Positions 1 through 64,000 of a stretch of DNA of 64,000 bases are shown here, one piece after another. Numbering within the stretch: the stretch's first letter is position 1; each line of letters starts with the position of its first letter. The stretch is from positions 62,001 through 126,000 of the forward strand of contig VXMF01000055.1 in the NCBI GenBank assembly GCA_009841225.1, written 5' to 3'. This DNA comes from Terriglobia bacterium. GTDB lineage: Bacteria > Acidobacteriota > Terriglobia > Bryobacterales > UBA6623. The position numbers and the translations under genes were made by a program. The notes beneath the pieces were generated by a model that ran no database searches, had not been told where the DNA came from, and saw nothing but the letters and a program-made list of their open reading frames with translations.

Positions 1-111
1 GTGGGGCAGGCGTTGACCCTCGACGGGGTGATCGTGCATGGCAGCGCCTTTGCTCGCACTTCGAATGACTTGGAGCATCCAACTGGGACTGCGGCCTATC
101 ACCAGGCATGA
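1..111 (+). CDS. Possible C-terminal end of a gene cut by the window start
   Basis: The first frame is open from base 1 to a TGA at 109-111 and gives 36 residues without an internal start that looks real. It could be the tail of a gene entering from the left, but the stretch is too short to assign to a family and chance openness is likely at this GC content. Bases 112-281 hold nothing I can recognise. Confidence 0.25.
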   Translation: MGQALTLDGVIVHGSAFARTSNDLEHPTGTAAYHQA

Positions 112-281
112 TGCCCGGTTGCCTACTGGCTATGATGCGATCCCGTGGAGGTGGTCGCACATCGCCTAAATGGCGGAGTTCAGCTAGGGAGCTAAGGCCT
201 CTTGGCCGGACTCCGTCGCCAGATCCCAAGATAGCGCGTTGGGCTAGATCAGGGATCGGTCGACCGGAGCGGCTGCGATGC

Positions 282-677
282 TCACGGCTGACGCTTCTCC
301 TCCGTGATCTGGATCAAGTTGCCGCACGTATCGTCGAACACTGCGGCAATCACACTCCCGAGGTCCGTTGGCGGCTGCACGAATCGAACGCCGCTTGCCA
401 CGAGACGATCGTACTCGGCTCCGATATCGTTGGCCGCGAAGGAGGTACTGGGGATCCCGTCTTCCACAAGCGCCTTCCGGTATGGACGAACTGCGGGGTG
501 GGCATCGGGCTCCAGCAGCAACTCTGTCCCGTCCGGAGCTTCCTCGGATACGACTGTGATCCAAGCGTGTTCTCCCAGAGGGATGTTGTGCTTTACACGG
601 AAACCAAGGGTCTCTGTGTAGAACCGAAGCGCCTTCTGTTGATCGTCTACGAAGACACTGGCTAGGTAGATCCTCAT
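282..677 (-). CDS. VOC family (glyoxalase/bleomycin-resistance fold) protein
   Basis: A 131-residue single VOC module. The N-terminus (MRIYLASVFVDDQQKALRFY) has the typical first strand followed by the FYTETLGF helix, and the C-terminus ends in the usual CGNLIQITE strand. These proteins are small cytosolic metal-dependent lyases, isomerases, dioxygenases or drug-binding proteins, and the substrate cannot be read from sequence. Its ATG overlaps the stop of the upstream ArsR-like gene by four bases (ATGA at 674-677), so the two were cotranscribed and probably translationally coupled. ArsR/VOC operons are a common arrangement. Length is normal for the family. Confidence 0.85.
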   Translation of the reverse strand: MRIYLASVFVDDQQKALRFYTETLGFRVKHNIPLGEHAWITVVSEEAPDGTELLLEPDAHPAVRPYRKALVEDGIPSTSFAANDIGAEYDRLVASGVRFVQPPTDLGSVIAAVFDDTCGNLIQITEEKRQP

Positions 678-946
678 TTCTGGATGTCCTCCTCAATTGG
701 GTTTGAAGTGCTCTGATCGGTCGCGTTCGGCCCCCGGCAGCCTTCGGCGGTACCGCCAACGAACGAGTGGAGCTTCGACCTCCCCTCGCGCCTCGTGCGA
801 ATCAGCCGGGTGGCTTCTGCAACGCCCAAGCATTGCGAGATCACCTGCCGCAAGGAGTCGATGCCATGCTTCAATGTCAGCCGTGAGCATAGTTCGAAGA
901 GCGATTGACCTGACCGATCGACGAGCTCAATCGGCCCCGTCCACAA
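674..946 (-). CDS. ArsR-like winged-helix regulator, shortened or degenerate
   Basis: 90 residues from a TTG start; an in-frame TGA lies directly upstream, so the start cannot be further out. The segment ELVDRSGQSLFELCSRLTLK and the following SQCLGVAEATRLIRTRREGR resemble the helix-turn-helix and wing of ArsR repressors encoded beside VOC genes, where the usual reading is roughly SQHLGVLEEAGLVRTRREGR. Here the recognition helix has a Cys for His change, and everything after SKLHSF is unlike the family, which suggests a frameshifted or eroded C-terminus. It may be a decaying regulator of the VOC gene. Family placement is from remembered motifs only. Confidence 0.55.
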   Translation of the reverse strand: MWTGPIELVDRSGQSLFELCSRLTLKHGIDSLRQVISQCLGVAEATRLIRTRREGRSKLHSFVGGTAEGCRGPNATDQSTSNPIEEDIQK

Positions 947-1034
947 TCAGCACTCCGGTCTCAAGTGGACGACACGAATTATGTCGCTGACTGGTTCGCG
1001 TCTAGACTAGCACCAGCGGCGGCCGTCAACCGCG

Positions 1035-3212
1035 ATGGGCTGTACTCGGCACATGGGGCGCAAATCAGCAAGGCCAAAGCGCGCAAGGGACGCCCAGCCA
1101 TCCCAAGAGCCGCCACGATCCCTACGATCGTATTTCGTACTGGCAGCCATCGGTCTCACCATCATCGGCGCCGGCAGTTTGACCTACTCTTGGCTGAGCC
1201 AGCAGAACGCGACCCACCTGCAATCCACCGGCATCGCAGAGCCAGCGAAGTTCACTGATCCCCAGCTTTGCCAGCCATGTCATTCGGACATCTGGGATTC
1301 GTATCAGCAGACCGGGATGGCGCGTTCATTCTATGAACCGGGACCCGAAAACACGGTCGAGGACTACAACCGCTCAGATGCCTTCCGCCATGCGGCTTCA
1401 GATCGCTACTATCGCATGCTCCTCCGAGACGGGCGCTACTTCCAGCGCCGCCACCAAATTGATGCTCGCGGCTCAGAGATTAATGTGTTGGAGCGCGAGA
1501 TCCACTTCGTATTGGGATCTGGCAATCATGCCCGCAGCTATCTCCACCTGGCGCCGAGCGGAAAGCTAACGCAGCTGCCGCTGGGCTGGTACGCCCAGGA
1601 CGGCGGCAGATGGGGCATGAGCCCCGGCTACGACCGACCGAACCACGATGGTTTCCAGCGGGTCGTCGCTTACGACTGCATGTTCTGCCACAACGCCTAC
1701 CCGACGGTTGCGCCACGATCGGACCGGCCAGGCAGGCTCCCGCGCTATACCGGCGAGATCCCGGAAGGCATTGACTGCCAGCGCTGTCACGGCCCTGGAT
1801 CGGACCACGTGGCGGCAGCCACAGCAAGCGGTCCCGAAGCTGAACGAATCAAGGCGTCGATCGTCAACCCGGCGAATCTCTCGCCGGAAGCAGCAATGGA
1901 GGTCTGCATGCAATGCCACCTCGAGCCGACTAGCCGTCCGCTGCCCAACATCGTGCACAAGTACGGACGCGGGTACTTCTCATATCGTGCCGGCGAACCG
2001 CTTAGCGCTTACGCACTGTATTTCGATCACGCCGCCGGGACGGGCTGGAACGACAAGTTCGAGATCAACCACTCCGCCTACAGGCTGCGCCAGTCTCTCT
2101 GCTTCGTAGAGAGCGGCGAATCTCTGACGTGCATCAACTGTCACGACCCTCATAAGCCCTCTCAAGGCGCCGAGACGTCCGAACGCTACGACGCTGCCTG
2201 CCTAGAATGCCACCAGACACGAATGCAGGTTCTATGGGCTGGCGGCCAGCACTCCTGGAAGGCGAACTGCGCAAGCTGCCACATGCCGAAGCGCCGGACC
2301 GACGACGTCGTTCACGCAGTCATGACGGACCACAGGATCCACGCGCGTCCGGCATTAGGATTGCTTCGGCCCAAAGCCGAGCGGAGCACTCTCAGAGAAG
2401 TGTCCTACGAAGGCACCGTAGTGCCGTACTACCCAGCCACTGCAGACGCCCTCTATGCAGCTGTGGCCCAAGTTGCCCAAGGTTCCAATCTAGCGACAGG
2501 CATTGAGCGGCTCGAATCCGCGATCGCTGATCACAGTCCAGACGATGCCGAGTTCTATTTCGACCTCGGCGCTGCGTATCAGGATGCGGGCGAACTCAGA
2601 AAAGCTGCCCACTGGTTTAGGCGAGCGGTAGCGCGCGAGACGAGCTTCGTCTTGGCCCATGTCCGCTTGGGCTCCGTTCTCTCACAAGCCGGGGATTTCC
2701 AACAAGCGGAGCAAGTGCTTCGCGCAGCAGCAAGGCTGGCCACCGATGATCCGCGCGTTGCCAGGGAACTCGGGCTGCACTACGCCCGGCAAGGGCTATA
2801 CGAACGAGCAGCTGAGGCCAGCCGCACCGGTATCGCATTGGATCCAGATCTGCCCGAGTTCCACAACAACCTAGGCGGTGCGCTGGGAGAGTTGGGACGT
2901 TTCGATGAGGCGGCCGCCGCGCTGCGGCAAGCGATTCGCCTGCAACCCGACCTTGCCGAAGCGCAGTTCAACCTAGGCAACATCTTGGCCGCCCAAGGCC
3001 GCATGCAAGAGGGTGTGCGCCACTGGCTAGCTGCGATTCGCAGCCAGCCGGGCCATTCCGGCGCACGCTACAACTACGCAGTCGTCCTCGCTTCAAGTGG
3101 CGACTACGACAAGGCCTTGGAGCAGCTCGAGGCCGCTCTGCGCTCCGAACCAGACTTCGAACAGGCTCTCGATCTCAGACGAGCGCTGACCGCCAGCAGC
3201 AGGTCGAATTGA
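1035..3212 (+). CDS. Membrane-anchored seven-haem cytochrome c with C-terminal TPR repeats
   Basis: 725 residues. A basic N-terminus and one hydrophobic segment (about 33-48) predict a membrane anchor with the rest outside the cytoplasm. Seven CXXCH haem c motifs are visible, starting near residues 79, 215, 248, 291, 366, 389 and 412. From about 505 to 715 there are successive TPR units, recognisable by repeated pairs such as FNLGNILAAQGR and YNYAVVLASSGDYDKALEQL. The cytochrome half resembles decahaem/NrfA-like doubled CXXCH modules used for electron transfer, and the TPR half probably docks a partner. An alternative ATG lies at 1053. Neither start has a clear Shine-Dalgarno. No redox partner gene is adjacent. 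Confidence 0.85.
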   Translation: MGCTRHMGRKSARPKRARDAQPSQEPPRSLRSYFVLAAIGLTIIGAGSLTYSWLSQQNATHLQSTGIAEPAKFTDPQLCQPCHSDIWDSYQQTGMARSFYEPGPENTVEDYNRSDAFRHAASDRYYRMLLRDGRYFQRRHQIDARGSEINVLEREIHFVLGSGNHARSYLHLAPSGKLTQLPLGWYAQDGGRWGMSPGYDRPNHDGFQRVVAYDCMFCHNAYPTVAPRSDRPGRLPRYTGEIPEGIDCQRCHGPGSDHVAAATASGPEAERIKASIVNPANLSPEAAMEVCMQCHLEPTSRPLPNIVHKYGRGYFSYRAGEPLSAYALYFDHAAGTGWNDKFEINHSAYRLRQSLCFVESGESLTCINCHDPHKPSQGAETSERYDAACLECHQTRMQVLWAGGQHSWKANCASCHMPKRRTDDVVHAVMTDHRIHARPALGLLRPKAERSTLREVSYEGTVVPYYPATADALYAAVAQVAQGSNLATGIERLESAIADHSPDDAEFYFDLGAAYQDAGELRKAAHWFRRAVARETSFVLAHVRLGSVLSQAGDFQQAEQVLRAAARLATDDPRVARELGLHYARQGLYERAAEASRTGIALDPDLPEFHNNLGGALGELGRFDEAAAALRQAIRLQPDLAEAQFNLGNILAAQGRMQEGVRHWLAAIRSQPGHSGARYNYAVVLASSGDYDKALEQLEAALRSEPDFEQALDLRRALTASSRSN

Positions 3213-3393
3213 TGGACTTGCAGCTTGTTCAATGGCCCCTCGAATCGAAGCAGATTCGAGTTCGTTGTTCACCGACCTGCCGGCGACGATCGTTCAACGC
3301 AAGGGTGCTTTGCTGGAATCGGCGCGGGAGTAGGCGACCGTGTAGCGGGCAGCAGAGAGTCAGTCTTGCCGCAGCGAATTTACACGGAAATCG

Positions 3394-3412
3394 TGCTACA
3401 CTGTATTCGTGT
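3394..3412 (+). promoter_or_regulatory. Extended -10 promoter and possible operator of the TA module
   Basis: TACACT at 3397-3402 is preceded by TG with one base between (3394-3395), an extended -10. No good -35 is seen 17 bases upstream. A start point 6-7 bases later would leave a leader of only about five bases before the ATG at 3414. ACACG (3382-3386) and CGTGT (3408-3412) form an inverted repeat around the element and could be the antitoxin operator. Confidence 0.4.
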
Positions 3413-3413
3413 T

Positions 3414-3656
3414 ATGAGAAACGTAACCATCACACTTACCGAGGAACTTGCCTTATGGTTGCGAGTGCGAGCGGCTGAAGCGGACCAAAGCGTTTCAAGC
3501 TGGCTGGCTCAGATGATTAGGAAGATGAAACTTCGGGAGGATGAGTACCAGAGCGCAATGGAACGCGCATTGGCGATCCAGCCTCGGCAGGCGGAATGGA
3601 TTGAGGGGCACAAGCCTACGAGGGATGCGTTGCATGATCGGGCCAGTCTTCGTTGA
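3414..3656 (+). CDS. Ribbon-helix-helix type antitoxin (VapB-like)
   Basis: 80 residues. The N-terminal MRNVTITLTEELALWLRVRA strand and helix, followed by SVSSWLAQMIRKM, is the pattern of a ribbon-helix-helix DNA-binding domain as found in VapB-type antitoxins. The C-terminal 40 residues would wrap the toxin. The coding region overlaps the downstream PIN-domain gene by 23 bases, the normal order (antitoxin first) for a type II module. The start at 3414 was chosen because the RHH strand begins there and a promoter element lies just upstream; the frame is open further upstream but shows no homology-like sequence. Expected role: neutralise the PIN ribonuclease and autoregulate. Confidence 0.75.
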   Translation: MRNVTITLTEELALWLRVRAAEADQSVSSWLAQMIRKMKLREDEYQSAMERALAIQPRQAEWIEGHKPTRDALHDRASLR

Positions 3657-4098
3657 TACGAATGTCGTCGTCTACCGCCATGCCACTTCGGAGCCTGCCA
3701 AGCAAGTTCGAGCCGACGACTGGTACAAGTTACTGTGGCGCCTTCGAATCGGCCGATTGAGCTTCCAAGTCCTACAGGAGGCCTATAGCACGCTCACGAA
3801 GAAGCTGCGGCCGGCCGTGCCGGATTCTGACGCCCAGACGATTATCCGCGAATTGACCGCGTGGAATCCAGCTCCGGTCAACATCGCAATGATCGAGCGT
3901 GCTTGGGTACTCCAGGCACGTTACATGCTCTCTTGGTGGGATGCCCTGATAGTTGCGGCGGCGCAGCAATCGGAATGCACCATTCTCCTGACCGAGGATC
4001 TTCAGCACGGACAGGTCTTCGGCGACGTGCGGGTTGTCAATCCGTTTGAATCTCCGGAGCGCGCGCCCGCACAAATCATTGGCGCACAAGATCCATGA
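3634..4098 (+). CDS. PIN-domain ribonuclease toxin (VapC-like)
   Basis: 154 residues from the ATG at 3634, where the PIN fold begins (MIGPVFVDTNVVVYRH). The acidic residues expected of a PIN nuclease are present: Asp in FVDTN, Glu in VLQEAYSTL, Asp in SWWDALIVAAA and Glu/Asp in LLTEDLQHG. PIN toxins of this kind cut tRNA or other RNA using Mg or Mn ions held by these residues. It overlaps the RHH antitoxin by 23 bases. This is the only one of the three toxin-antitoxin loci in the window whose toxin looks complete. Bases 4099-4360 downstream hold nothing recognised. Confidence 0.8.
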   Translation: MIGPVFVDTNVVVYRHATSEPAKQVRADDWYKLLWRLRIGRLSFQVLQEAYSTLTKKLRPAVPDSDAQTIIRELTAWNPAPVNIAMIERAWVLQARYMLSWWDALIVAAAQQSECTILLTEDLQHGQVFGDVRVVNPFESPERAPAQIIGAQDP

Positions 4099-4360
4099 CC
4101 GGCAGCCTGCTGGCACCATTCCCAAGTCCCGTGTGCCACCCCACGGATCCTAGCCTCTCGCAGAGAATCCGAATCGAGTTTCGCCCCGCAGTGGAACGGG
4201 ATCTGGACTCAGCCTCGACCTTGGCGCTCGAAGTTGCTCTGCGATCCAGGCCACGCCCGCAACTGCCTCTCGCTCTAACGGGAGTTTTGGCGGCCAACAT
4301 GGCGGAAGCGAACTGATAGATCCTCAGCTTCTGCTCAGGCCTCTATAACCGAGGCCGGGA

Positions 4361-5320
4361 TCAATCGGTGTCGAGCTCGTAGTTCACGTAACTGTCGACG
4401 ACGAGATCGCTCAACCCATAACTTGACCGCTGGACTTGGCGCAGAAACTCTTCACGATCAGCGCAGCCCGGCCAGTTCTGCGCGACTGCCTGACGCGCCT
4501 GCTGGGCCAGCGCGACGACGCGCTCGCGTCGACCAGGAATGGGCGACTCGCCAATCCCTCCCAGCACTGCGGCCTGACGGTCCAACGAATGCACCAAGGA
4601 CAGCGGGAGCAGCTCGCTATTGACGAGGACATCTTCAACCTTCCTAGGTTCGACCACCACACCATGGCATTGGCTGTAGACGGGATAGCCGTGGTAGACA
4701 TCCAACAGGCTGATCCAGTCCGAATCAATCGCACCCCCGGACCGCCGGTCCCCCTCGGTTTGCGCAAGCAAGAGCGCGGCGAGGAGTTGAATCCGCTCAA
4801 CGCACTGGCCCAGGTCGATGAACCGCTTGCCCTCGTCCCAGTGCTTGGTCACTTCGGCAACACCTGTAAACGTATCGATGTCCCGCAGGGTCTCGATATA
4901 GAACGCCGGACGGGAGGTCTCCCAGAACTCTTCAATGTTTCGATCGCGGATGCGCAGGAAAGCCTGGTTGATACACTGCCACATCTCTCCGCTGATGTAA
5001 TTGCGAGTCTGGCGCGCGTTCTCGCGTGCGCATTGGAGACAGCTCCAGACCGAGGCGGGGTTCAATTGTTCGAACGTCAGGTCCCCCGCCAGGGTGTAAG
5101 AATCTGCCAGCGTGAAATCTTCGTCGGAGTCAAATTCCAATCCGCCGACCGGAGGCATCCTGCCCAAGCAGAGATAGATCCGCACCCAGCCGTAGTGGAT
5201 CTCTCGGACGGATCGGTCCGCGAGCGATTCGATTTGAAGTTGCAGCAACCGGCAGAGATGTTGCGCCCGGGCTAGGTAGCGGGCCATCCAGTAGAGGTCG
5301 AGAGCGCAACGGGCAAGCAT
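4361..5320 (-). CDS. Alpha-E domain protein (DUF403)
   Basis: 319 all-helical residues matching the alpha-E family from start to end. The N-terminus MLARCALDLYWMARYLARAQ corresponds to the family opening (usually YWMGRYLERAE), and the middle has the conserved REN/ARQTRNYISGEMWQCINQ block, followed by DLGQCVERIQLLAALLL. The first of the family's ER motifs reads AR here, the second is intact. Alpha-E genes are normally clustered with a circularly permuted ATP-grasp protein and a transglutaminase-like protease in a putative peptide-synthesis system. None of those partners lies next to this copy, which stands alone. Biochemical function is not established. Confidence 0.85.
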   Translation of the reverse strand: MLARCALDLYWMARYLARAQHLCRLLQLQIESLADRSVREIHYGWVRIYLCLGRMPPVGGLEFDSDEDFTLADSYTLAGDLTFEQLNPASVWSCLQCARENARQTRNYISGEMWQCINQAFLRIRDRNIEEFWETSRPAFYIETLRDIDTFTGVAEVTKHWDEGKRFIDLGQCVERIQLLAALLLAQTEGDRRSGGAIDSDWISLLDVYHGYPVYSQCHGVVVEPRKVEDVLVNSELLPLSLVHSLDRQAAVLGGIGESPIPGRRERVVALAQQARQAVAQNWPGCADREEFLRQVQRSSYGLSDLVVDSYVNYELDTD

Positions 5321-5449
5321 GCGATTTCTTTGAACGTGCTACTCCGGACCCCGGCTAGGCACATTGGAGTACCGACTTCGACGGGCAGAAGCCAGCGGGC
5401 CCGATGTTAGCCAGCATCTGAACTTGAAGCATGCTCAGCTCGGTGACGG

Positions 5450-6352
5450 CTAGTTGACCCGACTGAATATTTGGACTCGCTGGCCGTTTACCTCAGTGAC
5501 AAACAGCCGGCCGCTCCCGTCATGGTCCATCAGGTGCGGCAGCCGCAGGGCATCTGGCCCGCCCCACTGATGGGTAATCCGGCCTTCCTTGAGGCTTAGG
5601 TGGCTAATTGTGTGGGCATCTCCGTCGGTGACGATCAATTCGTCGCCCACAACTTGAACGCCGAACGGATTGCCGAAGTCGCTCCATGCGGCCACGAAGG
5701 TACCGTCCTTGGAAAAGACTTGGACCCGATTGTTGCCACGGTCCGCGACATAGATTCGATCATCCGCATCAATGCCGATACCGTGGGCAGCGGCGAATTC
5801 ACCCTCCGCGCTGCCCTTCTCGCCCCACTGTGCCTTGAAGCTGCCATCCGCGGCGAGATGCACGATGCGGCCATTGCCCGCGTCCGCAACGTAGATGTCG
5901 CCGTTCGAGGCGAAGGCTATGTCATCAGGGGACCGAAAGTGGGTCTCATCGTCCCCGCCGACACCCGACTCGCCATATGTTGCCAACACCTCGCCTTCAG
6001 GCGAGAACTTCCAAAGAACATGGAGGTTGTTGTCCGTCGCCCAGACGTTTCCCTCGGCATCCACACGAAGTCCGTGCGCGACACCGAACAGTCCCCCGCC
6101 CCAGCCGTGAGAAAATTTCCCGGCAGCATCATACGCCAGCACGGGCGGCTCCCCGCGATGCAGCACGTAAAGTTGTCCAGCCGGCCCGACGGCTACCGCC
6201 GAAACCGCGTCCAATTCAACGTTGTCGGGGATCTTGACAAAACCCTCTGACCGGTACGGATCGGCCGACGCGATAGCCAGCACACTTCCAGACGCGAGGA
6301 CTGCGACTGTTCGAAGATAACTGCGACGCAAGTCGCCCAAATAGAATCTCAT
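5450..6352 (-). CDS. Exported NHL-repeat six-bladed beta-propeller protein
   Basis: 300 residues. A signal-like N-terminus (RSYLRTVAVLASGSVLAIAS) is followed by repeated NHL blades, seen as the recurring patterns GNVWATDNNLHVLWKFSPEG, GDIYVADAGNGRIVHL and DRIYVADRGNNRVQVFSKDG. Such propellers bind ligands or proteins, and some are lactonase- or lyase-like enzymes; no catalytic residues can be picked out here. The start ATG overlaps the stop of the upstream TIGR03437 gene by four bases (6349-6352). The reading frame extends upstream of this start but has no signal-like sequence there. Confidence 0.8.
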   Translation of the reverse strand: MRFYLGDLRRSYLRTVAVLASGSVLAIASADPYRSEGFVKIPDNVELDAVSAVAVGPAGQLYVLHRGEPPVLAYDAAGKFSHGWGGGLFGVAHGLRVDAEGNVWATDNNLHVLWKFSPEGEVLATYGESGVGGDDETHFRSPDDIAFASNGDIYVADAGNGRIVHLAADGSFKAQWGEKGSAEGEFAAAHGIGIDADDRIYVADRGNNRVQVFSKDGTFVAAWSDFGNPFGVQVVGDELIVTDGDAHTISHLSLKEGRITHQWGGPDALRLPHLMDHDGSGRLFVTEVNGQRVQIFSRVN

Positions 6353-9063
6353 TGCTCCAGAGATTGTTCGTCCGAAACTCCCATTTCCGGCCCGACCACC
6401 GCCACGCCGATCAGGTCTCTGCCTTCGTTGTAAACCCCGAAAGCGAACGATGCGGATGGCACCTTGAGATCCCACAGGAAGGGCTCCTGGGCTAGGCCGG
6501 GCCCCACTGGGCGAACCGTGAAATGCGCATCCTCCGGCAAAGCCACCACCGTGGCATCGCCCGAGGCCACATCCCAGGTCACGATGCCCGTGGAGAGTGG
6601 CTGCCCGCGTCGCCTCGCGTTGGCGAACGCCCTTCCGATCAATGGTATGACGCCGAAAGGGCGACGGCCTTGCTGGGCAAGCTGGCCGATTCCTGACCCC
6701 AGTTCCACGCGTAGGAATCCTTGCGGCAAGGCCAGGACGGTTGAGGTTCCAGCTTCCAGATCTACTGCCAAGAGTCCCTCGTTGCCTGGGAACGGTTGGA
6801 CCTGAACACCTTGGTTGTTGGTCCGCGGTGGGCCGCTGGTCGCCAGCGCCACGATCAAGCTCTGGCCGTCTACGCTCTGTGTCAGCTGGTTGTTGTACGG
6901 GATGCCGATCGCGACGGGGGGCTCGGCCGCATTGCTGGGGAATGCGATCTCCTGGAAGGTCTCGCTCGTTCCGTCAAAGACATGGATCTTCGTTGACGCC
7001 TGGTACGGCACGTCGCGAGTGCCGTCTCCGAAGTACAGGTAGCTGTTGGAGGCGCCCTTCAGCCAGACGTCGAGCTTCTCCGCTTCGCCAACCATGACTT
7101 GGCGGACTTCTTGCGTTACCGTGTCGAAGATTACGAGCCGGTCGCCGGCACAGATCCCGCCATCGCGGGGTTCAGCAAATTCAGTCAGGGCTTCGCCGGA
7201 GCCTACGATCGCGATCGCGCGGGTCGCCGGAATCCGGAGCCAACGGACCTGCGTGACGCAGTTGGCCGCATAGACCCCTGACCCGAACTCAATGGCACTT
7301 ACCGTCATCGTCGCGGTCGGTTGGGACTCGGCGTCACCAGCGTTCTCCGCCGTCGTGCTGTCCGGATCAGGGAGGGTCAGTTGGACAGCCATGAGGCCGT
7401 CCTGGGTGCCATCCGTCTTCCGAACGCCCACGTATGAGGTGGTGACTCCCGCGAAGCCCCCGGTGGCCGGAGCCAAGGAAAGCCCGCCCTGGAACTCTCC
7501 TCGCGGATTCCTGCGTCGTGGCGGCGCGATCGGATCCCACCCATCGGGGAACGCCACCTTGGTCACGACGTTCGCATCGCCGTCGAACAGGATGGCATGC
7601 GGACGAATGTCGTCGTCGGCCGAGGCCGGCCCCCAGTACCGCACGCGGTACCCGCCTAGAAAATTGGCATTGCCCTGTGCCAAATCAACGCTCAGGCCGT
7701 CGATCTCGTCGGGCAACTCGGCGAACACCGGGGCGTCGTCCACTACAGCGCCGGAGAGGTCAACCACAGCGTTCCCCGATTCCACCGAATCGCTTCCGGG
7801 CCGCTGCAGTCGCAGCGTGGCACTGTTCCCCAGACCGATCTGCAGCCGGTCCGCACCGTCCGGGATCGCGACCGTCTGTGTCGTGCCGGCCGCGCTGTCA
7901 ACCAGCAGCAGCCCCTCACTCAAGCCCGCCGCAGGGGCGGTGTCCGGTGCGATCATCGCCGCCAGCACACCACTGTTCCTCGCCGCCTCGAACGGGCGGT
8001 ACTGCGCCGGGTTGGGGTTGTTCGGGAACGAAGGGAATACGCAATCGCTGATCGCGGTTGTCGCCTCACGGCGGAAATCGAGTACGTGCACGTTTGGATA
8101 GCAGCCCTGCTCCACGTCGAGGTCCCCGCTAAGGGCGACGTAGTACGGATTGAGGTCCGTCATCTGAATGACCTCCGAGGAACTGATTCCCTCCGGCACG
8201 GCCATGTAGCGCGCCACGGGCGCTCCTACCGGCCCCATGACGCCTGACGCTCCTCCGCCGCCCGAAACCCAGCGGAACACCTCTGTGGAACCCGCCAGAT
8301 CCGGGACGGTGAAGGTCATCTCGTACACTCCGACCAGCTCCGTCGACGGGCCGAAGGACGGCTCCACGACCGGAATCCCGCCAAGAAACGCGCTTTGCGC
8401 CTCGGCGAACTCGTACGTGGTGCCCTGTGCGCCTGCGGATCCGGACTCGAGCGCCGGCTCTGTATCGCCGAGTCCGGCGGCGAACACCCGGAGAACGCTG
8501 CCCGCGCTGATCGTCGCGTCCGGCTCGACCACCGTCCCGGTGGCGGCAGGCGGCTCCGCGGGGCCACCCAGCCCGATGGGCGCCGAGCTCGCGGCGGCGG
8601 AATCCGTCGAGGGTGCCCAGCTTTCCGCGATCGGCGCGCTGGTCCCGCTGTGCCGGAACAGGCCCACGTTGATGTTGGCCACGATAGAGTCGATTGCGGC
8701 GCTGTCCGTCTCGCCTTGTCGGACTACGATCTCCGCCCGCCCGGCCTCAGTCTCCCAGGGGATTTGCGCGTTGATCTGTGTTGGGGAGACGAAGAAGAGC
8801 GGTGCTGCTATGCCATTGATAAGAACCTGGACGGCCGGGTCCCCGAGCGATGTTGGCAACGGCAGGGTTTCTGCATTGACCTGCTCGGCGGCGAGGCCTT
8901 CGCCTACGATCGCGAGTATGCCGCCCCGCGGCACTATCCCCGGGCCGTCGCCGAACGTGACTCCGTTTACGATGCTGCGGGACGTGATGACGGGTTCGCC
9001 TGCTGCCGAACCGGCAGCTGCCAGGCAGACCAGAAGGACGAGGAGTTGCCGCATGTGAAACAT
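6349..9063 (-). CDS. Secreted protein with N-terminal TIGR03437 (Solibacter-type) domain
   Basis: 904 residues. The start at 9063 is supported by a GGAGG seven bases upstream and by a signal peptide (MRQLLVLLVCLAAAGSAAG). Residues about 22-290 form a TIGR03437-type unit with the hallmark FVSPTQINAQIPWE near 91-104; this domain is a lineage marker for Acidobacteriota and is usually found at the C-terminus, whereas here it leads the protein. The remaining 600 residues are beta-rich with repeated VAIPDG/VALPQGF/VALPEDA strands, suggesting a propeller, but I cannot name a family. The gene is coupled to the NHL-propeller gene by an ATGA overlap. Likely extracellular binding or adhesion role (inference). 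Confidence 0.8.
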   Translation of the reverse strand: MFHMRQLLVLLVCLAAAGSAAGEPVITSRSIVNGVTFGDGPGIVPRGGILAIVGEGLAAEQVNAETLPLPTSLGDPAVQVLINGIAAPLFFVSPTQINAQIPWETEAGRAEIVVRQGETDSAAIDSIVANINVGLFRHSGTSAPIAESWAPSTDSAAASSAPIGLGGPAEPPAATGTVVEPDATISAGSVLRVFAAGLGDTEPALESGSAGAQGTTYEFAEAQSAFLGGIPVVEPSFGPSTELVGVYEMTFTVPDLAGSTEVFRWVSGGGGASGVMGPVGAPVARYMAVPEGISSSEVIQMTDLNPYYVALSGDLDVEQGCYPNVHVLDFRREATTAISDCVFPSFPNNPNPAQYRPFEAARNSGVLAAMIAPDTAPAAGLSEGLLLVDSAAGTTQTVAIPDGADRLQIGLGNSATLRLQRPGSDSVESGNAVVDLSGAVVDDAPVFAELPDEIDGLSVDLAQGNANFLGGYRVRYWGPASADDDIRPHAILFDGDANVVTKVAFPDGWDPIAPPRRRNPRGEFQGGLSLAPATGGFAGVTTSYVGVRKTDGTQDGLMAVQLTLPDPDSTTAENAGDAESQPTATMTVSAIEFGSGVYAANCVTQVRWLRIPATRAIAIVGSGEALTEFAEPRDGGICAGDRLVIFDTVTQEVRQVMVGEAEKLDVWLKGASNSYLYFGDGTRDVPYQASTKIHVFDGTSETFQEIAFPSNAAEPPVAIGIPYNNQLTQSVDGQSLIVALATSGPPRTNNQGVQVQPFPGNEGLLAVDLEAGTSTVLALPQGFLRVELGSGIGQLAQQGRRPFGVIPLIGRAFANARRRGQPLSTGIVTWDVASGDATVVALPEDAHFTVRPVGPGLAQEPFLWDLKVPSASFAFGVYNEGRDLIGVAVVGPEMGVSDEQSLEQ

Positions 9064-9383
9064 TCTTGGACCTCCGTGACCCGCGTTAGGATAGCCCCTT
9101 ATCGCCAAGAATTCAAATCAGCTCGTCTCGATGACATCCCAAAGTCACAATATTCTGTGTGCGCGTTTCTGAATTGCACACTGTTTACACGTATCTGAAA
9201 TGCTGGCTGCACGCTGGCACTGGGCGAAGAAATATGACACGACGCATCGTAAGGGCCTCATGAAAACGTCTTCAGCGGAGATGTCAGCGGGCCAGCCCTA
9301 CGCGGCTGCCACCATGCGGGCCAGGCTCGCGGGTGAGGCCAAACGAGGCCTGCTACACTGCCCTCGACACCCGGGCTAGGATC
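9064..9383. other. Intergenic region between divergent genes
   Basis: 320 bases separating the TIGR03437 gene from the dehydrogenase operon. Apart from the Shine-Dalgarno of the minus-strand gene (9071-9075) I see no convincing promoter hexamers, RNA or ORF. Promoters for both directions are expected here. Confidence 0.4.
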
Positions 9384-10505
9384 ATGCGGGCGTGGAGGTT
9401 CTACGGTTTCGGAGACATGCGCCTCGATGAGGTGCCCGATCCCCAGCCGAAGCCTAGTCACGTTCTTGTTGAGATCCTGTGTGTCCAGCCGAGCGTGACG
9501 GAGGCGCAGCTGGCATTCGGCGTGCCGACTCTCGCATACGCGGAAATCAAGAGGAGGCTCCAAGCGGAGGCACCCGTGCAACTGTTCGGGCACGAGTTCT
9601 GCGCGCGGGTGCTCGAAAGTCCTCGTGGCTCGCGCTTCCGCCCCGGGATGCGGGTGGCTGCCCGGGCCAAGCTGCCCTGCGAGGAGTGTCCGCTGTGTAT
9701 CAACGGCAGGGCCGACGACTGTCGCAAGGGCCCAATCATCGGATTCCATCTACCGGGCTGCTTTTCCGAACTCGCCGTGTTGCCCGAAATCGCGCTAGTG
9801 GAAGTCGAATCCGGGATCAGTGACCGCGAAGGTGCGTGCCTCCAATCCCTCAGCGACAGCGTTGCAGCTGTCGACACTGCGGACATCCAACTCGGCGACA
9901 CGGTGGCCGTATTCGGCCAAGGCAGCATGGGGCTCGAGTGCATGCAGGCTGCCCGGACGGCCGGAGCAGGGACGATCCTGACAGTGGACGTGCGGGACGA
10001 GGCGTGCCTCGTCTCGGAGCAACTCGGGGCGGACTCGGCGATCAATGCGACCTCCCGTGATCCGGTCCAAGAGATCCGCGACGCTACTGGCGGCAACGGG
10101 GCCGATGTGGTCTTTGAGTGCGCGGGAGGAAGCCCGCGCCAAGGGCTGGCCGGGTCGAGTACTCTGGGCCAGGCGATCCAGGCCGTGCGGTCTGGGGGAA
10201 AGCTGGTGGTGGTCTCTTGGTTCGGGGCACCTCTCGAAATCGATGTAGACGGCCTGCGCGAGCGGAGCTTGCGCCTGATCTTTCCGGATATCAGCTCGCT
10301 CGCGCACCTGGAGCACACCGTCCGGCTGGTGGCCTCGGGTCGCATCCGGCTCGGTCCGATGCTTACCCATTTCCTGCACGGGATCGAGTCCGTGCAGGAG
10401 GCGTTCGAAATCACGGCGAACAAGGCCAAGTACGGAGCGATCAACCCAGCCCAGGTATCAATGGCAGCTAGCGGCGAGCGTCTCAGGGGCGATAGACCGG
10501 AGTAG
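9384..10505 (+). CDS. Zinc-type medium-chain dehydrogenase with altered catalytic site
   Basis: 373 residues from the ATG at 9384 (AGGA just upstream; MRAWRFYGFG is a normal MDR opening). GHE at 69-71 and the structural-zinc cysteines at 99, 102, 105 and 113 (spacing 2-2-7) are present, as is a Rossmann GQGSMG at 178-183, so an NAD(P)-dependent alcohol or polyol dehydrogenase is expected. The usual catalytic CGxCxTD motif reads CVQPSVTE (33-40): the zinc-ligand cysteine appears to be Pro or Ser. The enzyme may use a different ligand or reaction. It is followed after 8 bases by an RraA-like aldolase and then a transporter, probably one operon for a small acid or sugar acid. Confidence 0.85.
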   Translation: MRAWRFYGFGDMRLDEVPDPQPKPSHVLVEILCVQPSVTEAQLAFGVPTLAYAEIKRRLQAEAPVQLFGHEFCARVLESPRGSRFRPGMRVAARAKLPCEECPLCINGRADDCRKGPIIGFHLPGCFSELAVLPEIALVEVESGISDREGACLQSLSDSVAAVDTADIQLGDTVAVFGQGSMGLECMQAARTAGAGTILTVDVRDEACLVSEQLGADSAINATSRDPVQEIRDATGGNGADVVFECAGGSPRQGLAGSSTLGQAIQAVRSGGKLVVVSWFGAPLEIDVDGLRERSLRLIFPDISSLAHLEHTVRLVASGRIRLGPMLTHFLHGIESVQEAFEITANKAKYGAINPAQVSMAASGERLRGDRPE

Positions 10506-10513
10506 GGCCCGGG

Positions 10514-11233
10514 ATGCCAGACAGCAAGACAGAGCAGCCGCGATCGGCGCCGTTCCCGCGGAGAGTCGGTTCCGTTGGTGAGCGATTCCTCAATTTGTCA
10601 ACTGGCTTGGTGTCAGACGCTCTCGGGAAGGCTGGTGCGATGGATCACGGGATCAAGTGCTGGTCCGCACGCGCCTCCATGGCCGGACCGGCCTACACCG
10701 TGCGGGTGCACTCCGCCGACATCCTCATGGTGGGGAAAGCGGTGTCCGAGTGCCCTGCGGATCACGTGCTGGTCGTGGACGGCCGGGGAGACCGAAACAC
10801 GGCCCTCTGGGGAAGCATCATCACCCGGGCGGCACGCCTGAAGGGAATTGCTGGGGTCGTGATCGATGGCGCCATTCGGGACAGTACGGAGGTAGCCGAA
10901 GATCCGTTTCCGGTGTATGCGAGGTCTGTCGTGCCGAATGCCGGCGGGGCCGAGTACGCGGGCGAACTGCAGGTTCCGGTGCACTGCGGGGGCCTGCCCG
11001 TGCGACCGGCCGACTGGGTGATTGGCGATGCCGATGGCGTCGTGGTCGTTCCGGCCGAGCGCTTGGAACAGACGCTGCAGGTTGCCGAGCGCCTCTTGGA
11101 GGTCGAGGCCAGCATTACCGGGGCCGTGATGCGGGGCAAAGATCTCGCTGCCCTGCTGCGGTATGACGAGATCCTCGACCGTAAACGCGAGGCTGGCAAG
11201 ATACCGCAAATGCGGTATCGGAGTGACGGATGA
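10514..11233 (+). CDS. RraA-like / HMG-aldolase family protein
   Basis: 239 residues with the RraA fold signature: ALWGSIITRAARLKGIAGVV and DGAIRDSTE, where Arg122-Asp123 correspond to the substrate-binding Arg and metal-binding Asp of 4-hydroxy-4-methyl-2-oxoglutarate / oxaloacetate aldolase-decarboxylases. ADWVIGDADGVVVVPAE is the conserved C-terminal strand pair. The family also includes RNase E inhibitors, but those lack the metabolic gene context seen here. Position between a dehydrogenase and a transporter suggests cleavage or decarboxylation of a 2-oxo acid in catabolism. N-terminal extension of about 20 residues is unremarkable. Confidence 0.85.
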   Translation: MPDSKTEQPRSAPFPRRVGSVGERFLNLSTGLVSDALGKAGAMDHGIKCWSARASMAGPAYTVRVHSADILMVGKAVSECPADHVLVVDGRGDRNTALWGSIITRAARLKGIAGVVIDGAIRDSTEVAEDPFPVYARSVVPNAGGAEYAGELQVPVHCGGLPVRPADWVIGDADGVVVVPAERLEQTLQVAERLLEVEASITGAVMRGKDLAALLRYDEILDRKREAGKIPQMRYRSDG

Positions 11234-11279
11234 GCCGAGTGGTCCGCCCGTACGGGCGACGGATGCCCAAGACTAGCGA

Positions 11280-12707
11280 ATGACCCGTTTGCCGCCTTGG
11301 GCAACCCGGGAAATGCCCGAGGCCCCACCTTTCTCGGTCCGGAACCTGTTCCGAATGATCGGCCCGGGCGCCATCCTGCTCGCCTCATCCATCGGAGGCG
11401 GTGAATGGCTGGTGGGACCGGCGATCAGCGTGCAGTACGGTCGGAACCTGCTATGGATCGCCACTGGCGCGATCCTGCTTCAGCTTCTCTTCAACCTGGA
11501 GGCAATCCGATACACCCTTTACACTGGCGAGCCGATTGTCACGGGCTTCATGCGCGTCCGGCCCGGACCGCGGTTCTGGGCCCCCGCGTACGCTCTCCTG
11601 TGCACTGTCCAACTGGGCCTCCCTGCGGTGGCTGCTGGGAGCGCAGCCACCGTGTTCGCTACCTTCGCGGGCCGGATGCCAGGCCCAGACGACACCGGCG
11701 AGCTGGCCTGGGCGACCTATGCGGTCATTGTTCTGGCTCTCGTACTGCTACTGTTCGGCGAGACAATCGAGCGCACCTTGGAGCGGGTGTCCTGGACCAT
11801 GGTGGCGTTCATATTCGGATTCCTGGCCTTCGTCAATGTGTTCTTTGTGCCGGCGCGCGACTGGATGTCCACCCTAACGGGCTTCTTCTCTGTCGGCTCG
11901 CTGCCGGACGGCGTCGACTTGGCTCTAGTGGGAGCGCTCGCGGCGTCGTCAGGTTCTGGAGGTTTCGGCAACCTCGCCATTACCAACTGGTTTCGCGACA
12001 AAGGCTTTGGAATGAGCGCTCACTCGGGCGCAATCGCTGCGGCCACCAGCAGCCGTGAGATCCGGTTGTCGGTGACCGGCAGCGTGTTCCGGACCAGCGA
12101 CGAGAACCTGCGCCGGTGGCATCGTTGGTGGAAGTATGTCGCGGCAGACCAGGTGTGGCTTTGGGCTGTCGGCTGCTTTGTCGGGATGTTCCTGAACGTG
12201 AACCTGGCGGCCAGCGTAATTCCCCACGGTACAGACTTGTCGCAACTGGGGGCGGGTGCGTATCAAGCGGACTACCTGGGCCGCAATCTCTGGCACGGAT
12301 TCTGGTACCTCGCCCTGCTCAATGGATTCTGGATCCTGTTCTCCACCCATCTCGGCAACACGGAGATCTTGGTCCGGATGCTGACCGACATTGGCTGGAC
12401 GGGAAGCCCGGCGATTCGTGGCCTCGTTCGGAACCATGCGCGGACGTTGTACTACTCGCTCTTTCTTGCGTACACCGTCTGGTCAGGCGTCGTCGTGCGC
12501 TGGGGCACGGCGATGGAAATGATGAAGTGGCTCGGAAACGCCGCGGGGTTCGTCCTCGCGGTCTCTAGCATCCACATCCTTGTCGTCAACACCAAGCTGC
12601 TGCCGCGCGAGCTGCAACCGCCGCTGTGGAGGCGGGTCGCGCTCGTGATCTGCTCGGCTGCTTACGGCGCGCTCTTCGTATCCGTGATTGCCAGCCTGGT
12701 CTCCTGA
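11280..12707 (+). CDS. Nramp-related integral membrane transporter, divergent
   Basis: 475 residues with about eleven hydrophobic segments. MIGPGAILLASSIGGGEWLV near the N-terminus aligns with transmembrane helix 1 of Nramp proteins, but the metal-binding DPGN is replaced by SIGGGEW, and no MPH motif is found where helix 6 should be. It therefore belongs to a branch of the Nramp/APC superfamily unlikely to move Mn or Fe; similar proteins are usually annotated simply as Nramp family. Its place 46 bases after the dehydrogenase-aldolase pair suggests uptake of their organic substrate (inference). Confidence 0.75.
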   Translation: MTRLPPWATREMPEAPPFSVRNLFRMIGPGAILLASSIGGGEWLVGPAISVQYGRNLLWIATGAILLQLLFNLEAIRYTLYTGEPIVTGFMRVRPGPRFWAPAYALLCTVQLGLPAVAAGSAATVFATFAGRMPGPDDTGELAWATYAVIVLALVLLLFGETIERTLERVSWTMVAFIFGFLAFVNVFFVPARDWMSTLTGFFSVGSLPDGVDLALVGALAASSGSGGFGNLAITNWFRDKGFGMSAHSGAIAAATSSREIRLSVTGSVFRTSDENLRRWHRWWKYVAADQVWLWAVGCFVGMFLNVNLAASVIPHGTDLSQLGAGAYQADYLGRNLWHGFWYLALLNGFWILFSTHLGNTEILVRMLTDIGWTGSPAIRGLVRNHARTLYYSLFLAYTVWSGVVVRWGTAMEMMKWLGNAAGFVLAVSSIHILVVNTKLLPRELQPPLWRRVALVICSAAYGALFVSVIASLVS

Positions 12708-13030
12708 CCCCGGTCCGCCCGGCTGAGGCTGCGTTACAGCGGCGCACGGATCTCGGAGAATCGCGCCTTGTCTATGTCTTCGGCTCAATGGACTTTGGCC
12801 CTCTACCGTGCTCCCAGGCAGACCGGAGCGCACCTTGCTGATTCTAAAGGGCTATTAACCGGACCGCCGTGAAATAGGGCCCACCATAAGGTATCGGAGG
12901 AGGCGGGCGGATCGCGCAGGATCCGTCCCAAGGTTCGGTGAGAACCTCTCCCAGCATCGCGACCCCACTCGCCGGAGCCGCTGAGCCTGGATATCGGGCT
13001 ACTGCCGATTCCCGCTGCACAGGCCTGCCA
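12708..13030. other. Intergenic region without recognised gene
   Basis: About 320 bases between the end of the transporter and the end of the convergent DUF1501 gene. Short frames on both strands show no family resemblance. No terminator with a U-tract was found. Confidence 0.4.
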
Positions 13031-14458
13031 TCAGGCAAGCACATGACGGATCACCCGGCCCTCGGTGTCGGTAAGCCTAAAGCGGCGGCCCTGGAACCGG
13101 TAGACCAGCTGTTCGTGATCTATCCCTAGCAGGTGCAGGATCGTTGCCTGCACGTCGTAGATCGAGACCGCACCCTCGGCGACATTGAACCCGTATTCGT
13201 CAGTAGAACCGTGGACATGACCCGGCTTGACGCCGGCACCCGCCATCCAGATTGAGAAGCACTTGCCGTGATGGTCGCGGCCATAGTCGTCTGGCTTCGG
13301 GTCACCTTGCGCGTAAGGCGTGCGACCAAACTCGCCTGCCCAAACGACGAGCGTGTCATCCAGCAAGCCCCTCTGCTTCAGGTCGTGCACTAGCGCCGCC
13401 GATGGCTGGTCCGTGTCCCGCGCCGAGACCGGGAGCCGCTTGGGCAACTCGCCGTGGTGGTCCCACCCGCGCTGATAGAGCTGGACGAAGCGCACATCGC
13501 GCTCCGCCAGCCGACGAGCGAGCAGGCAATTTGCCGCAAACGTGCCGGGCTTGCGCGAGTCGGGACCATAGAGCTTGTACGTTCCCTCAGTCTCGGCCGA
13601 GACATCCATCAGCTCGGGTACAGACGCCTGCATTCGATAGGCCATCTCGTATTGCTCGATCCGGGTCTCGATTTCCGGATCGCGGACCCGCCGGTACTGC
13701 AGCTTGTTCAGTCGGGCCGCTCCGTCCAACATCAGGCGGCGCTGATGCCGGGTCATGCCGGGCGGATCGTTCAGGTACAGCACCGGATCGCCGCTGGAGC
13801 GGAACTGCACTCCTTGGTGGCGGCTCGGCAGGAAGCCCGCGCCCCACAGGCGCGCCAGCAGGCCTTGCCCGCCCGGGCCCTCGCTGGCTACCGAGTGCAA
13901 CACCACGAAGGCTGGCAGGTCACGGTTCGAGCTGCCGAGACCGTAGTCCACCCACGCGCCCATGCTCGGCCGTCCCGGCAGCTGGCTGCCGGTCTGAAAG
14001 AACGTAATCGCAGGATCGTGATTGATCGCCTCGGTGTGCACCGAACGGATCAGGCAGATGTCGTCGGCAATTCCCGCGGTGTGTGGCAGCAGTTCGCTCA
14101 GAGAAAGCCCGCTCTGCCCATGTCGCTGGAACGCGTACTTCGACGGCATGGCTTGAAAGCGTGCCTGATGCGCAACCATCCCCGTCACGCGCTGCCCTTT
14201 GAACACCGATTCGGGGATATCCTCGCCGAAGCGATCCTGCAGAATCGGCTTGTGATCGAACAGGTCGAGATGCGACGGGCCGCCGGACTGGAACAGGAAG
14301 ATCACCCTCTTCGCCTTGGGCGCGAAGTTCGGAAACGCCGGAGCCGCCGGACTCTCCGCAGCGCCGAGCACATGCAGGCCGATCGCCCCCAGGCCATAGC
14401 CGGAGCGAACCAGCAGATCCCTGCGGGAAACAAGACCCGACTGTGAATTAGGTGTCAT
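13031..14458 (-). CDS. DUF1501 protein, pair 1 (Tat-exported, alkaline-phosphatase-like fold)
   Basis: 475 residues. The N-terminus has a twin-arginine type signal (VSRRDLLVRSGYGLGAIGL). The DUF1501 signature blocks are present: VIFLFQSGGPSHLDLFDHKP, IRSVHTEAINHDPAITFFQT, MGAWVDYGLGS, LLARRLAERDVRFVQL, WAGEFGRTP and GRDHHGKCFSIWMAGAG. The family is related to sulfatases and phosphatases but its reaction is not established. Its ATG overlaps the stop of the preceding DUF1549/DUF1553 gene by four bases, so the two products are made together and probably act together in the periplasm or at the surface. Confidence 0.9.
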   Translation of the reverse strand: MTPNSQSGLVSRRDLLVRSGYGLGAIGLHVLGAAESPAAPAFPNFAPKAKRVIFLFQSGGPSHLDLFDHKPILQDRFGEDIPESVFKGQRVTGMVAHQARFQAMPSKYAFQRHGQSGLSLSELLPHTAGIADDICLIRSVHTEAINHDPAITFFQTGSQLPGRPSMGAWVDYGLGSSNRDLPAFVVLHSVASEGPGGQGLLARLWGAGFLPSRHQGVQFRSSGDPVLYLNDPPGMTRHQRRLMLDGAARLNKLQYRRVRDPEIETRIEQYEMAYRMQASVPELMDVSAETEGTYKLYGPDSRKPGTFAANCLLARRLAERDVRFVQLYQRGWDHHGELPKRLPVSARDTDQPSAALVHDLKQRGLLDDTLVVWAGEFGRTPYAQGDPKPDDYGRDHHGKCFSIWMAGAGVKPGHVHGSTDEYGFNVAEGAVSIYDVQATILHLLGIDHEQLVYRFQGRRFRLTDTEGRVIRHVLA

Positions 14459-17400
14459 GACTTGGTAATCGCCTCGTCCGCACTCAGCACCATGCTAGCC
14501 ACCATGGCATAGGCCGCCAACTCCCGGACGTCGAGACCAGCAGTGGGAGCCGATGCGCCAACCGCCAGAAAGCCGCTTGGATCGGCATCCGCTGCGGACA
14601 ACGATTCAAGTATCGCTTGTAGTGTCTCGCCCAAGACGCTCTGTTCGTCGGCGGTTGGACTGCGGCCCACGACGAGTTCGAACAGATGCGCGAGGCGCTC
14701 AGATTGACTCGGGCCGGACTCCTGCAGCACGCGCTCGGCCAGCTTGCGAGATGCTTCCACGAACGTTGGATCGTTCATCAGTGTCAATGCCTGCAGCGGC
14801 GTGTTGGTGATCGACCTCTGCACCGTGCAGAACTCGCGGTCGGGCGCATCGAAAACCGTCATCGTAGGATGCGGCAGGGTACGCTTCCAGAACGTGTAGA
14901 GGCTGCGTCTGTACAGGCTCTCGCCTTCGTCCTGTTCCCACTTGGTGCCCGGATAGTCCGCACCGACCACCACGCCGTCATACAGCCCCTCGGGCTGGTA
15001 CGGACGCACGCTCGGCCCGCCGAGCTGGCCGCTCAGCAAGCCCGCGAGTTCTAGGGCCTGATCCCGGATGCTCTCGGCAGGCAGGCGAAAGCGCGGGCCG
15101 CGCGCCAACAGCCGATTCTCGGGATCCCTGTCGCGCAGGGACTGCTCCGCTGCCGAGTCTTGCCTGTACGTGGCCGACAGCACGATGTTTCTGATCAAAC
15201 GCTTTACGTCCCAGCCGGAAGCGGCGAAGTCTACCGCCAGCCAGTCCAGCAGTTCAGGATGGCTCGGTGTCTCTCCCTGCAGGCCAAAGTCTCCGCTGGT
15301 CTTGACAAGGCCCAAGCCGAAGATCTGCTGCCAGAATCGATTGACCACCACCCGAGCGGTCGTCGGATGCCGGCCCGAGGCCAGCCACATCGCCAGGCCC
15401 AGCCTGTTCTTGGGCGCCGCTTCGGGCCAGTGCCCCAGCAATGCCTCGGGCACGGCTGGGGGCACCGGCTCACCGGGACTGTCGTAGCGCCCGCGCATGA
15501 GCACATGCGTCTGACGCGCGGAGTCCATGTCTTGCATGACCATCGTGGTCGGCAGCGCACGCTCCAAGGCAAATAGCCGCTGGCGCGAGTCGGTCAGTTC
15601 GCTTGCGGGATTCAGCTTGCGATGGAGCCAGCGGCGTTCCAGTCGCGAGCCAGAGCGCGCCACGGCCCACGGAAGCGCCGCCGCTTCGAATACCTCAAGG
15701 ACCTCGTCTTCGGTCAAGGCCCGCCGCCACACAGCGACCTCGTCAAACTTCCCGGGAAACTCGCGCTTTGCGGGACTGTTTTCGCGACCGAGCCGGTACG
15801 GCGCCACGAAGTTAGCCGCCGACTGGGCGTCATCGTGCAAGACCTTGGTCCCGACCTCGCGGCCGTCAATATACAGACGGACCCAAGCGGCTTCGGCACG
15901 CATCGAACGCTTGCCCTCAGAGCCTTCGTAGACTGCCGCGACGTGATGCCACTGGTTCGGGCGCAGCGAAGCCCCGCTGCTGCGGACAGTGATCGAGTAC
16001 GAGGGGAAGCGCTTGCTCAGCCGCAATTCCACCTCGGTGCCCGTCGACCGCAGCCCGACGCCTCGGCCATACTCTGACGAAGCTGGGTCAGCGGAGTAGT
16101 CGATCGCAGAGAACAGCGGAGCATCGGAATGCTCTGCATCGGCGCGGAACCACATGCTTAGCGTGAACGCTCCGTGCTTTTCCAGCTTGATCTCCGTCTC
16201 CGGATCGATCTCCTTCGCACCACAGGCGCGCCCCGCGATGCCCGCATCAGGGCCGTCCTCGCAGCCAACGAAGAAGTCAGCGTTATACGGATACTCAGGG
16301 GCGGCCAGCGCAGCCAAGGCATCCGCGCTTGGCTCGAACCTTGCAGCGCTGACCTCGTCAGCTCGTTCCAACTGCTCGATGCGGGAGTGCAGGTCGACGA
16401 TCTGGGCTCGCTGCCCGGCAGTCGGGGCCGGGATCATGGGCACCGCGTTCGCTACACGGCCCGCCTCTCCCAGCTCTGGGACGTTGTCAAAGAACGCAAA
16501 CAGCCTGTAGTAGTCCGCCTGCGAGATCGGATCGAACTTGTGGTCGTGACAGCGGGCACACTCCACCGTCAGCCCCAGCCACGCCATGCCGAGCGTGCGC
16601 ACACGGTCGGCGACGTACTCAACGCGGTATTCCTCCTCGATGATGCCGCCCTCGGAGTTGATGACGTGGTTGCGATTGAAGCCCGTGGCGATGAGCTGGT
16701 CGATCGTCGGGCTGGGCAGCAGATCGCCAGCCAATTGCTCCGTAAGGAACCGGTCATAGGGCTGATTGCGGTTGAACGCCTCGATCACCCAATCGCGCCA
16801 ACGCCACATCGAACGTTCGGAGTCGTTATTGAACCCATGAGTATCGGCGTAGCGCGCCACATCCAGCCAATCCATCGTCATGCGCTCGCCGTAGCGCGGC
16901 GATGACAGAGCCTGGTCGGCCGCCGCGCCATAGGCGGCTTCGCCGTCGCGCTCGACGGCGCGCTCGAAAGCACGGACTTGCTCGATAGACGGCGGCAGGC
17001 CGGTCAAGTCGAGCATCATCCGGCGCAGCCACGCGTTCGGCGACGCCTCGGGCGACGGAGCTAGGCTCTCTTCATCCAAGCGCGCCAGCACGAACGAATC
17101 GAGCGGCTGGCGCAGCCAACCGGGTTCCGAAACATCTGGCAACGCCGGGCGCTCGGGCGGAACGAATGCCCAGTGGGTCGAATACTCGGCACCGGCCTCG
17201 ATCCACAGCCGCAAAACCTCGACCTCACCAGGCTCCAACGGCGCGTGACCGGAGTACGCCGGAGGCATTCGCCGGGCCGGATCCGCCGAGGCCACCCGCT
17301 GTATCAGCTCGCTGGCCGCTGGATCCCCGGGCGCGATCGGCACTCTGCCGGACATCCCCGGCACCACAGCCGAATCGCGCAAGTCCAGCCGAAGTCCAGC

Positions 17401-17562
17401 CTGCCGCTGAGCCGCGTCGGGGCCATGGCAGGCAAAGCAGCGGTCGGACAGCAGAGGTTGCACGTCTTGTCCGAAATCCACGGACGCGCCAATGCAAACG
17501 CCCGGCGCTGCGATGGCCAACCCGAGCAACCAAGCAAGGCGCGCTTGGATCGGCTTATGCAT
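14455..17562 (-). CDS. PSCyt1-DUF1549-LamG-DUF1553 haem protein, pair 1
   Basis: 1035 residues from the ATG at 17562, which starts a signal peptide (AWLLGLAIAAPGVCIGA); the frame is open further upstream without protein-like sequence. Order: PSCyt1 cytochrome domain with CFACH near 42, a WIEAGAEYSTHWAF linker, DUF1549 with a second haem motif CARCHDHKFDP, a LamG/concanavalin-like insert at about 430-650 (GAFTLSMWFRA, NQWHHVAAVYEG, FDEVAVWRRALTEDEV), then DUF1553 (VNRFWQQIFGLGLVKT, NTPLQALTLMNDPTF) ending in VLSADEAITKS. The insert implies carbohydrate or surface binding. Function of the family is unknown. It is first in a two-gene unit with DUF1501 (ATGA overlap) and divergent from the sialidase-like gene. 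Confidence 0.9.
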   Translation of the reverse strand: MHKPIQARLAWLLGLAIAAPGVCIGASVDFGQDVQPLLSDRCFACHGPDAAQRQAGLRLDLRDSAVVPGMSGRVPIAPGDPAASELIQRVASADPARRMPPAYSGHAPLEPGEVEVLRLWIEAGAEYSTHWAFVPPERPALPDVSEPGWLRQPLDSFVLARLDEESLAPSPEASPNAWLRRMMLDLTGLPPSIEQVRAFERAVERDGEAAYGAAADQALSSPRYGERMTMDWLDVARYADTHGFNNDSERSMWRWRDWVIEAFNRNQPYDRFLTEQLAGDLLPSPTIDQLIATGFNRNHVINSEGGIIEEEYRVEYVADRVRTLGMAWLGLTVECARCHDHKFDPISQADYYRLFAFFDNVPELGEAGRVANAVPMIPAPTAGQRAQIVDLHSRIEQLERADEVSAARFEPSADALAALAAPEYPYNADFFVGCEDGPDAGIAGRACGAKEIDPETEIKLEKHGAFTLSMWFRADAEHSDAPLFSAIDYSADPASSEYGRGVGLRSTGTEVELRLSKRFPSYSITVRSSGASLRPNQWHHVAAVYEGSEGKRSMRAEAAWVRLYIDGREVGTKVLHDDAQSAANFVAPYRLGRENSPAKREFPGKFDEVAVWRRALTEDEVLEVFEAAALPWAVARSGSRLERRWLHRKLNPASELTDSRQRLFALERALPTTMVMQDMDSARQTHVLMRGRYDSPGEPVPPAVPEALLGHWPEAAPKNRLGLAMWLASGRHPTTARVVVNRFWQQIFGLGLVKTSGDFGLQGETPSHPELLDWLAVDFAASGWDVKRLIRNIVLSATYRQDSAAEQSLRDRDPENRLLARGPRFRLPAESIRDQALELAGLLSGQLGGPSVRPYQPEGLYDGVVVGADYPGTKWEQDEGESLYRRSLYTFWKRTLPHPTMTVFDAPDREFCTVQRSITNTPLQALTLMNDPTFVEASRKLAERVLQESGPSQSERLAHLFELVVGRSPTADEQSVLGETLQAILESLSAADADPSGFLAVGASAPTAGLDVRELAAYAMVASMVLSADEAITKS

Positions 17563-17629
17563 ACGGGACAAGACGAGCCCCCCGCTGATCATTATGCCGA
17601 ATGTGCGTTGCGGCGAGTACAGTATTGCC

Positions 17630-18778
17630 ATGGATCGCAGACGCCGTGACCTACTCGCTGGCATTCCAGCGACCGCGGCCGCGTGGTTGCCGGGAACGAT
17701 TCTGGGAAGCCGGCAGCTGGCAAATGCCGCGACTCCGCGCCAGTCAACTAGCATCGTCACGCGCACAGCCATTCAAGGAGTCTGCGCATGGCCCAATCTT
17801 CAGATCCTGAACGAAGGCACCATACTTGCCCTGATCTTCAACCAGCCCTGCCACGGCTTGTGGGAGGGCGACTTGGACTGCTGGGCAAGCAAAGATGGAG
17901 GGCGAACATGGAGGTTTCGCAGCCGGCCCGCCGAGCACGAGCCAGGTACGAACCGGATGAACTGCGCGGCCGGGATCGCTGCCAACGGCGATCTCATCGT
18001 CCTGTGCAGTGGCTGGGCGGATCGCAATAGGCGCGGAGAGCCGGTCAAGCCTCATCTCCAGCCCTTGCGCCCGTGGGTTTGTAGGTCATCGGACCAAGGC
18101 AGGACATGGTCGGTGAGCACGGATTTCCCCGCCCCACCGGAGGACGGGATAGGAGCAGGCAACGAGTTCATCCCTTTTGGCAACATACGTGCGGCTGACG
18201 ACGGCTCGCTGTGCGTTGCGGCCTATCTGAGAAGGGAGCAGTCGCGCGCCTGTCACCTGCTCAGGAGCCCGGATGACGGGCGGACTTGGGGAGAGGCGGT
18301 GTCACTCCATCCTGGCGGCAACGAAACCGATATCTTGCACTTGGGCGGCGGGCGCTGGCTGGCGGCCGTCCGTGAGTTCGGGGAGAGGCGCGATGTCCAT
18401 CTCGAGCTGTTCTCGTCAAACGACGACGCCCGCACATGGAAGCGCCAACAACCCCTGACACTGCCGCTGCAGGTAACCGGCCACCTCACTCGACTGGCCG
18501 ACGGAAGAGTCCTGCTAAGCCACGGCAATCGATGCTGGAATAACTATGGGGTCGATGTCAGGCTGAGCGACGATGCCGGAGCGTCCTGGAGCCCGCCGTT
18601 CAGGATCGCGGACTGCCCGCGGCCCGACTGCGGCTACCCCAGCACCGTGCAAGTGGCGGATGGCAACACCGTGACGGCGTATTACACACAAGTCTCGGAT
18701 GACTACCATTACGAGATGCGGGTGGCGCACTGGAATCCATCTGCATTCACGGTCAACGGAACAGTACAAGGCGGCTAA
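17630..18778 (+). CDS. Exported sialidase/BNR-repeat family protein
   Basis: 382 residues from the ATG at 17630, beginning with a Tat-like signal (MDRRRRDLLAGIPATAAAWL). At least five Asp-box (BNR) repeats are visible: SKDGGRTWRF, SSDQGRTWSV, SPDDGRTWGE, SNDDARTWKR and SDDAGASWSP, which identify a six-bladed sialidase-type propeller. True sialidases also need an arginine triad and a Tyr/Glu pair, which I cannot confirm, so the protein may be a hydrolase on other glycans or a non-catalytic propeller. Its start region faces the DUF1553 gene, with 67 bases between the two starts. A Tat-type VOC protein follows after 6 bases, probably in the same operon. Confidence 0.8.
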   Translation: MDRRRRDLLAGIPATAAAWLPGTILGSRQLANAATPRQSTSIVTRTAIQGVCAWPNLQILNEGTILALIFNQPCHGLWEGDLDCWASKDGGRTWRFRSRPAEHEPGTNRMNCAAGIAANGDLIVLCSGWADRNRRGEPVKPHLQPLRPWVCRSSDQGRTWSVSTDFPAPPEDGIGAGNEFIPFGNIRAADDGSLCVAAYLRREQSRACHLLRSPDDGRTWGEAVSLHPGGNETDILHLGGGRWLAAVREFGERRDVHLELFSSNDDARTWKRQQPLTLPLQVTGHLTRLADGRVLLSHGNRCWNNYGVDVRLSDDAGASWSPPFRIADCPRPDCGYPSTVQVADGNTVTAYYTQVSDDYHYEMRVAHWNPSAFTVNGTVQGG

Positions 18779-18784
18779 GACGAG

Positions 18785-19288
18785 ATGGCAGTTCAGCGTA
18801 GAAGAGGATTCCTCAGGCGCCCTCTGCAGGCTTGCGGCGCTGCGCTCAGCGCTCTGGCAGTGCTCGGTCGCCGCCGCGCCGAGGGCCAAGCTGGAATGGT
18901 CAGCGGATTTGACCATGTCGCGGTGCCAATGCGCAACACCGACGCCATGCTGCGGTTCTACCGCGATCTGGGCTTCCATGTGAAGGAGGGCGAGCGAATT
19001 TGCTCGGTGCATTTCGGGGATCACAAAATCAACCTCCACCGGCCCGCGCTATGGCAGAGCGGGCAGTTCACGCTGCGGGCGCCCGCTGCCGAGCCGCCTT
19101 GCGGCGACTTTTGCTTCGTGTGGGAAGGCACGGAGCCGGCGCTGGCCGAGGTCCTAGCCCGTGCAGGCGCGGAGGTCGTCACAGGACCAGTCCGACGAAC
19201 GGGCGGCCGGAGTGGCGGCACCAAGCAGGGAACGAGCCGCTATACGCGGGATCCCGATGGCAACCTGCTTGAATTCATCGTCTATTAG
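18785..19288 (+). CDS. VOC family protein with Tat-type export signal
   Basis: 167 residues. After a twin-arginine-like leader (VQRRRGFLRRPLQACGAALS) comes a standard VOC module: FDHVAVPMRNTDAMLRFYRD, LGFHV, and the closing TRDPDGNLLEFIVY, with His in FDHVA and Glu in LLEF at metal-ligand positions. VOC enzymes are normally cytoplasmic, so an exported copy is unusual. An internal start at 18898 (MVSGFDHVAV) would give a leaderless cytosolic form and cannot be excluded. It follows the sialidase-like gene by 6 bases. Bases 19289-19487 between it and the convergent giant gene hold nothing recognised. Confidence 0.75.
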   Translation: MAVQRRRGFLRRPLQACGAALSALAVLGRRRAEGQAGMVSGFDHVAVPMRNTDAMLRFYRDLGFHVKEGERICSVHFGDHKINLHRPALWQSGQFTLRAPAAEPPCGDFCFVWEGTEPALAEVLARAGAEVVTGPVRRTGGRSGGTKQGTSRYTRDPDGNLLEFIVY

Positions 19289-19487
19289 CGCCGGGCGCTC
19301 GACGGCAGCCCCATGCCAGGCGCGACTCTCCATCGAGCAGTGCTAGCGTGCCCGCTTCCACCCGGAGTGCTCGGTGGCGACCAGAAACCGCCGATGGTCG
19401 GAGGGGCCGTAATCTGCCAAATCGATCTTGAATTCAGGCGAACCGCCCGGGCGACGACCGCGCAGCCATTGCCCCACCACACCTTGG

Positions 19488-22400
19488 CTACGGATCCTCC
19501 GGCGCAGCCTGTAGCTCGACCTGCATCAGCACCCACTTGTGCAACGTTGCGTATCCCGCATCCCCTGCCTCGTAGCGCACGCCTCCTTGATGCCCTTCTT
19601 CCTGCCCCGTCTGCACGTTCAGCGGCTTTCTCAGGACCAAGCTGCGCTCGGGATTGGCCAGATCCACTCTGGCCTGGAGCTTGCGATAGTTCTCGAGCAA
19701 CTCGGCGGCCTCGATGTGCCCGGCATCGTCCGGTGGGTTCAGGTACAGCGTGGGCACCCGTCCCGGAACACCGTGGCACGAGATGCAGGCCCGATTGTCG
19801 CGCTCGCTGATCCGGTTCATTTCGGCGAAGACATGGTCTCGGAAATGCAAGATGTCCTCGACGAACATGTCCGACGCATCCAGGCGTCGCCCGCCGTTGA
19901 GATCCTGTGCCTCGATTAGCCTCTGCAATTCCTTGCCATATCGCTCGTCGTCGCTGGCAAGCAGATTCTGAAGGCGCGTGCGGATTACGGCCACCGGTTC
20001 GTTCTCAACATGTGCGCCGATCGCCTTGCGCACTTCGGGATTCCGCCGCAGCGCGGGCGAGGCCGCCAGCTTGGCGGCAAGTGCGCGGGTCTCTTCCGAG
20101 GATTCCGACGAAAACCAGCGCACGAACATCTCGACTACCTGACGCTTGGCTGCCGCGATCGGGTCGATTACTTCGGTCCCGCTGTCGTCCTTGGTGAACT
20201 GGGACTTCGCTCCCTCCCAAGGCGTCAGCTTGAGGTAGTCCAATCCGAATTTGAATTCCGGCTCGGCCTCCGGGTTGGTCCCCAGCATCCTCACCGTCAG
20301 GAGCGCTTGCTCGCCCGCGAGGTCAAAGACCCCCATCCGCATCGGCCCGGTGGAAGTGACTTCCTCGCGATAGTAGTCGGCTTGGTCCAGCACGAGTTCG
20401 CCGTCAAACTCAATGCGGACAATGCCATGGGACGCACCGTGCAGGATCGCCCCGAGCAATTCGTACCTGCCCGGCTGCGGCACCGGCACCGAGAACGAAA
20501 TGTGCGCCCCGACCTTTCCCTCTTCCCAGATCAGAGCATTGTTGTTGCTGGCGACACCGCCTGGAATGGCCAGGTCGGTGGTACGACCGAACGTCAGCTC
20601 GGCCACTTCCAAGTCTTCGGCCTCAACTGCCCCCGCAACCGCCTCGGCCACTGTCTCGCCGCCCTCCCTGAAAGCGAGCATCCACTCGGTGGAATCAAGC
20701 CAGAGCCGCGGATCGGCTGACAGGTGGCTGAACGCTTGCTTGCGATGCAGGCTGCGGTTCTCGCCCAGAATGCGGGCGACCAACGGGGCGTAGGGAGATT
20801 CTTCCAGGGTCGGCCCCTCAGTCGGGGCGGGCTTTCCCAGCAGTACGCTCGCCGGCGTTGCTGTAGCGGCACGGGTTGGACTCAACTCTAGCAGCAGGCG
20901 GTAGAATTCTGCCTCTTCGGCCTCGCTGAGACCATCGAAGTTCCACTTCACCCTGGCCAAGAAGCCCGCCAAGGCATCTGCGTCGTCTTCCCGGTCGTTG
21001 TCCGCGTATAACCGCAGTACTTCCAGCAGTGGTGCCAGGGCACCGCGGCGGGCTGGCAGAGAAAGCTCGCCGGGGTTTGCCAGGGCTCGCGCGGCGATCG
21101 CCACGATGCCTGGATCAGCGGTTTGCAACAAGGACAGAATCGTGTCCTGCAGGGGCTTGTGGGTAACGCCGCGAGCCCCTTCAAGGGCAATCGAGCGCCA
21201 CGGCACGTCTGCCTGAGCCTCGTCCTGATACACAGCCAGCACCGCCTTGCCGAAAAGTTCGGTCGCGCCCGGGGTGCTGTAAGCGAATTGGCCAGGGCTC
21301 TGCTGGTTGGCGCGTTCCATGTAGTGGGACGCGGCCATGGCGGTGAGCCGGCGGTCGAGTAGTCGCCTGCGCTCTGGCTGAGCGGTCTCTCGCAATTCGA
21401 GCAATTCGCGGAACAGCGATGCGAGTTCCGGATATTGCTGCGCCGCGAACTGCTCGCGAGTGATGTTGTTGACCTGGCCGTTGACGATGAACAGCGAAAT
21501 CGTCGAGTAGCGCAGCGCCATGTCGACGTGTGCTTCGGGCTCCTCGCGCAACAGCGCATCGATCCACGCTTGGTTGACGGGCTCGCGCATGGGCGGATTC
21601 CAGACCCACCAGTGCCACGCTGCCTTGAAGGCGTAAGCCCTCACGCCGGGATGGGGGTCGACCATCCCGGCGGTAAGGATGCCCGCCAGTTCAGACAGGT
21701 CAACCTCCACACTACTGCCGGGCAAATGTGCTCGCGTGACCAACGCATGCATGACCGATTGGCGCGTGCGGTCGGTCCCCTTCCGAAAGGCCTCGAAGAG
21801 TTCACTCCAACCGCCACCGTCCAGAAGCAGTTGTCGTAGCGACCAGAACGCGGCTTCGCGGCAGCTCTTGACCGGATCGTCGAAATGCTCGATCAGCGTG
21901 GACACCGCATCGTGCGCCATTGCACCACCGAGAGCTAAGAGTCCGTAGTATCTAACCTGTGGGTAGGGACTGCTCGCCAACTCCTTGAACAATTCCGTGT
22001 GCTCGGGGCTTGCCGCAGCCTGGGCGGCCCGTGCCTTGGCAAGTGACTCTAGGAAACCGTCCTCAGGGGCCAGTGCAAACTCGTGCTTGGCGTCAGCCTC
22101 GGGGGCGGGATGGAGACGGCTCAGGGCCCTGATGACATATGCGCTGGTAACGAATCCCGTCGCAGCCGCTGCATTCCACAGTCCGTACGGGTACTGGTTC
22201 TCCAGAAGCCATCGCACACCCCGGCCGACCACAGGATCCTCGGCCGTATAGCCGGCGGCCTCGAGCGCTATCAATGCCACCGCCGTGGCGGCGGGATAGC
22301 TGTGGTCTTCAGGACGCAGCCATTCGCCGTTCTCGCCAGCCTTGCCGGGCTCGAAGCCCCAGCCCCCGTCCTCCCGCTGGAGGGCGAGGATCCGGCCCAG

Positions 22401-24281
22401 ATCGGTGGCTGCCCTGGCTCGCAGGTCGGCATCCAACTTCTCCGCCTCCGCAATCCGACGCGGTGAGTTGGTCAGCTTGCGTACCTGCTCGACATAGTCG
22501 GCCGGCCAGATGCGGTGCACGAACTCGACTCGGTGGCCATAGTCGTCGGTGACCCGGATATCGTCCTCGGTGGCGAGAATCTTCCTCCCTTTCTCTTCGA
22601 TACCGAAGAAGTAGCGCGGCTCGCCGGTCACGCGCCACGCGCGCTCCAAGACCTCGGCCCCAAACTTGAAGACCACGTTGGGCCCGAAGTTCGAGCCTCG
22701 CCCTGCCGCATTGATGCCTTTCGGATCGGCAGTCTGGAGCACATAGTTCGCGGTGCGCTGCTGCCACTGCGCATGCACCCGCTTGGGGTTGTGGGTGCGC
22801 TCGTGCAAGACGATGTTGCGCCCGGCAACTCGGGTGCCGGCCGGCCCGTCACCCAGATCGTTCGGCGCGACGCTGGTATTGACCGCCGCATCCTTGAGTT
22901 CGTTGGTCAGGCGGAGCGACTCGTACATCGTGTTGACCAAGCGCCGGTAGTTTTGCTCGACCCCGTGCGGGCCGTACCCGTTGCGAAACGCATCCGCCAC
23001 ACCCCAGACGCCGCTCTGGGTGTGGCAGCTCATGCAGTTCTCGCCAAACAGCGCTGTCGCATCGCGCACTCGGCGGTGTAGCGCTATGTTGCGTGGGCGG
23101 TGGATGAGCCAAGCATCGATCTCGGCAAGGTGGTAGTACACACCCTGTTGCACGGCCTCGACCGGATCGGAATACGGTGCCGGGTCGAAAACGCGCACCT
23201 GCAGCTCGTAGTGCGGCTGGTTTGCCTCCACGCGCAGGTAATAAGTCTGTCCCGGCTCAAGCTGGCGGGTCACGAATGTCCGAAATGAGCGATCTTGCTG
23301 GTGCGCCCGCTCGTTGATCGCCCGGCCCTCTTCGTACGTGTAGACGGGCACCGGGCCATCGATGACCGTGGCGGACGGGTGCACGTACGGAATGGGATTG
23401 AAGTTGGAGAAGTCGCGGCTATTGGGTACGTCGCGCTCGCGCAGCTCCTCCGCGCTCGGACGGCCCTGCTTGTAGAAGCGAATCCGAGCGCTGACTACGG
23501 GCTCGACGATCTGGAGGTTGGCGCTGAGGTACTTGGGGGTGGTTCCGTTGTAGTCGATGCGGTACCAGTCATCGGGGGTGTTGCCGGTGCGGGTGTTGTT
23601 GTAGTACTCGACATCATCGGCACCGCCGACGACGTACACAGTCCCAGTCTCGTCCGCCTCGCTGAGCCGAAGCAGCGTGGCCTGTTCGGGTGCGTTGTTC
23701 GGTTCCGCTTCCAAGATCAAGGACTCCGACGAGAGGGCGGATATCGGCCGGATCGCGATCGCCAAAGCGACACTATCCACGGCAGGAGTGACGGTTGGTA
23801 GCGGCGTAGCCAGCGGTGCCAGGCCCGTATCGTGCGGGATTGGCCCAAGGGGTTGCTCGCGATCCAGCATGGGCTCGATGCGGATCGAATATCTGCCCGA
23901 GACCGGGGCGCGATAGACCAAATGTAGGTCGGGATCAAGGGCATGCAGCACCTTGGACCAACTTGTAGTGGCGATAACGCCGGAATCGGCCCGATCGCCC
24001 GTGAAACCGGAATCTGGCAGATCCGGGCCGGACCAATGGACTTCGATCCGAGCGTTCGGCGGCAGGACGGACGGCTCTACCAGTTGCAGCGACACGTCGA
24101 ATGCCCTTCCCGCCTCGAGGGTCCACTCCTCGCTCCACGGTGGGCCAACGGAGACGGTCCGGGAATAGCCTGAGCCCTCCGTCAGGGATGACGCTGGAGT
24201 CGGGGCAAGCAACGGCGGGACCGCGCACACAAGTAGCGGCAGCCCCCAGCGAAGAAACGGATTGAATAGAGTACGGTCCAC
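19488..24281 (-). CDS. Giant dihaem protein with cyclase-like, HEAT-like and carbohydrate-binding-like regions
   Basis: About 1597 residues from a GTG at 24281; a TTG at 24338 would add 19. The GTG is preferred because a hydrophobic export signal (FLRWGLPLLVCAVPPLL) follows and a purine-rich GAGGCGGAAGG precedes it. Order: beta-rich N-terminal region including a PPC-like EAEPNNAPEQA segment (near 190), haem motif CMSCH near 416, a terpenoid-cyclase/prenyltransferase-like alpha-alpha repeat at about 630-730 (LQREDGGWGFEP, WLLENQYPYGLWN), HEAT-like helices at about 770-1210, a beta-sandwich resembling a carbohydrate-binding module (GRYELLGAILHG, VRIEFDGELVLDQ), and a C-terminal cytochrome with CISCH near 1499. 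I know no named family for the whole. Likely periplasmic or surface located. Confidence 0.75.
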   Translation of the reverse strand: MDRTLFNPFLRWGLPLLVCAVPPLLAPTPASSLTEGSGYSRTVSVGPPWSEEWTLEAGRAFDVSLQLVEPSVLPPNARIEVHWSGPDLPDSGFTGDRADSGVIATTSWSKVLHALDPDLHLVYRAPVSGRYSIRIEPMLDREQPLGPIPHDTGLAPLATPLPTVTPAVDSVALAIAIRPISALSSESLILEAEPNNAPEQATLLRLSEADETGTVYVVGGADDVEYYNNTRTGNTPDDWYRIDYNGTTPKYLSANLQIVEPVVSARIRFYKQGRPSAEELRERDVPNSRDFSNFNPIPYVHPSATVIDGPVPVYTYEEGRAINERAHQQDRSFRTFVTRQLEPGQTYYLRVEANQPHYELQVRVFDPAPYSDPVEAVQQGVYYHLAEIDAWLIHRPRNIALHRRVRDATALFGENCMSCHTQSGVWGVADAFRNGYGPHGVEQNYRRLVNTMYESLRLTNELKDAAVNTSVAPNDLGDGPAGTRVAGRNIVLHERTHNPKRVHAQWQQRTANYVLQTADPKGINAAGRGSNFGPNVVFKFGAEVLERAWRVTGEPRYFFGIEEKGRKILATEDDIRVTDDYGHRVEFVHRIWPADYVEQVRKLTNSPRRIAEAEKLDADLRARAATDLGRILALQREDGGWGFEPGKAGENGEWLRPEDHSYPAATAVALIALEAAGYTAEDPVVGRGVRWLLENQYPYGLWNAAAATGFVTSAYVIRALSRLHPAPEADAKHEFALAPEDGFLESLAKARAAQAAASPEHTELFKELASSPYPQVRYYGLLALGGAMAHDAVSTLIEHFDDPVKSCREAAFWSLRQLLLDGGGWSELFEAFRKGTDRTRQSVMHALVTRAHLPGSSVEVDLSELAGILTAGMVDPHPGVRAYAFKAAWHWWVWNPPMREPVNQAWIDALLREEPEAHVDMALRYSTISLFIVNGQVNNITREQFAAQQYPELASLFRELLELRETAQPERRRLLDRRLTAMAASHYMERANQQSPGQFAYSTPGATELFGKAVLAVYQDEAQADVPWRSIALEGARGVTHKPLQDTILSLLQTADPGIVAIAARALANPGELSLPARRGALAPLLEVLRLYADNDREDDADALAGFLARVKWNFDGLSEAEEAEFYRLLLELSPTRAATATPASVLLGKPAPTEGPTLEESPYAPLVARILGENRSLHRKQAFSHLSADPRLWLDSTEWMLAFREGGETVAEAVAGAVEAEDLEVAELTFGRTTDLAIPGGVASNNNALIWEEGKVGAHISFSVPVPQPGRYELLGAILHGASHGIVRIEFDGELVLDQADYYREEVTSTGPMRMGVFDLAGEQALLTVRMLGTNPEAEPEFKFGLDYLKLTPWEGAKSQFTKDDSGTEVIDPIAAAKRQVVEMFVRWFSSESSEETRALAAKLAASPALRRNPEVRKAIGAHVENEPVAVIRTRLQNLLASDDERYGKELQRLIEAQDLNGGRRLDASDMFVEDILHFRDHVFAEMNRISERDNRACISCHGVPGRVPTLYLNPPDDAGHIEAAELLENYRKLQARVDLANPERSLVLRKPLNVQTGQEEGHQGGVRYEAGDAGYATLHKWVLMQVELQAAPEDP

Positions 24282-24730
24282 GGCCTTCCGCCTCAATACT
24301 ATCGAAGTCCCGCTCTCGGAAGAGCAGTCGTCGCACAATCACCGCACGGTGGTGTATACGGAAGAGTCTGGGGACGAGGACCAGACAGGACCTGAAGGTT
24401 GGGGCTGCCGAGGGCGCGGGTGCGCAACCGTAACCTGGTTTCTGTCTAGCCTCGATAGTAAGAGCGCCCACTGGTGCCGAAGGAGAATTGATCGCTATCT
24501 AGTGGCAGAATCCATCACCAGACTACGGAGCTCAAACGCACGGCTCCAGCTAGCGATCGGCCGATGACCAGACTCTTGTCTTACAGAAATTCCGCTTAAA
24601 CTTTCATTTGGACGGTATCAAAACTTTCATTTGGCCGCACTTTGGGGTTGCGATCAGACGGTGATTGGAACGCGATTCTACCGATGACCGAGCGGTCCGC
24701 TCATGCGATCGATATGCCACACTAACCGTC
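24282..24730. other. Intergenic region between divergent genes, contains a 23-bp-period repeat
   Basis: 449 bases upstream of both the giant dihaem gene and the TIM-barrel gene. Promoters in both directions are expected but none is clear. The only structured element is the repeat pair at 24598-24634, described separately. No gene is recognised. Confidence 0.4.
24598..24634 (-). repeat. Pair of 14-bp direct repeats with 23-bp period
   Basis: CCAAATGAAAGTTT (minus strand) occurs perfectly at 24611-24598 and 24634-24621, exactly 23 bases apart. Each copy holds an ATG. The period and the CAAATG core match the tandem array in front of the DUF4143 ATPase gene near 58.2 kb, but no such gene lies here. 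Confidence 0.7.
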
Positions 24731-25786
24731 ATGGGCGATACTCGCAGGGATTTCCTCCGTTCGAGCTTGGCACTAGCGAGCGTGTCCCATGTGGCAGCTG
24801 TCACGACCGAGCCAAGGCACGGCATGGGAATCGGCACCGCCGCGTACATGCAGCGCGGGCGTGCAGATCAGAAGGCAGAGCGCGCCCAACGCTTCACGGA
24901 GACTTTGCGCTTTTTGGAGCATTGCAAGAGCGTGGGCGCGGCTGGGATCCAAGCTCCCCTGACCGAGCTCAGCGATGAGTACGCGGGACGGGTGCGTGCC
25001 AAGGCCGAAGACTACGGCATGTACGTGGAGGTCTCCGCCCGCTTGCCCAAGAACGATTCCGATGAGCTGGATGTCTTCGAGCGGACCGTTCGCGCGACCG
25101 AGGCTGCGGGCGGTAGGGTGATTCGCACGGTGATGCTGGGCGGGCGTCGGTACGAGACCTTCAAGACACTCGAGGATTGGAAGGAGTTTGTTCGAGTGAG
25201 CTGGCGATCCCTGAGCCGTGCCGAGCCGATCCTGCGCCGCCACAAGGTGCGGCTCGCCCTTGAGAACCACAAGGACTGGCGCATCGACGAGATGCTGAAG
25301 ATCCTCGAGCGCATCGAGAGCGAGTGGGTGGGCGTCACTATTGACACGGGCAACAACATGTCGTTGCTGGAGGATCCTCTCGATACGGTCCGGGCATTCG
25401 CTCCGTACGCCGCGTCCGTGCATCTGAAGGACATGGGTGTCGAGGCCTACGAAGACGGCTTCCTGCTCGCCGAAGTTCCGTTCGGAACCGGTTGCCTTGA
25501 CATGGCTGCAGTGGTTGAGACGATTCGATCAGCCCGCCCGGAGGTGCGCTTCACGCTGGAAATGATCACGCGCGACCCACTGAAAATACCCTGTCTCCGC
25601 GAGCACTACTGGATCACGATGGGCCGAGTTCCCGGAGCGGACCTCGCGGCGTCGCTCTCCGCCGTCCAAAGCCATGGCAGACCCCTGCCGCTGATCGATC
25701 AACTCGCCGAGGAGGAGCGCTTCAAGATCGAGGAGGACAACAACCGAGCCTGCCTGGAATACGCTAGGGCGAAGCTCGAACTGTAA
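24731..25786 (+). CDS. Tat-exported sugar isomerase/epimerase-like TIM barrel
   Basis: 351 residues from the ATG at 24731, giving a twin-arginine signal (GDTRRDFLRSSLALASVSHV). The body is the AP-endonuclease-2 / xylose-isomerase-like barrel: RLALENHKDW, WVGVTIDTGNN, ASVHLKDMGVE and RFTLEMITRDP carry the Glu, Asp, His and Glu expected to bind a divalent metal. Such proteins isomerise or epimerise sugars, inositols or hydroxy acids. Convergent with a Gfo/Idh/MocA gene 90 bases away, a frequent partner family in inositol and sugar catabolism, although here the two are not in one operon. Export of both is typical of Acidobacteriota and Planctomycetota sets. Confidence 0.85.
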   Translation: MGDTRRDFLRSSLALASVSHVAAVTTEPRHGMGIGTAAYMQRGRADQKAERAQRFTETLRFLEHCKSVGAAGIQAPLTELSDEYAGRVRAKAEDYGMYVEVSARLPKNDSDELDVFERTVRATEAAGGRVIRTVMLGGRRYETFKTLEDWKEFVRVSWRSLSRAEPILRRHKVRLALENHKDWRIDEMLKILERIESEWVGVTIDTGNNMSLLEDPLDTVRAFAPYAASVHLKDMGVEAYEDGFLLAEVPFGTGCLDMAAVVETIRSARPEVRFTLEMITRDPLKIPCLREHYWITMGRVPGADLAASLSAVQSHGRPLPLIDQLAEEERFKIEEDNNRACLEYARAKLEL

Positions 25787-25875
25787 GCCGCGGCTGGCGG
25801 TGATCTGCGACGTTTGCTCCAGGCGCCTAAGCACCCACAACTCTGCGAACCGGCGAGCGCGCCCGTACGGAGCAG

Positions 25876-27282
25876 CTAGATACTGATTGCATCCCAAGGC
25901 TTGCGCGCCTTGCGCCCCAGCATTCGCGATGCCTCGGCATCGCCCTCGAAATCTTCGCGCTCGCCGTTCCAGGTGAGCTTGCGCCCGGCATGGTAGGCGA
26001 TGTTGCCGAGATGGGCTATGAGTGACGAGCGGTGGCCGGTGAGCGCATCCGATCGAGGGGGCTCGCCGTCCCGCACGCAGCGCACGAAGTGCTCCGCGTG
26101 GAGTTGGGACGGCTCGCTCCCGCTCTTGTGCATCCTCTTCAGTCTGCTCTTCGCGAAGGCGTCCTTGTCACTAAGGGAACCACCGTACGCCCCCGTCTCT
26201 GGGATGATCTCGTAGCCCAACCGATCCACGATCAGAGTCCCGTTGCTGCCGTAGAACACCATTCCATTGGGTCGGTTCTCGGGCGCGCGCGCGCCGTGAA
26301 GCGGCATGCCTGGGGTCAAGCGCCCCATGCTGCCGAACGAGTTGATGTTGCACGTTTCATAGCTCAGGACGAAGCCGGGATACTCCAGCGTCGCCTGAAG
26401 CAGGTCGGGCTGGTCGCCCATGCCGCCTACAGCGAAGCGGCCGCCCGCGGCCACGACGCTCTCAGGGCGATCCTCGCCCATGATCTGGTGGACCGTGTCG
26501 AAACGGTGCGTGCCGAAATCGGTAATCCATCCCCCCGCGTAGTCGTAGAACATCCGGTACGTGCGCAGGAATCGCAGCTCGTTGAACGGGACCCAAGGCG
26601 CGGGTCCGAGATAAAAGTCCCAGTCCAACCCGGGTGGCGGGTCGGAATCCGGCTTCTCGCCGGGCCCGACCGGCATCAGGTTGGCGTAGTTCCAGACGCG
26701 AACGAAGTGGACATCTTGCAGTACCCCGCCCTGGACGATCTCGGCGGCTTCTTGCAAATGCGGGGCGGAGCGGTGCTGTGTACCGGTCAGAAACACAGCC
26801 TTGGAGCGCGCCGCGGAAGCGACCATGGCCTTTCCTTCCAAAACGTTGTGGCCTAGCGGCTTCTCCACGTAGACGTGCTTGCCGGCCTCGAGCGCTGCAA
26901 CAGCGGGAAGCGCATGCCAGTGGTCGGGCGTCGCAACATGAACGGCATCGATGTCCTTGTCGTCCATCACCCGGCGAAAGTCTTTCCCGAGCTTGCCGGC
27001 GCCGCCTGCGAGCTCTTCGCGTGCAGCTTCTGCCTGCTTGTCGTAAACGTCGCAAAAGTAGCCGTACTCGGCTCCTTCGACCGCCGCGGCCTTGGCCGCC
27101 ACGCTCTTGCCGCGGCCGCCGCACCCGACCAGTGCGATGCGCACGCGGGAATTCGCTCCCGCCACCCTGGCCGCCGAGGCCGCGGTTGCTGCGGCACCCC
27201 CAGCAGTTCGCAAGAAGCGACGGCGCTGCATCCGGGCGTCGGGGAGGCTGACGGGCTGGGCCTGCTGATCCAAGTGCTGCAT
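25876..27282 (-). CDS. Tat-exported Gfo/Idh/MocA family oxidoreductase
   Basis: 468 residues from the ATG at 27282 (AGGA 8 bases upstream); a second ATG at 27231 would start directly at the Tat motif MQRRRFLRTAGGAAATAA. The Rossmann motif VRIALVGCGGRGKS, DIDAVHVATPDHWHALP and the diagnostic EKPLGHN (Glu140-Lys141-Pro142) identify the family. These enzymes use tightly bound NAD(P) to oxidise or reduce sugars, or in some cases hydrolyse glycosides by a redox route. The C-terminal block HAEHFVRCVRDGEPPRSDAL is typical of the long exported subgroup. It is monocistronic as far as can be seen. Confidence 0.9.
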   Translation of the reverse strand: MQHLDQQAQPVSLPDARMQRRRFLRTAGGAAATAASAARVAGANSRVRIALVGCGGRGKSVAAKAAAVEGAEYGYFCDVYDKQAEAAREELAGGAGKLGKDFRRVMDDKDIDAVHVATPDHWHALPAVAALEAGKHVYVEKPLGHNVLEGKAMVASAARSKAVFLTGTQHRSAPHLQEAAEIVQGGVLQDVHFVRVWNYANLMPVGPGEKPDSDPPPGLDWDFYLGPAPWVPFNELRFLRTYRMFYDYAGGWITDFGTHRFDTVHQIMGEDRPESVVAAGGRFAVGGMGDQPDLLQATLEYPGFVLSYETCNINSFGSMGRLTPGMPLHGARAPENRPNGMVFYGSNGTLIVDRLGYEIIPETGAYGGSLSDKDAFAKSRLKRMHKSGSEPSQLHAEHFVRCVRDGEPPRSDALTGHRSSLIAHLGNIAYHAGRKLTWNGEREDFEGDAEASRMLGRKARKPWDAISI

Positions 27283-27385
27283 GAGTTTGATCCTATGCGG
27301 TCGTTGACTGCGCACTCCCCAGTCTCGATCCTGATTCCGTGGGAGCTGTACCCACCTTAGCCGAAACAGGGTGGTCGATGGACCC

Positions 27386-28624
27386 CTACGGTGCCTTGAT
27401 GCTATAGGCGTAGAGCCGTTCTTGATCCCGCAGGTAGAGCTTGCCGTCGGAAATTACCGGAAGCGTCCAAGTGGGGTAGTCCCTGGAGCCGATCTCGAAG
27501 CGCGACACTTCGCGATACTCGCTTGGGTCAGGCTCCACTAGACCGACCACGCCGTCGTCCGAAAGGATGTAGAACCGACCGTCCGCATAGATCATCTGGC
27601 CCTTGCCGACCGAACGGTCGCGCCACGCTAGCTCGCCCGTCTCAAACTCCATCGCGGTAAGGATCCGGCCTGAGAACCCGTACAGGTGGTCATCGATCAG
27701 CACCGAACTGCTGTAGTGGTTCCTCATGTCCCTGTTGAAGTAGACCTCGGATGCGGTTGTCGAACCGCCTGTGCTCTCCAGCCGGAGCAATGCGCATCCC
27801 GTGCCGTACGAGGACGAGAAGAAGACCAAGTTGTCTCTCACAATCGGCGTGGCGACATTTGCTGTCGAGTTGGAGACCGGCATGTAGCGCCAGAGCAACT
27901 CGCCGTTGGAGGCCAACACCCCGACCGCTGCTTCGCCCGTGAAAAAGAGGTACTGGCGGACGCCGTCGATTTCCACGGCCACACCGGACGAATAGCCGGC
28001 CTCGTCACTCTGTGTTTTCCAAAGCTCCTTACCCGTCGCTTTGTCTAGCGCGACAATCGATGCCCCGCGGCCTCCGGCGTTGACAATGATCCGGTTTCCG
28101 TCAATTAGGGGGGATTCGCTGATGCCCCAGTTAATGTTCCGCGCCCCATATGTCTTGAGCAGGTGCTTCTCCCAGATCTTGGCACCGGTCGTGGCATCGG
28201 CGCAGATCAAGTTACCGTCTCCCCCTAGCGCGTAGACTCGGCCATCGTCGACTGTCGGAGTCCCGCGAGGACCGCCGCCGCGTCGATTGGAGTACGGCTT
28301 TCCGTGCTCGGTTTCCCAGACGGTCTCGCCTGTCTCGGCGTCTAGGGCGATCAAGAACTGCTTGCCGTTCTTGACGCCTTGAGTGAAGAGCGTGCCGCTA
28401 TTGACAGCAAGGGAAGAATAGCCCGCCCCGAGCGATTCGACCTGCCAGACCTGCTTGGGACCGGATTCCGGCCAAACAGCAAGCAATCCAGTCTCAGAAG
28501 ACTTGCCGTCACGATTGGGGCCGAGCCATTGATTCCACTCCGCCGAAGTGAGTGGCAGCAGCACGAAGGATAGGAAGGCGCCAGCTATACACATGGCGCC
28601 CCGGAGCGTTGCAGGACTTTGCAT
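27386..28624 (-). CDS. Secreted PQQ-type (pyrrolo-quinoline quinone-like) beta-propeller protein
   Basis: 412 residues with a signal peptide (GAFLSFVLLPLTSAEW). Repeating blades of the form ALDAETGETVWETEHG, ADATTGAKIWEKHLL and ALDKATGKELWKTQ are the classic PQQ/YVTN-like outer-strand motifs. The opening NQWLGPNRDGKSSETGLL is the hallmark of the PQQ-like proteins common in Planctomycetota and Acidobacteriota. Quinone-binding residues cannot be confirmed, and most members are thought to be scaffolds or lack known activity. Bases 28625-28902 upstream contain no recognisable gene. Confidence 0.85.
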   Translation of the reverse strand: MQSPATLRGAMCIAGAFLSFVLLPLTSAEWNQWLGPNRDGKSSETGLLAVWPESGPKQVWQVESLGAGYSSLAVNSGTLFTQGVKNGKQFLIALDAETGETVWETEHGKPYSNRRGGGPRGTPTVDDGRVYALGGDGNLICADATTGAKIWEKHLLKTYGARNINWGISESPLIDGNRIIVNAGGRGASIVALDKATGKELWKTQSDEAGYSSGVAVEIDGVRQYLFFTGEAAVGVLASNGELLWRYMPVSNSTANVATPIVRDNLVFFSSSYGTGCALLRLESTGGSTTASEVYFNRDMRNHYSSSVLIDDHLYGFSGRILTAMEFETGELAWRDRSVGKGQMIYADGRFYILSDDGVVGLVEPDPSEYREVSRFEIGSRDYPTWTLPVISDGKLYLRDQERLYAYSIKAP

Positions 28625-28902
28625 GAAGGCGGTGCTCTCGCGACAGCGGCAGCGTTAAGACTCGGTTCTCATTATGGCAAGGCGTCGCCGCGCTTGGAGG
28701 TGGAACGAGCATCGGAGCGATTCGAGTCGTGGAAACCGCATTGCTGTCGCGTCGCTACGGGCAACGGTTGCAGCGCTTCGTGAGAGAGTCGGAGCACTGC
28801 AGTTTCGTGGATCGCAGCATTTCGGGTGATCCACATTGCAATGGGTTTGGGTCCTAGCCCCAACAGAGAAGGATCGCGGCCAAAGTAGTTGTCGCCGCGC
28901 AC

Positions 28903-31845
28903 TCAATCCACGTATAGGAACTCATTCGAGCTGATCAACATATGCGCAAGGCTCTCGACAGACTCTGCGAGTGCCTGTTCGATAGGTGTATCAGCGCGGA
29001 CATACAGCGTCTGCTGACTCTCCAGATGATCCCGAGCTAGGGCAAGCTCTTCGCTGCTGGGTTCCCTTGTGAGGATTGCACTGTACGCCGCGCGGGCAAG
29101 CGTCTCGAGACCGGTCGGGCGTCCGATGTGGGAGTCTATGATCCGCCTCGTGACCGCCGCGGCATTCTCCATAACAAAGTTACTATTTAACATGGTTAGC
29201 GATTGCAGCGGTGTCGCGGATGGCGCGCGCCGGGTGCAAGTGGTGTCGATATTCGGAAAGTCGAACGTACCCATGAACGTCAGCGACCATGAGCGGCGAG
29301 CCGTCAGGTAGACGCTGCGCCGGAGCGCCCCCTCCGTGACGGCAACTTGCAAACCGTCAGGGTGGTGGTCCAACTCGACGGGCGGTCCTCCTAGAGAGTC
29401 GTCAAGCTTGCCGCTCACGGCGAGAATCGAGTCGCGAAGCGCCTCGGCCTCCAGCCTTCGCAACGGCATCCTCCAAAGCAACCGATTGTCGGGATCCTCG
29501 ATGGCGGCCCGCTCGCCAGCTGAGTTGGCGCCGCGGCTCGATGACTGCCTATAGGCGGTCGAGAGCATGATTAACTTGTGCAGGCGCTTGATCTTCCACC
29601 CGTGCTTGACGAAATCGACAGCCAGCCAGTCCAGCAGTTCCGGATGAGAGGGTGGCGATCCGTTGGAGCCGAAGTTGTCTGGTGTCGCCACGATGCCAGT
29701 GCCAAAATGATGCTGCCAGATTCGGTTCACGATGACCCTAGCCGTGAGAGGATGATCGGGATCGGTCAACCACTCGGCCAGCGCAAGACGGTACCCCGTG
29801 GTCTCCCCTGCCCGGTTCGGCGAAGGCGTTGCGAGACACGTCTCATCGTCACTGCAGAGGACTGACAGAAAGCCCGGTTTGACGGTCGGTCCGGGCGACT
29901 CGACGCTGCCGCGCTGGAGAAGCCGGATGGTTGGGAGCGACTCGCCGTCCCAAAGGGCTTGAATGGGTTCCAGTTCGGTCCGGTTGCTGGTCCATTCCCC
30001 GATTTCCTGACGAATCCGTCCTAAGCGCTCCTTGTCTTCAGGGGATGCCTCGCCTAGGATCTCTTCGTCGCTGATCTCGACTGTCGAGCCGTACTTCTTG
30101 ACAAGGTCCGTTTGGGCCTCGTCGCGATCTTTCGCATCAGCGGCGAATGCGATTCGGAAGTCCTGCCGATCCGCGCTCGGCACTGCCTGAATCTTGGACT
30201 CAAACAGCGCGTCTCGGTATGGCTGGCTGATTTCGTCAATCTGACCCATCATGCCTTTGACCTTGGCGTCGATGGCGCTGTTGCGTTTGTCGATGTGTTC
30301 CTTCTCGGCCGGGGAAACCGTGTACAGCAGGCGGTTCTTCGGCTGAATCCAGTCTGACGGGTTATAGGCCGCTGAGAGCAGGGCCAAGAAGCGGTAGTAG
30401 TCTCGCTGGGGGATTGGATCGTACTTGTGGCTATGACAGCGTGCGCACGAGAGAGTCAGTCCGACCGCGCTGCGAGACACTTTATCGATGAGTGCAAACA
30501 GTGTGTCGTAGCGGTCGGCAGGCCGGTCCGAGATGTCCTCGTCGGTCGCATCGAGAACCGTTCGCAAGTAGCTGGTCGCGATCAGTGTCTCGAGCATCTC
30601 AGGCGAGAACTGCTCGGCATTGCGCCAATCGTGGAGTTCGTCTCCAGCTAGCTGCTCGATGAGAAAGCGGTCCCAAGGCTTATCCGCGTTGAACGAGTCA
30701 ATGACATAGTCCCTGTACCGCCACATCCCGGGTGACAAGCTGACCTGGTCAGCCCGGTAGTCCTTGCCCTTGGTATCGACGTACCCGGCCGCGTCAAGCC
30801 AGAAACGTCCCCAGCGTTGACCGTAGAGAGGAGACTCCAGCAATCGGTCGAGCAGTCTCGCGTAGGCGTCGGGCCGCTCATCCGCAAGAAACTCTGCCGC
30901 CTGCTCGGGAGTTGGGGGCAGGCCCCAGAGATTGAAGTAGGCGCGTCGCAGGAGCGTCTGTCGCGGTGCCTCAGTTGAGTAGGTGAGTCCGCGCTGCTCG
31001 AGTTCTGCGAGCAGGAAGGCATCGACGGGCGTTCGGACTGCGCTGGCCCCGTCGACTCTTGGCGGGGCTGATGCGAGTGGTGCCTGGAAGGCCCAGTACT
31101 GACGGTCGGATGCAGTCACAGGTGGTGCTTCCGATTCGGTGAAGGCACGGTCGAGCGGGTTTCCGACATCGACGTAGTCGGCGAACTCGCCTTCGTCGAT
31201 CCAATCTCGTATGAGTTCGATCTCGGCGTCGTTCAAGGGCGCACTCGCTCCCTCAGGAGGCATCACTCCATTCACCAATTGGCGGACGAGGACGCTCTTT
31301 TCCGAGAAGCCCTCAAGCACAACCGGGCCGTTCTGGCCGCCGCGCAGGGTCGAGGCCAGCGTATTCAGGTCCAGACCGGATTGAGGGGAGTTCCCGCCGT
31401 GGCAGGAGACGCAGCGCTCGTTCAGCAGCGGTTGAATTTCCCGTTCGAATCGAGCGATTTGCAGTCGCGCCTGCTCGGGCAGGCCATCGCCCCGCTCTGA
31501 GCGAGCGCCTGCTTCGATCCAACGTCGGATCGTTTCGACGTTAGCCTCCGGAACTTGGCTCTTGAAGGCCTTCGGAGGCATCTTGCCTTGCGAAACTTTC
31601 TGGTAGAGCAGGCTCTCGTCGGGAGATCCCCTCCTGACCACAGGGCCATTGAATCCTCCGCGCAAGACAGTTCGAGCCGTCCGAAGATCGACACCTTGTT
31701 CCGGGGAGCTCTTGCCGTGACACGTCAGGCAGTACGTTGAGAGGATCGGTTGGACGTCTTTCTCGAAGATCGGAACATCATCCGCTGTGGCTGCGCCGCT
31801 TGTGGCGGCCGCGGCCAGAAGGCTGACCAGCACACGAGCATTCAT
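28903..31845 (-). CDS. PSCyt1(x2)-DUF1549-DUF1553 haem protein, pair 2
   Basis: 980 residues with a signal peptide (VLVSLLAAAATSGAATA). Two tandem PSCyt1 domains carry CLTCHGKSSPEQG and CVSCHGGNSPQSG, each followed by a LRGGxNGPVV block; DUF1549 follows with a third haem motif, CARCHSHKYDP; DUF1553 ends the protein (VNRIWQQHFGTGIVATPDNF, ATPLQSLTMLNSNFV). There is no inserted LamG domain. The ATG overlaps the stop of the upstream DUF1501 gene by four bases (31842-31845), so in this pair the DUF1501 gene comes first. Function unknown; exported and probably haem-bearing. Confidence 0.9.
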   Translation of the reverse strand: MNARVLVSLLAAAATSGAATADDVPIFEKDVQPILSTYCLTCHGKSSPEQGVDLRTARTVLRGGFNGPVVRRGSPDESLLYQKVSQGKMPPKAFKSQVPEANVETIRRWIEAGARSERGDGLPEQARLQIARFEREIQPLLNERCVSCHGGNSPQSGLDLNTLASTLRGGQNGPVVLEGFSEKSVLVRQLVNGVMPPEGASAPLNDAEIELIRDWIDEGEFADYVDVGNPLDRAFTESEAPPVTASDRQYWAFQAPLASAPPRVDGASAVRTPVDAFLLAELEQRGLTYSTEAPRQTLLRRAYFNLWGLPPTPEQAAEFLADERPDAYARLLDRLLESPLYGQRWGRFWLDAAGYVDTKGKDYRADQVSLSPGMWRYRDYVIDSFNADKPWDRFLIEQLAGDELHDWRNAEQFSPEMLETLIATSYLRTVLDATDEDISDRPADRYDTLFALIDKVSRSAVGLTLSCARCHSHKYDPIPQRDYYRFLALLSAAYNPSDWIQPKNRLLYTVSPAEKEHIDKRNSAIDAKVKGMMGQIDEISQPYRDALFESKIQAVPSADRQDFRIAFAADAKDRDEAQTDLVKKYGSTVEISDEEILGEASPEDKERLGRIRQEIGEWTSNRTELEPIQALWDGESLPTIRLLQRGSVESPGPTVKPGFLSVLCSDDETCLATPSPNRAGETTGYRLALAEWLTDPDHPLTARVIVNRIWQHHFGTGIVATPDNFGSNGSPPSHPELLDWLAVDFVKHGWKIKRLHKLIMLSTAYRQSSSRGANSAGERAAIEDPDNRLLWRMPLRRLEAEALRDSILAVSGKLDDSLGGPPVELDHHPDGLQVAVTEGALRRSVYLTARRSWSLTFMGTFDFPNIDTTCTRRAPSATPLQSLTMLNSNFVMENAAAVTRRIIDSHIGRPTGLETLARAAYSAILTREPSSEELALARDHLESQQTLYVRADTPIEQALAESVESLAHMLISSNEFLYVD

Positions 31846-33284
31846 GCCGCATGAACCTCGTTGTCCAACAAGTCCCCTATAACTCGGGCTCCTGTGACAG
31901 TGACGTCTGCGGGAGTTTCCAACCGCCCTGCGTGCGGGTAGGTCGTCCTGCGATGGTCGAGACCAAGTTGGTGCAATACCGTCGCATGCATCTCGGGGAC
32001 GCTAACGCGATCAACGACGGACCGATAGCCGAAGTCATCCGTCTGGCCATAGATCCGGCCGGGCTTGAAGCCGCCGCCGGCGAACCAGATGGTGAACGCA
32101 TTGCGGTTGTGATCACGGCCGTCGTCGCGCTGCGTAGTTGGCAAGCGGCCGAACTCGCCAGCCCACATCACGATGGTTTCGTCGAGCATGCCCCTTGCGT
32201 CGAGGTCCTTTACGAGCGCAGCGGCCCCCTGATCGGTCTCGGCTGCGATCTTGAGCATCCGCTCCTCAAGCTTGTCGTGGTGGTCCCAAGGCTGGCCCGG
32301 GCTGGTCGTCACTTGAACGAACCGCACCCCGGCCTCGACGAGTCTCCTCGCCATCAGGCAGCGCAGCCCGTATGGACCGCGAATCTCATCGTCTACCCCA
32401 TACAGCTTCTTGGTTTCCGGCGATTCGCCTGCTATGTCGAGGACATCCATGGCCTCGACCTGCATCCGGGCAGCCAGCTCGAAATTCCTGATGCGAGACT
32501 CGAGTTCGGTCTCGCCGGGCCGAGCGTCAAGGTGAAGCTTGTTGATGCGGGCCAAGTATTCCAAGCCCTGTTCCTGCACGCCTGGCGGCTTCTGCTCGGC
32601 TGGCTTGAGGTGGTGGACGGGCGATCCGCTCATGTTGAACTCGATGCCCTGATAGAGCGCAGGCAAGAAGCCGTTGGCCCAAAGCTGCCTGCCCCCGATC
32701 GTGTACCCCTTTGGATCGCGCAAGACCACGTACGCGGGCAGGTTCTGGTTTTCCGTGCCGAGTGCGTAGCTGATCCAGGCGCCCATGGCCGGTCGACCCG
32801 CGAAGATCTTGCAGGTCAGCAGCATGTTCAAGCCCTCGGAGTGGTTGTTGTGCTCGGTGTGCATCGAGCGGATGAAACAGAGCTTGTCAACGATTTCGGC
32901 TTGGTGCGGCAAGGCTTCTGAAATGTCCATCCCGCACTCCCCCCGCTGTTGAAATTCGAAGGGCGTAGGCAGCAATGTGTTTGTGTTTCCGGGCTGGTGG
33001 ATTTCAACTCCGTCTGGGTGGGGCTGGCCGGCGTATTTGGCGAGCATGGGCTTCGGGTCGAACAGATCCATCTGGCTGGGACCGCCGTTCTGGACCAGTT
33101 GGATGACGGACTTTGCCCGACCGGGAAAGTGGCCCTTGCGGGCGCGCAGGTCGTTGTAGATCGTCACCGGCGCGGCTTCGGAAGTGCGAGCCAACAGGTG
33201 CGAGAGCGCAATTTGGCCGAAGCCCAGTGAACTCAGTCCAAGGAGTTCACGCCGCGTCATTGGCAGCCCGGCCCAATTGAGCAT
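31842..33284 (-). CDS. DUF1501 protein, pair 2
   Basis: 480 residues, or 472 if translation begins at the ATG at 33260 which starts the Tat-like MTRRELLGLSSLGFG. Family blocks are complete: VIQLVQNGGPSQMDLFDPKP, IRSMHTEHNNHSEGLNML, MGAWISYALGT, MARRLVEAGVRFVQV, WAGEFGRLPTTQ and GRDHNRNAFTIWFAGGG. It is the upstream partner of the double-cytochrome DUF1549/DUF1553 gene, coupled by an ATGA overlap. Neither start has a good Shine-Dalgarno. The gene is divergent from the vapB module. Confidence 0.9.
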   Translation of the reverse strand: MLNWAGLPMTRRELLGLSSLGFGQIALSHLLARTSEAAPVTIYNDLRARKGHFPGRAKSVIQLVQNGGPSQMDLFDPKPMLAKYAGQPHPDGVEIHQPGNTNTLLPTPFEFQQRGECGMDISEALPHQAEIVDKLCFIRSMHTEHNNHSEGLNMLLTCKIFAGRPAMGAWISYALGTENQNLPAYVVLRDPKGYTIGGRQLWANGFLPALYQGIEFNMSGSPVHHLKPAEQKPPGVQEQGLEYLARINKLHLDARPGETELESRIRNFELAARMQVEAMDVLDIAGESPETKKLYGVDDEIRGPYGLRCLMARRLVEAGVRFVQVTTSPGQPWDHHDKLEERMLKIAAETDQGAAALVKDLDARGMLDETIVMWAGEFGRLPTTQRDDGRDHNRNAFTIWFAGGGFKPGRIYGQTDDFGYRSVVDRVSVPEMHATVLHQLGLDHRRTTYPHAGRLETPADVTVTGARVIGDLLDNEVHAA

Positions 33285-33478
33285 GGGTTGTCCGTTAGGT
33301 TAGGCCAAACGGCGCGAGCGTGCAATCAACTCACCTTGTGAGTCTTCCTCTCTCCGTCTGCGATGCCTGCTGATTTCTGAACGTGAGGGAGCGAAAACAT
33401 CGAGCAAGGAGCAGGTAGCGAGTGGCCAAGGCACATCGCAGAGGGAAGCATGACGCCATTCAGTGGACGGAGCTGGAA

Positions 33479-33530
33479 CTTGGAATCCAAGCGCGCATAG
33501 ATGGGATTCCAATTGAGTCAATATTGGAAT
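33479..33530 (+). promoter_or_regulatory. Operator of the vapB module: repeated TTGGAAT half-sites
   Basis: ATTCCAAT (33506-33513) and ATTGGAAT (33523-33530) form a perfect 8-bp inverted repeat with a 9-base spacer that ends exactly at the vapB ATG. A second palindrome, CTTGGAATCCAAG, lies at 33479-33491 and shares the TTGGAAT half-site. This is the layout expected for autorepression by an RHH antitoxin. No clear -10/-35 pair was identified between them. Confidence 0.65.
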
Positions 33531-33734
33531 ATGAAAACCACTGTTGATATTCCTGAAGACGAGCTTGCAGATGCGATCAAGTTCACGAAGGCAAGGACGA
33601 AACGCGAAGCCGTAGTCCATGCCATCAAGGACTTCAACCACCGCATGCGGATGGCGGAACTCACGCGGTACTCCGGCACCTGTGCCGACTTGATCGCGCC
33701 GCGAGAACTCCAGGCCCTTCGTCGGAGAAGGTAG
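33531..33734 (+). CDS. vapB: VapB-type antitoxin, toxin partner truncated
   Basis: 67 residues from the ATG at 33531. MKTTVDIPEDELADAIKFTK followed by ARTKREAVVHAIKDFNHR is the well known VapB (DUF2191-type) ribbon-helix-helix, and the C-terminal MAELTRYSGT...LIAPRELQALRRRR matches the toxin-binding tail. An inverted-repeat operator abuts the start codon. The vapC that begins four bases after its stop is cut off after about 34 codons by a tRNA-Ser gene, leaving an apparently intact antitoxin without its toxin. Confidence 0.85.
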   Translation: MKTTVDIPEDELADAIKFTKARTKREAVVHAIKDFNHRMRMAELTRYSGTCADLIAPRELQALRRRR

Positions 33735-33738
33735 TTCT

Positions 33739-33846
33739 GTGGTCCTCGTCGATACTTCCTCGTGGATTCACACGGTTAGCCCAACTGGCGATCAAGCTGT
33801 CCGCTCTCGTGCCGGGGCTGCCCTGACCTCGGGCCCCAAGATATCG
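33739..33846 (+). pseudogene. vapC 5' remnant truncated at the tRNA-Ser gene
   Basis: From a GTG at 33739 the frame reads VVLVDTSSWIHTVSPTGDQA and on to GAALTSGPK, the opening of a PIN-domain toxin including the first catalytic Asp. After 34-36 codons homology stops exactly where the tRNA-Ser 3' CCA begins (33847), and the frame ends at TAG 33877-33879 inside the tRNA. The remaining three acidic residues and most of the fold are missing, so it cannot be active. Confidence 0.75.
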
Positions 33847-33940
<94 letters not shown>

Positions 33941-34308
33941 GCGATTCGCCGTGACGCGCTTATCATAGCAGGCCCCCCCGAGCGAGCGTGGCTCACCCCA
34001 CGGGACCGCTAACGCAGGGGCACATACTTCGCCGACTTGGAGCCATCAGGCAAGGGCCCGTGAGCGGCGGCTTCACTGGGGTACCATGGGTTGCGGTCGT
34101 TGGGCACAGCGGACACTTTCTACATTGCCGTCATCGTGCTGCTGCCAGAAGAAGCCCTGATTCGACCACCTGTATTGGCCGCGTGGAGCATTGTGATTCC
34201 AGCGAATGCACCGAACTCACGCATTTCTGCGAACGGCACGGCCGGCGTGCGTGGTTCGACAACCATCGGCAAAAAGCCAACCAGAAAATAGGAGCGGGAG
34301 ACTCTCAA
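33941..34308. other. Intergenic region upstream of the sulfatase
   Basis: 368 bases between the 5' end of the tRNA-Ser and the sulfatase start. The sulfatase frame is open back to 33988 but lacks a signal sequence or homology there. Promoters for the tRNA (minus) and the sulfatase (plus) must lie here; none is clear-cut. GGAG occurs twice at 34291-34300, serving as Shine-Dalgarno. Confidence 0.4.
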
Positions 34309-36114
34309 ATGCAATCCAGATCATCGCTTCGCCTCCATCGCTACGGCGTCCCCGCCATCGCGCTGGCATCTGCCGCACTCATCACCCTCACGGGATGTGG
34401 CGGCTCCGGGGATCCAGGTCAGGCCGGCCCGAACGTCATCGTCATCCTCACCGATGACCAGGGATACGGCGATCTGTCGGCCCATGGCAATCCGATCTTG
34501 AAGACCCCGCACCTTGACAAGCTCCATGGCGAGAGCGTGCGCTTCGGAGACTTTCACGTGGCGTCGGTTTGCACCCCAACCCGCGGGGAACTCATGACCG
34601 GTCTCTACTCACTGCGCAACAAGGCCGGCATGGTCCCCGCAGGCCGCAACCTCATGCGTCGCGACGTTTCAACGATGCCGGAGGCGTTCGCCGCCGGCGG
34701 CTATGCGACAGGCCTGTTCGGCAAGTGGCACCTCGGCGACACCTATCCGCACCGCCCGCTCGATCGAGGCTTCCAGCGCGCCGTCTGGCACAAAGGGTGG
34801 GGACTGGCCTCGGAGATCGAGTACGACAACGACTACTACTACACTCGCTACCTTGACCAGACCGAGGTCCGCTTTTCGGACCGCTTCTGTACCAACCTGT
34901 GGTTCGACAAGGCCATGGAGTGGATGGGCGAGCAGGCTGGGACTGGGCAACCGTTCTTCGCTTACATTTCGCTGAACACGCCCCACTACCCGTTCCACTC
35001 CCTAGGCAAGGACTTCGCGCCGTATGGGGACAAAGTCGACGACCCTCTCCTGGCGCACTTCTTCGGCCTCATCAAGAACATCGACGAGAACTTCGCTCGC
35101 CTCGACGCCTGGCTTGCAGAAACTGGCATCCAAGACAACACGCTGGTCGTGCTGATGAACGACAACGGCACGGCGAAGGGAGAGACCGTGTTCAACGCCG
35201 GCATGCGCGGGAAGAAAGGCAGCCCTTACGAGGGCGGCCACCGTGCCATCTGCTTCGTCCGCTGGCCGGACGGGGGTCTTGGCGAGCCCCGCACGATCGG
35301 CTACCCGGCTCAAGTGACGGACATCTTCCCCACTTTGGCCGACTTGGCGGGCCTCGATCCGCCCGATTCCGAGACCCTCGATGGCAACAGCCTCGCACCG
35401 CTGCTGACCGGCGAAGTGGATCGCGGCCCGGACCGCAAGTTCATCGTGCAGTACGGGGGCAGGCACAGACCGGCGAAGTACGCCGAGAGCACGGTCGTCT
35501 GGAACCAGTGGCGGCTCGTGGAAGGCACTGAGTTGTATGACCTCAGCAGCGATCCCGGGCAAGCCTCGGACATCGCGGAAGAACACCCCGATATAGTCCG
35601 CGAGATGCAGGCCCACTACGACAAGTACTGGGCTGAGATCGAGGCCTCGGTCGAAGAAGTCGAGCCGCTCTTCATACGCGCCGAGCCGGGCACGTTTACC
35701 GACCTGACCTCCAACAGTTGGATCGAGGTGGATTGCGACAATCGCGAGCGGACGGCCAATGCCTGCGGCCCGCCGCGCGGCGGGCCCTGGCAGATCGAAG
35801 TCGAGAAGGCTGGCCAGTACGACGTCGAACTGAGCCGATGGCCGTTCCACTTGGATCGCGACCTGACCGTGGAGGGTCCCGGCGCCACGATCGGCGGCAT
35901 GCTCATCGAGCGCGGCGTGGCGCTTCCGATCGCCTCGGCCAGCGCGAGCGTGAACGGCCAGCGGCACGTCACTGCGAATGCCGAAGAAGGAGCGTCGTCG
36001 ATCCGCTTTGAACTGACGTTCGAGCAGGGCCGCAATACGCTGCAGGGTTGGTTCAGCGACCAATCTGGGAAAGACTTGGCGGGCGCGTACTACGGTCGGA
36101 TCAGCGCCAGGTAG
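34309..36114 (+). CDS. Type I sulfatase, lipoprotein, with C-terminal extension
   Basis: 601 residues from the ATG at 34309 with a GGAGCGGGAG ribosome site. The signal ends in a lipobox (LITLTGC, Cys30). The catalytic CTPTR motif at Cys88, the residue converted to formylglycine, and the metal-binding Asp pair in VILTDDQGYGDLS are present, as are FGKWHLGD and LMNDNGT. Residues about 480-601 form a beta-rich extension (GPWQIEVEKAGQYDVELSRW) usual for arylsulfatase-like enzymes of this group. It probably removes sulfate esters from glycans. No sulfatase-maturation enzyme lies in the window. It precedes the third DUF1553/DUF1501 pair on the same strand. Confidence 0.9.
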   Translation: MQSRSSLRLHRYGVPAIALASAALITLTGCGGSGDPGQAGPNVIVILTDDQGYGDLSAHGNPILKTPHLDKLHGESVRFGDFHVASVCTPTRGELMTGLYSLRNKAGMVPAGRNLMRRDVSTMPEAFAAGGYATGLFGKWHLGDTYPHRPLDRGFQRAVWHKGWGLASEIEYDNDYYYTRYLDQTEVRFSDRFCTNLWFDKAMEWMGEQAGTGQPFFAYISLNTPHYPFHSLGKDFAPYGDKVDDPLLAHFFGLIKNIDENFARLDAWLAETGIQDNTLVVLMNDNGTAKGETVFNAGMRGKKGSPYEGGHRAICFVRWPDGGLGEPRTIGYPAQVTDIFPTLADLAGLDPPDSETLDGNSLAPLLTGEVDRGPDRKFIVQYGGRHRPAKYAESTVVWNQWRLVEGTELYDLSSDPGQASDIAEEHPDIVREMQAHYDKYWAEIEASVEEVEPLFIRAEPGTFTDLTSNSWIEVDCDNRERTANACGPPRGGPWQIEVEKAGQYDVELSRWPFHLDRDLTVEGPGATIGGMLIERGVALPIASASASVNGQRHVTANAEEGASSIRFELTFEQGRNTLQGWFSDQSGKDLAGAYYGRISAR

Positions 36115-36320
36115 GCGGCTCGCGTCGGGCGCTGTTGGTATGCGGCCGAATCGCCGGCCCATATTGACTGGGACGAGCGATTCGTCGTACAGTGCGATTG
36201 ACCCGACCGCGCAACCGCCCGACCAGGAGACGCCCCGCTCAGGCCTGTGCTCATGCAGTGCAAGGCTCGATCAGTCTGGCCCCTGCGGTACGCGGAGGAC
36301 GATTTCGCAGGGCCCGCCCG

Positions 36321-39029
36321 ATGAGTCGCGCCGCTTCAGCATCCAGTTCTCAGATTCTGCGCTGTGCTCTCATCGCGGCGCCACTCGCAGTGTCTATCGC
36401 TGGCGGCGCAAGCGCAGCACCAGACTTCCAGTCTGACGTCCGGCCGATCCTGCAGAAATGCCTGCCCTGTCATGGCCCGGACGAACACAGCCGCATGGCC
36501 AATCTTCGGCTGGATTCACACGAGGGCGCGACTGGGCAAGACGGCGGACACGCGGGCTTAGTCCCCGGCGACAGCGGCGCTAGCCGAGTGCTGGCTAGGG
36601 TGACTGCGGAAACCAATCCCATGCCGCCGGCGGGCGACCGCCTGACCGCCGCAGAAATCGAGACTCTCAGGCAATGGATTGACGCCGGTGCGGAGTACCG
36701 GCGCCATTGGGCATTCGAGCGCCCGGCGACCCCGGAACTTCCCAGCGTCACCGACAATAGCTGGCCCGAGAACCCGATTGACCACTTTGTGCTGGCCAAG
36801 CTGGAATCCGTCGGCCTAGCACCATCCGGCAGGGCGGATCGCTATACGCTGGCGAGACGCCTGTCCTTGGACCTGACCGGTCTGCCGCCACGACTGGAAG
36901 AAGTCGAGGCGTTCGTCGCTGACCGATCCGCAGATGCGTACGAGAAGTTCGTCGCGAGGCTGCTCGATTCGAGCGCGTACGGGGAGCGCTGGGCGAGCGT
37001 CTGGCTGGACTTGGCCCGCTACGCCGATTCGATGGGCTACGAGAAGGACACCCTGCGAACCATATGGCCCTACCGCGACTGGGTCGTCAGCTCCCTCAAC
37101 GACAACATGCCCTTCGATGAGTTCACGGTCCAGCAGCTGGCGGGCGACCTGATGCCCGAACCGACTCGCGACCAGCTCGTCGCAACCGGCTTCCATCGCA
37201 ATACGATGACCAACACCGAGGGCGGCACGGACGACGAAGAGTTCCGCGATGCAGCGGTCAAGGACAGGGTCGCCACGACCGGCCAGGTGTGGATGGGGCT
37301 GACCGTGGGCTGCGCCCAGTGCCACTCGCACAAGTACGATCCGATCTCGCATAGGGAGTACTACTCGCTGTACGCCTTCTTTAACCAAACCGCCGACGCA
37401 GACAAGAACGACGACAGCCCGCAGCTCGAGGTGTCCGACGGAGTGACCACCCCGATCTTGCGAGAACTGGCCACTGACGACCAGCGCGAGACGTTCGTCC
37501 ACAAGAGCGGGAATTTCAGGAACTTGGGCGAGCGCGTCACGGCCGGCGTGCCGGCCGCATTCCACCCCCTGCCGCAGGGAGCGCCCGCCAGCCGGCTAGG
37601 ACTGGCGCAGTGGATCATGTCCGATGAGAATCCCCTCACGGCGCGCGTCACCGTGAACCGACTGTGGGCCAGGCTTTTTGGCCAGGGCATCGTCGCAACG
37701 GAAGAGGATTTCGGGATCCAAGGCGAGCCGCCAACGCACCCGCAACTCCTCGATTGGCTCGCCACCGAGTTCGTGCGCAGCGGCTGGGATGTCAAGGCCA
37801 TGCTCACGACCGTGGTCACTTCGGCTACCTACCAGCAAACGTCCAACGTCACTCCAGACAGGCTCAAAGCGGATCCCGACAATGCCCTGCTCTCCAGAGG
37901 CCCGCGTTTCCGCCTCTCTGCCGAAATGCTGCGGGACCAAGCTCTGACTGCCAGCGGCTTGCTGTCGGCCAAGATGGGCGGGCCTCCGGTGATGCCATGG
38001 CAGCCGGAGGGAATCTGGCAGGTGGTGTACAGCAGCAAGCAGTGGGAGACCAGCCCCGGCGAGGATCGCTACCGCCGGGCGCTGTATACGCTCTGGCGGC
38101 GCACATCTCCCTACCCGTCGATGACCACCTTCGACGCACCTTCGGGCGAAACCTGCACGATCCGCCGGATTCGGACCAATACTCCTCTGCAGGCACTGGT
38201 CACGCTCAACGATCCCACCCTGATGGAGGCCGCGCAGCACCTGGCCAAGCGCTCGTCGCAGGCGGGGGGACCGACTGCCACTGGGCGCTTGGGCCACATC
38301 TTTCGAAGCGTCTTGTCTCGCCCTCCGTCAGAACGGGAGATCGATCGACTTCTCGCGCTGCGCGACTCTGCCGCGAACGAGTTGCGCCGAGACCGCGATG
38401 GCGCCGTGAAGCTGGCGAACTACGACCAAGTCCTGTACACGCGAGAGCGTCGGGTCTCGCTCGTGAACGATACCCGGGGCGATGCCGCGACCTGGCGCTA
38501 TACGACCGACCAGCCTGGCGGACACTGGGCGGACCCAGAGTTCGACGATGCCGGCTGGGCTGCCGGCCCGTCAGCGTTCGGATTCACCAAGGGTGACGAC
38601 GCCGACGGAGTCGACTCCTACGCTTCGAGCATCAGCACCCATTGGGACACGCCAGAGCTCTGGACGCGCCTCGATTTCGAGCTCACCGAGGCCGACGTCG
38701 AAGACTTTCGCTTCGAGGTGCGGCATTCCGCGGCGTTCCACGCTTACATCAACGGAGTCTTCGCCGCCGAGGATCTTGACGGCTCGGGCTCCTACGCTCC
38801 GTACGGCCTCACGCCCGAGGCCCGCCGAGCACTGCGACCGGGCCGCAACGTATTGGCCGTGCATGCGGTCCATACCGGTCTCACCGACGCCCCCAGGCAC
38901 ATTGACCTCGGGTTGACGATGTTGCGCCGGCCAGACTTGACTGACAGCGCCTCGGCCGCGGACGAGGCGGCCTGGGTGGCTGTCGCGAACGTGGTCTTGA
39001 ACCTCGACGAGGCCCTTACGAAACGGTGA
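36321..39029 (+). CDS. PSCyt1-DUF1549-DUF1553 haem protein with late jelly-roll insert, pair 3
   Basis: 902 residues from the ATG at 36321 that opens a signal peptide (ILRCALIAAPLAVSIAGGASA). PSCyt1 has CLPCHGPDEHS; DUF1549 carries CAQCHSHKYDPIS; DUF1553 has VNRLWARLFGQGIVATEEDF and NTPLQALVTLNDPTLMEAAQ. Between the DUF1553 body and its normal C-terminal tail (VANVVLNLDEALTKR) about 150 residues of beta-sandwich are inserted (ATWRYTTDQPGGHWADPEFD, FEVRHSAAFHAYINGVFAAE), like the galactose-binding-type domains of glycoside-active proteins. GTGA overlap joins it to the downstream DUF1501 gene. Confidence 0.9.
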   Translation: MSRAASASSSQILRCALIAAPLAVSIAGGASAAPDFQSDVRPILQKCLPCHGPDEHSRMANLRLDSHEGATGQDGGHAGLVPGDSGASRVLARVTAETNPMPPAGDRLTAAEIETLRQWIDAGAEYRRHWAFERPATPELPSVTDNSWPENPIDHFVLAKLESVGLAPSGRADRYTLARRLSLDLTGLPPRLEEVEAFVADRSADAYEKFVARLLDSSAYGERWASVWLDLARYADSMGYEKDTLRTIWPYRDWVVSSLNDNMPFDEFTVQQLAGDLMPEPTRDQLVATGFHRNTMTNTEGGTDDEEFRDAAVKDRVATTGQVWMGLTVGCAQCHSHKYDPISHREYYSLYAFFNQTADADKNDDSPQLEVSDGVTTPILRELATDDQRETFVHKSGNFRNLGERVTAGVPAAFHPLPQGAPASRLGLAQWIMSDENPLTARVTVNRLWARLFGQGIVATEEDFGIQGEPPTHPQLLDWLATEFVRSGWDVKAMLTTVVTSATYQQTSNVTPDRLKADPDNALLSRGPRFRLSAEMLRDQALTASGLLSAKMGGPPVMPWQPEGIWQVVYSSKQWETSPGEDRYRRALYTLWRRTSPYPSMTTFDAPSGETCTIRRIRTNTPLQALVTLNDPTLMEAAQHLAKRSSQAGGPTATGRLGHIFRSVLSRPPSEREIDRLLALRDSAANELRRDRDGAVKLANYDQVLYTRERRVSLVNDTRGDAATWRYTTDQPGGHWADPEFDDAGWAAGPSAFGFTKGDDADGVDSYASSISTHWDTPELWTRLDFELTEADVEDFRFEVRHSAAFHAYINGVFAAEDLDGSGSYAPYGLTPEARRALRPGRNVLAVHAVHTGLTDAPRHIDLGLTMLRRPDLTDSASAADEAAWVAVANVVLNLDEALTKR

Positions 39030-40474
39030 ACACTATGTCGATGCGAACAGAACTCGCGCATCACCAGACTCGCAGGCACTTCTTGCACGGCTGCCAGCTT
39101 GGCCTCGCCTCGATGTACCTCGGCTCTCTTCGAGCGGCCTCGTCCGACCATTCTCTGGCGCGCAAGCAGCCGCACTACGCACCCAAGGCGAAGTCAGTGA
39201 TCTACCTTCACATGGCAGGCGGCCCGTCTCAGCTGGAGTTGTTCGATCCCAAGCCCGAACTCCAGAAGCACAGCGGCGCTGATTGCCCCCAGCACCTGTT
39301 GGAAGGCAAGCGCTTCGCGTTCATCAAGGGCGTCCCCCAACTGCTCGGCACGCCGTACGAGTTTCAGCGAGTGGGACAGTCCGGCACGTGGGTGAGCGAA
39401 CTCCTGCCCCGCTTCTCCGAAGTGGCGGACGAGACGGCGATCATCCGCTCGATGACCACCGAGGAGTTCAACCACGCCCCGGCCCAGCTGCTGCTGCAGA
39501 CCGGCAGCGCCCGCCTAGGCGGCGCGTCCATGGGCGCATGGGCCACCTACGGCTTGGGGACGGAAAACCAAGACCTACCCGGCTTCGTGGTCTTGGTCAG
39601 CGGCAACAAGACGCCCAGCGCGGGAAAGAGTCTTTGGGGCAGCGGCTTCCTGCCGTCGGTCTACCAAGGGGTTCAGTGCCGCACTCAGGGAGACCCAGTA
39701 TTGTTCCTGAGCAATCCCGAAGGCATGAGCCGCTCCCTGCGAAGGTCGACCTTGGACGCGCTTGGCGATCTCAACCGCTTGCAGCGAGAGACTTCGGGAG
39801 ACCCCGACACGCTCTCGCGCATCGAGCAGTACGAATTGGCTTACCGCATGCAGACCTCGGTGCCGGAAGTGATGGACATCTCCAAGGAGCCGGACTCGAT
39901 ACATTCTCTCTACGGCACCGAACCGGGCAAGCTCTCGTTCGCCAACAACTGCCTGCTGGCGCGGCGGCTGGTCGAGAGCGGCGTGCGCTTCGTGCAGCTG
40001 TACGACTGGGGCTGGGACCACCACGGCAACGCCCGTCGGACAGACATCCGCTACGACCTGCCGGATCGGGCTCGCGACATCGACCGCCCCGCCGCAGCCC
40101 TGATCGCGGACCTCAAGCAGCGCGGCCTGCTCGACGAGACCCTGATCATTTGGGGAGGCGAGTTCGGGCGCACCCCGATGCGCGAGAACAGGCAAGGCGA
40201 CAAGACCGAGTACTACGGACGCGATCACCATCCGTTCGCGTTCACGATGTGGATGGCAGGCGGCGGCATCAAGGGCGGTGTCGATCTCGGCTCGACAGAC
40301 GACATCGGCTACTACGTGGACAGCGACCCCGTCACGCCCCGCGACCTGCAAGCCACCATGCTGCACCTGTTGGGACTGGACCCGTACAAGTTCCACTACC
40401 CCCACCAAGGCCTCAAGGAGAGGCTCATCGGCCCAACGAATGAGGGGCGGATCGTGCAACAATTGCTGGCCTAG
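39026..40474 (+). CDS. DUF1501 protein, pair 3
   Basis: 482 residues from a GTG at 39026 that overlaps the DUF1553 stop (GTGA); ATGs at 39035 and 39041 are alternatives. Tat-like QTRRHFLHGCQLGLAS leader. Complete family blocks: VIYLHMAGGPSQLELFDPKP, IRSMTTEEFNHAPAQLLLQT, MGAWATYGLGT, LLARRLVESGVRFVQLYDWG, WGGEFGRTPM and GRDHHPFAFTMWMAGGG. As in pair 1 it follows the haem protein. Bases 40475-40749 downstream have no recognised gene. Confidence 0.9.
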   Translation: MNTMSMRTELAHHQTRRHFLHGCQLGLASMYLGSLRAASSDHSLARKQPHYAPKAKSVIYLHMAGGPSQLELFDPKPELQKHSGADCPQHLLEGKRFAFIKGVPQLLGTPYEFQRVGQSGTWVSELLPRFSEVADETAIIRSMTTEEFNHAPAQLLLQTGSARLGGASMGAWATYGLGTENQDLPGFVVLVSGNKTPSAGKSLWGSGFLPSVYQGVQCRTQGDPVLFLSNPEGMSRSLRRSTLDALGDLNRLQRETSGDPDTLSRIEQYELAYRMQTSVPEVMDISKEPDSIHSLYGTEPGKLSFANNCLLARRLVESGVRFVQLYDWGWDHHGNARRTDIRYDLPDRARDIDRPAAALIADLKQRGLLDETLIIWGGEFGRTPMRENRQGDKTEYYGRDHHPFAFTMWMAGGGIKGGVDLGSTDDIGYYVDSDPVTPRDLQATMLHLLGLDPYKFHYPHQGLKERLIGPTNEGRIVQQLLA

Positions 40475-40749
40475 CCAGCAGAGCGCACCGGCCAGCCTGA
40501 ATCGGACGCACTGGCAGCCTGCTCCGTCAGGCCATGAGTAGCGCTAGCAGTACAGCCGATCTGGCGTGGTACATTCAATCCGCATCAGATCGACTGGGGG
40601 TATGGGACGAGCGGCCTTTCCATGTCCATCCGGGCGACGATCCGGAGCCGTGCTATAGAAGTCGTATCCGACTGCGAGCGCTTCCAGCCTTCCCGGCACG
40701 CGTCACAGCCGCTGCGATTGCACACAGGCGCGGCTCCCGCTAGCCACCA

Positions 40750-43700
40750 ATGATTCGGTTTGCAGTGAACAACCCCTATGCGGTGGGCGTGGCTGCCCTG
40801 GCCACCGTCGTGCTCGGGATCACGTCGTACCAGCGCCTGCCGGCCGACTTGCTGCCGATCTTCAAGACCCCGGCCGTCCAAGTGGTGACGTTCTACCCCG
40901 GCATGCCGCCCGAGGTGATGGAACGCGACATCATGAGCCGGCTCGAACGCTGGACCGGCCAGTCGGTCGGCATCGAGCACCAAGAGGCCAAGGCCATGTT
41001 GGGGGTCTGCGTGGTCAAGGACTTCTTCCGCGAAGGGATCAGCCTCGAGACGGCCATGAGCCAGGTGACCTCCTACGCCGTCAGCGACATGTTCTACCTG
41101 CCGCCGGGCACGATCCCACCGATGGTCATGCCATTCGACCCGACGGCCTCGGTTCCGCTCTGCTTGGTGAGCGTGTCCAGCCCGAGCATGGACGAGAAGC
41201 AGCTCTACGATATCGCCTATTTCGAACTGCGAAACCGCTTGCAGTCGATCCAGGGCGTGATCGCGCCGGCTGTCTATGGGGGCAAGCTGCGGCGCATCCT
41301 CGCCTACGTCGACCGGATGCGACTGGAAGCGCGCGGGCTGGCTCCGATGGATGTGGTGAACGCGCTCAAGCGGCAAAGCGTGTTCATTCCCGCGGGCAAC
41401 CTCAAGGCCGGCAATCTGGACTACCAGATCTTCGCCAATTCCATGCCAGCGGCGGTCGAGGACCTCAACGACATGCCGATCGAAGTGCGCGACGGGGCTC
41501 CCATCCTCGTGGGCGATGTCGCCGAGGTGCGCGACTCGAGCCAGATCCAGAGCAACGTGGTCCGCCTCAACGGCAGGCGGCAGGTGTACATCCCCATCTA
41601 TCGCCAGCCCGGCGCGAACACGATCGAGATCGTGAGCTCGATCCGCCAGAACTTGGAACGCATCCAGCAGCGCCTGAAGGAGATGGATGCGTCGGCCCGG
41701 GACCTCTCGATCGAGGTCGTGTTGGACCAGTCGGTATACGTGCGCGGCGCACTGAGAGCCTTGCAGTGGGAAGGGCTCCTCGGGGCTGGGTTCGCCGCAC
41801 TGATCGTGCTGCTGTTCCTCCGCCGACTGCGCTCGACGGTATTGATTCTGCTGAGCTTGCCTCTGGCGATCCTCGCCGCCCTGACGGGCCTCTATTTCAG
41901 CGGGGCGACGCTCAACGCGATGACCATCGGCGGCCTAGCCTTGGTGATCGGCATTTTGATCGATCAGGCCATTGTGGTCGTCGAGTCCATCGTCCGTCAT
42001 GTCGACGCAGGCCAGCCCCCTATGGAGGCGGCCTTGAAAGGCACCTCGGAGGTGGCAGTGCCGGTCTTGGTTTCGACCGTCACGTTCTGCATCGTTTTCT
42101 TCCCCGTCGCCTTCCTGACCGGCATGGCCAGCTACCTGTTCAGCCCGGTCGCCCTTGCGGCGACGTTCGCAATGGGAGCCTCGTTCCTGTTCTCCATCAC
42201 CTTGGTGCCAGCCTTCTGCGCGCGCATCCTGAAGGGCAAAGCTGGCGCGGCACGGAACACGCAGGGCCTAGCGCTGGCCAGCGCATACGAGAGGCTCGTC
42301 GCGAAGCTGATACCGCGACGCTGGACAGTGGTCTGGGGCGCTGCGCTGCTGCTGGTCGCGTCGCTGTACTTGCTGCGCTCGACCGGCACCGAACTGTTCC
42401 CGGCCGTGGATGCCGGACAATTCCAGATCACTGTCCGGCTGCCCTCCGGGACACGCATCGAAAACACGGAGGCGAGGCTGGCCGAGATCGAACAAGTGAT
42501 CATCGCCGAGATCGGCCAACCCGACCCATCGGGCGAGGAGCGCTTCCCTGAATCGAACCTGCGCATGCTGATCAGCAACATCGGCGTGCTGATGGACTGG
42601 CCCGCGGCCTACACCCCGAACACCGGTCCGATGGACGCATTCATGCTGGTCCAGCTGAAAAACAAGCCGGGCTATCCCGGATCTTTCGAGTACGTGGAAC
42701 GTCTCCGCTCGAAGCTCAATCGTCAGTTCCCCAGCGTGGAGTTCTCCTTCGACACCGGAGGCCTGCTCACCGCAGCCTTGAACCAAGGCGAGCCTGCCCC
42801 AATCCACGTCCAAGTGTCAGGCAGCAATCTGGAGACCTCGCATCGCATCGGGACGATCATTGCTGAGCGCGCCCGCGAGGTGGAAGGGATCACCGATGTC
42901 CGGATCGCGCAGAGGATGGACTACCCGATCCTCGACGTGGAGATCGATCGCGTCAAGGCTGCCATGGCCGGCGTCGACGTGGAAGACGTGATGAAGAACC
43001 TAGTGACCGCCACCAATTCCAGCATTGGCTTCGATCCGGCGTTCTGGATCGACGAGAGAAACGGCAACCACTACTTCATCGGAGCGCAGTATGGGGAGGA
43101 AGACCTCGTCTCCGTCGAGACCTTGCGCGACATCCCGATCAGCGGATCGCGAGCCGACAAACCGGTCTCGCTGCGCACCTTGGTCAATTTGAACCGCTCC
43201 ACAGGGCCGGCCGCCATCAGCCATCGCAACATCACGCGGGTGATCGACGTCTACGCCACGGTCCTGCCCGGCCACGACATCGGCTCGGTCGTGGCGGAGG
43301 TCGAACGGCTGCTGGGCGATTCGCAGGAACTCCGACCTGTCCTGCGCGAATCCGACCGAGGGGCCTACTTCGAGGTCACCGGCCCGGAATTCGCCGACGC
43401 CGGCTACAGCTACAGCCTCACCGGAGAGGTCGCCACCATGCACGATGTGCTGGGGCAGTTCGTGCAAGGCTTCTTGCTGGCCGTGGTGTTGGTGTACCTC
43501 GTGCTGGTCCTCCAGTTCCGTTCGTTCCGGGATCCGTTCATCGTAATGCTGGCCGTTCCGCTCGGCCTCATCGGGGTGAGCTGGCTGCTATTCCTGGGCG
43601 GCAATCCACTGAGCATGATGTCCGCAATGGGCATCATCATGATGGTCGGGCTGGTGGTAGCCTACAGTATCCTGCTGGTCGATTTCGCGGATCGTCGCTT

Positions 43701-43962
43701 GGCCGATGGCGCGGCTCTGCGGGACGCGATCGTCGAAGCGGCTCGCGTGCGGCTCCGCCCCATCCTGATGACCTCGCTAACGACGGTCTTGGCGCTAACG
43801 CCCATGGCGTTGGGAGGCGCAGGCGCGGAGGCCAACGTCCCACTGGCACGCGCAATCATCGGCGGCGTGGTAAGTGCGGCAGCGCTGACGCTCGTGGTAG
43901 TCCCGTGTCTGTACGTGATCCTCAAGCGGCCCAGCCCGGCGCTTCAGGAGAGGCTGGGATGA
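40750..43962 (+). CDS. RND efflux transporter permease
   Basis: 1070 residues with the two-fold repeated RND layout: an N-terminal helix (NNPYAVGVAALATVVLG), a large periplasmic loop, helices 2-6 (about 335-500), a second loop, and helices 8-12 ending near 1055. Helix 4 reads GILIDQAIVVVE where drug pumps have two Asp residues (DD) for the proton relay; the first Asp is kept and the second is Gln. Inner-membrane proton-driven pump; substrate not predictable, hydrophobic compounds or drugs more likely than metals. The stop overlaps the adaptor start (ATGA, 43959-43962), first gene of a three-gene operon. Confidence 0.9.
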   Translation: MIRFAVNNPYAVGVAALATVVLGITSYQRLPADLLPIFKTPAVQVVTFYPGMPPEVMERDIMSRLERWTGQSVGIEHQEAKAMLGVCVVKDFFREGISLETAMSQVTSYAVSDMFYLPPGTIPPMVMPFDPTASVPLCLVSVSSPSMDEKQLYDIAYFELRNRLQSIQGVIAPAVYGGKLRRILAYVDRMRLEARGLAPMDVVNALKRQSVFIPAGNLKAGNLDYQIFANSMPAAVEDLNDMPIEVRDGAPILVGDVAEVRDSSQIQSNVVRLNGRRQVYIPIYRQPGANTIEIVSSIRQNLERIQQRLKEMDASARDLSIEVVLDQSVYVRGALRALQWEGLLGAGFAALIVLLFLRRLRSTVLILLSLPLAILAALTGLYFSGATLNAMTIGGLALVIGILIDQAIVVVESIVRHVDAGQPPMEAALKGTSEVAVPVLVSTVTFCIVFFPVAFLTGMASYLFSPVALAATFAMGASFLFSITLVPAFCARILKGKAGAARNTQGLALASAYERLVAKLIPRRWTVVWGAALLLVASLYLLRSTGTELFPAVDAGQFQITVRLPSGTRIENTEARLAEIEQVIIAEIGQPDPSGEERFPESNLRMLISNIGVLMDWPAAYTPNTGPMDAFMLVQLKNKPGYPGSFEYVERLRSKLNRQFPSVEFSFDTGGLLTAALNQGEPAPIHVQVSGSNLETSHRIGTIIAERAREVEGITDVRIAQRMDYPILDVEIDRVKAAMAGVDVEDVMKNLVTATNSSIGFDPAFWIDERNGNHYFIGAQYGEEDLVSVETLRDIPISGSRADKPVSLRTLVNLNRSTGPAAISHRNITRVIDVYATVLPGHDIGSVVAEVERLLGDSQELRPVLRESDRGAYFEVTGPEFADAGYSYSLTGEVATMHDVLGQFVQGFLLAVVLVYLVLVLQFRSFRDPFIVMLAVPLGLIGVSWLLFLGGNPLSMMSAMGIIMMVGLVVAYSILLVDFADRRLADGAALRDAIVEAARVRLRPILMTSLTTVLALTPMALGGAGAEANVPLARAIIGGVVSAAALTLVVVPCLYVILKRPSPALQERLG

Positions 43963-45281
43963 GCACACCTCGGGCCTTGCTCGCCCCACGAGCCACCGTT
44001 GCCTTCACGAATAAGACTGGCGCGGTAGCGCAAAGGCCGCGCGGAATCTCTCGGCTGCGGCCTCGCAGCGGATGTTCGTGCGCAGCCCTCGCCCTCGCTC
44101 TCACCGGGCTAGGCTGCTCCTCGGGCAGCCTTGGGCGGGCCGACGCAAGCGCAGACGAGCCCGCCACCGCGCAGGCCCTCGACGTGGAAGTCGTCTCAGC
44201 GGCGCGCGGGGACGTCGTGCGCACCATCTCGTTGCCCGCCAGCATCGAGGCCGACCAACAAGCGACCTTGTACAGCAAGGTCAGCGGTTACTTGGAAAGC
44301 ATCGCGGTCGACATCGGGGATCGCGTGAGCCAAGGCCAGCTGCTGGCCAAGATCGACGTGCCCGAAATCTCCGATCAACTGCGCGAGGGCGCGGCCGAAC
44401 TGGCTGCCGCCCAGGCCGACCGCAGCATGGCGGAAGCAGAATTGGCTAGCGCCGGGGCGAAATCGAGACTTCAGGCGCTCACCTACGAGCGCCTGGAAGC
44501 CGTGAGAACTGCAGAGCCGGACGTGGTGTCCCGGCAAGATGTCGACGAGGCCAAGGCCCAATCGGACATGGCAGCCGCGAACGTTAAGGAAACCGAGAGC
44601 CAGATCCTTCAAATCGACAGCAGAATCCAGCAACTAGAAGCAGCGCAGCAGCGCCTCGAAACACTGCTTGGTTTCGCCGAGATCCGCGCGCCGTTCGACG
44701 GGATCGTGACGGATCGCTTCGTTGATCCGGGCGCGCTGCTGCAAGCGGCGACGTCCAGCGATTCGGTCCAGAAGATCGTAACTGTCGCAAAGGCAGACAA
44801 GGTGCGAGTGGCCATAGACGTGCCGGAGTCTGAAGCGCCATACGTGCGGGCGAGCAGTGCCGCGACGGTCACCGTCGATGCCATGCCGGGCAAGCAGTTC
44901 CAGGGCTCGGTAAGCAGGTTCTCGCGCTCGCTCAACCCGGCTACCCGAACGATGCGGGCAGAGATCGACCTGCCCAACGCCGACGCCTTGCTCCTCCCGG
45001 GAATGTTTGGACGCGCCACGCTCACGCTCGCTACCCGAGCCGATGCGGTCACCGTCCCCGCCGAGGCGCTCCACGCCGAGGGCGAGCGCTCATTTGTCTA
45101 TGAGGTCATTGGAGGCCGGGCGCGACGCGTCGATGTTGAGACTGCGCCCGGAGACGGGATCGATATCGAGATCACAGGCGGACTCAATGGCAACGAGCGA
45201 GTCATCGTGGCCGCGAGGGAGCCGTTGTCTGACGGCACAGCCGTCAACGCCGTCGAAGCGAACCGGGAGTCCAGGCCGTGA
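43959..45281 (+). CDS. RND efflux periplasmic adaptor, lipoprotein
   Basis: 440 residues. The signal ends in a lipobox-like LTGLGC. The adaptor pattern follows: a beta-barrel/lipoyl half (QATLYSKVSGYLESIAVDIG, GQLLAKIDVPE), a long coiled-coil hairpin at about 130-235 rich in Ala, Glu and Gln, the second lipoyl half (FAEIRAPFDGIVTDRFVDPG), and a membrane-proximal domain (DGIDIEITGGLNGNERVIVA). Bridges the permease and TolC. Four-base overlaps on both sides (ATGA before, GTGA after) imply tight translational coupling. A basic N-terminal extension before the hydrophobic segment is longer than usual, so a later start is possible. Confidence 0.9.
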   Translation: MSTPRALLAPRATVAFTNKTGAVAQRPRGISRLRPRSGCSCAALALALTGLGCSSGSLGRADASADEPATAQALDVEVVSAARGDVVRTISLPASIEADQQATLYSKVSGYLESIAVDIGDRVSQGQLLAKIDVPEISDQLREGAAELAAAQADRSMAEAELASAGAKSRLQALTYERLEAVRTAEPDVVSRQDVDEAKAQSDMAAANVKETESQILQIDSRIQQLEAAQQRLETLLGFAEIRAPFDGIVTDRFVDPGALLQAATSSDSVQKIVTVAKADKVRVAIDVPESEAPYVRASSAATVTVDAMPGKQFQGSVSRFSRSLNPATRTMRAEIDLPNADALLLPGMFGRATLTLATRADAVTVPAEALHAEGERSFVYEVIGGRARRVDVETAPGDGIDIEITGGLNGNERVIVAAREPLSDGTAVNAVEANRESRP

Positions 45282-46585
45282 CCACAAGGCTTCGGTTCCG
45301 GGCCCTCGTCGCTGCGGCGCTGGCCGCTGCCCTTCCGGCGGCAGCCGAGACCAGCGGAGAAGTACGTAGCCTGACGCTCGAGCAAGCGATCGAGACAGCG
45401 CTGGCAAACAACCCCAGCCTGCGGCAGTCCGCCATCGCGATCAGCGCGGCCGAAACTCGAGTCAGACAGGCCCGTGCAGGCCTCATGCCCCAGATCGATG
45501 CTGGCGGACTCGCCAATCAGGGATTGACCGGGTCAGCCAATCTCTTCGATTTGCACGGCTTAGCATCCTCTCCAGAACCCAGGAGTGGAGCGTTTTCGGT
45601 CAACGTTCTACAAGACGTCCTCGATTTCAAGCGCAGCAGGTTCGAGAGCAGGGCCCGGAGGGCGGAGGTGGAATACTTCGAACAAACGCTTCGCGCCGAC
45701 CGAGCCAGATTGGTGCTGGAGGTGCAACGGGCCTATTTCGATGGCCTGAAGGCGAACAGGCAGCTCTCGCCAGCCAGCGAGCTTGTCAAGCAGCGCGATC
45801 TGGAGCAAACCCGCGCCGATGCGCTTCTAGAGGCGGAACTGGGCACCAAGGTCGAGGCTGACCAAGCCAGGCTCAGGGCATCGGAGGCCCAGCTCGGGCT
45901 CACGACAGCGGCCGAGACCGAGCGAAGGGCGCTGGCGAGCCTCAGCACCGTCATGGGGCAGGAGACCCCTAACCGATTCCAGCTACAAGAGCCCGAGATC
46001 TCGGAGCACGGCCCGGAAGCGCTCGAGTCTCTGCTAGCCAGAGCAGTGGAGAACCGCGCCGAGCTAGCGGCGGTCGATGCCAGAATCGAGGCCGCGCAGG
46101 AGTGGGTGCGCCGCGCCGAGCGCGAGAAGTATCCCCGAATGATGATCATGTTCAGTGGCGGCTGGACTCGGTTTGCCGAACTGACCCTAGGTCGGTTGCT
46201 GTTCGGCGCGTTCGGACTCCGACTGCCACTATTCACCGGCGGGCGGCTGGAAGCGGTCATCGAAGAGACCAAGCTGGCGGTGGACAAGACCGAGGCGATG
46301 CGCGACGAGCTGCAACAAGCGATACAGCTCGAGGTTGCCACCGCACACAGCCAAGCGGTAGCGACTCTAGAAGCGATACAGGCGGCCCGGCTGGCCCTGG
46401 AGCAAGCTCAGGCGGTGGCAACCCTAGCCGATCTCCGCCACCAGCAGGGCCTGTCTTCCCGACTCGATGTAGTCATTGCAAGAACGGAACTCGCCGCAGC
46501 TGAGAACGGCTTCGACCAAGCTCGCTACGACCATGCGCGCGCCATGGCAGAGCTCGGCTTCGCCAGCGGCTCGGCATCTCCCTGA
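45278..46585 (+). CDS. TolC-family outer membrane efflux protein
   Basis: 435 residues from a GTG at 45278 that overlaps the adaptor stop. Signal peptide (ALVAAALAAALPAAAE), then the OEP repeat opening SLTLEQAIETALANNPSLRQ, long Ala/Gln/Glu-rich helices of the coiled-coil tunnel, and the second repeat (RAVENRAELAAVDARIEAAQ). Forms the trimeric outer-membrane channel for the pump encoded just before it. A strong hairpin starts at its stop codon. Confidence 0.9.
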   Translation: MTTRLRFRALVAAALAAALPAAAETSGEVRSLTLEQAIETALANNPSLRQSAIAISAAETRVRQARAGLMPQIDAGGLANQGLTGSANLFDLHGLASSPEPRSGAFSVNVLQDVLDFKRSRFESRARRAEVEYFEQTLRADRARLVLEVQRAYFDGLKANRQLSPASELVKQRDLEQTRADALLEAELGTKVEADQARLRASEAQLGLTTAAETERRALASLSTVMGQETPNRFQLQEPEISEHGPEALESLLARAVENRAELAAVDARIEAAQEWVRRAEREKYPRMMIMFSGGWTRFAELTLGRLLFGAFGLRLPLFTGGRLEAVIEETKLAVDKTEAMRDELQQAIQLEVATAHSQAVATLEAIQAARLALEQAQAVATLADLRHQQGLSSRLDVVIARTELAAAENGFDQARYDHARAMAELGFASGSASP

Positions 46586-46612
46586 GCGGCAGGCCGGGAG
46601 GGGTCTGCCGCT
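46585..46612 (+). terminator. Stem-loop at the end of the RND operon
   Basis: AGCGGCAGGCC pairs with GGTCTGCCGCT to give an 11-bp stem (one G-U) with a six-base loop, beginning on the last base of the TolC stop. There is no U-tract after it, so it may act as a processing or stability element or a weak terminator rather than an intrinsic terminator. Confidence 0.45.
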
Positions 46613-46639
46613 GAGCCAGGTCCGATTCGTGATACCTTC

Positions 46640-48283
46640 ATGCCAATGACCCGCCTCCTGACCGCGCTCCTGCTCGTCTCGCTGCCAGCCGCCTTCGCCG
46701 CGGACCGGCCCAATATCATCGTCGTCCTGCTCGACGACCTCGGCTACTCGGACCTCGGCTGCTACGGCGGAGAGATTGACACGCCCAACATCGACGCCTT
46801 GGCCGAAGGCGGCGTCCGCTTCGAGTCCTTCTATAACTCGGCGCGGTGCTGCCCGAGCCGGGCCTCGCTCATGACCGGCTTGTACCCGCCACAGACTGGC
46901 ATCGCCAGCTTCACCACCCGCGAGCCGCATCCCACCCGCGGCCCTGCGTATCTGGGCCGGCTCAACGATCGCTGCGTAACGCTGGGCGAAACGCTGGGCA
47001 AAGCGGGCTACAGCTGCTACTACGTGGGCAAGTGGCACCTGCACAACGAGACCGGGCCGACCCAGCGCGGGTTCGAGGAGTTCTTCGGCTACGCCTTCGA
47101 CCACTCGCACGACCAGTGGGATGCCGACTACTACGTGCGCCTGCCCGAAGGGCGCAAGAAGGAGATCGACCGGCCCCAAGGGGAGTTCTACGCGACCGAC
47201 GTGTTCAGCGATTACGCGCTCGAGTTCATCAAGCAAGGCCAGCGGCGCGACCAGCCGTGGTTCGTCTTCCTCGGCCACTCCTCCCCGCACTTCCCTGTCC
47301 AGGCGCCTCCGGAGAGCGCCGACAAGTACTTCGAGACGTACCTGCGCGGCTGGGACGTACTGCGCGACGAGCGCTACGCTCGCATGCAGCGCATCGGACT
47401 GGTTGACGGCAAGCGCTGGACATTCACGGACAGGTCGCTGGTACCGGTGGACCGTGAAGACATCGCGAACGGGTTCCCGGGCCAGCCGAATCCGGCGTGG
47501 GCTTCCATCGAAGAGCCGCGGAGGAAGGATCTAGCGCGGCGCATGGCGCTGTTCGCGGCGATGGTCGAACACGTGGACCGCGGTATTGGCCGGATCGTCG
47601 ACCACCTGCGCGAGAGCGGCGACTTTGACAATACGCTGATCATGCTGCTGAGCGACAACGGCGCTTGCTACGAATGGGGCCCCTACGGCTTCGATGAACG
47701 CAGCCGCCAGGGAGTGACCATCCTGCACACTGGCGACGCCCTGCGCAAGATGGGAGGCCCGGGCTCTTATCATTCCTACGGAAGCGGCTGGGCCAATCTG
47801 GGCAATACCCCCTTCCGGCTGTACAAGCACTTCACGCACGAGGGCGGCACGGCCACCCCCTTCATCGCGCACTGGCCGCTGGGAATCCGCAAGGCCGGAA
47901 CTTGGGTGCGCGAGCGCGGCCACATCATCGACGTGATGCCGACGCTGCGCGCTGCTGCCGGCGCGGACTACCCGCTGAAGTTCGCGGGGCGGAACGTCCA
48001 GCCCGAGGAAGGTGTGAACCTACTGCCGGTCTTCAACGGCGAGAGACTTTCCGACCGGCCACTCTACTTCGAGCACCAGTCCGCGCGCGCCTTGATCCAA
48101 GGAGATTGGAAGGCGGTCTGGGGCAAGCGCATGCCCGAAGAGATCGATTGGGAGCTCTACAACATCAAGAACGACCGCAGCGAGACGACCAATCTGGCCG
48201 CCCGCTATCCGGATCGCGTCAAGCGCATGGCAGAGGATTGGGAACGCTACGCCGAGCGCACCGGCGTGGCTTGGGAAGACTAG
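46640..48283 (+). CDS. Type I sulfatase (arylsulfatase-like), secreted
   Basis: 547 residues; a second ATG at 46646 would shorten it by two. Signal peptide TRLLTALLLVSLPAAFAA. The formylglycine motif is CCPSRASLMTG with Cys70 as the modified residue; IIVVLLDDLGYSDLGCYGG carries the metal ligands, YVGKWHLHNE and LLSDNGACYEWG complete the active-site set. The C-terminus contains KAVWGKRMPEEIDWELYN, as in arylsulfatase A-like enzymes. Length is typical. Follows the RND operon after a hairpin; probably its own transcription unit. Confidence 0.9.
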   Translation: MPMTRLLTALLLVSLPAAFAADRPNIIVVLLDDLGYSDLGCYGGEIDTPNIDALAEGGVRFESFYNSARCCPSRASLMTGLYPPQTGIASFTTREPHPTRGPAYLGRLNDRCVTLGETLGKAGYSCYYVGKWHLHNETGPTQRGFEEFFGYAFDHSHDQWDADYYVRLPEGRKKEIDRPQGEFYATDVFSDYALEFIKQGQRRDQPWFVFLGHSSPHFPVQAPPESADKYFETYLRGWDVLRDERYARMQRIGLVDGKRWTFTDRSLVPVDREDIANGFPGQPNPAWASIEEPRRKDLARRMALFAAMVEHVDRGIGRIVDHLRESGDFDNTLIMLLSDNGACYEWGPYGFDERSRQGVTILHTGDALRKMGGPGSYHSYGSGWANLGNTPFRLYKHFTHEGGTATPFIAHWPLGIRKAGTWVRERGHIIDVMPTLRAAAGADYPLKFAGRNVQPEEGVNLLPVFNGERLSDRPLYFEHQSARALIQGDWKAVWGKRMPEEIDWELYNIKNDRSETTNLAARYPDRVKRMAEDWERYAERTGVAWED

Positions 48284-48318
48284 CCTGCCACACCGGCCAC
48301 AGAGGCGGGCACTAGCCG

Positions 48319-48578
48319 TCAGGGCTTGCTGATTGTCCGCTCGAAGAATGCAACTACCATCGCCATGAGGCCTTGCGGCGTGTCAACTTGCATGTCGCGA
48401 AAGCCGTGGCCTGCGTTGCTGGCCGAATAGAGCGTGGTGTCAAGTCCCGCGGCGTGCAGCGCTGCATGCAGCAATCCGCTTTGGTTATACGGCACGGACT
48501 GGTCGCACTCGCCGTGCATGTGCTGGATCGGCGGACAGTCCGTTGTGACTTACGAGATGGGATTGGTGCGCTGGACCT
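48319..48578 (-). pseudogene. 3' fragment of an alpha/beta-hydrolase gene, duplicate of 49381-50307
   Basis: The last 66 codons ([20 protein letters not shown] to FERTISKP) are nearly identical to the end of the intact esterase gene about 1 kb downstream, and DNA similarity continues upstream to about 48578. A 2-bp deletion near 48526 breaks the frame relative to the intact copy. The catalytic Asp and His regions are retained but the serine nucleophile part is absent. A 14-bp direct repeat (48563-48576 and 48592-48605) lies at the broken edge. It is a remnant of a duplicated or recombined gene. Confidence 0.85.
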
Positions 48579-48640
48579 GATCAAAGCGGTGTTGGTGCGC
48601 TGGACGCTGCACAGCGGCCAAACCGGTTGCAGTTAGGGGG

Positions 48641-49031
48641 TCACACGAGTTCGACTTGTGCATGGATTCCGGGCAGGCTCGCGAGAGCAGCGTCACGGGT
48701 CACAAGGGTTCCCGGAAGGGTTTCGGAGAGCGCATATATGCAGCGTCATAGGCGGTCGCGTTGTGCCGTAGTGCCAAATCCGGCCGGCGAGCGCAAGATG
48801 ACCGTAGCGCTGAATCCTGAGATCTGCAAAATCGGCCAAGGCTTGAGTTGCACGCTCATCGGACAACTGCCCTGACCGAGCAAATCGGCGCACCGACTGC
48901 AGAACCTCGAGGTCAATGAGGTGTGGAGCGTGAAGGGTTTCTCCGCTCCGCGCTACGATGTCGGCGACTCTCCTGCCGTCTGACGTCGCCAAGACCAGTT
49001 CTAGAGCGGCTGATGCATCGATGACGATCAC
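48641..49031 (-). pseudogene. vapC-type PIN toxin broken by two single-base deletions
   Basis: From GTG 49031 the frame gives MIVIDASAALELVLATSDGR and on to LALAGRIW. A missing base near 48774 shifts the frame to ALRHNATAYDAAY, and a second near 48734 shifts it again to LSETLPGTLVTRDAALASLP, ending at TGA 48643-48641. Read across both shifts, all four PIN acidic positions are present and the length (about 130) is normal. As written only a 112-residue product with a wrong C-terminus is made. Either real decay or sequence error; one shift is at a GG run. GTGA overlap with the antitoxin. Confidence 0.75.
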
Positions 49032-49258
49032 CGGCGTTCACGCTCTTCCCTAATCACAGCTGCCGCGCTTGGACGCACTCGTACCGGCTCCCGTGAACGC
49101 AGCCGCTGCATGAATTCGGCCGTCGTGGGCCGCTCCAGTCCGGATTCAAGCTCGTGGAGCGCGTACGCTGACAGCGACATTCCCGCAAGGGCGGCTCTTG
49201 CCTTCAGCTTGCGATGCACATCGTCCGGTACATTCCGCACCTGAATCATCGTTGCCAT
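49028..49258 (-). CDS. VapB/FitA-like antitoxin
   Basis: 76 residues. MIQVRNVPDDVHRKLKARAA and the following AGMSLSAYALHELE are the FitA/VapB ribbon-helix-helix pattern, and the Arg/Glu-rich C-terminus binds the PIN partner. Translationally coupled to the following vapC (GTGA overlap, 49028-49031). The frame is intact although the toxin gene is broken. The module lies between the intact esterase gene and its duplicated 3' fragment. Confidence 0.85.
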   Translation of the reverse strand: MATMIQVRNVPDDVHRKLKARAALAGMSLSAYALHELESGLERPTTAEFMQRLRSREPVRVRPSAAAVIREERERR

Positions 49259-49380
49259 GCTCCTAGTATGTATTCATCACCAACACATGTCTGTGTCGAT
49301 CTCGTCTGATGGGTGCCGCCCCATTGCATCCTTCTGGGAGGAACAGCCCTTCCGGCGCTTGCCGAGACGGGCAGACAGGC

Positions 49381-50307
49381 TCAGGGCTTGCCGATCGTCC
49401 GCTCGAAGAATGCGACCACCATGGCCATGAGGCTTTGCGGCGTGTCACCCTGCATGTCGCGAAAGCCATGGTCGGCGTTGCTGACCATGTAAAGCGTGGT
49501 GTCCAAGCCGGCGGCTTGCAGCGCGGCATGCAGCAATTCGCTTTGGTTGTACGGCACGGACTGGTCGTTCTCGCCGTGCATGTGGAGCATCGGCGGATCG
49601 TCCGCCGTGACGTAGCTAATAGGATTGGCCCGCTGGACCTTGTCGGCATGTTCCTGAATCGGAGCCCCGATGAATCGCGATTCCGGCGAATTGGCCGCGT
49701 CGTGGTCGATGCGGCCCGGAAAGTCGTTCATCCGCAGGAAATCGGTGGGCCCGAACCAATTGCAAACCGCATCGGGCCGCGAAGAGACACCGGAATTCTC
49801 TTCGTGCAGGCTGTCCCATTCATCCACCTCGTGGCCGGTTCCGAGCAGCGCGACCAAGTGCCCACCGGCCGACGAGCCCCAGGCGCCGATTCGTCCGGCG
49901 TCAAAGCCGTAACGCGGCGCATTCGCTCGCACCCAGCGGAAAGCGGCCTTCACATCGGCGATGGCCGCTGGGAAGATCGCCTCGCCGCTCAACCGGTAGC
50001 CCACCGAGACAAGTCCATACCCGTGATCCAAGATCGGCAAGGAACGGTTGATGCGATCCTTCGAGCCGCCTCGCCAGCCGCCCCCATGGACCCACACGAC
50101 CACCGGCACGGGTCGCTCGGGCCGTGGTTCCCGAGAGTAGACATCGAGCAGCAATTCCCGTCCGTCGATCTCCGCATAGGTGACATCGGCGTGCTTGACG
50201 ATCCCGGGAGGCAACTGTTGATTGGACCCGCGATCCTGCGCAGCAGCAGGCCAAGCGGCGGCTAGGAAGCCAGCGACAGTCAGCAGGACTAGGGCAAGAC
50301 GATACAT
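49381..50307 (-). CDS. Secreted alpha/beta hydrolase (carbohydrate esterase-like)
   Basis: 308 residues from the ATG at 50307, which begins a signal peptide ([22 protein letters not shown]); the frame is open 30 codons further up and would overlap the VWFA gene. The oxyanion motif HGGGW (74-78), nucleophile elbow GSSAG with Ser146, Asp in HGENDQSVP and His in SNADHGFRD make a complete triad. Resembles the BD-FAE/acetyl-xylan esterase type that removes acetyl or feruloyl groups from polysaccharides. A decayed copy of its last 260 bases lies at 48319-48578. Confidence 0.9.
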
Positions 50308-50387
50308 AGGAGTGCATCCAGTGTAGGCTGCCGCAGCGTTCCGGAGCACGTCGAGATCAGCAGTCGAGCGCGAAGCCATGCTCCGCC

Positions 50388-51272
50388 TCACGGGCAACGA
50401 ACCGTCTCGCGATGGCGGACGCTCCCCACGGAAGACCGAATCTCAAGCTTCTGAATGCCCTCGCACGAGGCATCGATGCTTACTACCGAGTGCGCAGCGA
50501 TCTCGTCGAGCAATTGCTCCACCACCGCAGGGACCTCCTGCACTCCCCTGACGAACACTGCCCGCCCGCCAGTCGTCTGGGAGAATTCGCTGATACCGTT
50601 TTGGTAGACCTCGTTCAGACTGTCATACTGCCGTGCCAAGTGCAGGAAGAAAAGCGGCGCCTGCGCCCCTTCTAGGCGGTCCACGATCGACCTAATACGC
50701 TCCAAAATCAGCTGGCCGCGGAATCGCCGGCTCAAATCGCTGCTGTCGCTCGGGTTGACCACCGGGATCGTGTAGTCGCCGCGGTAATCCTCGATCTCAC
50801 CGTCGGTGATGAACAAGACCGCCACGCGCACCTCGGCCGAGGCCAGCGTCTGGTCGGCTATTTCTGAGACCTGTTCGACGACATCCATCAGTCCGGGCAC
50901 TCCGCGGACGTCCAAGGATTGCAGTCTTTCCAAGAGCTTGGCCCGGCCCCGGACGGGGTCCAGAACCACCCTGAGGCCGTCTTGGGCGGACATGACGCTG
51001 ACGAAATATTTCGGGCCGAGGCTAGTGAGCTTGGCCACCAGCGCATCGCGCGCGGCATCGACGCGGTCCGGAAACTTCACGGTATCCATGACCAGCAGCA
51101 GGATGAGGTGGTCCTCTGCCGTCTGCACAGAACGCACAGCCGCGGCTTCACCACCCAAGGAAACAGCTATCGCCTGCTCTGGATCCTGGCACCAAACGGC
51201 CGTCTTGAGAACGTCGGAGGAGGCCTGTGAGGCCAGCAGCACAGCAAGTACCGCGAGCCGAACAACTCCCAT
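50388..51272 (-). CDS. VWFA-related protein (acidobacterial TIGR03436 type)
   Basis: 294 residues with a signal peptide ([19 protein letters not shown]). The fold pattern of the VWFA-related Acidobacteriota family is visible: [60 protein letters not shown], and [20 protein letters not shown]. The usual DxSxS metal-ion site reads DTVKF here, so a classical MIDAS is probably absent. It follows the Oar-like receptor by two bases, on the same strand, so both are cotranscribed. Likely extracytoplasmic binding partner; function unknown. Confidence 0.8.
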
Positions 51273-51274
51273 TG

Positions 51275-54169
51275 CTAGAAGTTGTAGCGCAATCCGAGCT
51301 GCAGCACTCGTCCTCCGCGCGAACCGATGATCCGCCCGGCATTCACATTGCGGGCATTGGCCGGGCCGATCTCGTTGTCAGGGTCGTGCCAATTGCCTTG
51401 ATTGAGGAAATTGAAACTCTGCACGAGAAGCTCGACGCTCTGTTCCTGGCTGAGCACGACCCGCTTGGTAATCGAAATATCGTGGTTTCGGTAGTCGGGG
51501 TTCCGGAGCGTGGGGTGAGAACGCGCCACGTTGCCCAACGCGAAGTCTGGCGGGTCGACGAAAGCATGTGGGTTGAACCAGCCGCTGGGCCCCGGGTCCC
51601 GCACGTGCGGATTCATGCCGGGCACGGCGTCCACTTGCAAGAACCGCACGATGCCGCCAGTGTTGTTGAACATCGGCTCGAGCACGATTGGATCTCCGCT
51701 GTACCACCTGGTGTACCCGCTTACCGTCCAGTCGGACACCAACTTGGCCAGCGGGCCGCGCCGACCCAGCAGAGGCCTGCCCGGCCCCATGGGCAGTTCG
51801 TACGTGTAGCTCAGCGAGAGCCGCTGCGGACGGAATCCGGCGCTGTGTGCCCAAGCGCTCTTGCGGTCGTGCGGATTCTGCACCCCCCGTCCCGAATAGT
51901 CGTCCTTTCTCCTGCGGTAGGCGTAGTCGAAGTCAAAACTCAGCCCGTCCCCAGTGCGCTTCCGCAAGGTGATTTGCCCCTCGTCGTAGTGCAGCCTGCC
52001 CGATGGGTACTGGTAGTTGGCGCGGATCTGCTGGAAGTGCGGGAAGGGACGCAGGGAGCGCCGAAAAGCCTCATCGTTGAGGCGGTCGCGGTAGGTCAGC
52101 GCGCTCAGAGGGACCTGATTCAGCGCGACGATGTGGCCTCCTACCAATAGATCGCGCCCGCGGGTCGCGCGTCCCCGCGCACGCAGCATGAGCCCCTTGG
52201 GCAGCCTCCGCTCGACTTCGAGAGATAAGTGGTTGAAGTTTGGCTGGGCAGCCGTCGCCGGAATCATGTCGACGTCGGATTCGTTGGCGAAGTCGTTGCG
52301 CAAATCGGGCAGCGGGTTCGACAACGTCGGGAAACCATCGGCCAGCGTCACCGCAGGTGTCAGCTGCCGGTTCTGCGACACCGGGAAGCGCCGACCCGAA
52401 AAGCCCTGGGTGGCGAATGGCCCCGAGCGCAGGCTGACGCCACTGTACGAGCGCAGGAGACTTCCGCGCACGACCGTGCTGCGACTCTCGGTGGGACTCC
52501 AAGAGATGCCGATCCGAGGCTCGGTGCGGACCCGGTAGGGCTGAAACGCCCGGCCTTGGCCGTTGCGACCCGCGAACACCAAGGCTCCCGGCGTTCCGGT
52601 GGCGTCGTTGATTGCCGACAGGTCGAACGAGGACTGCCGGTCGTACTTCTCGGTGCGGGGAGATGTCGCGTCAACAGTTACCCGCAGCGACAGAGTCAAG
52701 TTCGGACGCACCTGCCACTGGTCGCCGAGGCTGTTTTGGAAGGACTTCCGGTGGAGGTACGCAGGCTGTGGCTGGTCGGTTGCCTCGGCCCGCCACGCCT
52801 GCCCGAGCAAGTATGTCGCGAAGGCGTCCCCGGTGTTGTTGATCCCGGGCAGGCCGGTCAGCCGGTCACTGAACGAGAACGAGCCCGAGGGAGCGTCGAG
52901 TTCGAGGGTGCCCCAATCGACCAAGTTGGCGGTGCTGGTGATCGTCCAAGTGTGCTTGCCCGAACGCAGGATCAGCTCGTTGTCCAAGTCGTAGACCGCT
53001 AGGGCATTGCGCAAGTACGAGCGCTGGGACCGCCCCATCCCGGTGTAACCGCGGAAGCGCAATGCGGGGAAGACCTTGCCGTTGACCCCTTGCAGGCCCA
53101 AGTCCTGCGGCAGGTCTTGATCGCCGAGCAGGGAGTTGGTGTCGACGATTTCGGAGCGAGCCTTGACCGACGCCCGGTAGGTGAGGTTCGCCGTCAGGTT
53201 GACCGTGTCCGACAGACTCACGCTGCGGTTAACGAACTCGCGATCGGGACTGGCGTAGTTCGCGGCCGTGGGGTAGATGTCCAGACCGTCGCGGAATCCA
53301 TCGGAGGAATTGATGTTGAGCGTGACCTTCTGCGAGTCGCCGAGGTTGTGGTCAACGCGGGCGATGAATCCATCGGGCGTATTGCGCTCGGACGGGTTCG
53401 ACCAGTAGTTGTTGCGATAGAAAGGCCCCACCGCGGTGTTGGGCAGCGGGTACTCGCGGTTCGCCGCCAGCGCGACGCTGTCAAGACGCTGTGACGGGAT
53501 GCGGTTGTTTGGAAACGGATCCCGCACGTGCTCCAAGTTCGACCGACTGACGCGGCGCGACGCATCGTAGAGCGGGTTGGCGCGCGTGGACGCTGGATCG
53601 TAGATCGTCAGCGCGTTTCCCGCCCTGTCCACAAGGTCGGAGAAATCCCCGAGGCGTCGCTGCGCTGTGGCCAAGGTTCGCAGGTACGAGCGTCCCACGC
53701 GCTCTCGCGTTCCCTCGTACGAGAGCGTGAAGAAGGTGCGGCCCCGCCCGTCGTACAGCTTCGGCACGGCCAACGGACCGTTCAGCGTGAAACCGAATTG
53801 GTTGCGACGGCGCAAGTTGCGGTCGCCGCCGCGCTGGACGACTTCGTGGGGCACCGCGTCGAGCGCATCGTTGCGGAGGTACTCGAACACACGTCCGTGC
53901 CATGAGCTGCTGCGCCCGCCGACAGCCGGCGTCCGTTGCGCGTCGCTGGCAGCCCCCGGGCGAAGTCCTGCGGTAGCTGTGATCAGGCGAAACGCTTGAA
54001 CAGCCTGTCGAACCTGCGCCATCTCAGGCCGGTCACTGCGGCGAACTCGGTCCTCATCGACGCTGACGGCCTGGGTTGCCGCCAGCGTTTCAGACACGGC
54101 GGCGGTCGCCGCCACGGCAGCTTGTGCAAACACACCCAGCAGGGCGTATGCCAATGCGACCAGCTTCAT
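51275..54169 (-). CDS. Oar-like TonB-dependent receptor-type outer membrane beta-barrel
   Basis: 964 residues with a signal peptide (LVALAYALLGVFAQAAVAAT). Characteristic acidobacterial blocks: SWHGRVFEYLRNDALDA, NQFGFTLNGPLAVPKLYDGR, FFTLSYEGTRERVGRSYLRT, FPNNRIPSQRLDSVALAANR, SLSYTYELPMGPGRPLLG, and the aromatic C-terminal LQLGLRYNF for outer-membrane insertion. The N-terminal carboxypeptidase-regulatory-like domain and most of the plug usual in this family (often over 1000 residues) are missing or very short. Probably imports or displays large substrates, or is non-transporting. Cotranscribed with the VWFA-related gene. Confidence 0.85.
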   Translation of the reverse strand: MKLVALAYALLGVFAQAAVAATAAVSETLAATQAVSVDEDRVRRSDRPEMAQVRQAVQAFRLITATAGLRPGAASDAQRTPAVGGRSSSWHGRVFEYLRNDALDAVPHEVVQRGGDRNLRRRNQFGFTLNGPLAVPKLYDGRGRTFFTLSYEGTRERVGRSYLRTLATAQRRLGDFSDLVDRAGNALTIYDPASTRANPLYDASRRVSRSNLEHVRDPFPNNRIPSQRLDSVALAANREYPLPNTAVGPFYRNNYWSNPSERNTPDGFIARVDHNLGDSQKVTLNINSSDGFRDGLDIYPTAANYASPDREFVNRSVSLSDTVNLTANLTYRASVKARSEIVDTNSLLGDQDLPQDLGLQGVNGKVFPALRFRGYTGMGRSQRSYLRNALAVYDLDNELILRSGKHTWTITSTANLVDWGTLELDAPSGSFSFSDRLTGLPGINNTGDAFATYLLGQAWRAEATDQPQPAYLHRKSFQNSLGDQWQVRPNLTLSLRVTVDATSPRTEKYDRQSSFDLSAINDATGTPGALVFAGRNGQGRAFQPYRVRTEPRIGISWSPTESRSTVVRGSLLRSYSGVSLRSGPFATQGFSGRRFPVSQNRQLTPAVTLADGFPTLSNPLPDLRNDFANESDVDMIPATAAQPNFNHLSLEVERRLPKGLMLRARGRATRGRDLLVGGHIVALNQVPLSALTYRDRLNDEAFRRSLRPFPHFQQIRANYQYPSGRLHYDEGQITLRKRTGDGLSFDFDYAYRRRKDDYSGRGVQNPHDRKSAWAHSAGFRPQRLSLSYTYELPMGPGRPLLGRRGPLAKLVSDWTVSGYTRWYSGDPIVLEPMFNNTGGIVRFLQVDAVPGMNPHVRDPGPSGWFNPHAFVDPPDFALGNVARSHPTLRNPDYRNHDISITKRVVLSQEQSVELLVQSFNFLNQGNWHDPDNEIGPANARNVNAGRIIGSRGGRVLQLGLRYNF

Positions 54170-54559
54170 CGAAGCAGACCTGCCTAGAATTCGAGTTTAC
54201 AACGATCGGCCCGAGTCCGGCTTCGCAGGGAAATCTCAGGAGTTCTTGCGTCCCTCGCACCATGGACGGGTTCGAGAGTCAGATCAGCTCTCCGCCAGCC
54301 TCAGTGCGGGCGTCGCGGTCCACTCCGCAACCCTTCCTCGGCCGTCTGTTGGCTACACCGGGCGCACTCGTCCGTGACAACAAGCCACGAGGTAGTCCGC
54401 GCTGCCCGGGCCGGGTTCGTCCTCAAGGAGATGGAACGCAGATTTCCGCGGATTGGCAATGCGCCATACTACACCTGTGCCGGCGACCCTTCGCATTGCT
54501 GTCGGCCGCGGCGCCGCCGATCATCGATTCCGCCGCATGACATCCATAGAAGCTACGCA
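54170..54559. other. Intergenic region between the Oar-like gene and the flavoprotein gene
   Basis: 390 bases between divergent genes. The flavoprotein frame is open back to 54374 but that stretch is GC-rich and unlike a protein leader. No clear promoter or RNA. Base composition falls sharply after about 54540, at the flavoprotein start. Confidence 0.4.
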
Positions 54560-55981
54560 ATGTCATTCGAGCAGATCGCGGACGATAGCACAGCAGGAGC
54601 CTTAAAGAAAACGACGCCGGAAATGCCGAGAAACGTTGCAATCGTCGGTGGCGGAGTTTCTGGCCTTGGGCTGGCGTGGGCACTGCAGCACAGCCCCGAA
54701 CGATTCGATTTTCGGCTATTCGAAGCGAGGTCCCGGATCGGCGGTAACGCCGTTACGGCCGATATGCCGCAGGGCGACGGCACCTCGATTCCTTTCGACA
54801 TTTCTGTGACCGCTTGCATTCCGTCTGTATACCATCATATCGTTCAATTTATGCAAAAACACCATATTGATTTAGTCGACACTAGGTTCAGTTACAGTGT
54901 CAGATATCGAGGCGAAATTTATGCTCACGATTTCGACTCAGATATCAGGAGAAACTTACGACCAGAAATCGAGAGATTTCAAAAACTGCTGAAACTCCTG
55001 AAGTGGTTCGGCGGACTCACCCGATCTAGATCCAGATTCTTCAATGCCCTCAACCCATTCAACTATGTCAGTATGGGTTTCGTTCTCAATCTGGGCCGAT
55101 TCTCTGGCGATTTCAGATACAAGGTGCTAAAGCCAATGTTCGTCAATTTCTTGATGGCAACGAATGTATTTGACATGCCTGTTTCGCTGTTCTCGCGATA
55201 TTTGGAGTTCTTCGATATCGAATCCGCAACACCGATGCAGACGTGGGAGCGAGGCACGCGGCGCATCTATGAGGAATTATCGGCATCATTCAAGGACAAG
55301 ATTTACCTTGACCGGCCAGTCCGAAGAGTATACAGGCACAATTCTGAGGTCGTTGTGGAAGACGAGAGCGGGAAGACAGAGACATTTGACGATATAGTCT
55401 TCGCTTGCAATGCGAATCAAACATTGATGATCCTCGACACACCAACCTTCTTGGAGAGCTATCTGCTCTCTTCAATTCGTTACGAGAGTGAATTGCACAA
55501 TCACACGATCGTGCATTCTGATGCTTCAGTTCTGCCGGAAAACGATGTCAACCCACTTGCCACTCGAAGCAACCATATCGAACAATACGGTGCAAGACCG
55601 GACAACTATGAAATCACCTATATCATGCATAATCAGCAGCCTTGGGTAAATCGATCGGACAAGCCATGTTTGGTGACATACAATCCGATCAGTCCCATCA
55701 ACGAAGAGAAAATCGTAAAGAAATGGTGGTTTCAGCACATCGTTCACGATGTTTTTCACGTATCTTTCCTAATCCATATGTTTCGCTTTGTTCAGGGTAG
55801 GAAACGAACATGGCACTGCGGAGCCCATACTCTAATTAACAGTCAGGAGACCTGTTTCGTATCCGGACTGGCTACGGCGAGGCAACTTGGAGCGGACTAT
55901 CCGTTTCAAGATTCTGAAACAAGGAAGTGGTTCAACTACTACGGGCGCCTGATGTACGGTTGGCGCTTCAGAAAAGCTTGA
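54560..55981 (+). CDS. FAD-dependent oxidoreductase (amine-oxidase-like), low GC
   Basis: 473 residues from the ATG at 54560; an ATG at 54623 (MPRNVAIVGGGVSGLGLAWA) is an alternative. The dinucleotide-binding GGGVSGLG, the acidic end of the second strand (FRLFEARSRIGG) and the following NAVTADMP place it with flavin amine oxidoreductases and the predicted NAD/FAD-binding proteins (COG2907-like). The C-terminal TCFVSGLATARQLGADYPF is the usual FAD-closing segment. Substrate unknown. The gene is clearly AT-richer than the window (a 60-base sample at 54841 is about 35% GC) with many AAA, ATT and TTT codons, suggesting acquisition by transfer. No partner gene is adjacent. Confidence 0.8.
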   Translation: MSFEQIADDSTAGALKKTTPEMPRNVAIVGGGVSGLGLAWALQHSPERFDFRLFEARSRIGGNAVTADMPQGDGTSIPFDISVTACIPSVYHHIVQFMQKHHIDLVDTRFSYSVRYRGEIYAHDFDSDIRRNLRPEIERFQKLLKLLKWFGGLTRSRSRFFNALNPFNYVSMGFVLNLGRFSGDFRYKVLKPMFVNFLMATNVFDMPVSLFSRYLEFFDIESATPMQTWERGTRRIYEELSASFKDKIYLDRPVRRVYRHNSEVVVEDESGKTETFDDIVFACNANQTLMILDTPTFLESYLLSSIRYESELHNHTIVHSDASVLPENDVNPLATRSNHIEQYGARPDNYEITYIMHNQQPWVNRSDKPCLVTYNPISPINEEKIVKKWWFQHIVHDVFHVSFLIHMFRFVQGRKRTWHCGAHTLINSQETCFVSGLATARQLGADYPFQDSETRKWFNYYGRLMYGWRFRKA

Positions 55982-56328
55982 ACTAGTGCTTGACTGGAGC
56001 GCTGTAGCTCGAATTCACGTGGCGGGGTCGACTCTCTCTAACCCAGAAAGAGGACAGCCCTCCCGCACGGGTGTCACTCCACGGGCCACCGGTTCGACCA
56101 GCTCAAGGCGGTCGCGCGATCCACGACGATGTCGCAAGGGGCGCTGCCTCAAGGGCGTTCCTTGACTAGGTCTGCGAGGTCTGACGAAGCCCAGAGCAGC
56201 AAGCCTGGAACCAGTTCGCGGCAGGGCGATCTAGGGCAGGTTGCCTCGACGCTGCTGGATGTTCGCAATTGCTGCGGAACCACACCTGGAGTGAGATGTG
56301 TATACTATCTGTATTCTGGTATCAAGAA
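55982..56328. other. Intergenic region upstream of ispH
   Basis: 347 bases without a recognisable gene. TATACT at 56301-56306, 23 bases before the ispH start, is a plausible -10; no matching -35 is obvious. Confidence 0.4.
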
Positions 56329-57306
56329 ATGTTTACTAGGTTGAATAAGCTGGATAAGTCTGTATTGCTGCTAAAGCCTCGCGGCTTTTGTGCCGGTGTT
56401 GTACGGGCGATCGATATCGTGGAGCTGGCCCTCCAAGCCTACGGGCCGCCGATCTACGTCCGCAAGGAAATCGTTCATAACCGCTTTGTCGTGAGCGACC
56501 TCGCCTCACGAGGGGCTGTGTTCGTGGACTCTGTGGACGACGTGCCGGCCGGAGCTCGCTTGGTCTACAGCGCCCACGGTGTCGCGCCCTCGGTACGGCA
56601 GAACGCGGAAGAGCGCGATCTCCAAGTGATTGACGCCACATGTCCGTTGGTCACGAAGGTGCATCTGGAAGCGATCAGATTCGCCAAGTCACACAGCACG
56701 ATCGTATTGATCGGGCACCGTGACCACGACGAAGTAATCGGAACGGTCGGCGAGGCCCCCGACCAGACGATTGTGGTGTCCACGCCCGATGAAGCCGAAA
56801 CAGTGCAGGTTCCCGACGGCGATATCGCGTACCTCACCCAGACCACTCTCAGCCTTGACGAAGCTCAATCGATCATCGACGTGTTGAAACGTCGGTTCCC
56901 TCAGATCAAGGGGCCCCCTGCCAAGGACATCTGCTACGCGACCGAGAATCGGCAGATCGCGATCAAACAGACCGCACCCGAGGCGGATGTGTTGCTGGTC
57001 GTCGGATCGCAGAATAGTTCCAACTCAGCTCGAATGGTCGAAGTGGGAGCCCAACGCGGCTTGCCCAGCTTCTTGATCGACGATGAGAAAGACATCGAGC
57101 CCGCTTGGATCGAGACCGCACGCACAGTAGCTGTCAGCGCTGGTGCCTCGGCACCCGAGTCGCTGGTGAAGAGCGTGCTGGAGCACCTTCAAGGGATGGG
57201 ATTCCATGACGTGATCGAGGTCGAGGCGGTCGAGGAGGATGTCCATTTCCCGCTCCCGCCGGAATTGCAACAGGCGCGCAACCTGATGCAAATCTCGATC
57301 GAATAG
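56329..57306 (+). CDS. ispH: 4-hydroxy-3-methylbut-2-enyl diphosphate reductase
   Basis: 325 residues. Last step of the MEP pathway, making isopentenyl and dimethylallyl diphosphate in the cytoplasm with a [4Fe-4S] cluster. The three cluster cysteines are Cys21 (KPRGFCAGVVRAID), Cys105 (DATCPLVTKVH) and Cys202 (DICYATENRQ). The catalytic Glu lies in GHRDHDEVIGTVGE (Glu135) and the TQTTLSLDEAQ and GSQNSSNSARMVEV substrate-binding blocks are intact. The start at 56329 gives the standard length. It stands alone with its own possible -10 at 56301. Bases 57307-57556 downstream contain nothing recognised. Confidence 0.97.
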   Translation: MFTRLNKLDKSVLLLKPRGFCAGVVRAIDIVELALQAYGPPIYVRKEIVHNRFVVSDLASRGAVFVDSVDDVPAGARLVYSAHGVAPSVRQNAEERDLQVIDATCPLVTKVHLEAIRFAKSHSTIVLIGHRDHDEVIGTVGEAPDQTIVVSTPDEAETVQVPDGDIAYLTQTTLSLDEAQSIIDVLKRRFPQIKGPPAKDICYATENRQIAIKQTAPEADVLLVVGSQNSSNSARMVEVGAQRGLPSFLIDDEKDIEPAWIETARTVAVSAGASAPESLVKSVLEHLQGMGFHDVIEVEAVEEDVHFPLPPELQQARNLMQISIE

Positions 57307-57556
57307 CGGGCCTGTTCTGCGGTTCGCAGAGTCGGGCTCGCAGTCCGAGATCGGCTGTGAAACTGCCAAGACCATGACCAAGAGTGCATTCCGTTGGACG
57401 CTGGCATGCCGAAGAACAGCCTGCGGGAAGTGCGCGACCTCTGAGGACTGCTCGAGGCCGCGTCGGAGAATGTTGTAATCGCCTGAACGAATCCCGCAGG
57501 CCAAGCGGCTAACGCCCCTGCTTTGCGAGATCGCATGGGACGCAGGGAGAACGACA

Positions 57557-57943
57557 ATGCAGAATCGCACAGACCAGATGAAACAAGCGGCGATGGGCTT
57601 CTACGACCAGATGTTCAACCAGTGCCAGCCACGGGCCGCGATCGAAGAATATGTGGGCGAGACCTACACACAGCACAATCCCGGTGTCGGAGACGGCAAG
57701 GAGGCCTTCATCGACTACTTCGAGCGAATGGCGAGGGAATACCCTGGCAAGCGCGTGGAGTTCAAGCGAGCCATTGCCGAGGGCGACCTAGTGGTCTTGC
57801 ACTGTTACCAGCACTGGCCGGGCGACCGCGACTATGCGGGCATCGACATTTTTCGATTCGACAGTGACGGCAAGGTCGTGGAGCATTGGGACGTGCTCCA
57901 GATCATTCCCGAAGAGGCGGCAAACGACAACGGCATGTTCTGA
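57557..57943 (+). CDS. NTF2-like / SnoaL-like domain protein
   Basis: 128 residues with the cone-shaped NTF2 fold pattern of SnoaL-like proteins: an N-terminal helix ([20 protein letters not shown]), [39 protein letters not shown] and the closing [18 protein letters not shown]. Members are small cyclases, isomerases or dehydratases, or ligand-binding proteins; the role cannot be told. A GGAG lies about ten bases upstream of the start. Apparently monocistronic. Confidence 0.85.
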
Positions 57944-58314
57944 GACGGCAGGCGTGAGGGCTGTGACTCCCTCCCTGAGGTGTGCTTGGCTGCATCGGGC
58001 GCCGCGATTGGAGCGGCTCGATATCTAGCCACTTCGATACCGGGTGGCGTGGCCGCACAGGAAGCATGTAACGGCTTCCTGCGACCCAATGCGACTCCAC
58101 CCAGCCACATGGAGAGAAACGCCACACGGACGCCGGCATGCCAGCAGCGCACCGTCCAAACCTCTCGGACCGCGAGCTCGGCGCGCATCCCAGCAACGCC
58201 GGCATTCATCTATAGCCGACAGATAGACGCTCATCTAATCGGCAAATGGACGCTACTCTAATTAGCAAATGGACGCTACTCTAATTAGCAAATGGACGCT
58301 ACAATAACAAGCAG
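57944..58314. other. Intergenic region ending in the 23-bp repeat array
   Basis: 371 bases. The first 280 show no gene, RNA or promoter that I can support. The remainder is the tandem repeat (58222 onward) described separately, noticeably AT-richer than what precedes it. Confidence 0.4.
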
Positions 58315-58324
58315 ATGGACGCAG
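58222..58324 (+). repeat. Four 23-bp tandem repeats plus partial fifth containing the downstream start codon
   Basis: Units at 58222-58244, 58245-58267, 58268-58290, 58291-58313 and a partial from 58314. Units 2 and 3 are identical; unit 1 is degraded and unit 4 diverges in its last third. The core AAATGGACGC recurs every 23 bases, with ATGs at 58246, 58269, 58292 and 58315. The last is the start codon of the DUF4143 ATPase gene. As 23 is not a multiple of three, the upstream ATGs lie in rotating frames and open very short peptides (for example MDATLISKWTLL). Confidence 0.9.
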
Positions 58325-59577
58325 CTACCCACGGGTCGGGTGAAATCTACTATCCGCGATTGCTACTGCCCTCGATACAGACAGCGCTGCTCGACACGCG
58401 CGTGGTCTGCGTGCTCGGCCCGCGCCGGTGCGGCAAGACAACACTGGTCCGCCGACTGGATCCGAACCGCCCGTACATCGATCTGGACGATAGCGAATAC
58501 TACCGGGTGGCGCGGGAAGACCCGGCAGGCTTCGTTGCAAGCCTTCCGGACACTGCCACGTTGGATGAAGTCCAGAGGGTGCCGGCGTTGCTGTCGGCGA
58601 TCAAGGTTGCAGTGGACCGCGACAGGCGACCAGGCAGGTTCGTGCTGGCAGGCTCAGCCAACCTCGTGCTAGCTCGGCAGGCCACCGATTCCCTTGCGGG
58701 CCGAATCGAAACTGTCCTCCTGCAGCCGCTGACCGAAGCCGAGAAGGAAAGGCGCGAGGGTGCGTTCCTGTCCGCACTGCTAGCCAATGGCTTGCGGCCA
58801 TCGATACAAGCCGGAAGCGTATCGGCCATCGAAGGACTGCCTCGAAGGCTTGTGGCGGGCGGTTTTCCCGAGCCGGTCCCAAGGAACCCATCACGCGCCA
58901 GACAGTGGCATCGCCAGTACTCCGCGAGCATCATCGAAAGGGATGTCCGCGACATGGCAGAAGTCCGCATGGCTGGCCGACTCAAGCGATTCGTGGAGAT
59001 GCTCGCTGTGCGCACCGCGACGCTCGTGAACACCAGCAACATAGCTTCCGACATTGGGCTTAGTCGAGATACTGTGAACCACTACCTCGAAGTCCTCGAG
59101 CGGCTGTTTGTGATCAGGCGGCTCCCTGCCTGGCATTCCAATGAGTGGAGGCGACTCGTGAAGTCGCCAAAGCTCCATTTTGTCGACACTGGCTTAGCTG
59201 CGGCTCTAGCTCGCCGTAGCACGTCCGACTGGCTTGCGAGGCGTACCGAGATGGGCCGTCTTCTTGAATCATTCGTTGTCCAGCAGGTGATTGCACAGAG
59301 TGCGTGGACAGACCCAGACCTCCAGTTCTGGCACTACCGCGACAAAGACAAGGTCGAAGTCGACCTAGTGGTGACCCGGGGGGCGAGCACGTGGGGCATC
59401 GAAGTGAAGTCGTCGGCCTCTGTCAGTTCCAGCGATGGGCAGGGCTTGGCACGACTCGCGGCTCGTTGCGGCGACAACTTCGAATCCGGAGTCATTCTCT
59501 ACGCCGGCAGCAGCCTCCTACCAACCCGAGACCCACGTGTGCTAGCGGTGCCGCTGAGCGAACTCTGGAACCGCTAG
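58315..59577 (+). CDS. AAA-type ATPase with DUF4143 domain
   Basis: 420 residues. Walker A GPRRCGKTT (35-43), Walker B-like DTATLDEVQRVP (Asp84-Glu85), sensor-like VLAGSANLVLARQATDSLAG, a winged-helix middle (NTSNIASDIGLSRDTVNHYL), DUF4143 and a C-terminal PD-(D/E)XK-like core (DKVEVDLVVTRG, WGIEVKSSASV). The family is abundant and variably present in bacteria; its biological role is not established. The ATG lies inside the fifth unit of the upstream tandem repeat, leaving no room for a normal Shine-Dalgarno. Neighbours are unrelated, so it is probably an acquired single gene. Confidence 0.85.
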   Translation: MDAATHGSGEIYYPRLLLPSIQTALLDTRVVCVLGPRRCGKTTLVRRLDPNRPYIDLDDSEYYRVAREDPAGFVASLPDTATLDEVQRVPALLSAIKVAVDRDRRPGRFVLAGSANLVLARQATDSLAGRIETVLLQPLTEAEKERREGAFLSALLANGLRPSIQAGSVSAIEGLPRRLVAGGFPEPVPRNPSRARQWHRQYSASIIERDVRDMAEVRMAGRLKRFVEMLAVRTATLVNTSNIASDIGLSRDTVNHYLEVLERLFVIRRLPAWHSNEWRRLVKSPKLHFVDTGLAAALARRSTSDWLARRTEMGRLLESFVVQQVIAQSAWTDPDLQFWHYRDKDKVEVDLVVTRGASTWGIEVKSSASVSSSDGQGLARLAARCGDNFESGVILYAGSSLLPTRDPRVLAVPLSELWNR

Positions 59578-59706
59578 CAGCAAGCGGCGGCGCTCGAATT
59601 GGAACTGCCCAATGAGCGGCCATCCTCTGCCCGCCGTCGGCCCTGATGCTGATCCAGGGCAGCGCCGGAGCCTACGCTGCCCTGCGCGGCACTCCCGCTT
59701 GGCGCA

Positions 59707-61170
59707 TCACGCCTCGGCGAACAGCTTCCCAAGCCGTTCCACCTCTGCTGGCTTACTGTCGGCGATATTCTCCTGCTCATGCGGATCTGCCTCGCGGTCG
59801 AAGAGTTCGCGCTGTTCCCGGAAGCCCTCGACCAGCTTGTACCGATGATCCTGCACCATGCGAAAACGCCCCGCATGTGCTCGCTCCACCTTGAGCGCGG
59901 AGCGCGCGAAGTCGCGGTGCTCGCCGCCTCCTTGGTCCAGCACCCTCCGCAGCGAGCGACTCTCCATCTCGGGCGGCACCGCTAGCTCGGCCATGTCGAT
60001 GAAGGTAGCAGCCAAGTCCATTAGGCTGACCAGAGCGTCGCTTGCCTGGCCCTGCGCGATGCCCGGACCGGCCAGCACTAACGGCACGCCCGCCGAGGCC
60101 TGGAACGGCAGGCTCTTCCCCCAGAGCGATTTGTCGCCCAGCATCTCTCCGTGATCACTGGAGTAGACGACGACCGTGTTGTCTAGGTCGCCGCGCTCGC
60201 GCAAACGCTCTTGGAACGTCCCCAGCCAGCCGTCGATGTTCTCGACCATCGCAGAGTAGTTCTGGCGGATGCGCACGTGCTGATCGAACGGGAACGGGCC
60301 GTCGTAGTCCCTGGGCTGGGGAAAGTCTTCGATAACCCGATCAGGCCCGCGGTACTTCCGCTCCATGCTGGCAGTGATGTCCATCGGAGGATGCGGGCCG
60401 TTGAAGTTCACCACCAAGAACCAAGGCGCCTCGTCAGGAGCCCTGCCCAGCAGCCTGAGACCCTCCCTAGCAGTGAAATTATCGAGGTAATGCTCGTCGT
60501 CCAAGGGGCACGGCTCGGTCATGCCCCACCAGTTCTCGTCGCGAGGCTCCCGCCGGCGCTCGATGTCCTCGGCGCAGATGCGGTCCAGAGGAGGATCCAG
60601 CTCGGATAGGTACGCGTAGTAGGGTTCCTTCGGCCCGACCGTCCCTCCAAAGTACCCCCCGCCCTTTCCGGCCGTGATCTGCATGTCGGAGAAGCCCCAC
60701 TCGTCCATGTTTCTCCTGCCATCGAGCGTGCGCCCCAGCGAGCCCTTGTGCAGGTCGATCTTGCCGGTTGCCATCGTGTGGTAGCCGCTGTCACGCAGGT
60801 GCTTGTAGAACGTGGTGATCGCGGGGTCGTAAGGGTCTTGGTTCACCTCCACGCCGCAGTTTTCGTACTCCATGCCTGACGCGAGGCACGAGCGCGACGG
60901 GCCGCACACCGGCGAAGCGACGATGGCTCGGGTGAAATCGACGCCGCGAGCAGCGAGGCTGTCGATGTTCGGGGTAGGCACGGGAATTTCCGGATTTCGC
61001 CCGAGCCAGTCCGGCCGGTGCTGGTCCGACAGCAAGAACAGGAAGTTCGGCCGCTTCGCGGCGCGCGGCCCAGGGAGCGAGCCGGCGCACGCTCCCAAAG
61101 AGGCAGCAGCTGCGGCAGTGGTGCCCGCGAGGATCTCCCTTCTCGAGATCAACAGATTGCCGGAATGCAC
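59707..61170 (-). CDS. Type I sulfatase, Tat-exported lipoprotein
   Basis: 487 residues from the GTG at 61170, chosen because AGGAGGT lies five bases upstream and the product then begins with a twin-arginine signal (ISRREILAGTTAAAAASLGA) ending in a lipobox with Cys28. The longer open frame upstream is not protein-like. The formylglycine motif is CGPSRSCLASG (Cys89); FLLSDQHRPDWLG supplies the metal Asp but has Gln in place of the second Asp of the usual pair; YSSDHGEMLG is present. Divergent from the MBL-fold gene, sharing a 387-base control region. Confidence 0.9.
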   Translation of the reverse strand: MHSGNLLISRREILAGTTAAAAASLGACAGSLPGPRAAKRPNFLFLLSDQHRPDWLGRNPEIPVPTPNIDSLAARGVDFTRAIVASPVCGPSRSCLASGMEYENCGVEVNQDPYDPAITTFYKHLRDSGYHTMATGKIDLHKGSLGRTLDGRRNMDEWGFSDMQITAGKGGGYFGGTVGPKEPYYAYLSELDPPLDRICAEDIERRREPRDENWWGMTEPCPLDDEHYLDNFTAREGLRLLGRAPDEAPWFLVVNFNGPHPPMDITASMERKYRGPDRVIEDFPQPRDYDGPFPFDQHVRIRQNYSAMVENIDGWLGTFQERLRERGDLDNTVVVYSSDHGEMLGDKSLWGKSLPFQASAGVPLVLAGPGIAQGQASDALVSLMDLAATFIDMAELAVPPEMESRSLRRVLDQGGGEHRDFARSALKVERAHAGRFRMVQDHRYKLVEGFREQRELFDREADPHEQENIADSKPAEVERLGKLFAEA

Positions 61171-61486
61171 AAGCGACCTCCTCTGGCTCACAGATGGTTC
61201 CGGAAGCCCGGTAGCGAAGATTGTACGGCAGAGAACGGTCGCACGGCGGCACTGAACACCTCCCGATCCAACGCCGCCAGAAGCCTTGGGTAGGGACGGG
61301 GCCCAAGGATCAATCCACCCGAACTCATCCGCCACAACGTCTCGGGAGTCTTGCCGACTGGTCGTCCCGACTCGAAATTCGCCCGTGCTGAGGACTGGGC
61401 GAGAATCATGCCCGAGTGCGCGGTTTTCAGGGGGCAAGCGGTACTGCATGGCCCATCGACGGGCGCCTCTACTTGCGGTCCGAGAC

Positions 61487-61515
61487 TTGCGAGAGTTCCC
61501 CGAGGGGAATAGAAT
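61487..61515 (+). promoter_or_regulatory. Sigma70-type promoter with palindrome in the spacer, upstream of the MBL gene
   Basis: TTGCGA (61487-61492) and TAGAAT (61510-61515) are separated by exactly 17 bases. The spacer contains TTCCCC-GA-GGGGAA (61496-61509), a 6-bp inverted repeat placed where a bound repressor would block RNA polymerase. The rest of the 61171-61486 region between the divergent genes shows nothing else. Confidence 0.6.
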
Positions 61516-61517
61516 CT

Positions 61518-61550
61518 TCCCGAGAGGACGAATCCTCCAAGTCCTCGGGA
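61518..61550 (+). promoter_or_regulatory. Possible leader stem-loop covering the ribosome site of the MBL gene
   Basis: TCCCGAG (61518-61524) can pair with CTCGGGA (61544-61550), and AGGA-CGAA-TCCT forms an inner hairpin (61525-61536). The 3' arm overlaps the GGGAG ribosome site before the ATG at 61558. If transcription starts near 61522 the outer 5' arm would be only partly transcribed, so the structure may be weaker than it looks. Confidence 0.35.
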
Positions 61551-61557
61551 GACCGTC

Positions 61558-62535
61558 ATGCGAATTTTCCTGCTTGTTCTAACTGCCATCGGCCTGTGCG
61601 TCGCTTGGCAATGCACTGCCCCGCCAGCGGTCGAGATCGTCTCGGAGACCGAGACGCTCAAACTGGTCAAGGACGGCATCTGGTTTCGCATGGGAGAGCG
61701 CGATCAGGGGCACTGCAACAACGTGGTGATCGACATCGGCGATGGCCTGCTGGTCGTAGACGCGAACTTTCCCAGCGGTGCCGCGGCACTCATGAAAGAC
61801 ATCCAGCAGGTGAGCAAGAAGCCGGTCCGCTATGTCTTCGACACACACCATCACGGTGATCACGCATACGCCAACGCAGTGTGGACGCGCCAAGGCGCGA
61901 CGACGCTGGCGTACATTGGCGTGGCCGAGGAGATGAAACGCTACGAGCCCGCCGGGTGGCAGGCTGCCGCCAAGGCTCGTCCCGACGTGGCGGCGGTCGG
62001 TGCGGACACGGTAGAACCCCCGATGGAGACCTTTGACGTCGTTCCACATACGCTGGAAGGTGCCGGCCGCAAGGTCGAGTTCCACCATTTCGGATGGGCT
62101 CACACGCGGGGAGACGGAATGGTCTTCCTGCCGGACGACGGCATCCTGTGCACGGGCGACGCGATCGTCAACGGCCCGTTCAACTTCACCGGGCACTCCA
62201 ACACCGGCAACTGGCCCAACGTGGTCAAGCAGGCCGAGGCGCTCCAGCCCTCCACCATCCTGCCGGGGCACGGCTCCAGCGGCGGACCGGAGATCGCCGC
62301 TGGCCAGCGGCAGTTCTTCGAAGAACTCAATGCGGCGGTCGAGGCCGCGTTCGCCGACGGAAAGTCCCTTGAGGATGTCGTCACGGTCGAAGACGGTGCC
62401 GGAACCGAGACTGTCATCGAACTCTCCGACGAGGTCAGCAACTGGGTGGCGGCCCGCTTCGCCGAACAGGTCCGCGTGCGGTATGCCGAGCTAGCCGAAG
62501 GCAAGCCGCACGGCGAGATCGTGGGCGGGCCCTAG
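61558..62535 (+). CDS. Exported MBL-fold metallo-hydrolase
   Basis: 325 residues with a short signal sequence (RIFLLVLTAIGLCVAWQC), possibly a lipoprotein at Cys19. The zinc-binding HHHGDH (97-102) follows a FDT strand; further ligands are expected in FGWAHTRGD, CTGDAIVNGP and LPGHGS. Subtype resembles class B beta-lactamase-like hydrolases of wide substrate range; no drug-resistance role can be claimed. It has its own promoter with an apparent operator and is followed 48 bases later by a sulfatase on the same strand. Confidence 0.85.
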   Translation: MRIFLLVLTAIGLCVAWQCTAPPAVEIVSETETLKLVKDGIWFRMGERDQGHCNNVVIDIGDGLLVVDANFPSGAAALMKDIQQVSKKPVRYVFDTHHHGDHAYANAVWTRQGATTLAYIGVAEEMKRYEPAGWQAAAKARPDVAAVGADTVEPPMETFDVVPHTLEGAGRKVEFHHFGWAHTRGDGMVFLPDDGILCTGDAIVNGPFNFTGHSNTGNWPNVVKQAEALQPSTILPGHGSSGGPEIAAGQRQFFEELNAAVEAAFADGKSLEDVVTVEDGAGTETVIELSDEVSNWVAARFAEQVRVRYAELAEGKPHGEIVGGP

Positions 62536-62583
62536 AGGGCAGCTTCTCCAGTGCCGGCGCAGGCAAGCACTCGCGATCCAAGC

Positions 62584-64000
62584 ATGCTAAACAAGAGGGT
62601 CGGCCCGCTCCGGTCTCTGATAGCCCTATCCGTAGTCTTCGCCTGGGCGTATGGCTGCGCCGGAGAGGCGGACTTGGCGCGCCCGCCGAACGTCATCTTC
62701 ATTCTTGCTGATGACCTCGGCTGGGCCGACACTGGTGTCTACGGCAGCCAGTTCTTCGAAACCCCCCACATTGACGCGCTCGCCCAGCGCGGCATGACCT
62801 TTACCAATGCGTACGCCGCCGCGGCAATCTGCTCGCCCACACGCGCCAGCATCCTCACGGGCCTGCACCCGGCCCGCATCGGGATCACTACCGCCGCGGG
62901 TCATCTCGAGCGCGAAGTCTTGGAAAAGAGCCTTCGGCCCCGCGCTCCAGAGAACCAACCAGCTCTCAGTGCCAACAGCTTGACTCGACTCGGAGTCGAC
63001 TACTTCACCCTAGCGGAAGCACTCGGGATGGCAGGCTACCGCACGGCGCACTTCGGCAAGTGGCATCTCGGCCGGGAACCCTTCGACGCCTTGAACCAAG
63101 GTTTCGAGATCGACTTGCCCCACACGCCAGGACCGGGCCCGTCCGGCGGCTATCTCGGCCCTTGGAGCTTTTGGCCCGGAGCGGGATCTGAAGGCGAGCA
63201 CATCGAAGACCGGATGGCGAGCGAGGCGGCTGAGTTCATCCGTCAGAACAGCGACCGACCGTTCTTCCTCAACTACTGGTGCTTTTCCGTGCATGCTCCG
63301 ATCCAAGGCAAGCCGGACCTCGTCGAAAAGTACCGAGCCAAAGCCGACCCGAGCATGGCTCAGCGCAATCCGATCATGGGTGCGATGGTGGAGAGCTTGG
63401 ATGACGCAGTGGGCTCCCTGCTTGCGGTGGTCGACGAGTTGGACATCGCCGACGACACGATCGTCGTGTTCTTTTCAGACAACGGCGGCATGGTCCACCG
63501 CCTCAATGCGGGAGTGCCGGTGACAAGCAACGCGCCTCTGCGCAGCGGCAAGTCCTCGATCTATGAAGGCGGCATACGCGAACCCCTGATCATCGCCTGG
63601 CCGCCGCTCGTCGAGGCCGGATCGCTAAGCGCCGAGATCGTGCAAAGCATCGACTTCTTTCCGACCCTGCTGGAGTTGACGGGAGTGCCGCCTCGGGAGG
63701 GACAGTCATTCGACGGCGTGAGCATCGTGTCGGCACTTCGTGGCGAGTCGCTCGAGCGCGACGCGATCTTCGTGCACAGCCCGCACTACACGCCGGCCAC
63801 GCTCCACAGGCCCAGCACCTCGGTGCGCAAGGGAGATTGGAAGCTGATCCGCTTCCATTGCGACGGCCCGGATCAACAAGACCGCCACGAGCTCTACAAC
63901 CTCGCTGAGGACATCGGCGAACAGGTTGACCTAGCCGGACAACAGCCCTCCATCGTCAGCGAGCTCAGCGCGCTCCTTGACCGCTTCCTCTCCGACACCG
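62584..64000 (+). CDS. Type I sulfatase, lipoprotein, cut by the window end
   Basis: The first 472 codons of a sulfatase whose end lies outside the window. The signal ends with a lipobox-like WAYGC (Cys25). The metal site VIFILADDLGWADTGVYGS, formylglycine motif CSPTRASILTG (Cys83), HFGKWHLGREP and FFSDNGGMVHRL are intact, as is the late KGDWKLIRFHCDG strand, so little is missing. Together with the divergent sulfatase and the MBL-fold gene it forms a small cluster of surface hydrolases. Confidence 0.9.
   Translation, partial: MLNKRVGPLRSLIALSVVFAWAYGCAGEADLARPPNVIFILADDLGWADTGVYGSQFFETPHIDALAQRGMTFTNAYAAAAICSPTRASILTGLHPARIGITTAAGHLEREVLEKSLRPRAPENQPALSANSLTRLGVDYFTLAEALGMAGYRTAHFGKWHLGREPFDALNQGFEIDLPHTPGPGPSGGYLGPWSFWPGAGSEGEHIEDRMASEAAEFIRQNSDRPFFLNYWCFSVHAPIQGKPDLVEKYRAKADPSMAQRNPIMGAMVESLDDAVGSLLAVVDELDIADDTIVVFFSDNGGMVHRLNAGVPVTSNAPLRSGKSSIYEGGIREPLIIAWPPLVEAGSLSAEIVQSIDFFPTLLELTGVPPREGQSFDGVSIVSALRGESLERDAIFVHSPHYTPATLHRPSTSVRKGDWKLIRFHCDGPDQQDRHELYNLAEDIGEQVDLAGQQPSIVSELSALLDRFLSDT

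Follow-up and report, generated by a model that had tools for sequence, protein, structure and literature searches.

What is the very large protein encoded on the reverse strand of this window (the whole 64,000-nucleotide stretch analysed, from a Bryobacterales [Acidobacteriota] MAG), in which two haem motifs are joined to cyclase-like, HEAT-like, and carbohydrate-binding-like parts, and what might such a protein do? The open frame runs from a TTG at 24338 to a stop at 19488 and spans 1616 codons; residues are numbered here from that TTG, and subtracting 19 gives the numbering from a GTG at 24281. The GTG is plausibly the true start because it is preceded by a purine-rich GAGGCGG and because a normal Sec-type signal peptide begins there.

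19488..24338, (-) strand: whole open reading frame, 1616 aa from TTG 24338, or 1597 aa from the preferred GTG 24281
24186..24281, (-) strand: Sec signal peptide predicted at residues 20-51, VDRTLFNPFLRWGLPLLVCAVPPLLAPTPASS, as read from the sequence

There are exactly two CxxCH motifs in the frame, CMSCH (residues 435-439) and CISCH (residues 1518-1522), and the same is true of all 42 homologues collected. Their retention, together with full-length homologues of 46 to 95% identity in every genus genome searched and a second full-length copy in the same genome (G000:C45:47831-52540, 53% identical), excludes a chance open frame. Sequence comparison therefore indicates that 19488-24338 encodes a real, strongly conserved, exported protein of Acidobacteriota. 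An earlier note on this DNA had described an exported dihaem protein of about 1,600 residues, and both elements hold, in that two conserved CxxCH motifs lie in an exported chain, as in a dihaem c-type cytochrome, with haem presumably attached at each.

The gene is solitary, and its neighbourhoods differ between loci. Among the predicted genes in neighbourhoods of about 20 kb at 36 loci we found no partner conserved across groups, and profiles of the N-terminal, PPC, toroid, QW, CBM, and C-terminal parts match no neighbourhood protein outside the family. The window copy adjoins sugar isomerase-like and GFO/IDH oxidoreductase genes, an arrangement seen in its closest relatives only, and the paralogue adjoins AMP-ligase and band-7 genes. 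Elsewhere in the window are two long ORFs with no Pfam match (6349-9108 on the (-) strand, 919 aa, and 11280-12707 on the (+) strand, 475 aa) and a 964-aa outer-membrane beta-barrel protein (OMP_b-brl_4; 51275-54169, (-) strand).

Two copies per genome are typical of the window genus: the window-type gene is present in all 10 other genomes searched and the paralogue in at least nine of them, being split across two contigs in one. Close relatives carry the names Bryobacterales or Terriglobia, and other genera of the same family have one, two, or no copies. Forms without the carbohydrate-binding insert occur in the Bryobacteraceae (∼1320 aa) and in an acidobacterial family outside the class (f72; ∼1500 aa). 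The only match outside Acidobacteriota, among 392 Planctomycetota genomes, is in one Gemmataceae MAG, and it has the insert; the GC content of its contig (65.4%, with 62.9 to 66.5% in the other contigs) is consistent with this not being contamination, but is not decisive. A more distant Bryobacterales set (1010 to 1412 aa, 21 to 25% identity) follows the same plan (beta head, then CxxCH, toroid, HEAT, and a C-terminal CxxCH), and its profile matches the window protein over the haem region (3e-15) and the QW region (2e-10). The family is rare, as the conserved haem-toroid region was found in only four of 297 sampled Acidobacteriota genomes, including that of the window. In the tree, the window, paralogue, f72, and Bryobacteraceae groups each form one side of a fully supported branch, and the insert-bearing forms group together (94%), which fits a single gain of the insert. 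Found in the window family and the Gemmataceae MAG but not in the Bryobacteraceae and f72 forms, the carbohydrate-binding module is probably a late addition. By these comparisons, the architecture is that of a small Acidobacteriota superfamily with shorter members that lack the carbohydrate-binding part. It was seen in no characterised protein among PDB sequences or in the literature searched, in line with the earlier note, but extends beyond the window protein. We also note a remnant of the N-terminal part of a family member, interrupted by three TGA stops, whose genome also has two intact copies (locus L072, ∼9360-10005; G004:C7:142359-143004), and two distant members less than 10 kb apart at another locus (L067, 4953-8390 and 14367-17399), with a TPR protein and a large ORF between them.

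Behind the signal peptide, the order from the N to the C terminus is beta domain, PPC-like sandwich, toroid, HEAT solenoid, binding module, and cytochrome-like tail. The AlphaFold (AF2) models used alignments of 22 rows, comprising the window protein and relatives. The first model (residues 52-1060) has a mean pLDDT of 79 and a pTM of 0.85, and the second, covering the C-terminal part, has a pTM of 0.48, which is low for the relative placement of the two haems.

23727..24185, (-) strand: N-terminal beta domain, residues 52-204 (AF2 secondary structure, conservation)
23175..23726, (-) strand: PPC-like beta-sandwich, residues 205-388 (EAEPNN...GGADD...DDWYR...; structure match)
22101..23174, (-) strand: alpha/alpha toroid with the haem-1 site inside, residues 389-746 (structure matches, Pfam)
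20628..22100, (-) strand: HEAT-type helical solenoid, residues 747-1237 (Pfam HEAT_2/HEAT, structure match)
20208..20627, (-) strand: carbohydrate-binding-like beta-sandwich, residues ∼1238-1377 (sequence and structure matches)
19878..20207, (-) strand: helical linker that follows the insert, residues 1378-1487 (AF2 secondary structure)
19491..19877, (-) strand: C-terminal cytochrome-like haem module, residues 1488-1616 (model, profiles, conservation)

The beta-rich head seen at first reading contains a sandwich of the PPC/collagen-binding type, with residues 205-388 matching the ColG collagen-binding domain (5iku, Z 11.3, rmsd 2.4 over 104; also 4hpk and 1nqd). The beta domain ahead of it (residues 52-204) has no Pfam match, and its K129, D135, and D137 are kept in 32 of 32 aligned members. 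HEAT repeats are recognised both by profile (Pfam HEAT_2 at 770-835, E 1.5e-6) and by fold (alphaRep and the PP2A A subunit, Z ∼16), and Pfam likewise bears out the cyclase-like part, where SQHop_cyclase_C matches residues 650-734 at 3e-9, above the Pfam cut-off and over the QW part.

Is the toroid then a cyclase? It has the alpha/alpha toroid fold and two QW motifs.

22359..22379, (-) strand: QW motif 1, QREDGGW, residues 654-660
22176..22196, (-) strand: QW motif 2, QYPYGLW, residues 715-721

Its closest structural matches are drimenyl-PP synthase (8zg1, Z 11.6, rmsd 3.1 over 266 residues, 389-743), squalene-hopene cyclase (3sqc, Z 10.4, rmsd 3.8 over 279), complement C5 (5hcd, Z 10.2), and GH105 (4xuv, Z 10.1, rmsd 3.6 over 279), Z values that are moderate for a helical fold and and the cyclase comparison is backed by sequence. 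That backing lies over the QW part, where squalene-hopene cyclase is matched among PDB sequences at 7e-14 and the NCBIfam model TIGR01507 at 4e-11, the latter scoring 42.1 bits where the cut-off is 431.1, so that full-length membership is not indicated. The catalytic residues are another matter. DxDD is absent from the toroids of all 42 members; apart from C435 and C438, which belong to the haem motif, the toroid has no cysteine, and this leaves neither the zinc cysteine of prenyltransferase beta subunits nor a thioester CGEQ (C826 sits in SCRE, in the HEAT part). With no DxDD and no zinc or thioester cysteine, only the fold and the two QW motifs remain and cyclase chemistry appears unlikely, which upholds the doubt already voiced in the earlier note as to whether this is a true cyclase.

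The toroid instead contains the first haem motif.

23022..23036, (-) strand: haem-1 motif CMSCH, residues 435-439, closing the loop that joins toroid helices 1 and 2

The models place CMSCH within the toroid and not in a separate cytochrome domain ahead of it, because the cyclase structure match starts at residue 389, 46 residues before CMSCH, and a toroid helix (392-413) also precedes the motif. The earlier note had set CMSCH in front of the cyclase-like section and pictured the haems at opposite ends; neither placement is supported, as the model and the structure match build the haem-1 site into the toroid. Conservation is concentrated in the same place. In 25 near members 193 positions are invariant; the toroid accounts for 86 of these and the C-terminal haem module for 27, and the most conserved stretches of the toroid are loops 1, 3, and 5 (414-435, 474-499, and 536-552), with 29 of 65 positions invariant versus 49 of 213 in the toroid helices (p 0.0014). 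Loop 1 ends at CMSCH, and since these loops alternate with short ones, all three should lie on one face of the barrel. The pLDDT falls below 50 at 426-436, 487-502, and 538-550, the haem-bearing loops, as would be expected of haem-binding loops folded without their haem, the model having been built without it. Apart from H439, we find no His or Met in the toroid that is invariant throughout the superfamily.

The second haem motif lies in the tail.

19773..19787, (-) strand: haem-2 motif CISCH, residues 1518-1522
19581..19592, (-) strand: HQGG, residues 1583-1586, with invariant H1583 a candidate sixth ligand of haem 2

In 32 of 32 aligned members the tail has F1499, D1514, CxxCH, S1566, L1569, K1571-P, H1583, G1585-G-x-R, and W1602, so H1583 is the one obvious candidate for the sixth ligand of haem 2. 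The invariance of H1583, set against the lack of a comparable toroid residue, suggests that haem 2 is a relay and haem 1 more open, and makes haem 1 the better candidate for a working haem. A profile of the module from near members matches DUF1592/1588 and DUF1549/1553 proteins in their N-terminal haem segments (E 1e-7 to 4e-5), and a broader profile matches five DUF1553 proteins in the same genome. The tail is thus the haem module common to Planctomycete-type PSCyt/PSD proteins, and no PSCyt2/PSCyt3 or PSD1-5 Pfam domain is present in the toroid-protein chain; among PDB sequences, the best match of the module is FoxE (E 0.02).

Planctomycete-like bacteria have PSCyt-type haem proteins in extraordinary numbers. 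The window itself has three DUF1549-DUF1553 and DUF1501 gene pairs in its 64 kb (13031-17772, 28903-33284, and 36192-40474, with the DUF1501 assignment of 39026-40474 coming from ORF clustering and not from Pfam), and a 388-aa ORF elsewhere in the genome (G000:C8:433-1137) has the C-terminal haem module in two tandem copies. The genome has 63 DUF1553 loci, and proximity to DUF1553/DUF1501 genes was therefore dropped as evidence of a functional link. A sulfatase gene (33988-36114) lies beside one DUF1553/DUF1501 pair, an arrangement described in Verrucomicrobia. In freshwater Verrucomicrobia, PSCyt proteins carry carbohydrate-binding modules and are encoded near sulfatases; by the authors' account, the functions of such proteins are not known at all (PMC5615132).

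The part first described as a carbohydrate-binding-like beta-sandwich can now be assigned more closely, as it resembles XBM/CBM84 modules in sequence and fold, matching MiXBM (7ehg, sequence E 2.9e-9) and Paenibacillus xanthan lyase (PXL, 6f2p; sequence 1.1e-6, Z 13.9, rmsd 3.3 over 135). The xanthan-binding modules of PL8 xanthan lyases have been placed in CBM84, with one further unclassified xanthan-binding module in PXL (PMC10881899). We infer that the insert binds glycan. Overall, the protein appears, from its sequence and models, to carry one haem in a toroid and another in its cytochrome-like tail, the two being separated by a polysaccharide-binding module.

Our preferred reading, for which we judge the case to be evenly poised, is a secreted dihaem redox protein with a catalytic haem pocket in the toroid, a relay haem at the C terminus, a HEAT scaffold, and a glycan tether. 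In such a c-type protein, periplasmic or on the surface, the toroid would be a class II terpene-cyclase fold whose acid motif was lost or never present, with haem c covalently bound at the mouth of the cavity and walled by the most conserved loops. This pocket, of a size to take a substrate, would be the functional site, at which a small substrate or the end of a saccharide is oxidised or reduced, while the PSCyt-type haem would hand electrons on to other periplasmic cytochromes or receive them from these. The HEAT solenoid may serve as a scaffold, either holding the haems in position or offering a docking site for a partner; in the window clade the inserted xanthan-lyase-type module would tether the protein to acidic polysaccharide. 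The fuller proposition, that a cyclase toroid has become a haem c enzyme with a substrate-accessible haem in its cavity and a PSCyt-type relay, aimed by the insert at extracellular polysaccharide, is more tentative, and we regard it as possible but somewhat doubtful.

The strongest competing explanation, itself rather unlikely, is that the protein is purely an electron-transfer scaffold, with both haems low-spin carriers and the toroid a structural alpha-alpha barrel without catalysis, carrying electrons between periplasmic partners or along the surface. M471 and H522 are invariant in the near family and either could cap haem 1, making it a plain electron carrier; the toroid has no known catalytic motif, and the large HEAT and beta scaffolds would suit docking. 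However, distant members have neither of these candidate caps, and the densest conservation falls in polar loops (NTSxAPNDLGDGPAG and GINAAGxGSNFG), which is more than a structural barrel needs. Improbable, in our view, is a hydrolase or lyase-like toroid that acts on polysaccharide under the direction of the xanthan-type module, the haems being accessory. Both the GH105 structure match and the likeness of the insert to xanthan-lyase modules point that way, but the toroid resembles cyclases in sequence and not glycosidases or lyases, and the two haem motifs occur in every member, even those without the binding module. A true extracytoplasmic terpenoid/prenyl cyclase or transferase is largely refuted and scarcely credible, for all the toroid fold, QW motifs, and SQHop_cyclase_C match, given the missing DxDD and zinc-site cysteine, the export signal, and the low NCBIfam score (42 against 431).

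Returning to the preferred reading of a secreted dihaem redox protein, every single part is of a known kind and it is the use of the toroid that is possibly new. A search of PDB sequences and of the literature for cytochromes joined to cyclase, toroid, or HEAT elements found no matching architecture, in agreement with the earlier note, which did not recognise it as a described family, and the conserved haem-toroid region matches PDB sequences only at CxxCH itself (E ∼1). If the toroid does hold haem, the terpene-cyclase fold would here be put to an unexpected use. The combination of the same haem module with a well-understood cavity fold and a recognisable glycan-binding module also makes this a concrete, expressible test protein, bearing on the suspected role of PSCyt proteins in extracellular carbohydrate oxidation.

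Among known systems, class II terpene cyclases (squalene-hopene cyclase and drimenyl-diphosphate synthase) have the alpha/alpha toroid fold and QW motifs in common with the window protein, which differs in lacking DxDD, in being exported, in having a predicted haem c site in the toroid, and in the beta, HEAT, and cytochrome parts that flank it. The thioester domain of complement C3/C5 is alike in setting a toroid beside beta domains in an exported protein, whereas the window protein has no CGEQ and has putative haem sites. The PPC and ColG collagen-binding domains share the fold of residues 205-388, but the window sandwich has a long insertion (∼280-335), is internal, lies ahead of the toroid, and has no Pfam PPC match. 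Residues ∼1238-1377 are like the modules of PL8 xanthan lyases (MiXBM 7ehg and PXL 6f2p) in sequence and fold, but here form a lineage-specific insert inside a haem protein, with glycan binding predicted. The PSCyt/PSD proteins (DUF1549-DUF1553 and DUF1587-1592-1595-1588-1585) are, like the toroid protein, c-type haem proteins that the same bacteria export, and the C-terminal haem module (CxxCH, S-x2-L-x-KP, HxGGxR, and W) is common to both; in the window protein, however, this module is C-terminal and joined to a toroid and a HEAT solenoid, in place of any PSCyt2/3 or PSD1-5 domain.

Follow-up and report, generated by a model that had tools for sequence, protein, structure and literature searches.

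The window, the whole stretch of 64,000 nucleotides analysed here, contains two similar repeat arrays with a period of 23 bp (Table 1). The array at 24.6 kb lies between a large SQHop_cyclase_C/HEAT gene and a gene for a TIM-barrel protein (AP_endonuc_2), and the array at 58.2 kb runs into an intact gene for an AAA_14-DUF4143 ATPase.

Table 1. Positions of the two arrays, their genes and the genes next to the 24.6-kb array in the window
Feature	Position	Strand	Remarks
Large SQHop_cyclase_C/HEAT gene, left neighbour	19488..24338	-	left of the array in 5/5 array-keeping relatives, 88-95% identity
Relict array unit 1, TTTCATTTGGACG	24602..24614	+	originally predicted repeat copy, read on the plus strand
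Relict array unit 2, TTTCATTTGGCCG	24625..24637	+	23 bp after unit 1
Relict array unit 3, TTGCGATCAGACG, start-proximal	24648..24660	+	23 bp after unit 2; third base G
Probable relict first ATPase codons, GTG ATT GGA ACG CGA TTC TAC CGA TGA (V I G T R F Y R stop)	24661..24687	+	
TIM-barrel (AP_endonuc_2) gene, right neighbour	24665..25786	+	probable start ATG near 24731
Intact 23-bp array, 4.2 copies	58226..58322	+	last copy holds the start codon
Intact AAA_14-DUF4143 ATPase, PADLOC PDC-S01	58315..59577	+	array-bearing clade

The repeat pair at 24.6 kb

As the original prediction had it, the minus strand carries CCAAATGAAAGTTT twice (24598-24611 and 24621-24634), with a period of exactly 23 bp. 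A search with up to two mismatches gave 2 matches in the window, against a mean of 0.06 and a maximum of 1 in 100 shuffles. Repeat families of two copies are often due to chance, and CAAATG by itself shows no enrichment across the window (15 observed, 20.6 expected). The copies, however, are identical at 14 of 14 bases, and the exact pair CAAATG-N17-CAAATG has three matches in the whole genome (5.74 Mb), one being the pair at 24.6 kb and the other two lying in the 58.2-kb array, with none for the reversed control. Since the spaced pair is confined to two arrays genome-wide, the possibility that such pairs occur at chance frequency, named beforehand as the outcome that would speak against the prediction, does not hold. 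The repeats are also conserved in register in five other species, and a chance repeat or an unrelated family of small repeats is hardly credible as an explanation. The exact dimer gave 0 matches in viral_contigs.

The likeness to the 58.2-kb array, first noticed through the CAAATG core of the minus strand, is better seen on the plus strand, where both arrays share CAWWTGGACGNTA and a period of 23, and a third, degenerate unit in register had been missed. This start-proximal unit reads TTGCGAT; its third base is G, a position that is mostly A in intact genes, where a -10-like TTACAAT is found. Taking as an array at least two TTNCAATYRGMCG-like cores at 22 or 23 bp on the coding strand, the 24.6-kb locus has one, with cores at 24602, 24625 and 24648, and the A that is usual, though not universal, at the third base of the last core is absent. 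No match to the ATPase was obtained at 24.6 kb by tblastn or HMM, nor is there an open frame with AAA_14 and DUF4143, which bears out the earlier claim that no ATPase gene adjoins the repeat.

A start-site array in one clade of AAA_14-DUF4143 ATPases

Homologous arrays run straight into intact AAA_14-DUF4143 ATPases in one further member of the genus (G004) and in a member of the same class (G296). Between these two ATPases tblastn gives an identity of 66.5%, and the alignment 69%. As at 58.2 kb, the second G296 ATPase has its start codon within a CAAATGGACGGT unit. Four proteins were then used as the sole queries against genome_contigs, so that the array played no part in the choice; at least 509 of at least 578 candidate stretches listed encode a relative. 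The best 80 of these at least 509 relatives were kept; their identities are 49-73%, and their record titles span many phyla. Two were dropped because they had no frame of 380 residues and one because it had no upstream DNA, leaving 77 with at least 100 bp upstream. Among these 77, drawn from the best 80 listed, upstream chains at 22 or 23 bp comprised at least three cores in 72 and two cores in 4, and were absent in 1 (L146). None of 1540 mononucleotide shuffles, a control that covers chains of at least three, reached such a chain. When the spacing was left unconstrained, 199 of 229 gaps between neighbouring cores were 22 or 23. The array-bearing genomes carry labels from Gemmatimonadetes to Gammaproteobacteria.

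The core of the array is the 13-bp TTNCAATYRGMCG, present as direct repeats, usually 3-6, at 22 or 23 bp. With start codons chosen near the expected place, the last unit was start-proximal in 54 of the 73 genes with at least two units and not in the other 19, and in 52 of the 54 the start codon lies 0, 1 or 2 nt past the last core. In 47 of these 54 start-proximal last units the third base is A; among earlier units the count is 30 of 157 (p = 3e-19).

A looser pattern search in 300 relatives gave matches in 72 genomes compared with 21 for the reversed control, so that most matches outside the genus are near chance. Two of the five stretches from outside the genus obtained in this way, both in G296, are the ATPase arrays, and no ATPase was seen by eye among the reading frames of G140, G217 and G224 or of G010:C56, which is in the genus. 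A measure of periodicity was too blunt, as it missed the G004 array as well. No description of the array was found in the open-licence literature searched.

The array is specific to one clade of AAA_14-DUF4143 ATPases. An array common to all DUF4143 genes was considered and rejected, as 17 of the 18 such genes of this genome are without it and the 23-bp array stands only before the 58.2-kb gene. The genome (G000, 5.7 Mb) also has 7 AbiEii matches. In 6 of the 17 other DUF4143 genes (L010, L015, L017, L020, L021 and L022), inverted repeats are found at or near the first possible start codon (p ≤ 0.05 against shuffles), that of L017 being perfect with 15-bp arms; DUF4143 genes may thus often carry start-site operators of their own. 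The ATPases of L108 and L110 have a 27-residue insertion with spaced Trp after Walker A (LTWRGSHMTWRGNRLSWR in G004), which is absent from the window protein.

An insertion sequence or transposon with arrays at both ends was likewise rejected: of 74 homologues whose sequence extends 240 bp past the stop codon, 5 have a downstream chain of at least three at a loose threshold, and one of the 5 chains precedes a second ATPase. A second array in the same direction with no obvious second ATPase follows the ATPase in L129 and L137 (31 bp past the stop; two units at a stricter threshold in L137), in L131 (about 105-127 bp after the stop) and in L141 (+2205 from the ATPase start). Recombination between arrays flanking an ATPase would remove the gene and leave an array.

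The ATPases of the window, of G004 and one of those of G296 match the PADLOC model of the phage-defence candidate PDC-S01 (PDLC04790; E values of 2.1e-145, 2.7e-153 and 2.6e-155, respectively). Of the remaining 17 DUF4143 proteins in the genome, ten were run against PADLOC, and all ten also match PDC-S01. The predicted structure of the 58.2-kb ATPase has a mean pLDDT of 89.4 and a pTM of 0.90, and its closest matches are the archaeal ATPases 2qen (Z 14.6, rmsd 4.0, 251 residues aligned) and 2fna (14.2, 4.2, 252), followed by NLR and CED-4 proteins. The winged-helix part has its best matches among STAND/NOD proteins, in which this domain need not bind DNA. Toward the C terminus the protein has the residues EVD...EVK, which we take to be the PD-(D/E)XK pattern. 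In the available part of the source, PDC-S01 is described as an ATPase fused to a PD-(D/E)-X-K member and as the fourth most common defence across prokaryotes, with validation pending for most such core-defensome candidates (PMC12988326). The same part makes no mention of an upstream array, and no paper characterising PDC-S01 was found in the open-licence literature searched.

The 24.6-kb locus in related species

When 150 genomes were searched for the dimer at up to three mismatches, six were positive, namely this genome and five more of the 11 members of a single genus, and the reversed control gave 0. The array is homologous and in register in this genome, G001, G003, G005, G006 and G010. 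Comparison with close relatives, which the original prediction had proposed as a check, thus finds the same locus in six species with no intact ATPase in any of these array-keeping members. To the right of the array, the TIM-barrel orthologue is present in G005, G010, G003 and G006; the array contig of G001 stops after a further 1.3 kb, and its TIM-barrel gene begins another contig.

The locus differs among the six in its accessory genes. AbiEi is found left of the array in G010, G001, G003 and G006. In G010, AbiEi and a truncated AbiEii lie between the flanking genes; no match to AbiEii was obtained on the array contigs of G001, G003 and G006. A Uma2 gene lies between the flanking genes in G003 and, judged by near-identical sequence, in G006. 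No accessory gene of AbiE or Uma2 type is present at the locus in this genome or in G005. The TIM-barrel protein is 92% identical to that of this genome in G005, 89% in G010 and 81-83% in G003, G001 and G006, which suggests that this genome and G005 are sisters with G010 next. On these pairwise identities, a single loss of AbiE in the common ancestor of this genome and G005 would be the simplest reading.

Behind the array, traces of the ATPase gene are preserved to different extents. The clearest is in G006, where an N-terminal remnant of about 40 residues directly follows the array (profile positions 3-43, iE 2.3e-7). A tblastn match of 53% over 62 residues (E 1.9e-11) was also obtained there; it runs partly over array DNA translated in both sequences, and the profile figure is therefore the cleaner one. 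About 15 alignable codons are kept in G010, G001 and G003 (by eye). In the window, a GTG directly follows core 3 and the 8 readable codons resemble the start of the G004 gene, too few for significance on their own. Their counterparts in the alignment are V P G T H F Y P R S in the intact gene of G004 and the relicts in G010, G001, G003, G006 and G005; 19 of 24 bases are shared with G010 (counted by eye). The assignment of this relict rests on a chain leading from this genome to G010, from there to the G006 remnant and on to the intact gene of G004.

Retention of an array after loss of its gene is directly observed at a different site. The contig G005:C6 holds the site orthologous to that of the window's 58.2-kb ATPase, with flanks 85% identical over 0.74 kb and 93% over 2.3 kb. 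It keeps three array units, in which TACAAT reads TACAAA, and the last 46 codons, and the coding region between them is gone. In a profile search of 20 stretches, ATPase remnants were found only here, in G006 and in L196, besides the intact G004 gene.

Two origins had been put forward for the pair, a family of small repeat elements and the scar of a lost DUF4143-type gene. It is the second that the arrays before intact ATPases, the G006 remnant and the G005 deletion support. We consider it probable (roughly 0.8) that the 24.6-kb pair is the surviving part of the start-site array, a putative promoter and operator in one, of a lost AAA_14-DUF4143 ATPase of PDC-S01 type. Unlike the intact PDC-S01 genes, the locus retains the array and a few codons only, and is their relative by array, not by gene.

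Orphan arrays and the function of the array

A strict search found the array in 22 of 395 genomes of the phylum (26 matches), with 0 for the reversed control. Eleven of the 22 arrays lead into a complete ATPase, in 1 the contig end cuts off an N-terminal match, and 10 have no tblastn match to the ATPase; two of these ten represent one locus in two species. The profile search detected no ATPase remnant at any of the ten. By eye, an apparent ATPase start was seen in L202 and none in the other 9, so that some of these arrays may never have had an ATPase.

Among the phylum arrays, 4 of the 10 orphans have an AbiEii gene within 2.5 kb, compared with 0 of the 12 that have an ATPase or end at a contig boundary (one-sided Fisher 0.029). 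Orphan arrays with AbiEii were noted in G301, G331, G503 and G681 and, at the genus locus, in G010. As described in the accessible portion of PMC7319586, AbiEi binds 23-bp repeats in its own promoter. Given these two observations and the AbiEi gene left of the array in four relatives, a serious rival is that the array is the operator of a neighbouring AbiE type IV toxin-antitoxin module, in which case AbiE and not an ATPase would have been lost from the window. The repeats are, however, direct rather than inverted, and in those four relatives some 200-300 bp separate them from AbiEi; beside the start of AbiEi in G010 there is a separate inverted repeat (by eye); AbiEii is out of reach for all 12 arrays that have an ATPase or are cut by a contig end; and AbiE occurs on either side of the array and in either orientation relative to it. 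In addition, an ATPase remnant follows the array in G006, and the bond between array and ATPase is general. Next to the 24.6-kb array, no match to AbiEi and no inverted 23-bp repeats of the kind that span an AbiEi promoter were found. An AbiE operator is on balance very improbable, and it is a plain guess that AbiE and the orphan arrays share defence islands.

The retention of the array in six species without the gene, and the ten phylum arrays without a detectable ATPase, raise the question whether an orphan array is a live regulatory site, through which the same regulator, perhaps the 58.2-kb ATPase, controls the TIM-barrel gene or others. Among G010, G001, G003 and G006 the array is 81-93% identical, compared with 66-89% for the left flank and 49-88% for the right flank; being somewhat better conserved than its flanks, it might still have a function. 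Further support comes from a distant genus, where an array-led segment of about 130-200 bp is common to three loci whose flanks have no other detected likeness at the array. Between this genome and G005, by contrast, conservation of the right flank is about equal to that of the array (by eye), the genes next to orphan arrays vary from case to case (by eye), and the last unit has no A at its third base, and hence no -10-like base, in any of the six relict arrays. Such a live site is rather unlikely. The segment shared by L197, L198 and L201, 72-79% identical, starts at or just before the array and holds TGTCGCATTTATGTCGCATT-like repeats, while the flanks have no other match at the array; it is perhaps a small mobile or regulatory element.

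For the array in front of an intact gene, the most likely role, judging from its sequence and position, would be that of a self-regulated start-site operator, promoter and operator in one. TTACAAT followed after 6 nt by ATG would form a -10-like element with a leaderless start codon, and TTGCAA of the preceding unit, 18 bp away, is a candidate -35 element. A protein, most simply the ATPase itself, would bind the units cooperatively and repress its own transcription. When array bases were compared with protein columns for joint variation, no clear signature of DNA binding emerged; the best value (p = 6.7e-6) belongs to residue 346, next to the nuclease motif, and comes from 223 columns and 5 features with phylogeny uncorrected. 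Once the gene is lost, the array would be left in that place with no cognate product and would either decay or be kept for another use. The missing -10-like base at 24.6 kb is as expected of a decayed promoter. As the six relicts descend from one ancestor, its loss counts as a single observation, and 7 of the 54 intact genes are also without the A.

A bolder possibility is that the 22/23-bp array serves as a sequence-specific address at which the STAND-like ATPase-nuclease is held inactive. Clearing or copying of the array, as in phage takeover or with incoming DNA, would then release or retarget the nuclease, and orphan arrays would be kept as decoys or antidotes and would not be neutral scars. 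We regard this as unlikely.

Plasmid replication origins have iterons, direct repeats of about 17-22 bp that lie upstream of a gene whose product binds to them. Unlike in iterons, there is no replication gene at the array, and the array overlaps the start codon. A self-regulated operator would have a close parallel in the AbiEi-type promoter, in which, according to the available part of PMC7319586, several 23-bp repeats, four in the case of Rv2827c, are bound by the product of their own operon. Several repeats of this length are common to both, and binding by the own product, known for AbiEi, is predicted here. The AbiEi repeats, however, form inverted pairs, whereas those of the array stand head to tail at 22 or 23 bp, with the start codon usually closing the last unit, and go with a different protein family.

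The 24.6-kb pair itself is a small relict, and the main point is the start-site array of a very common, uncharacterised defence candidate. The array provides a concrete handle on the regulation or DNA recognition of PDC-S01, with a 23-bp probe, a predicted start point and the orphan arrays as natural tests. Because an array can mark the former site of a gene, the loss of such genes becomes readable.
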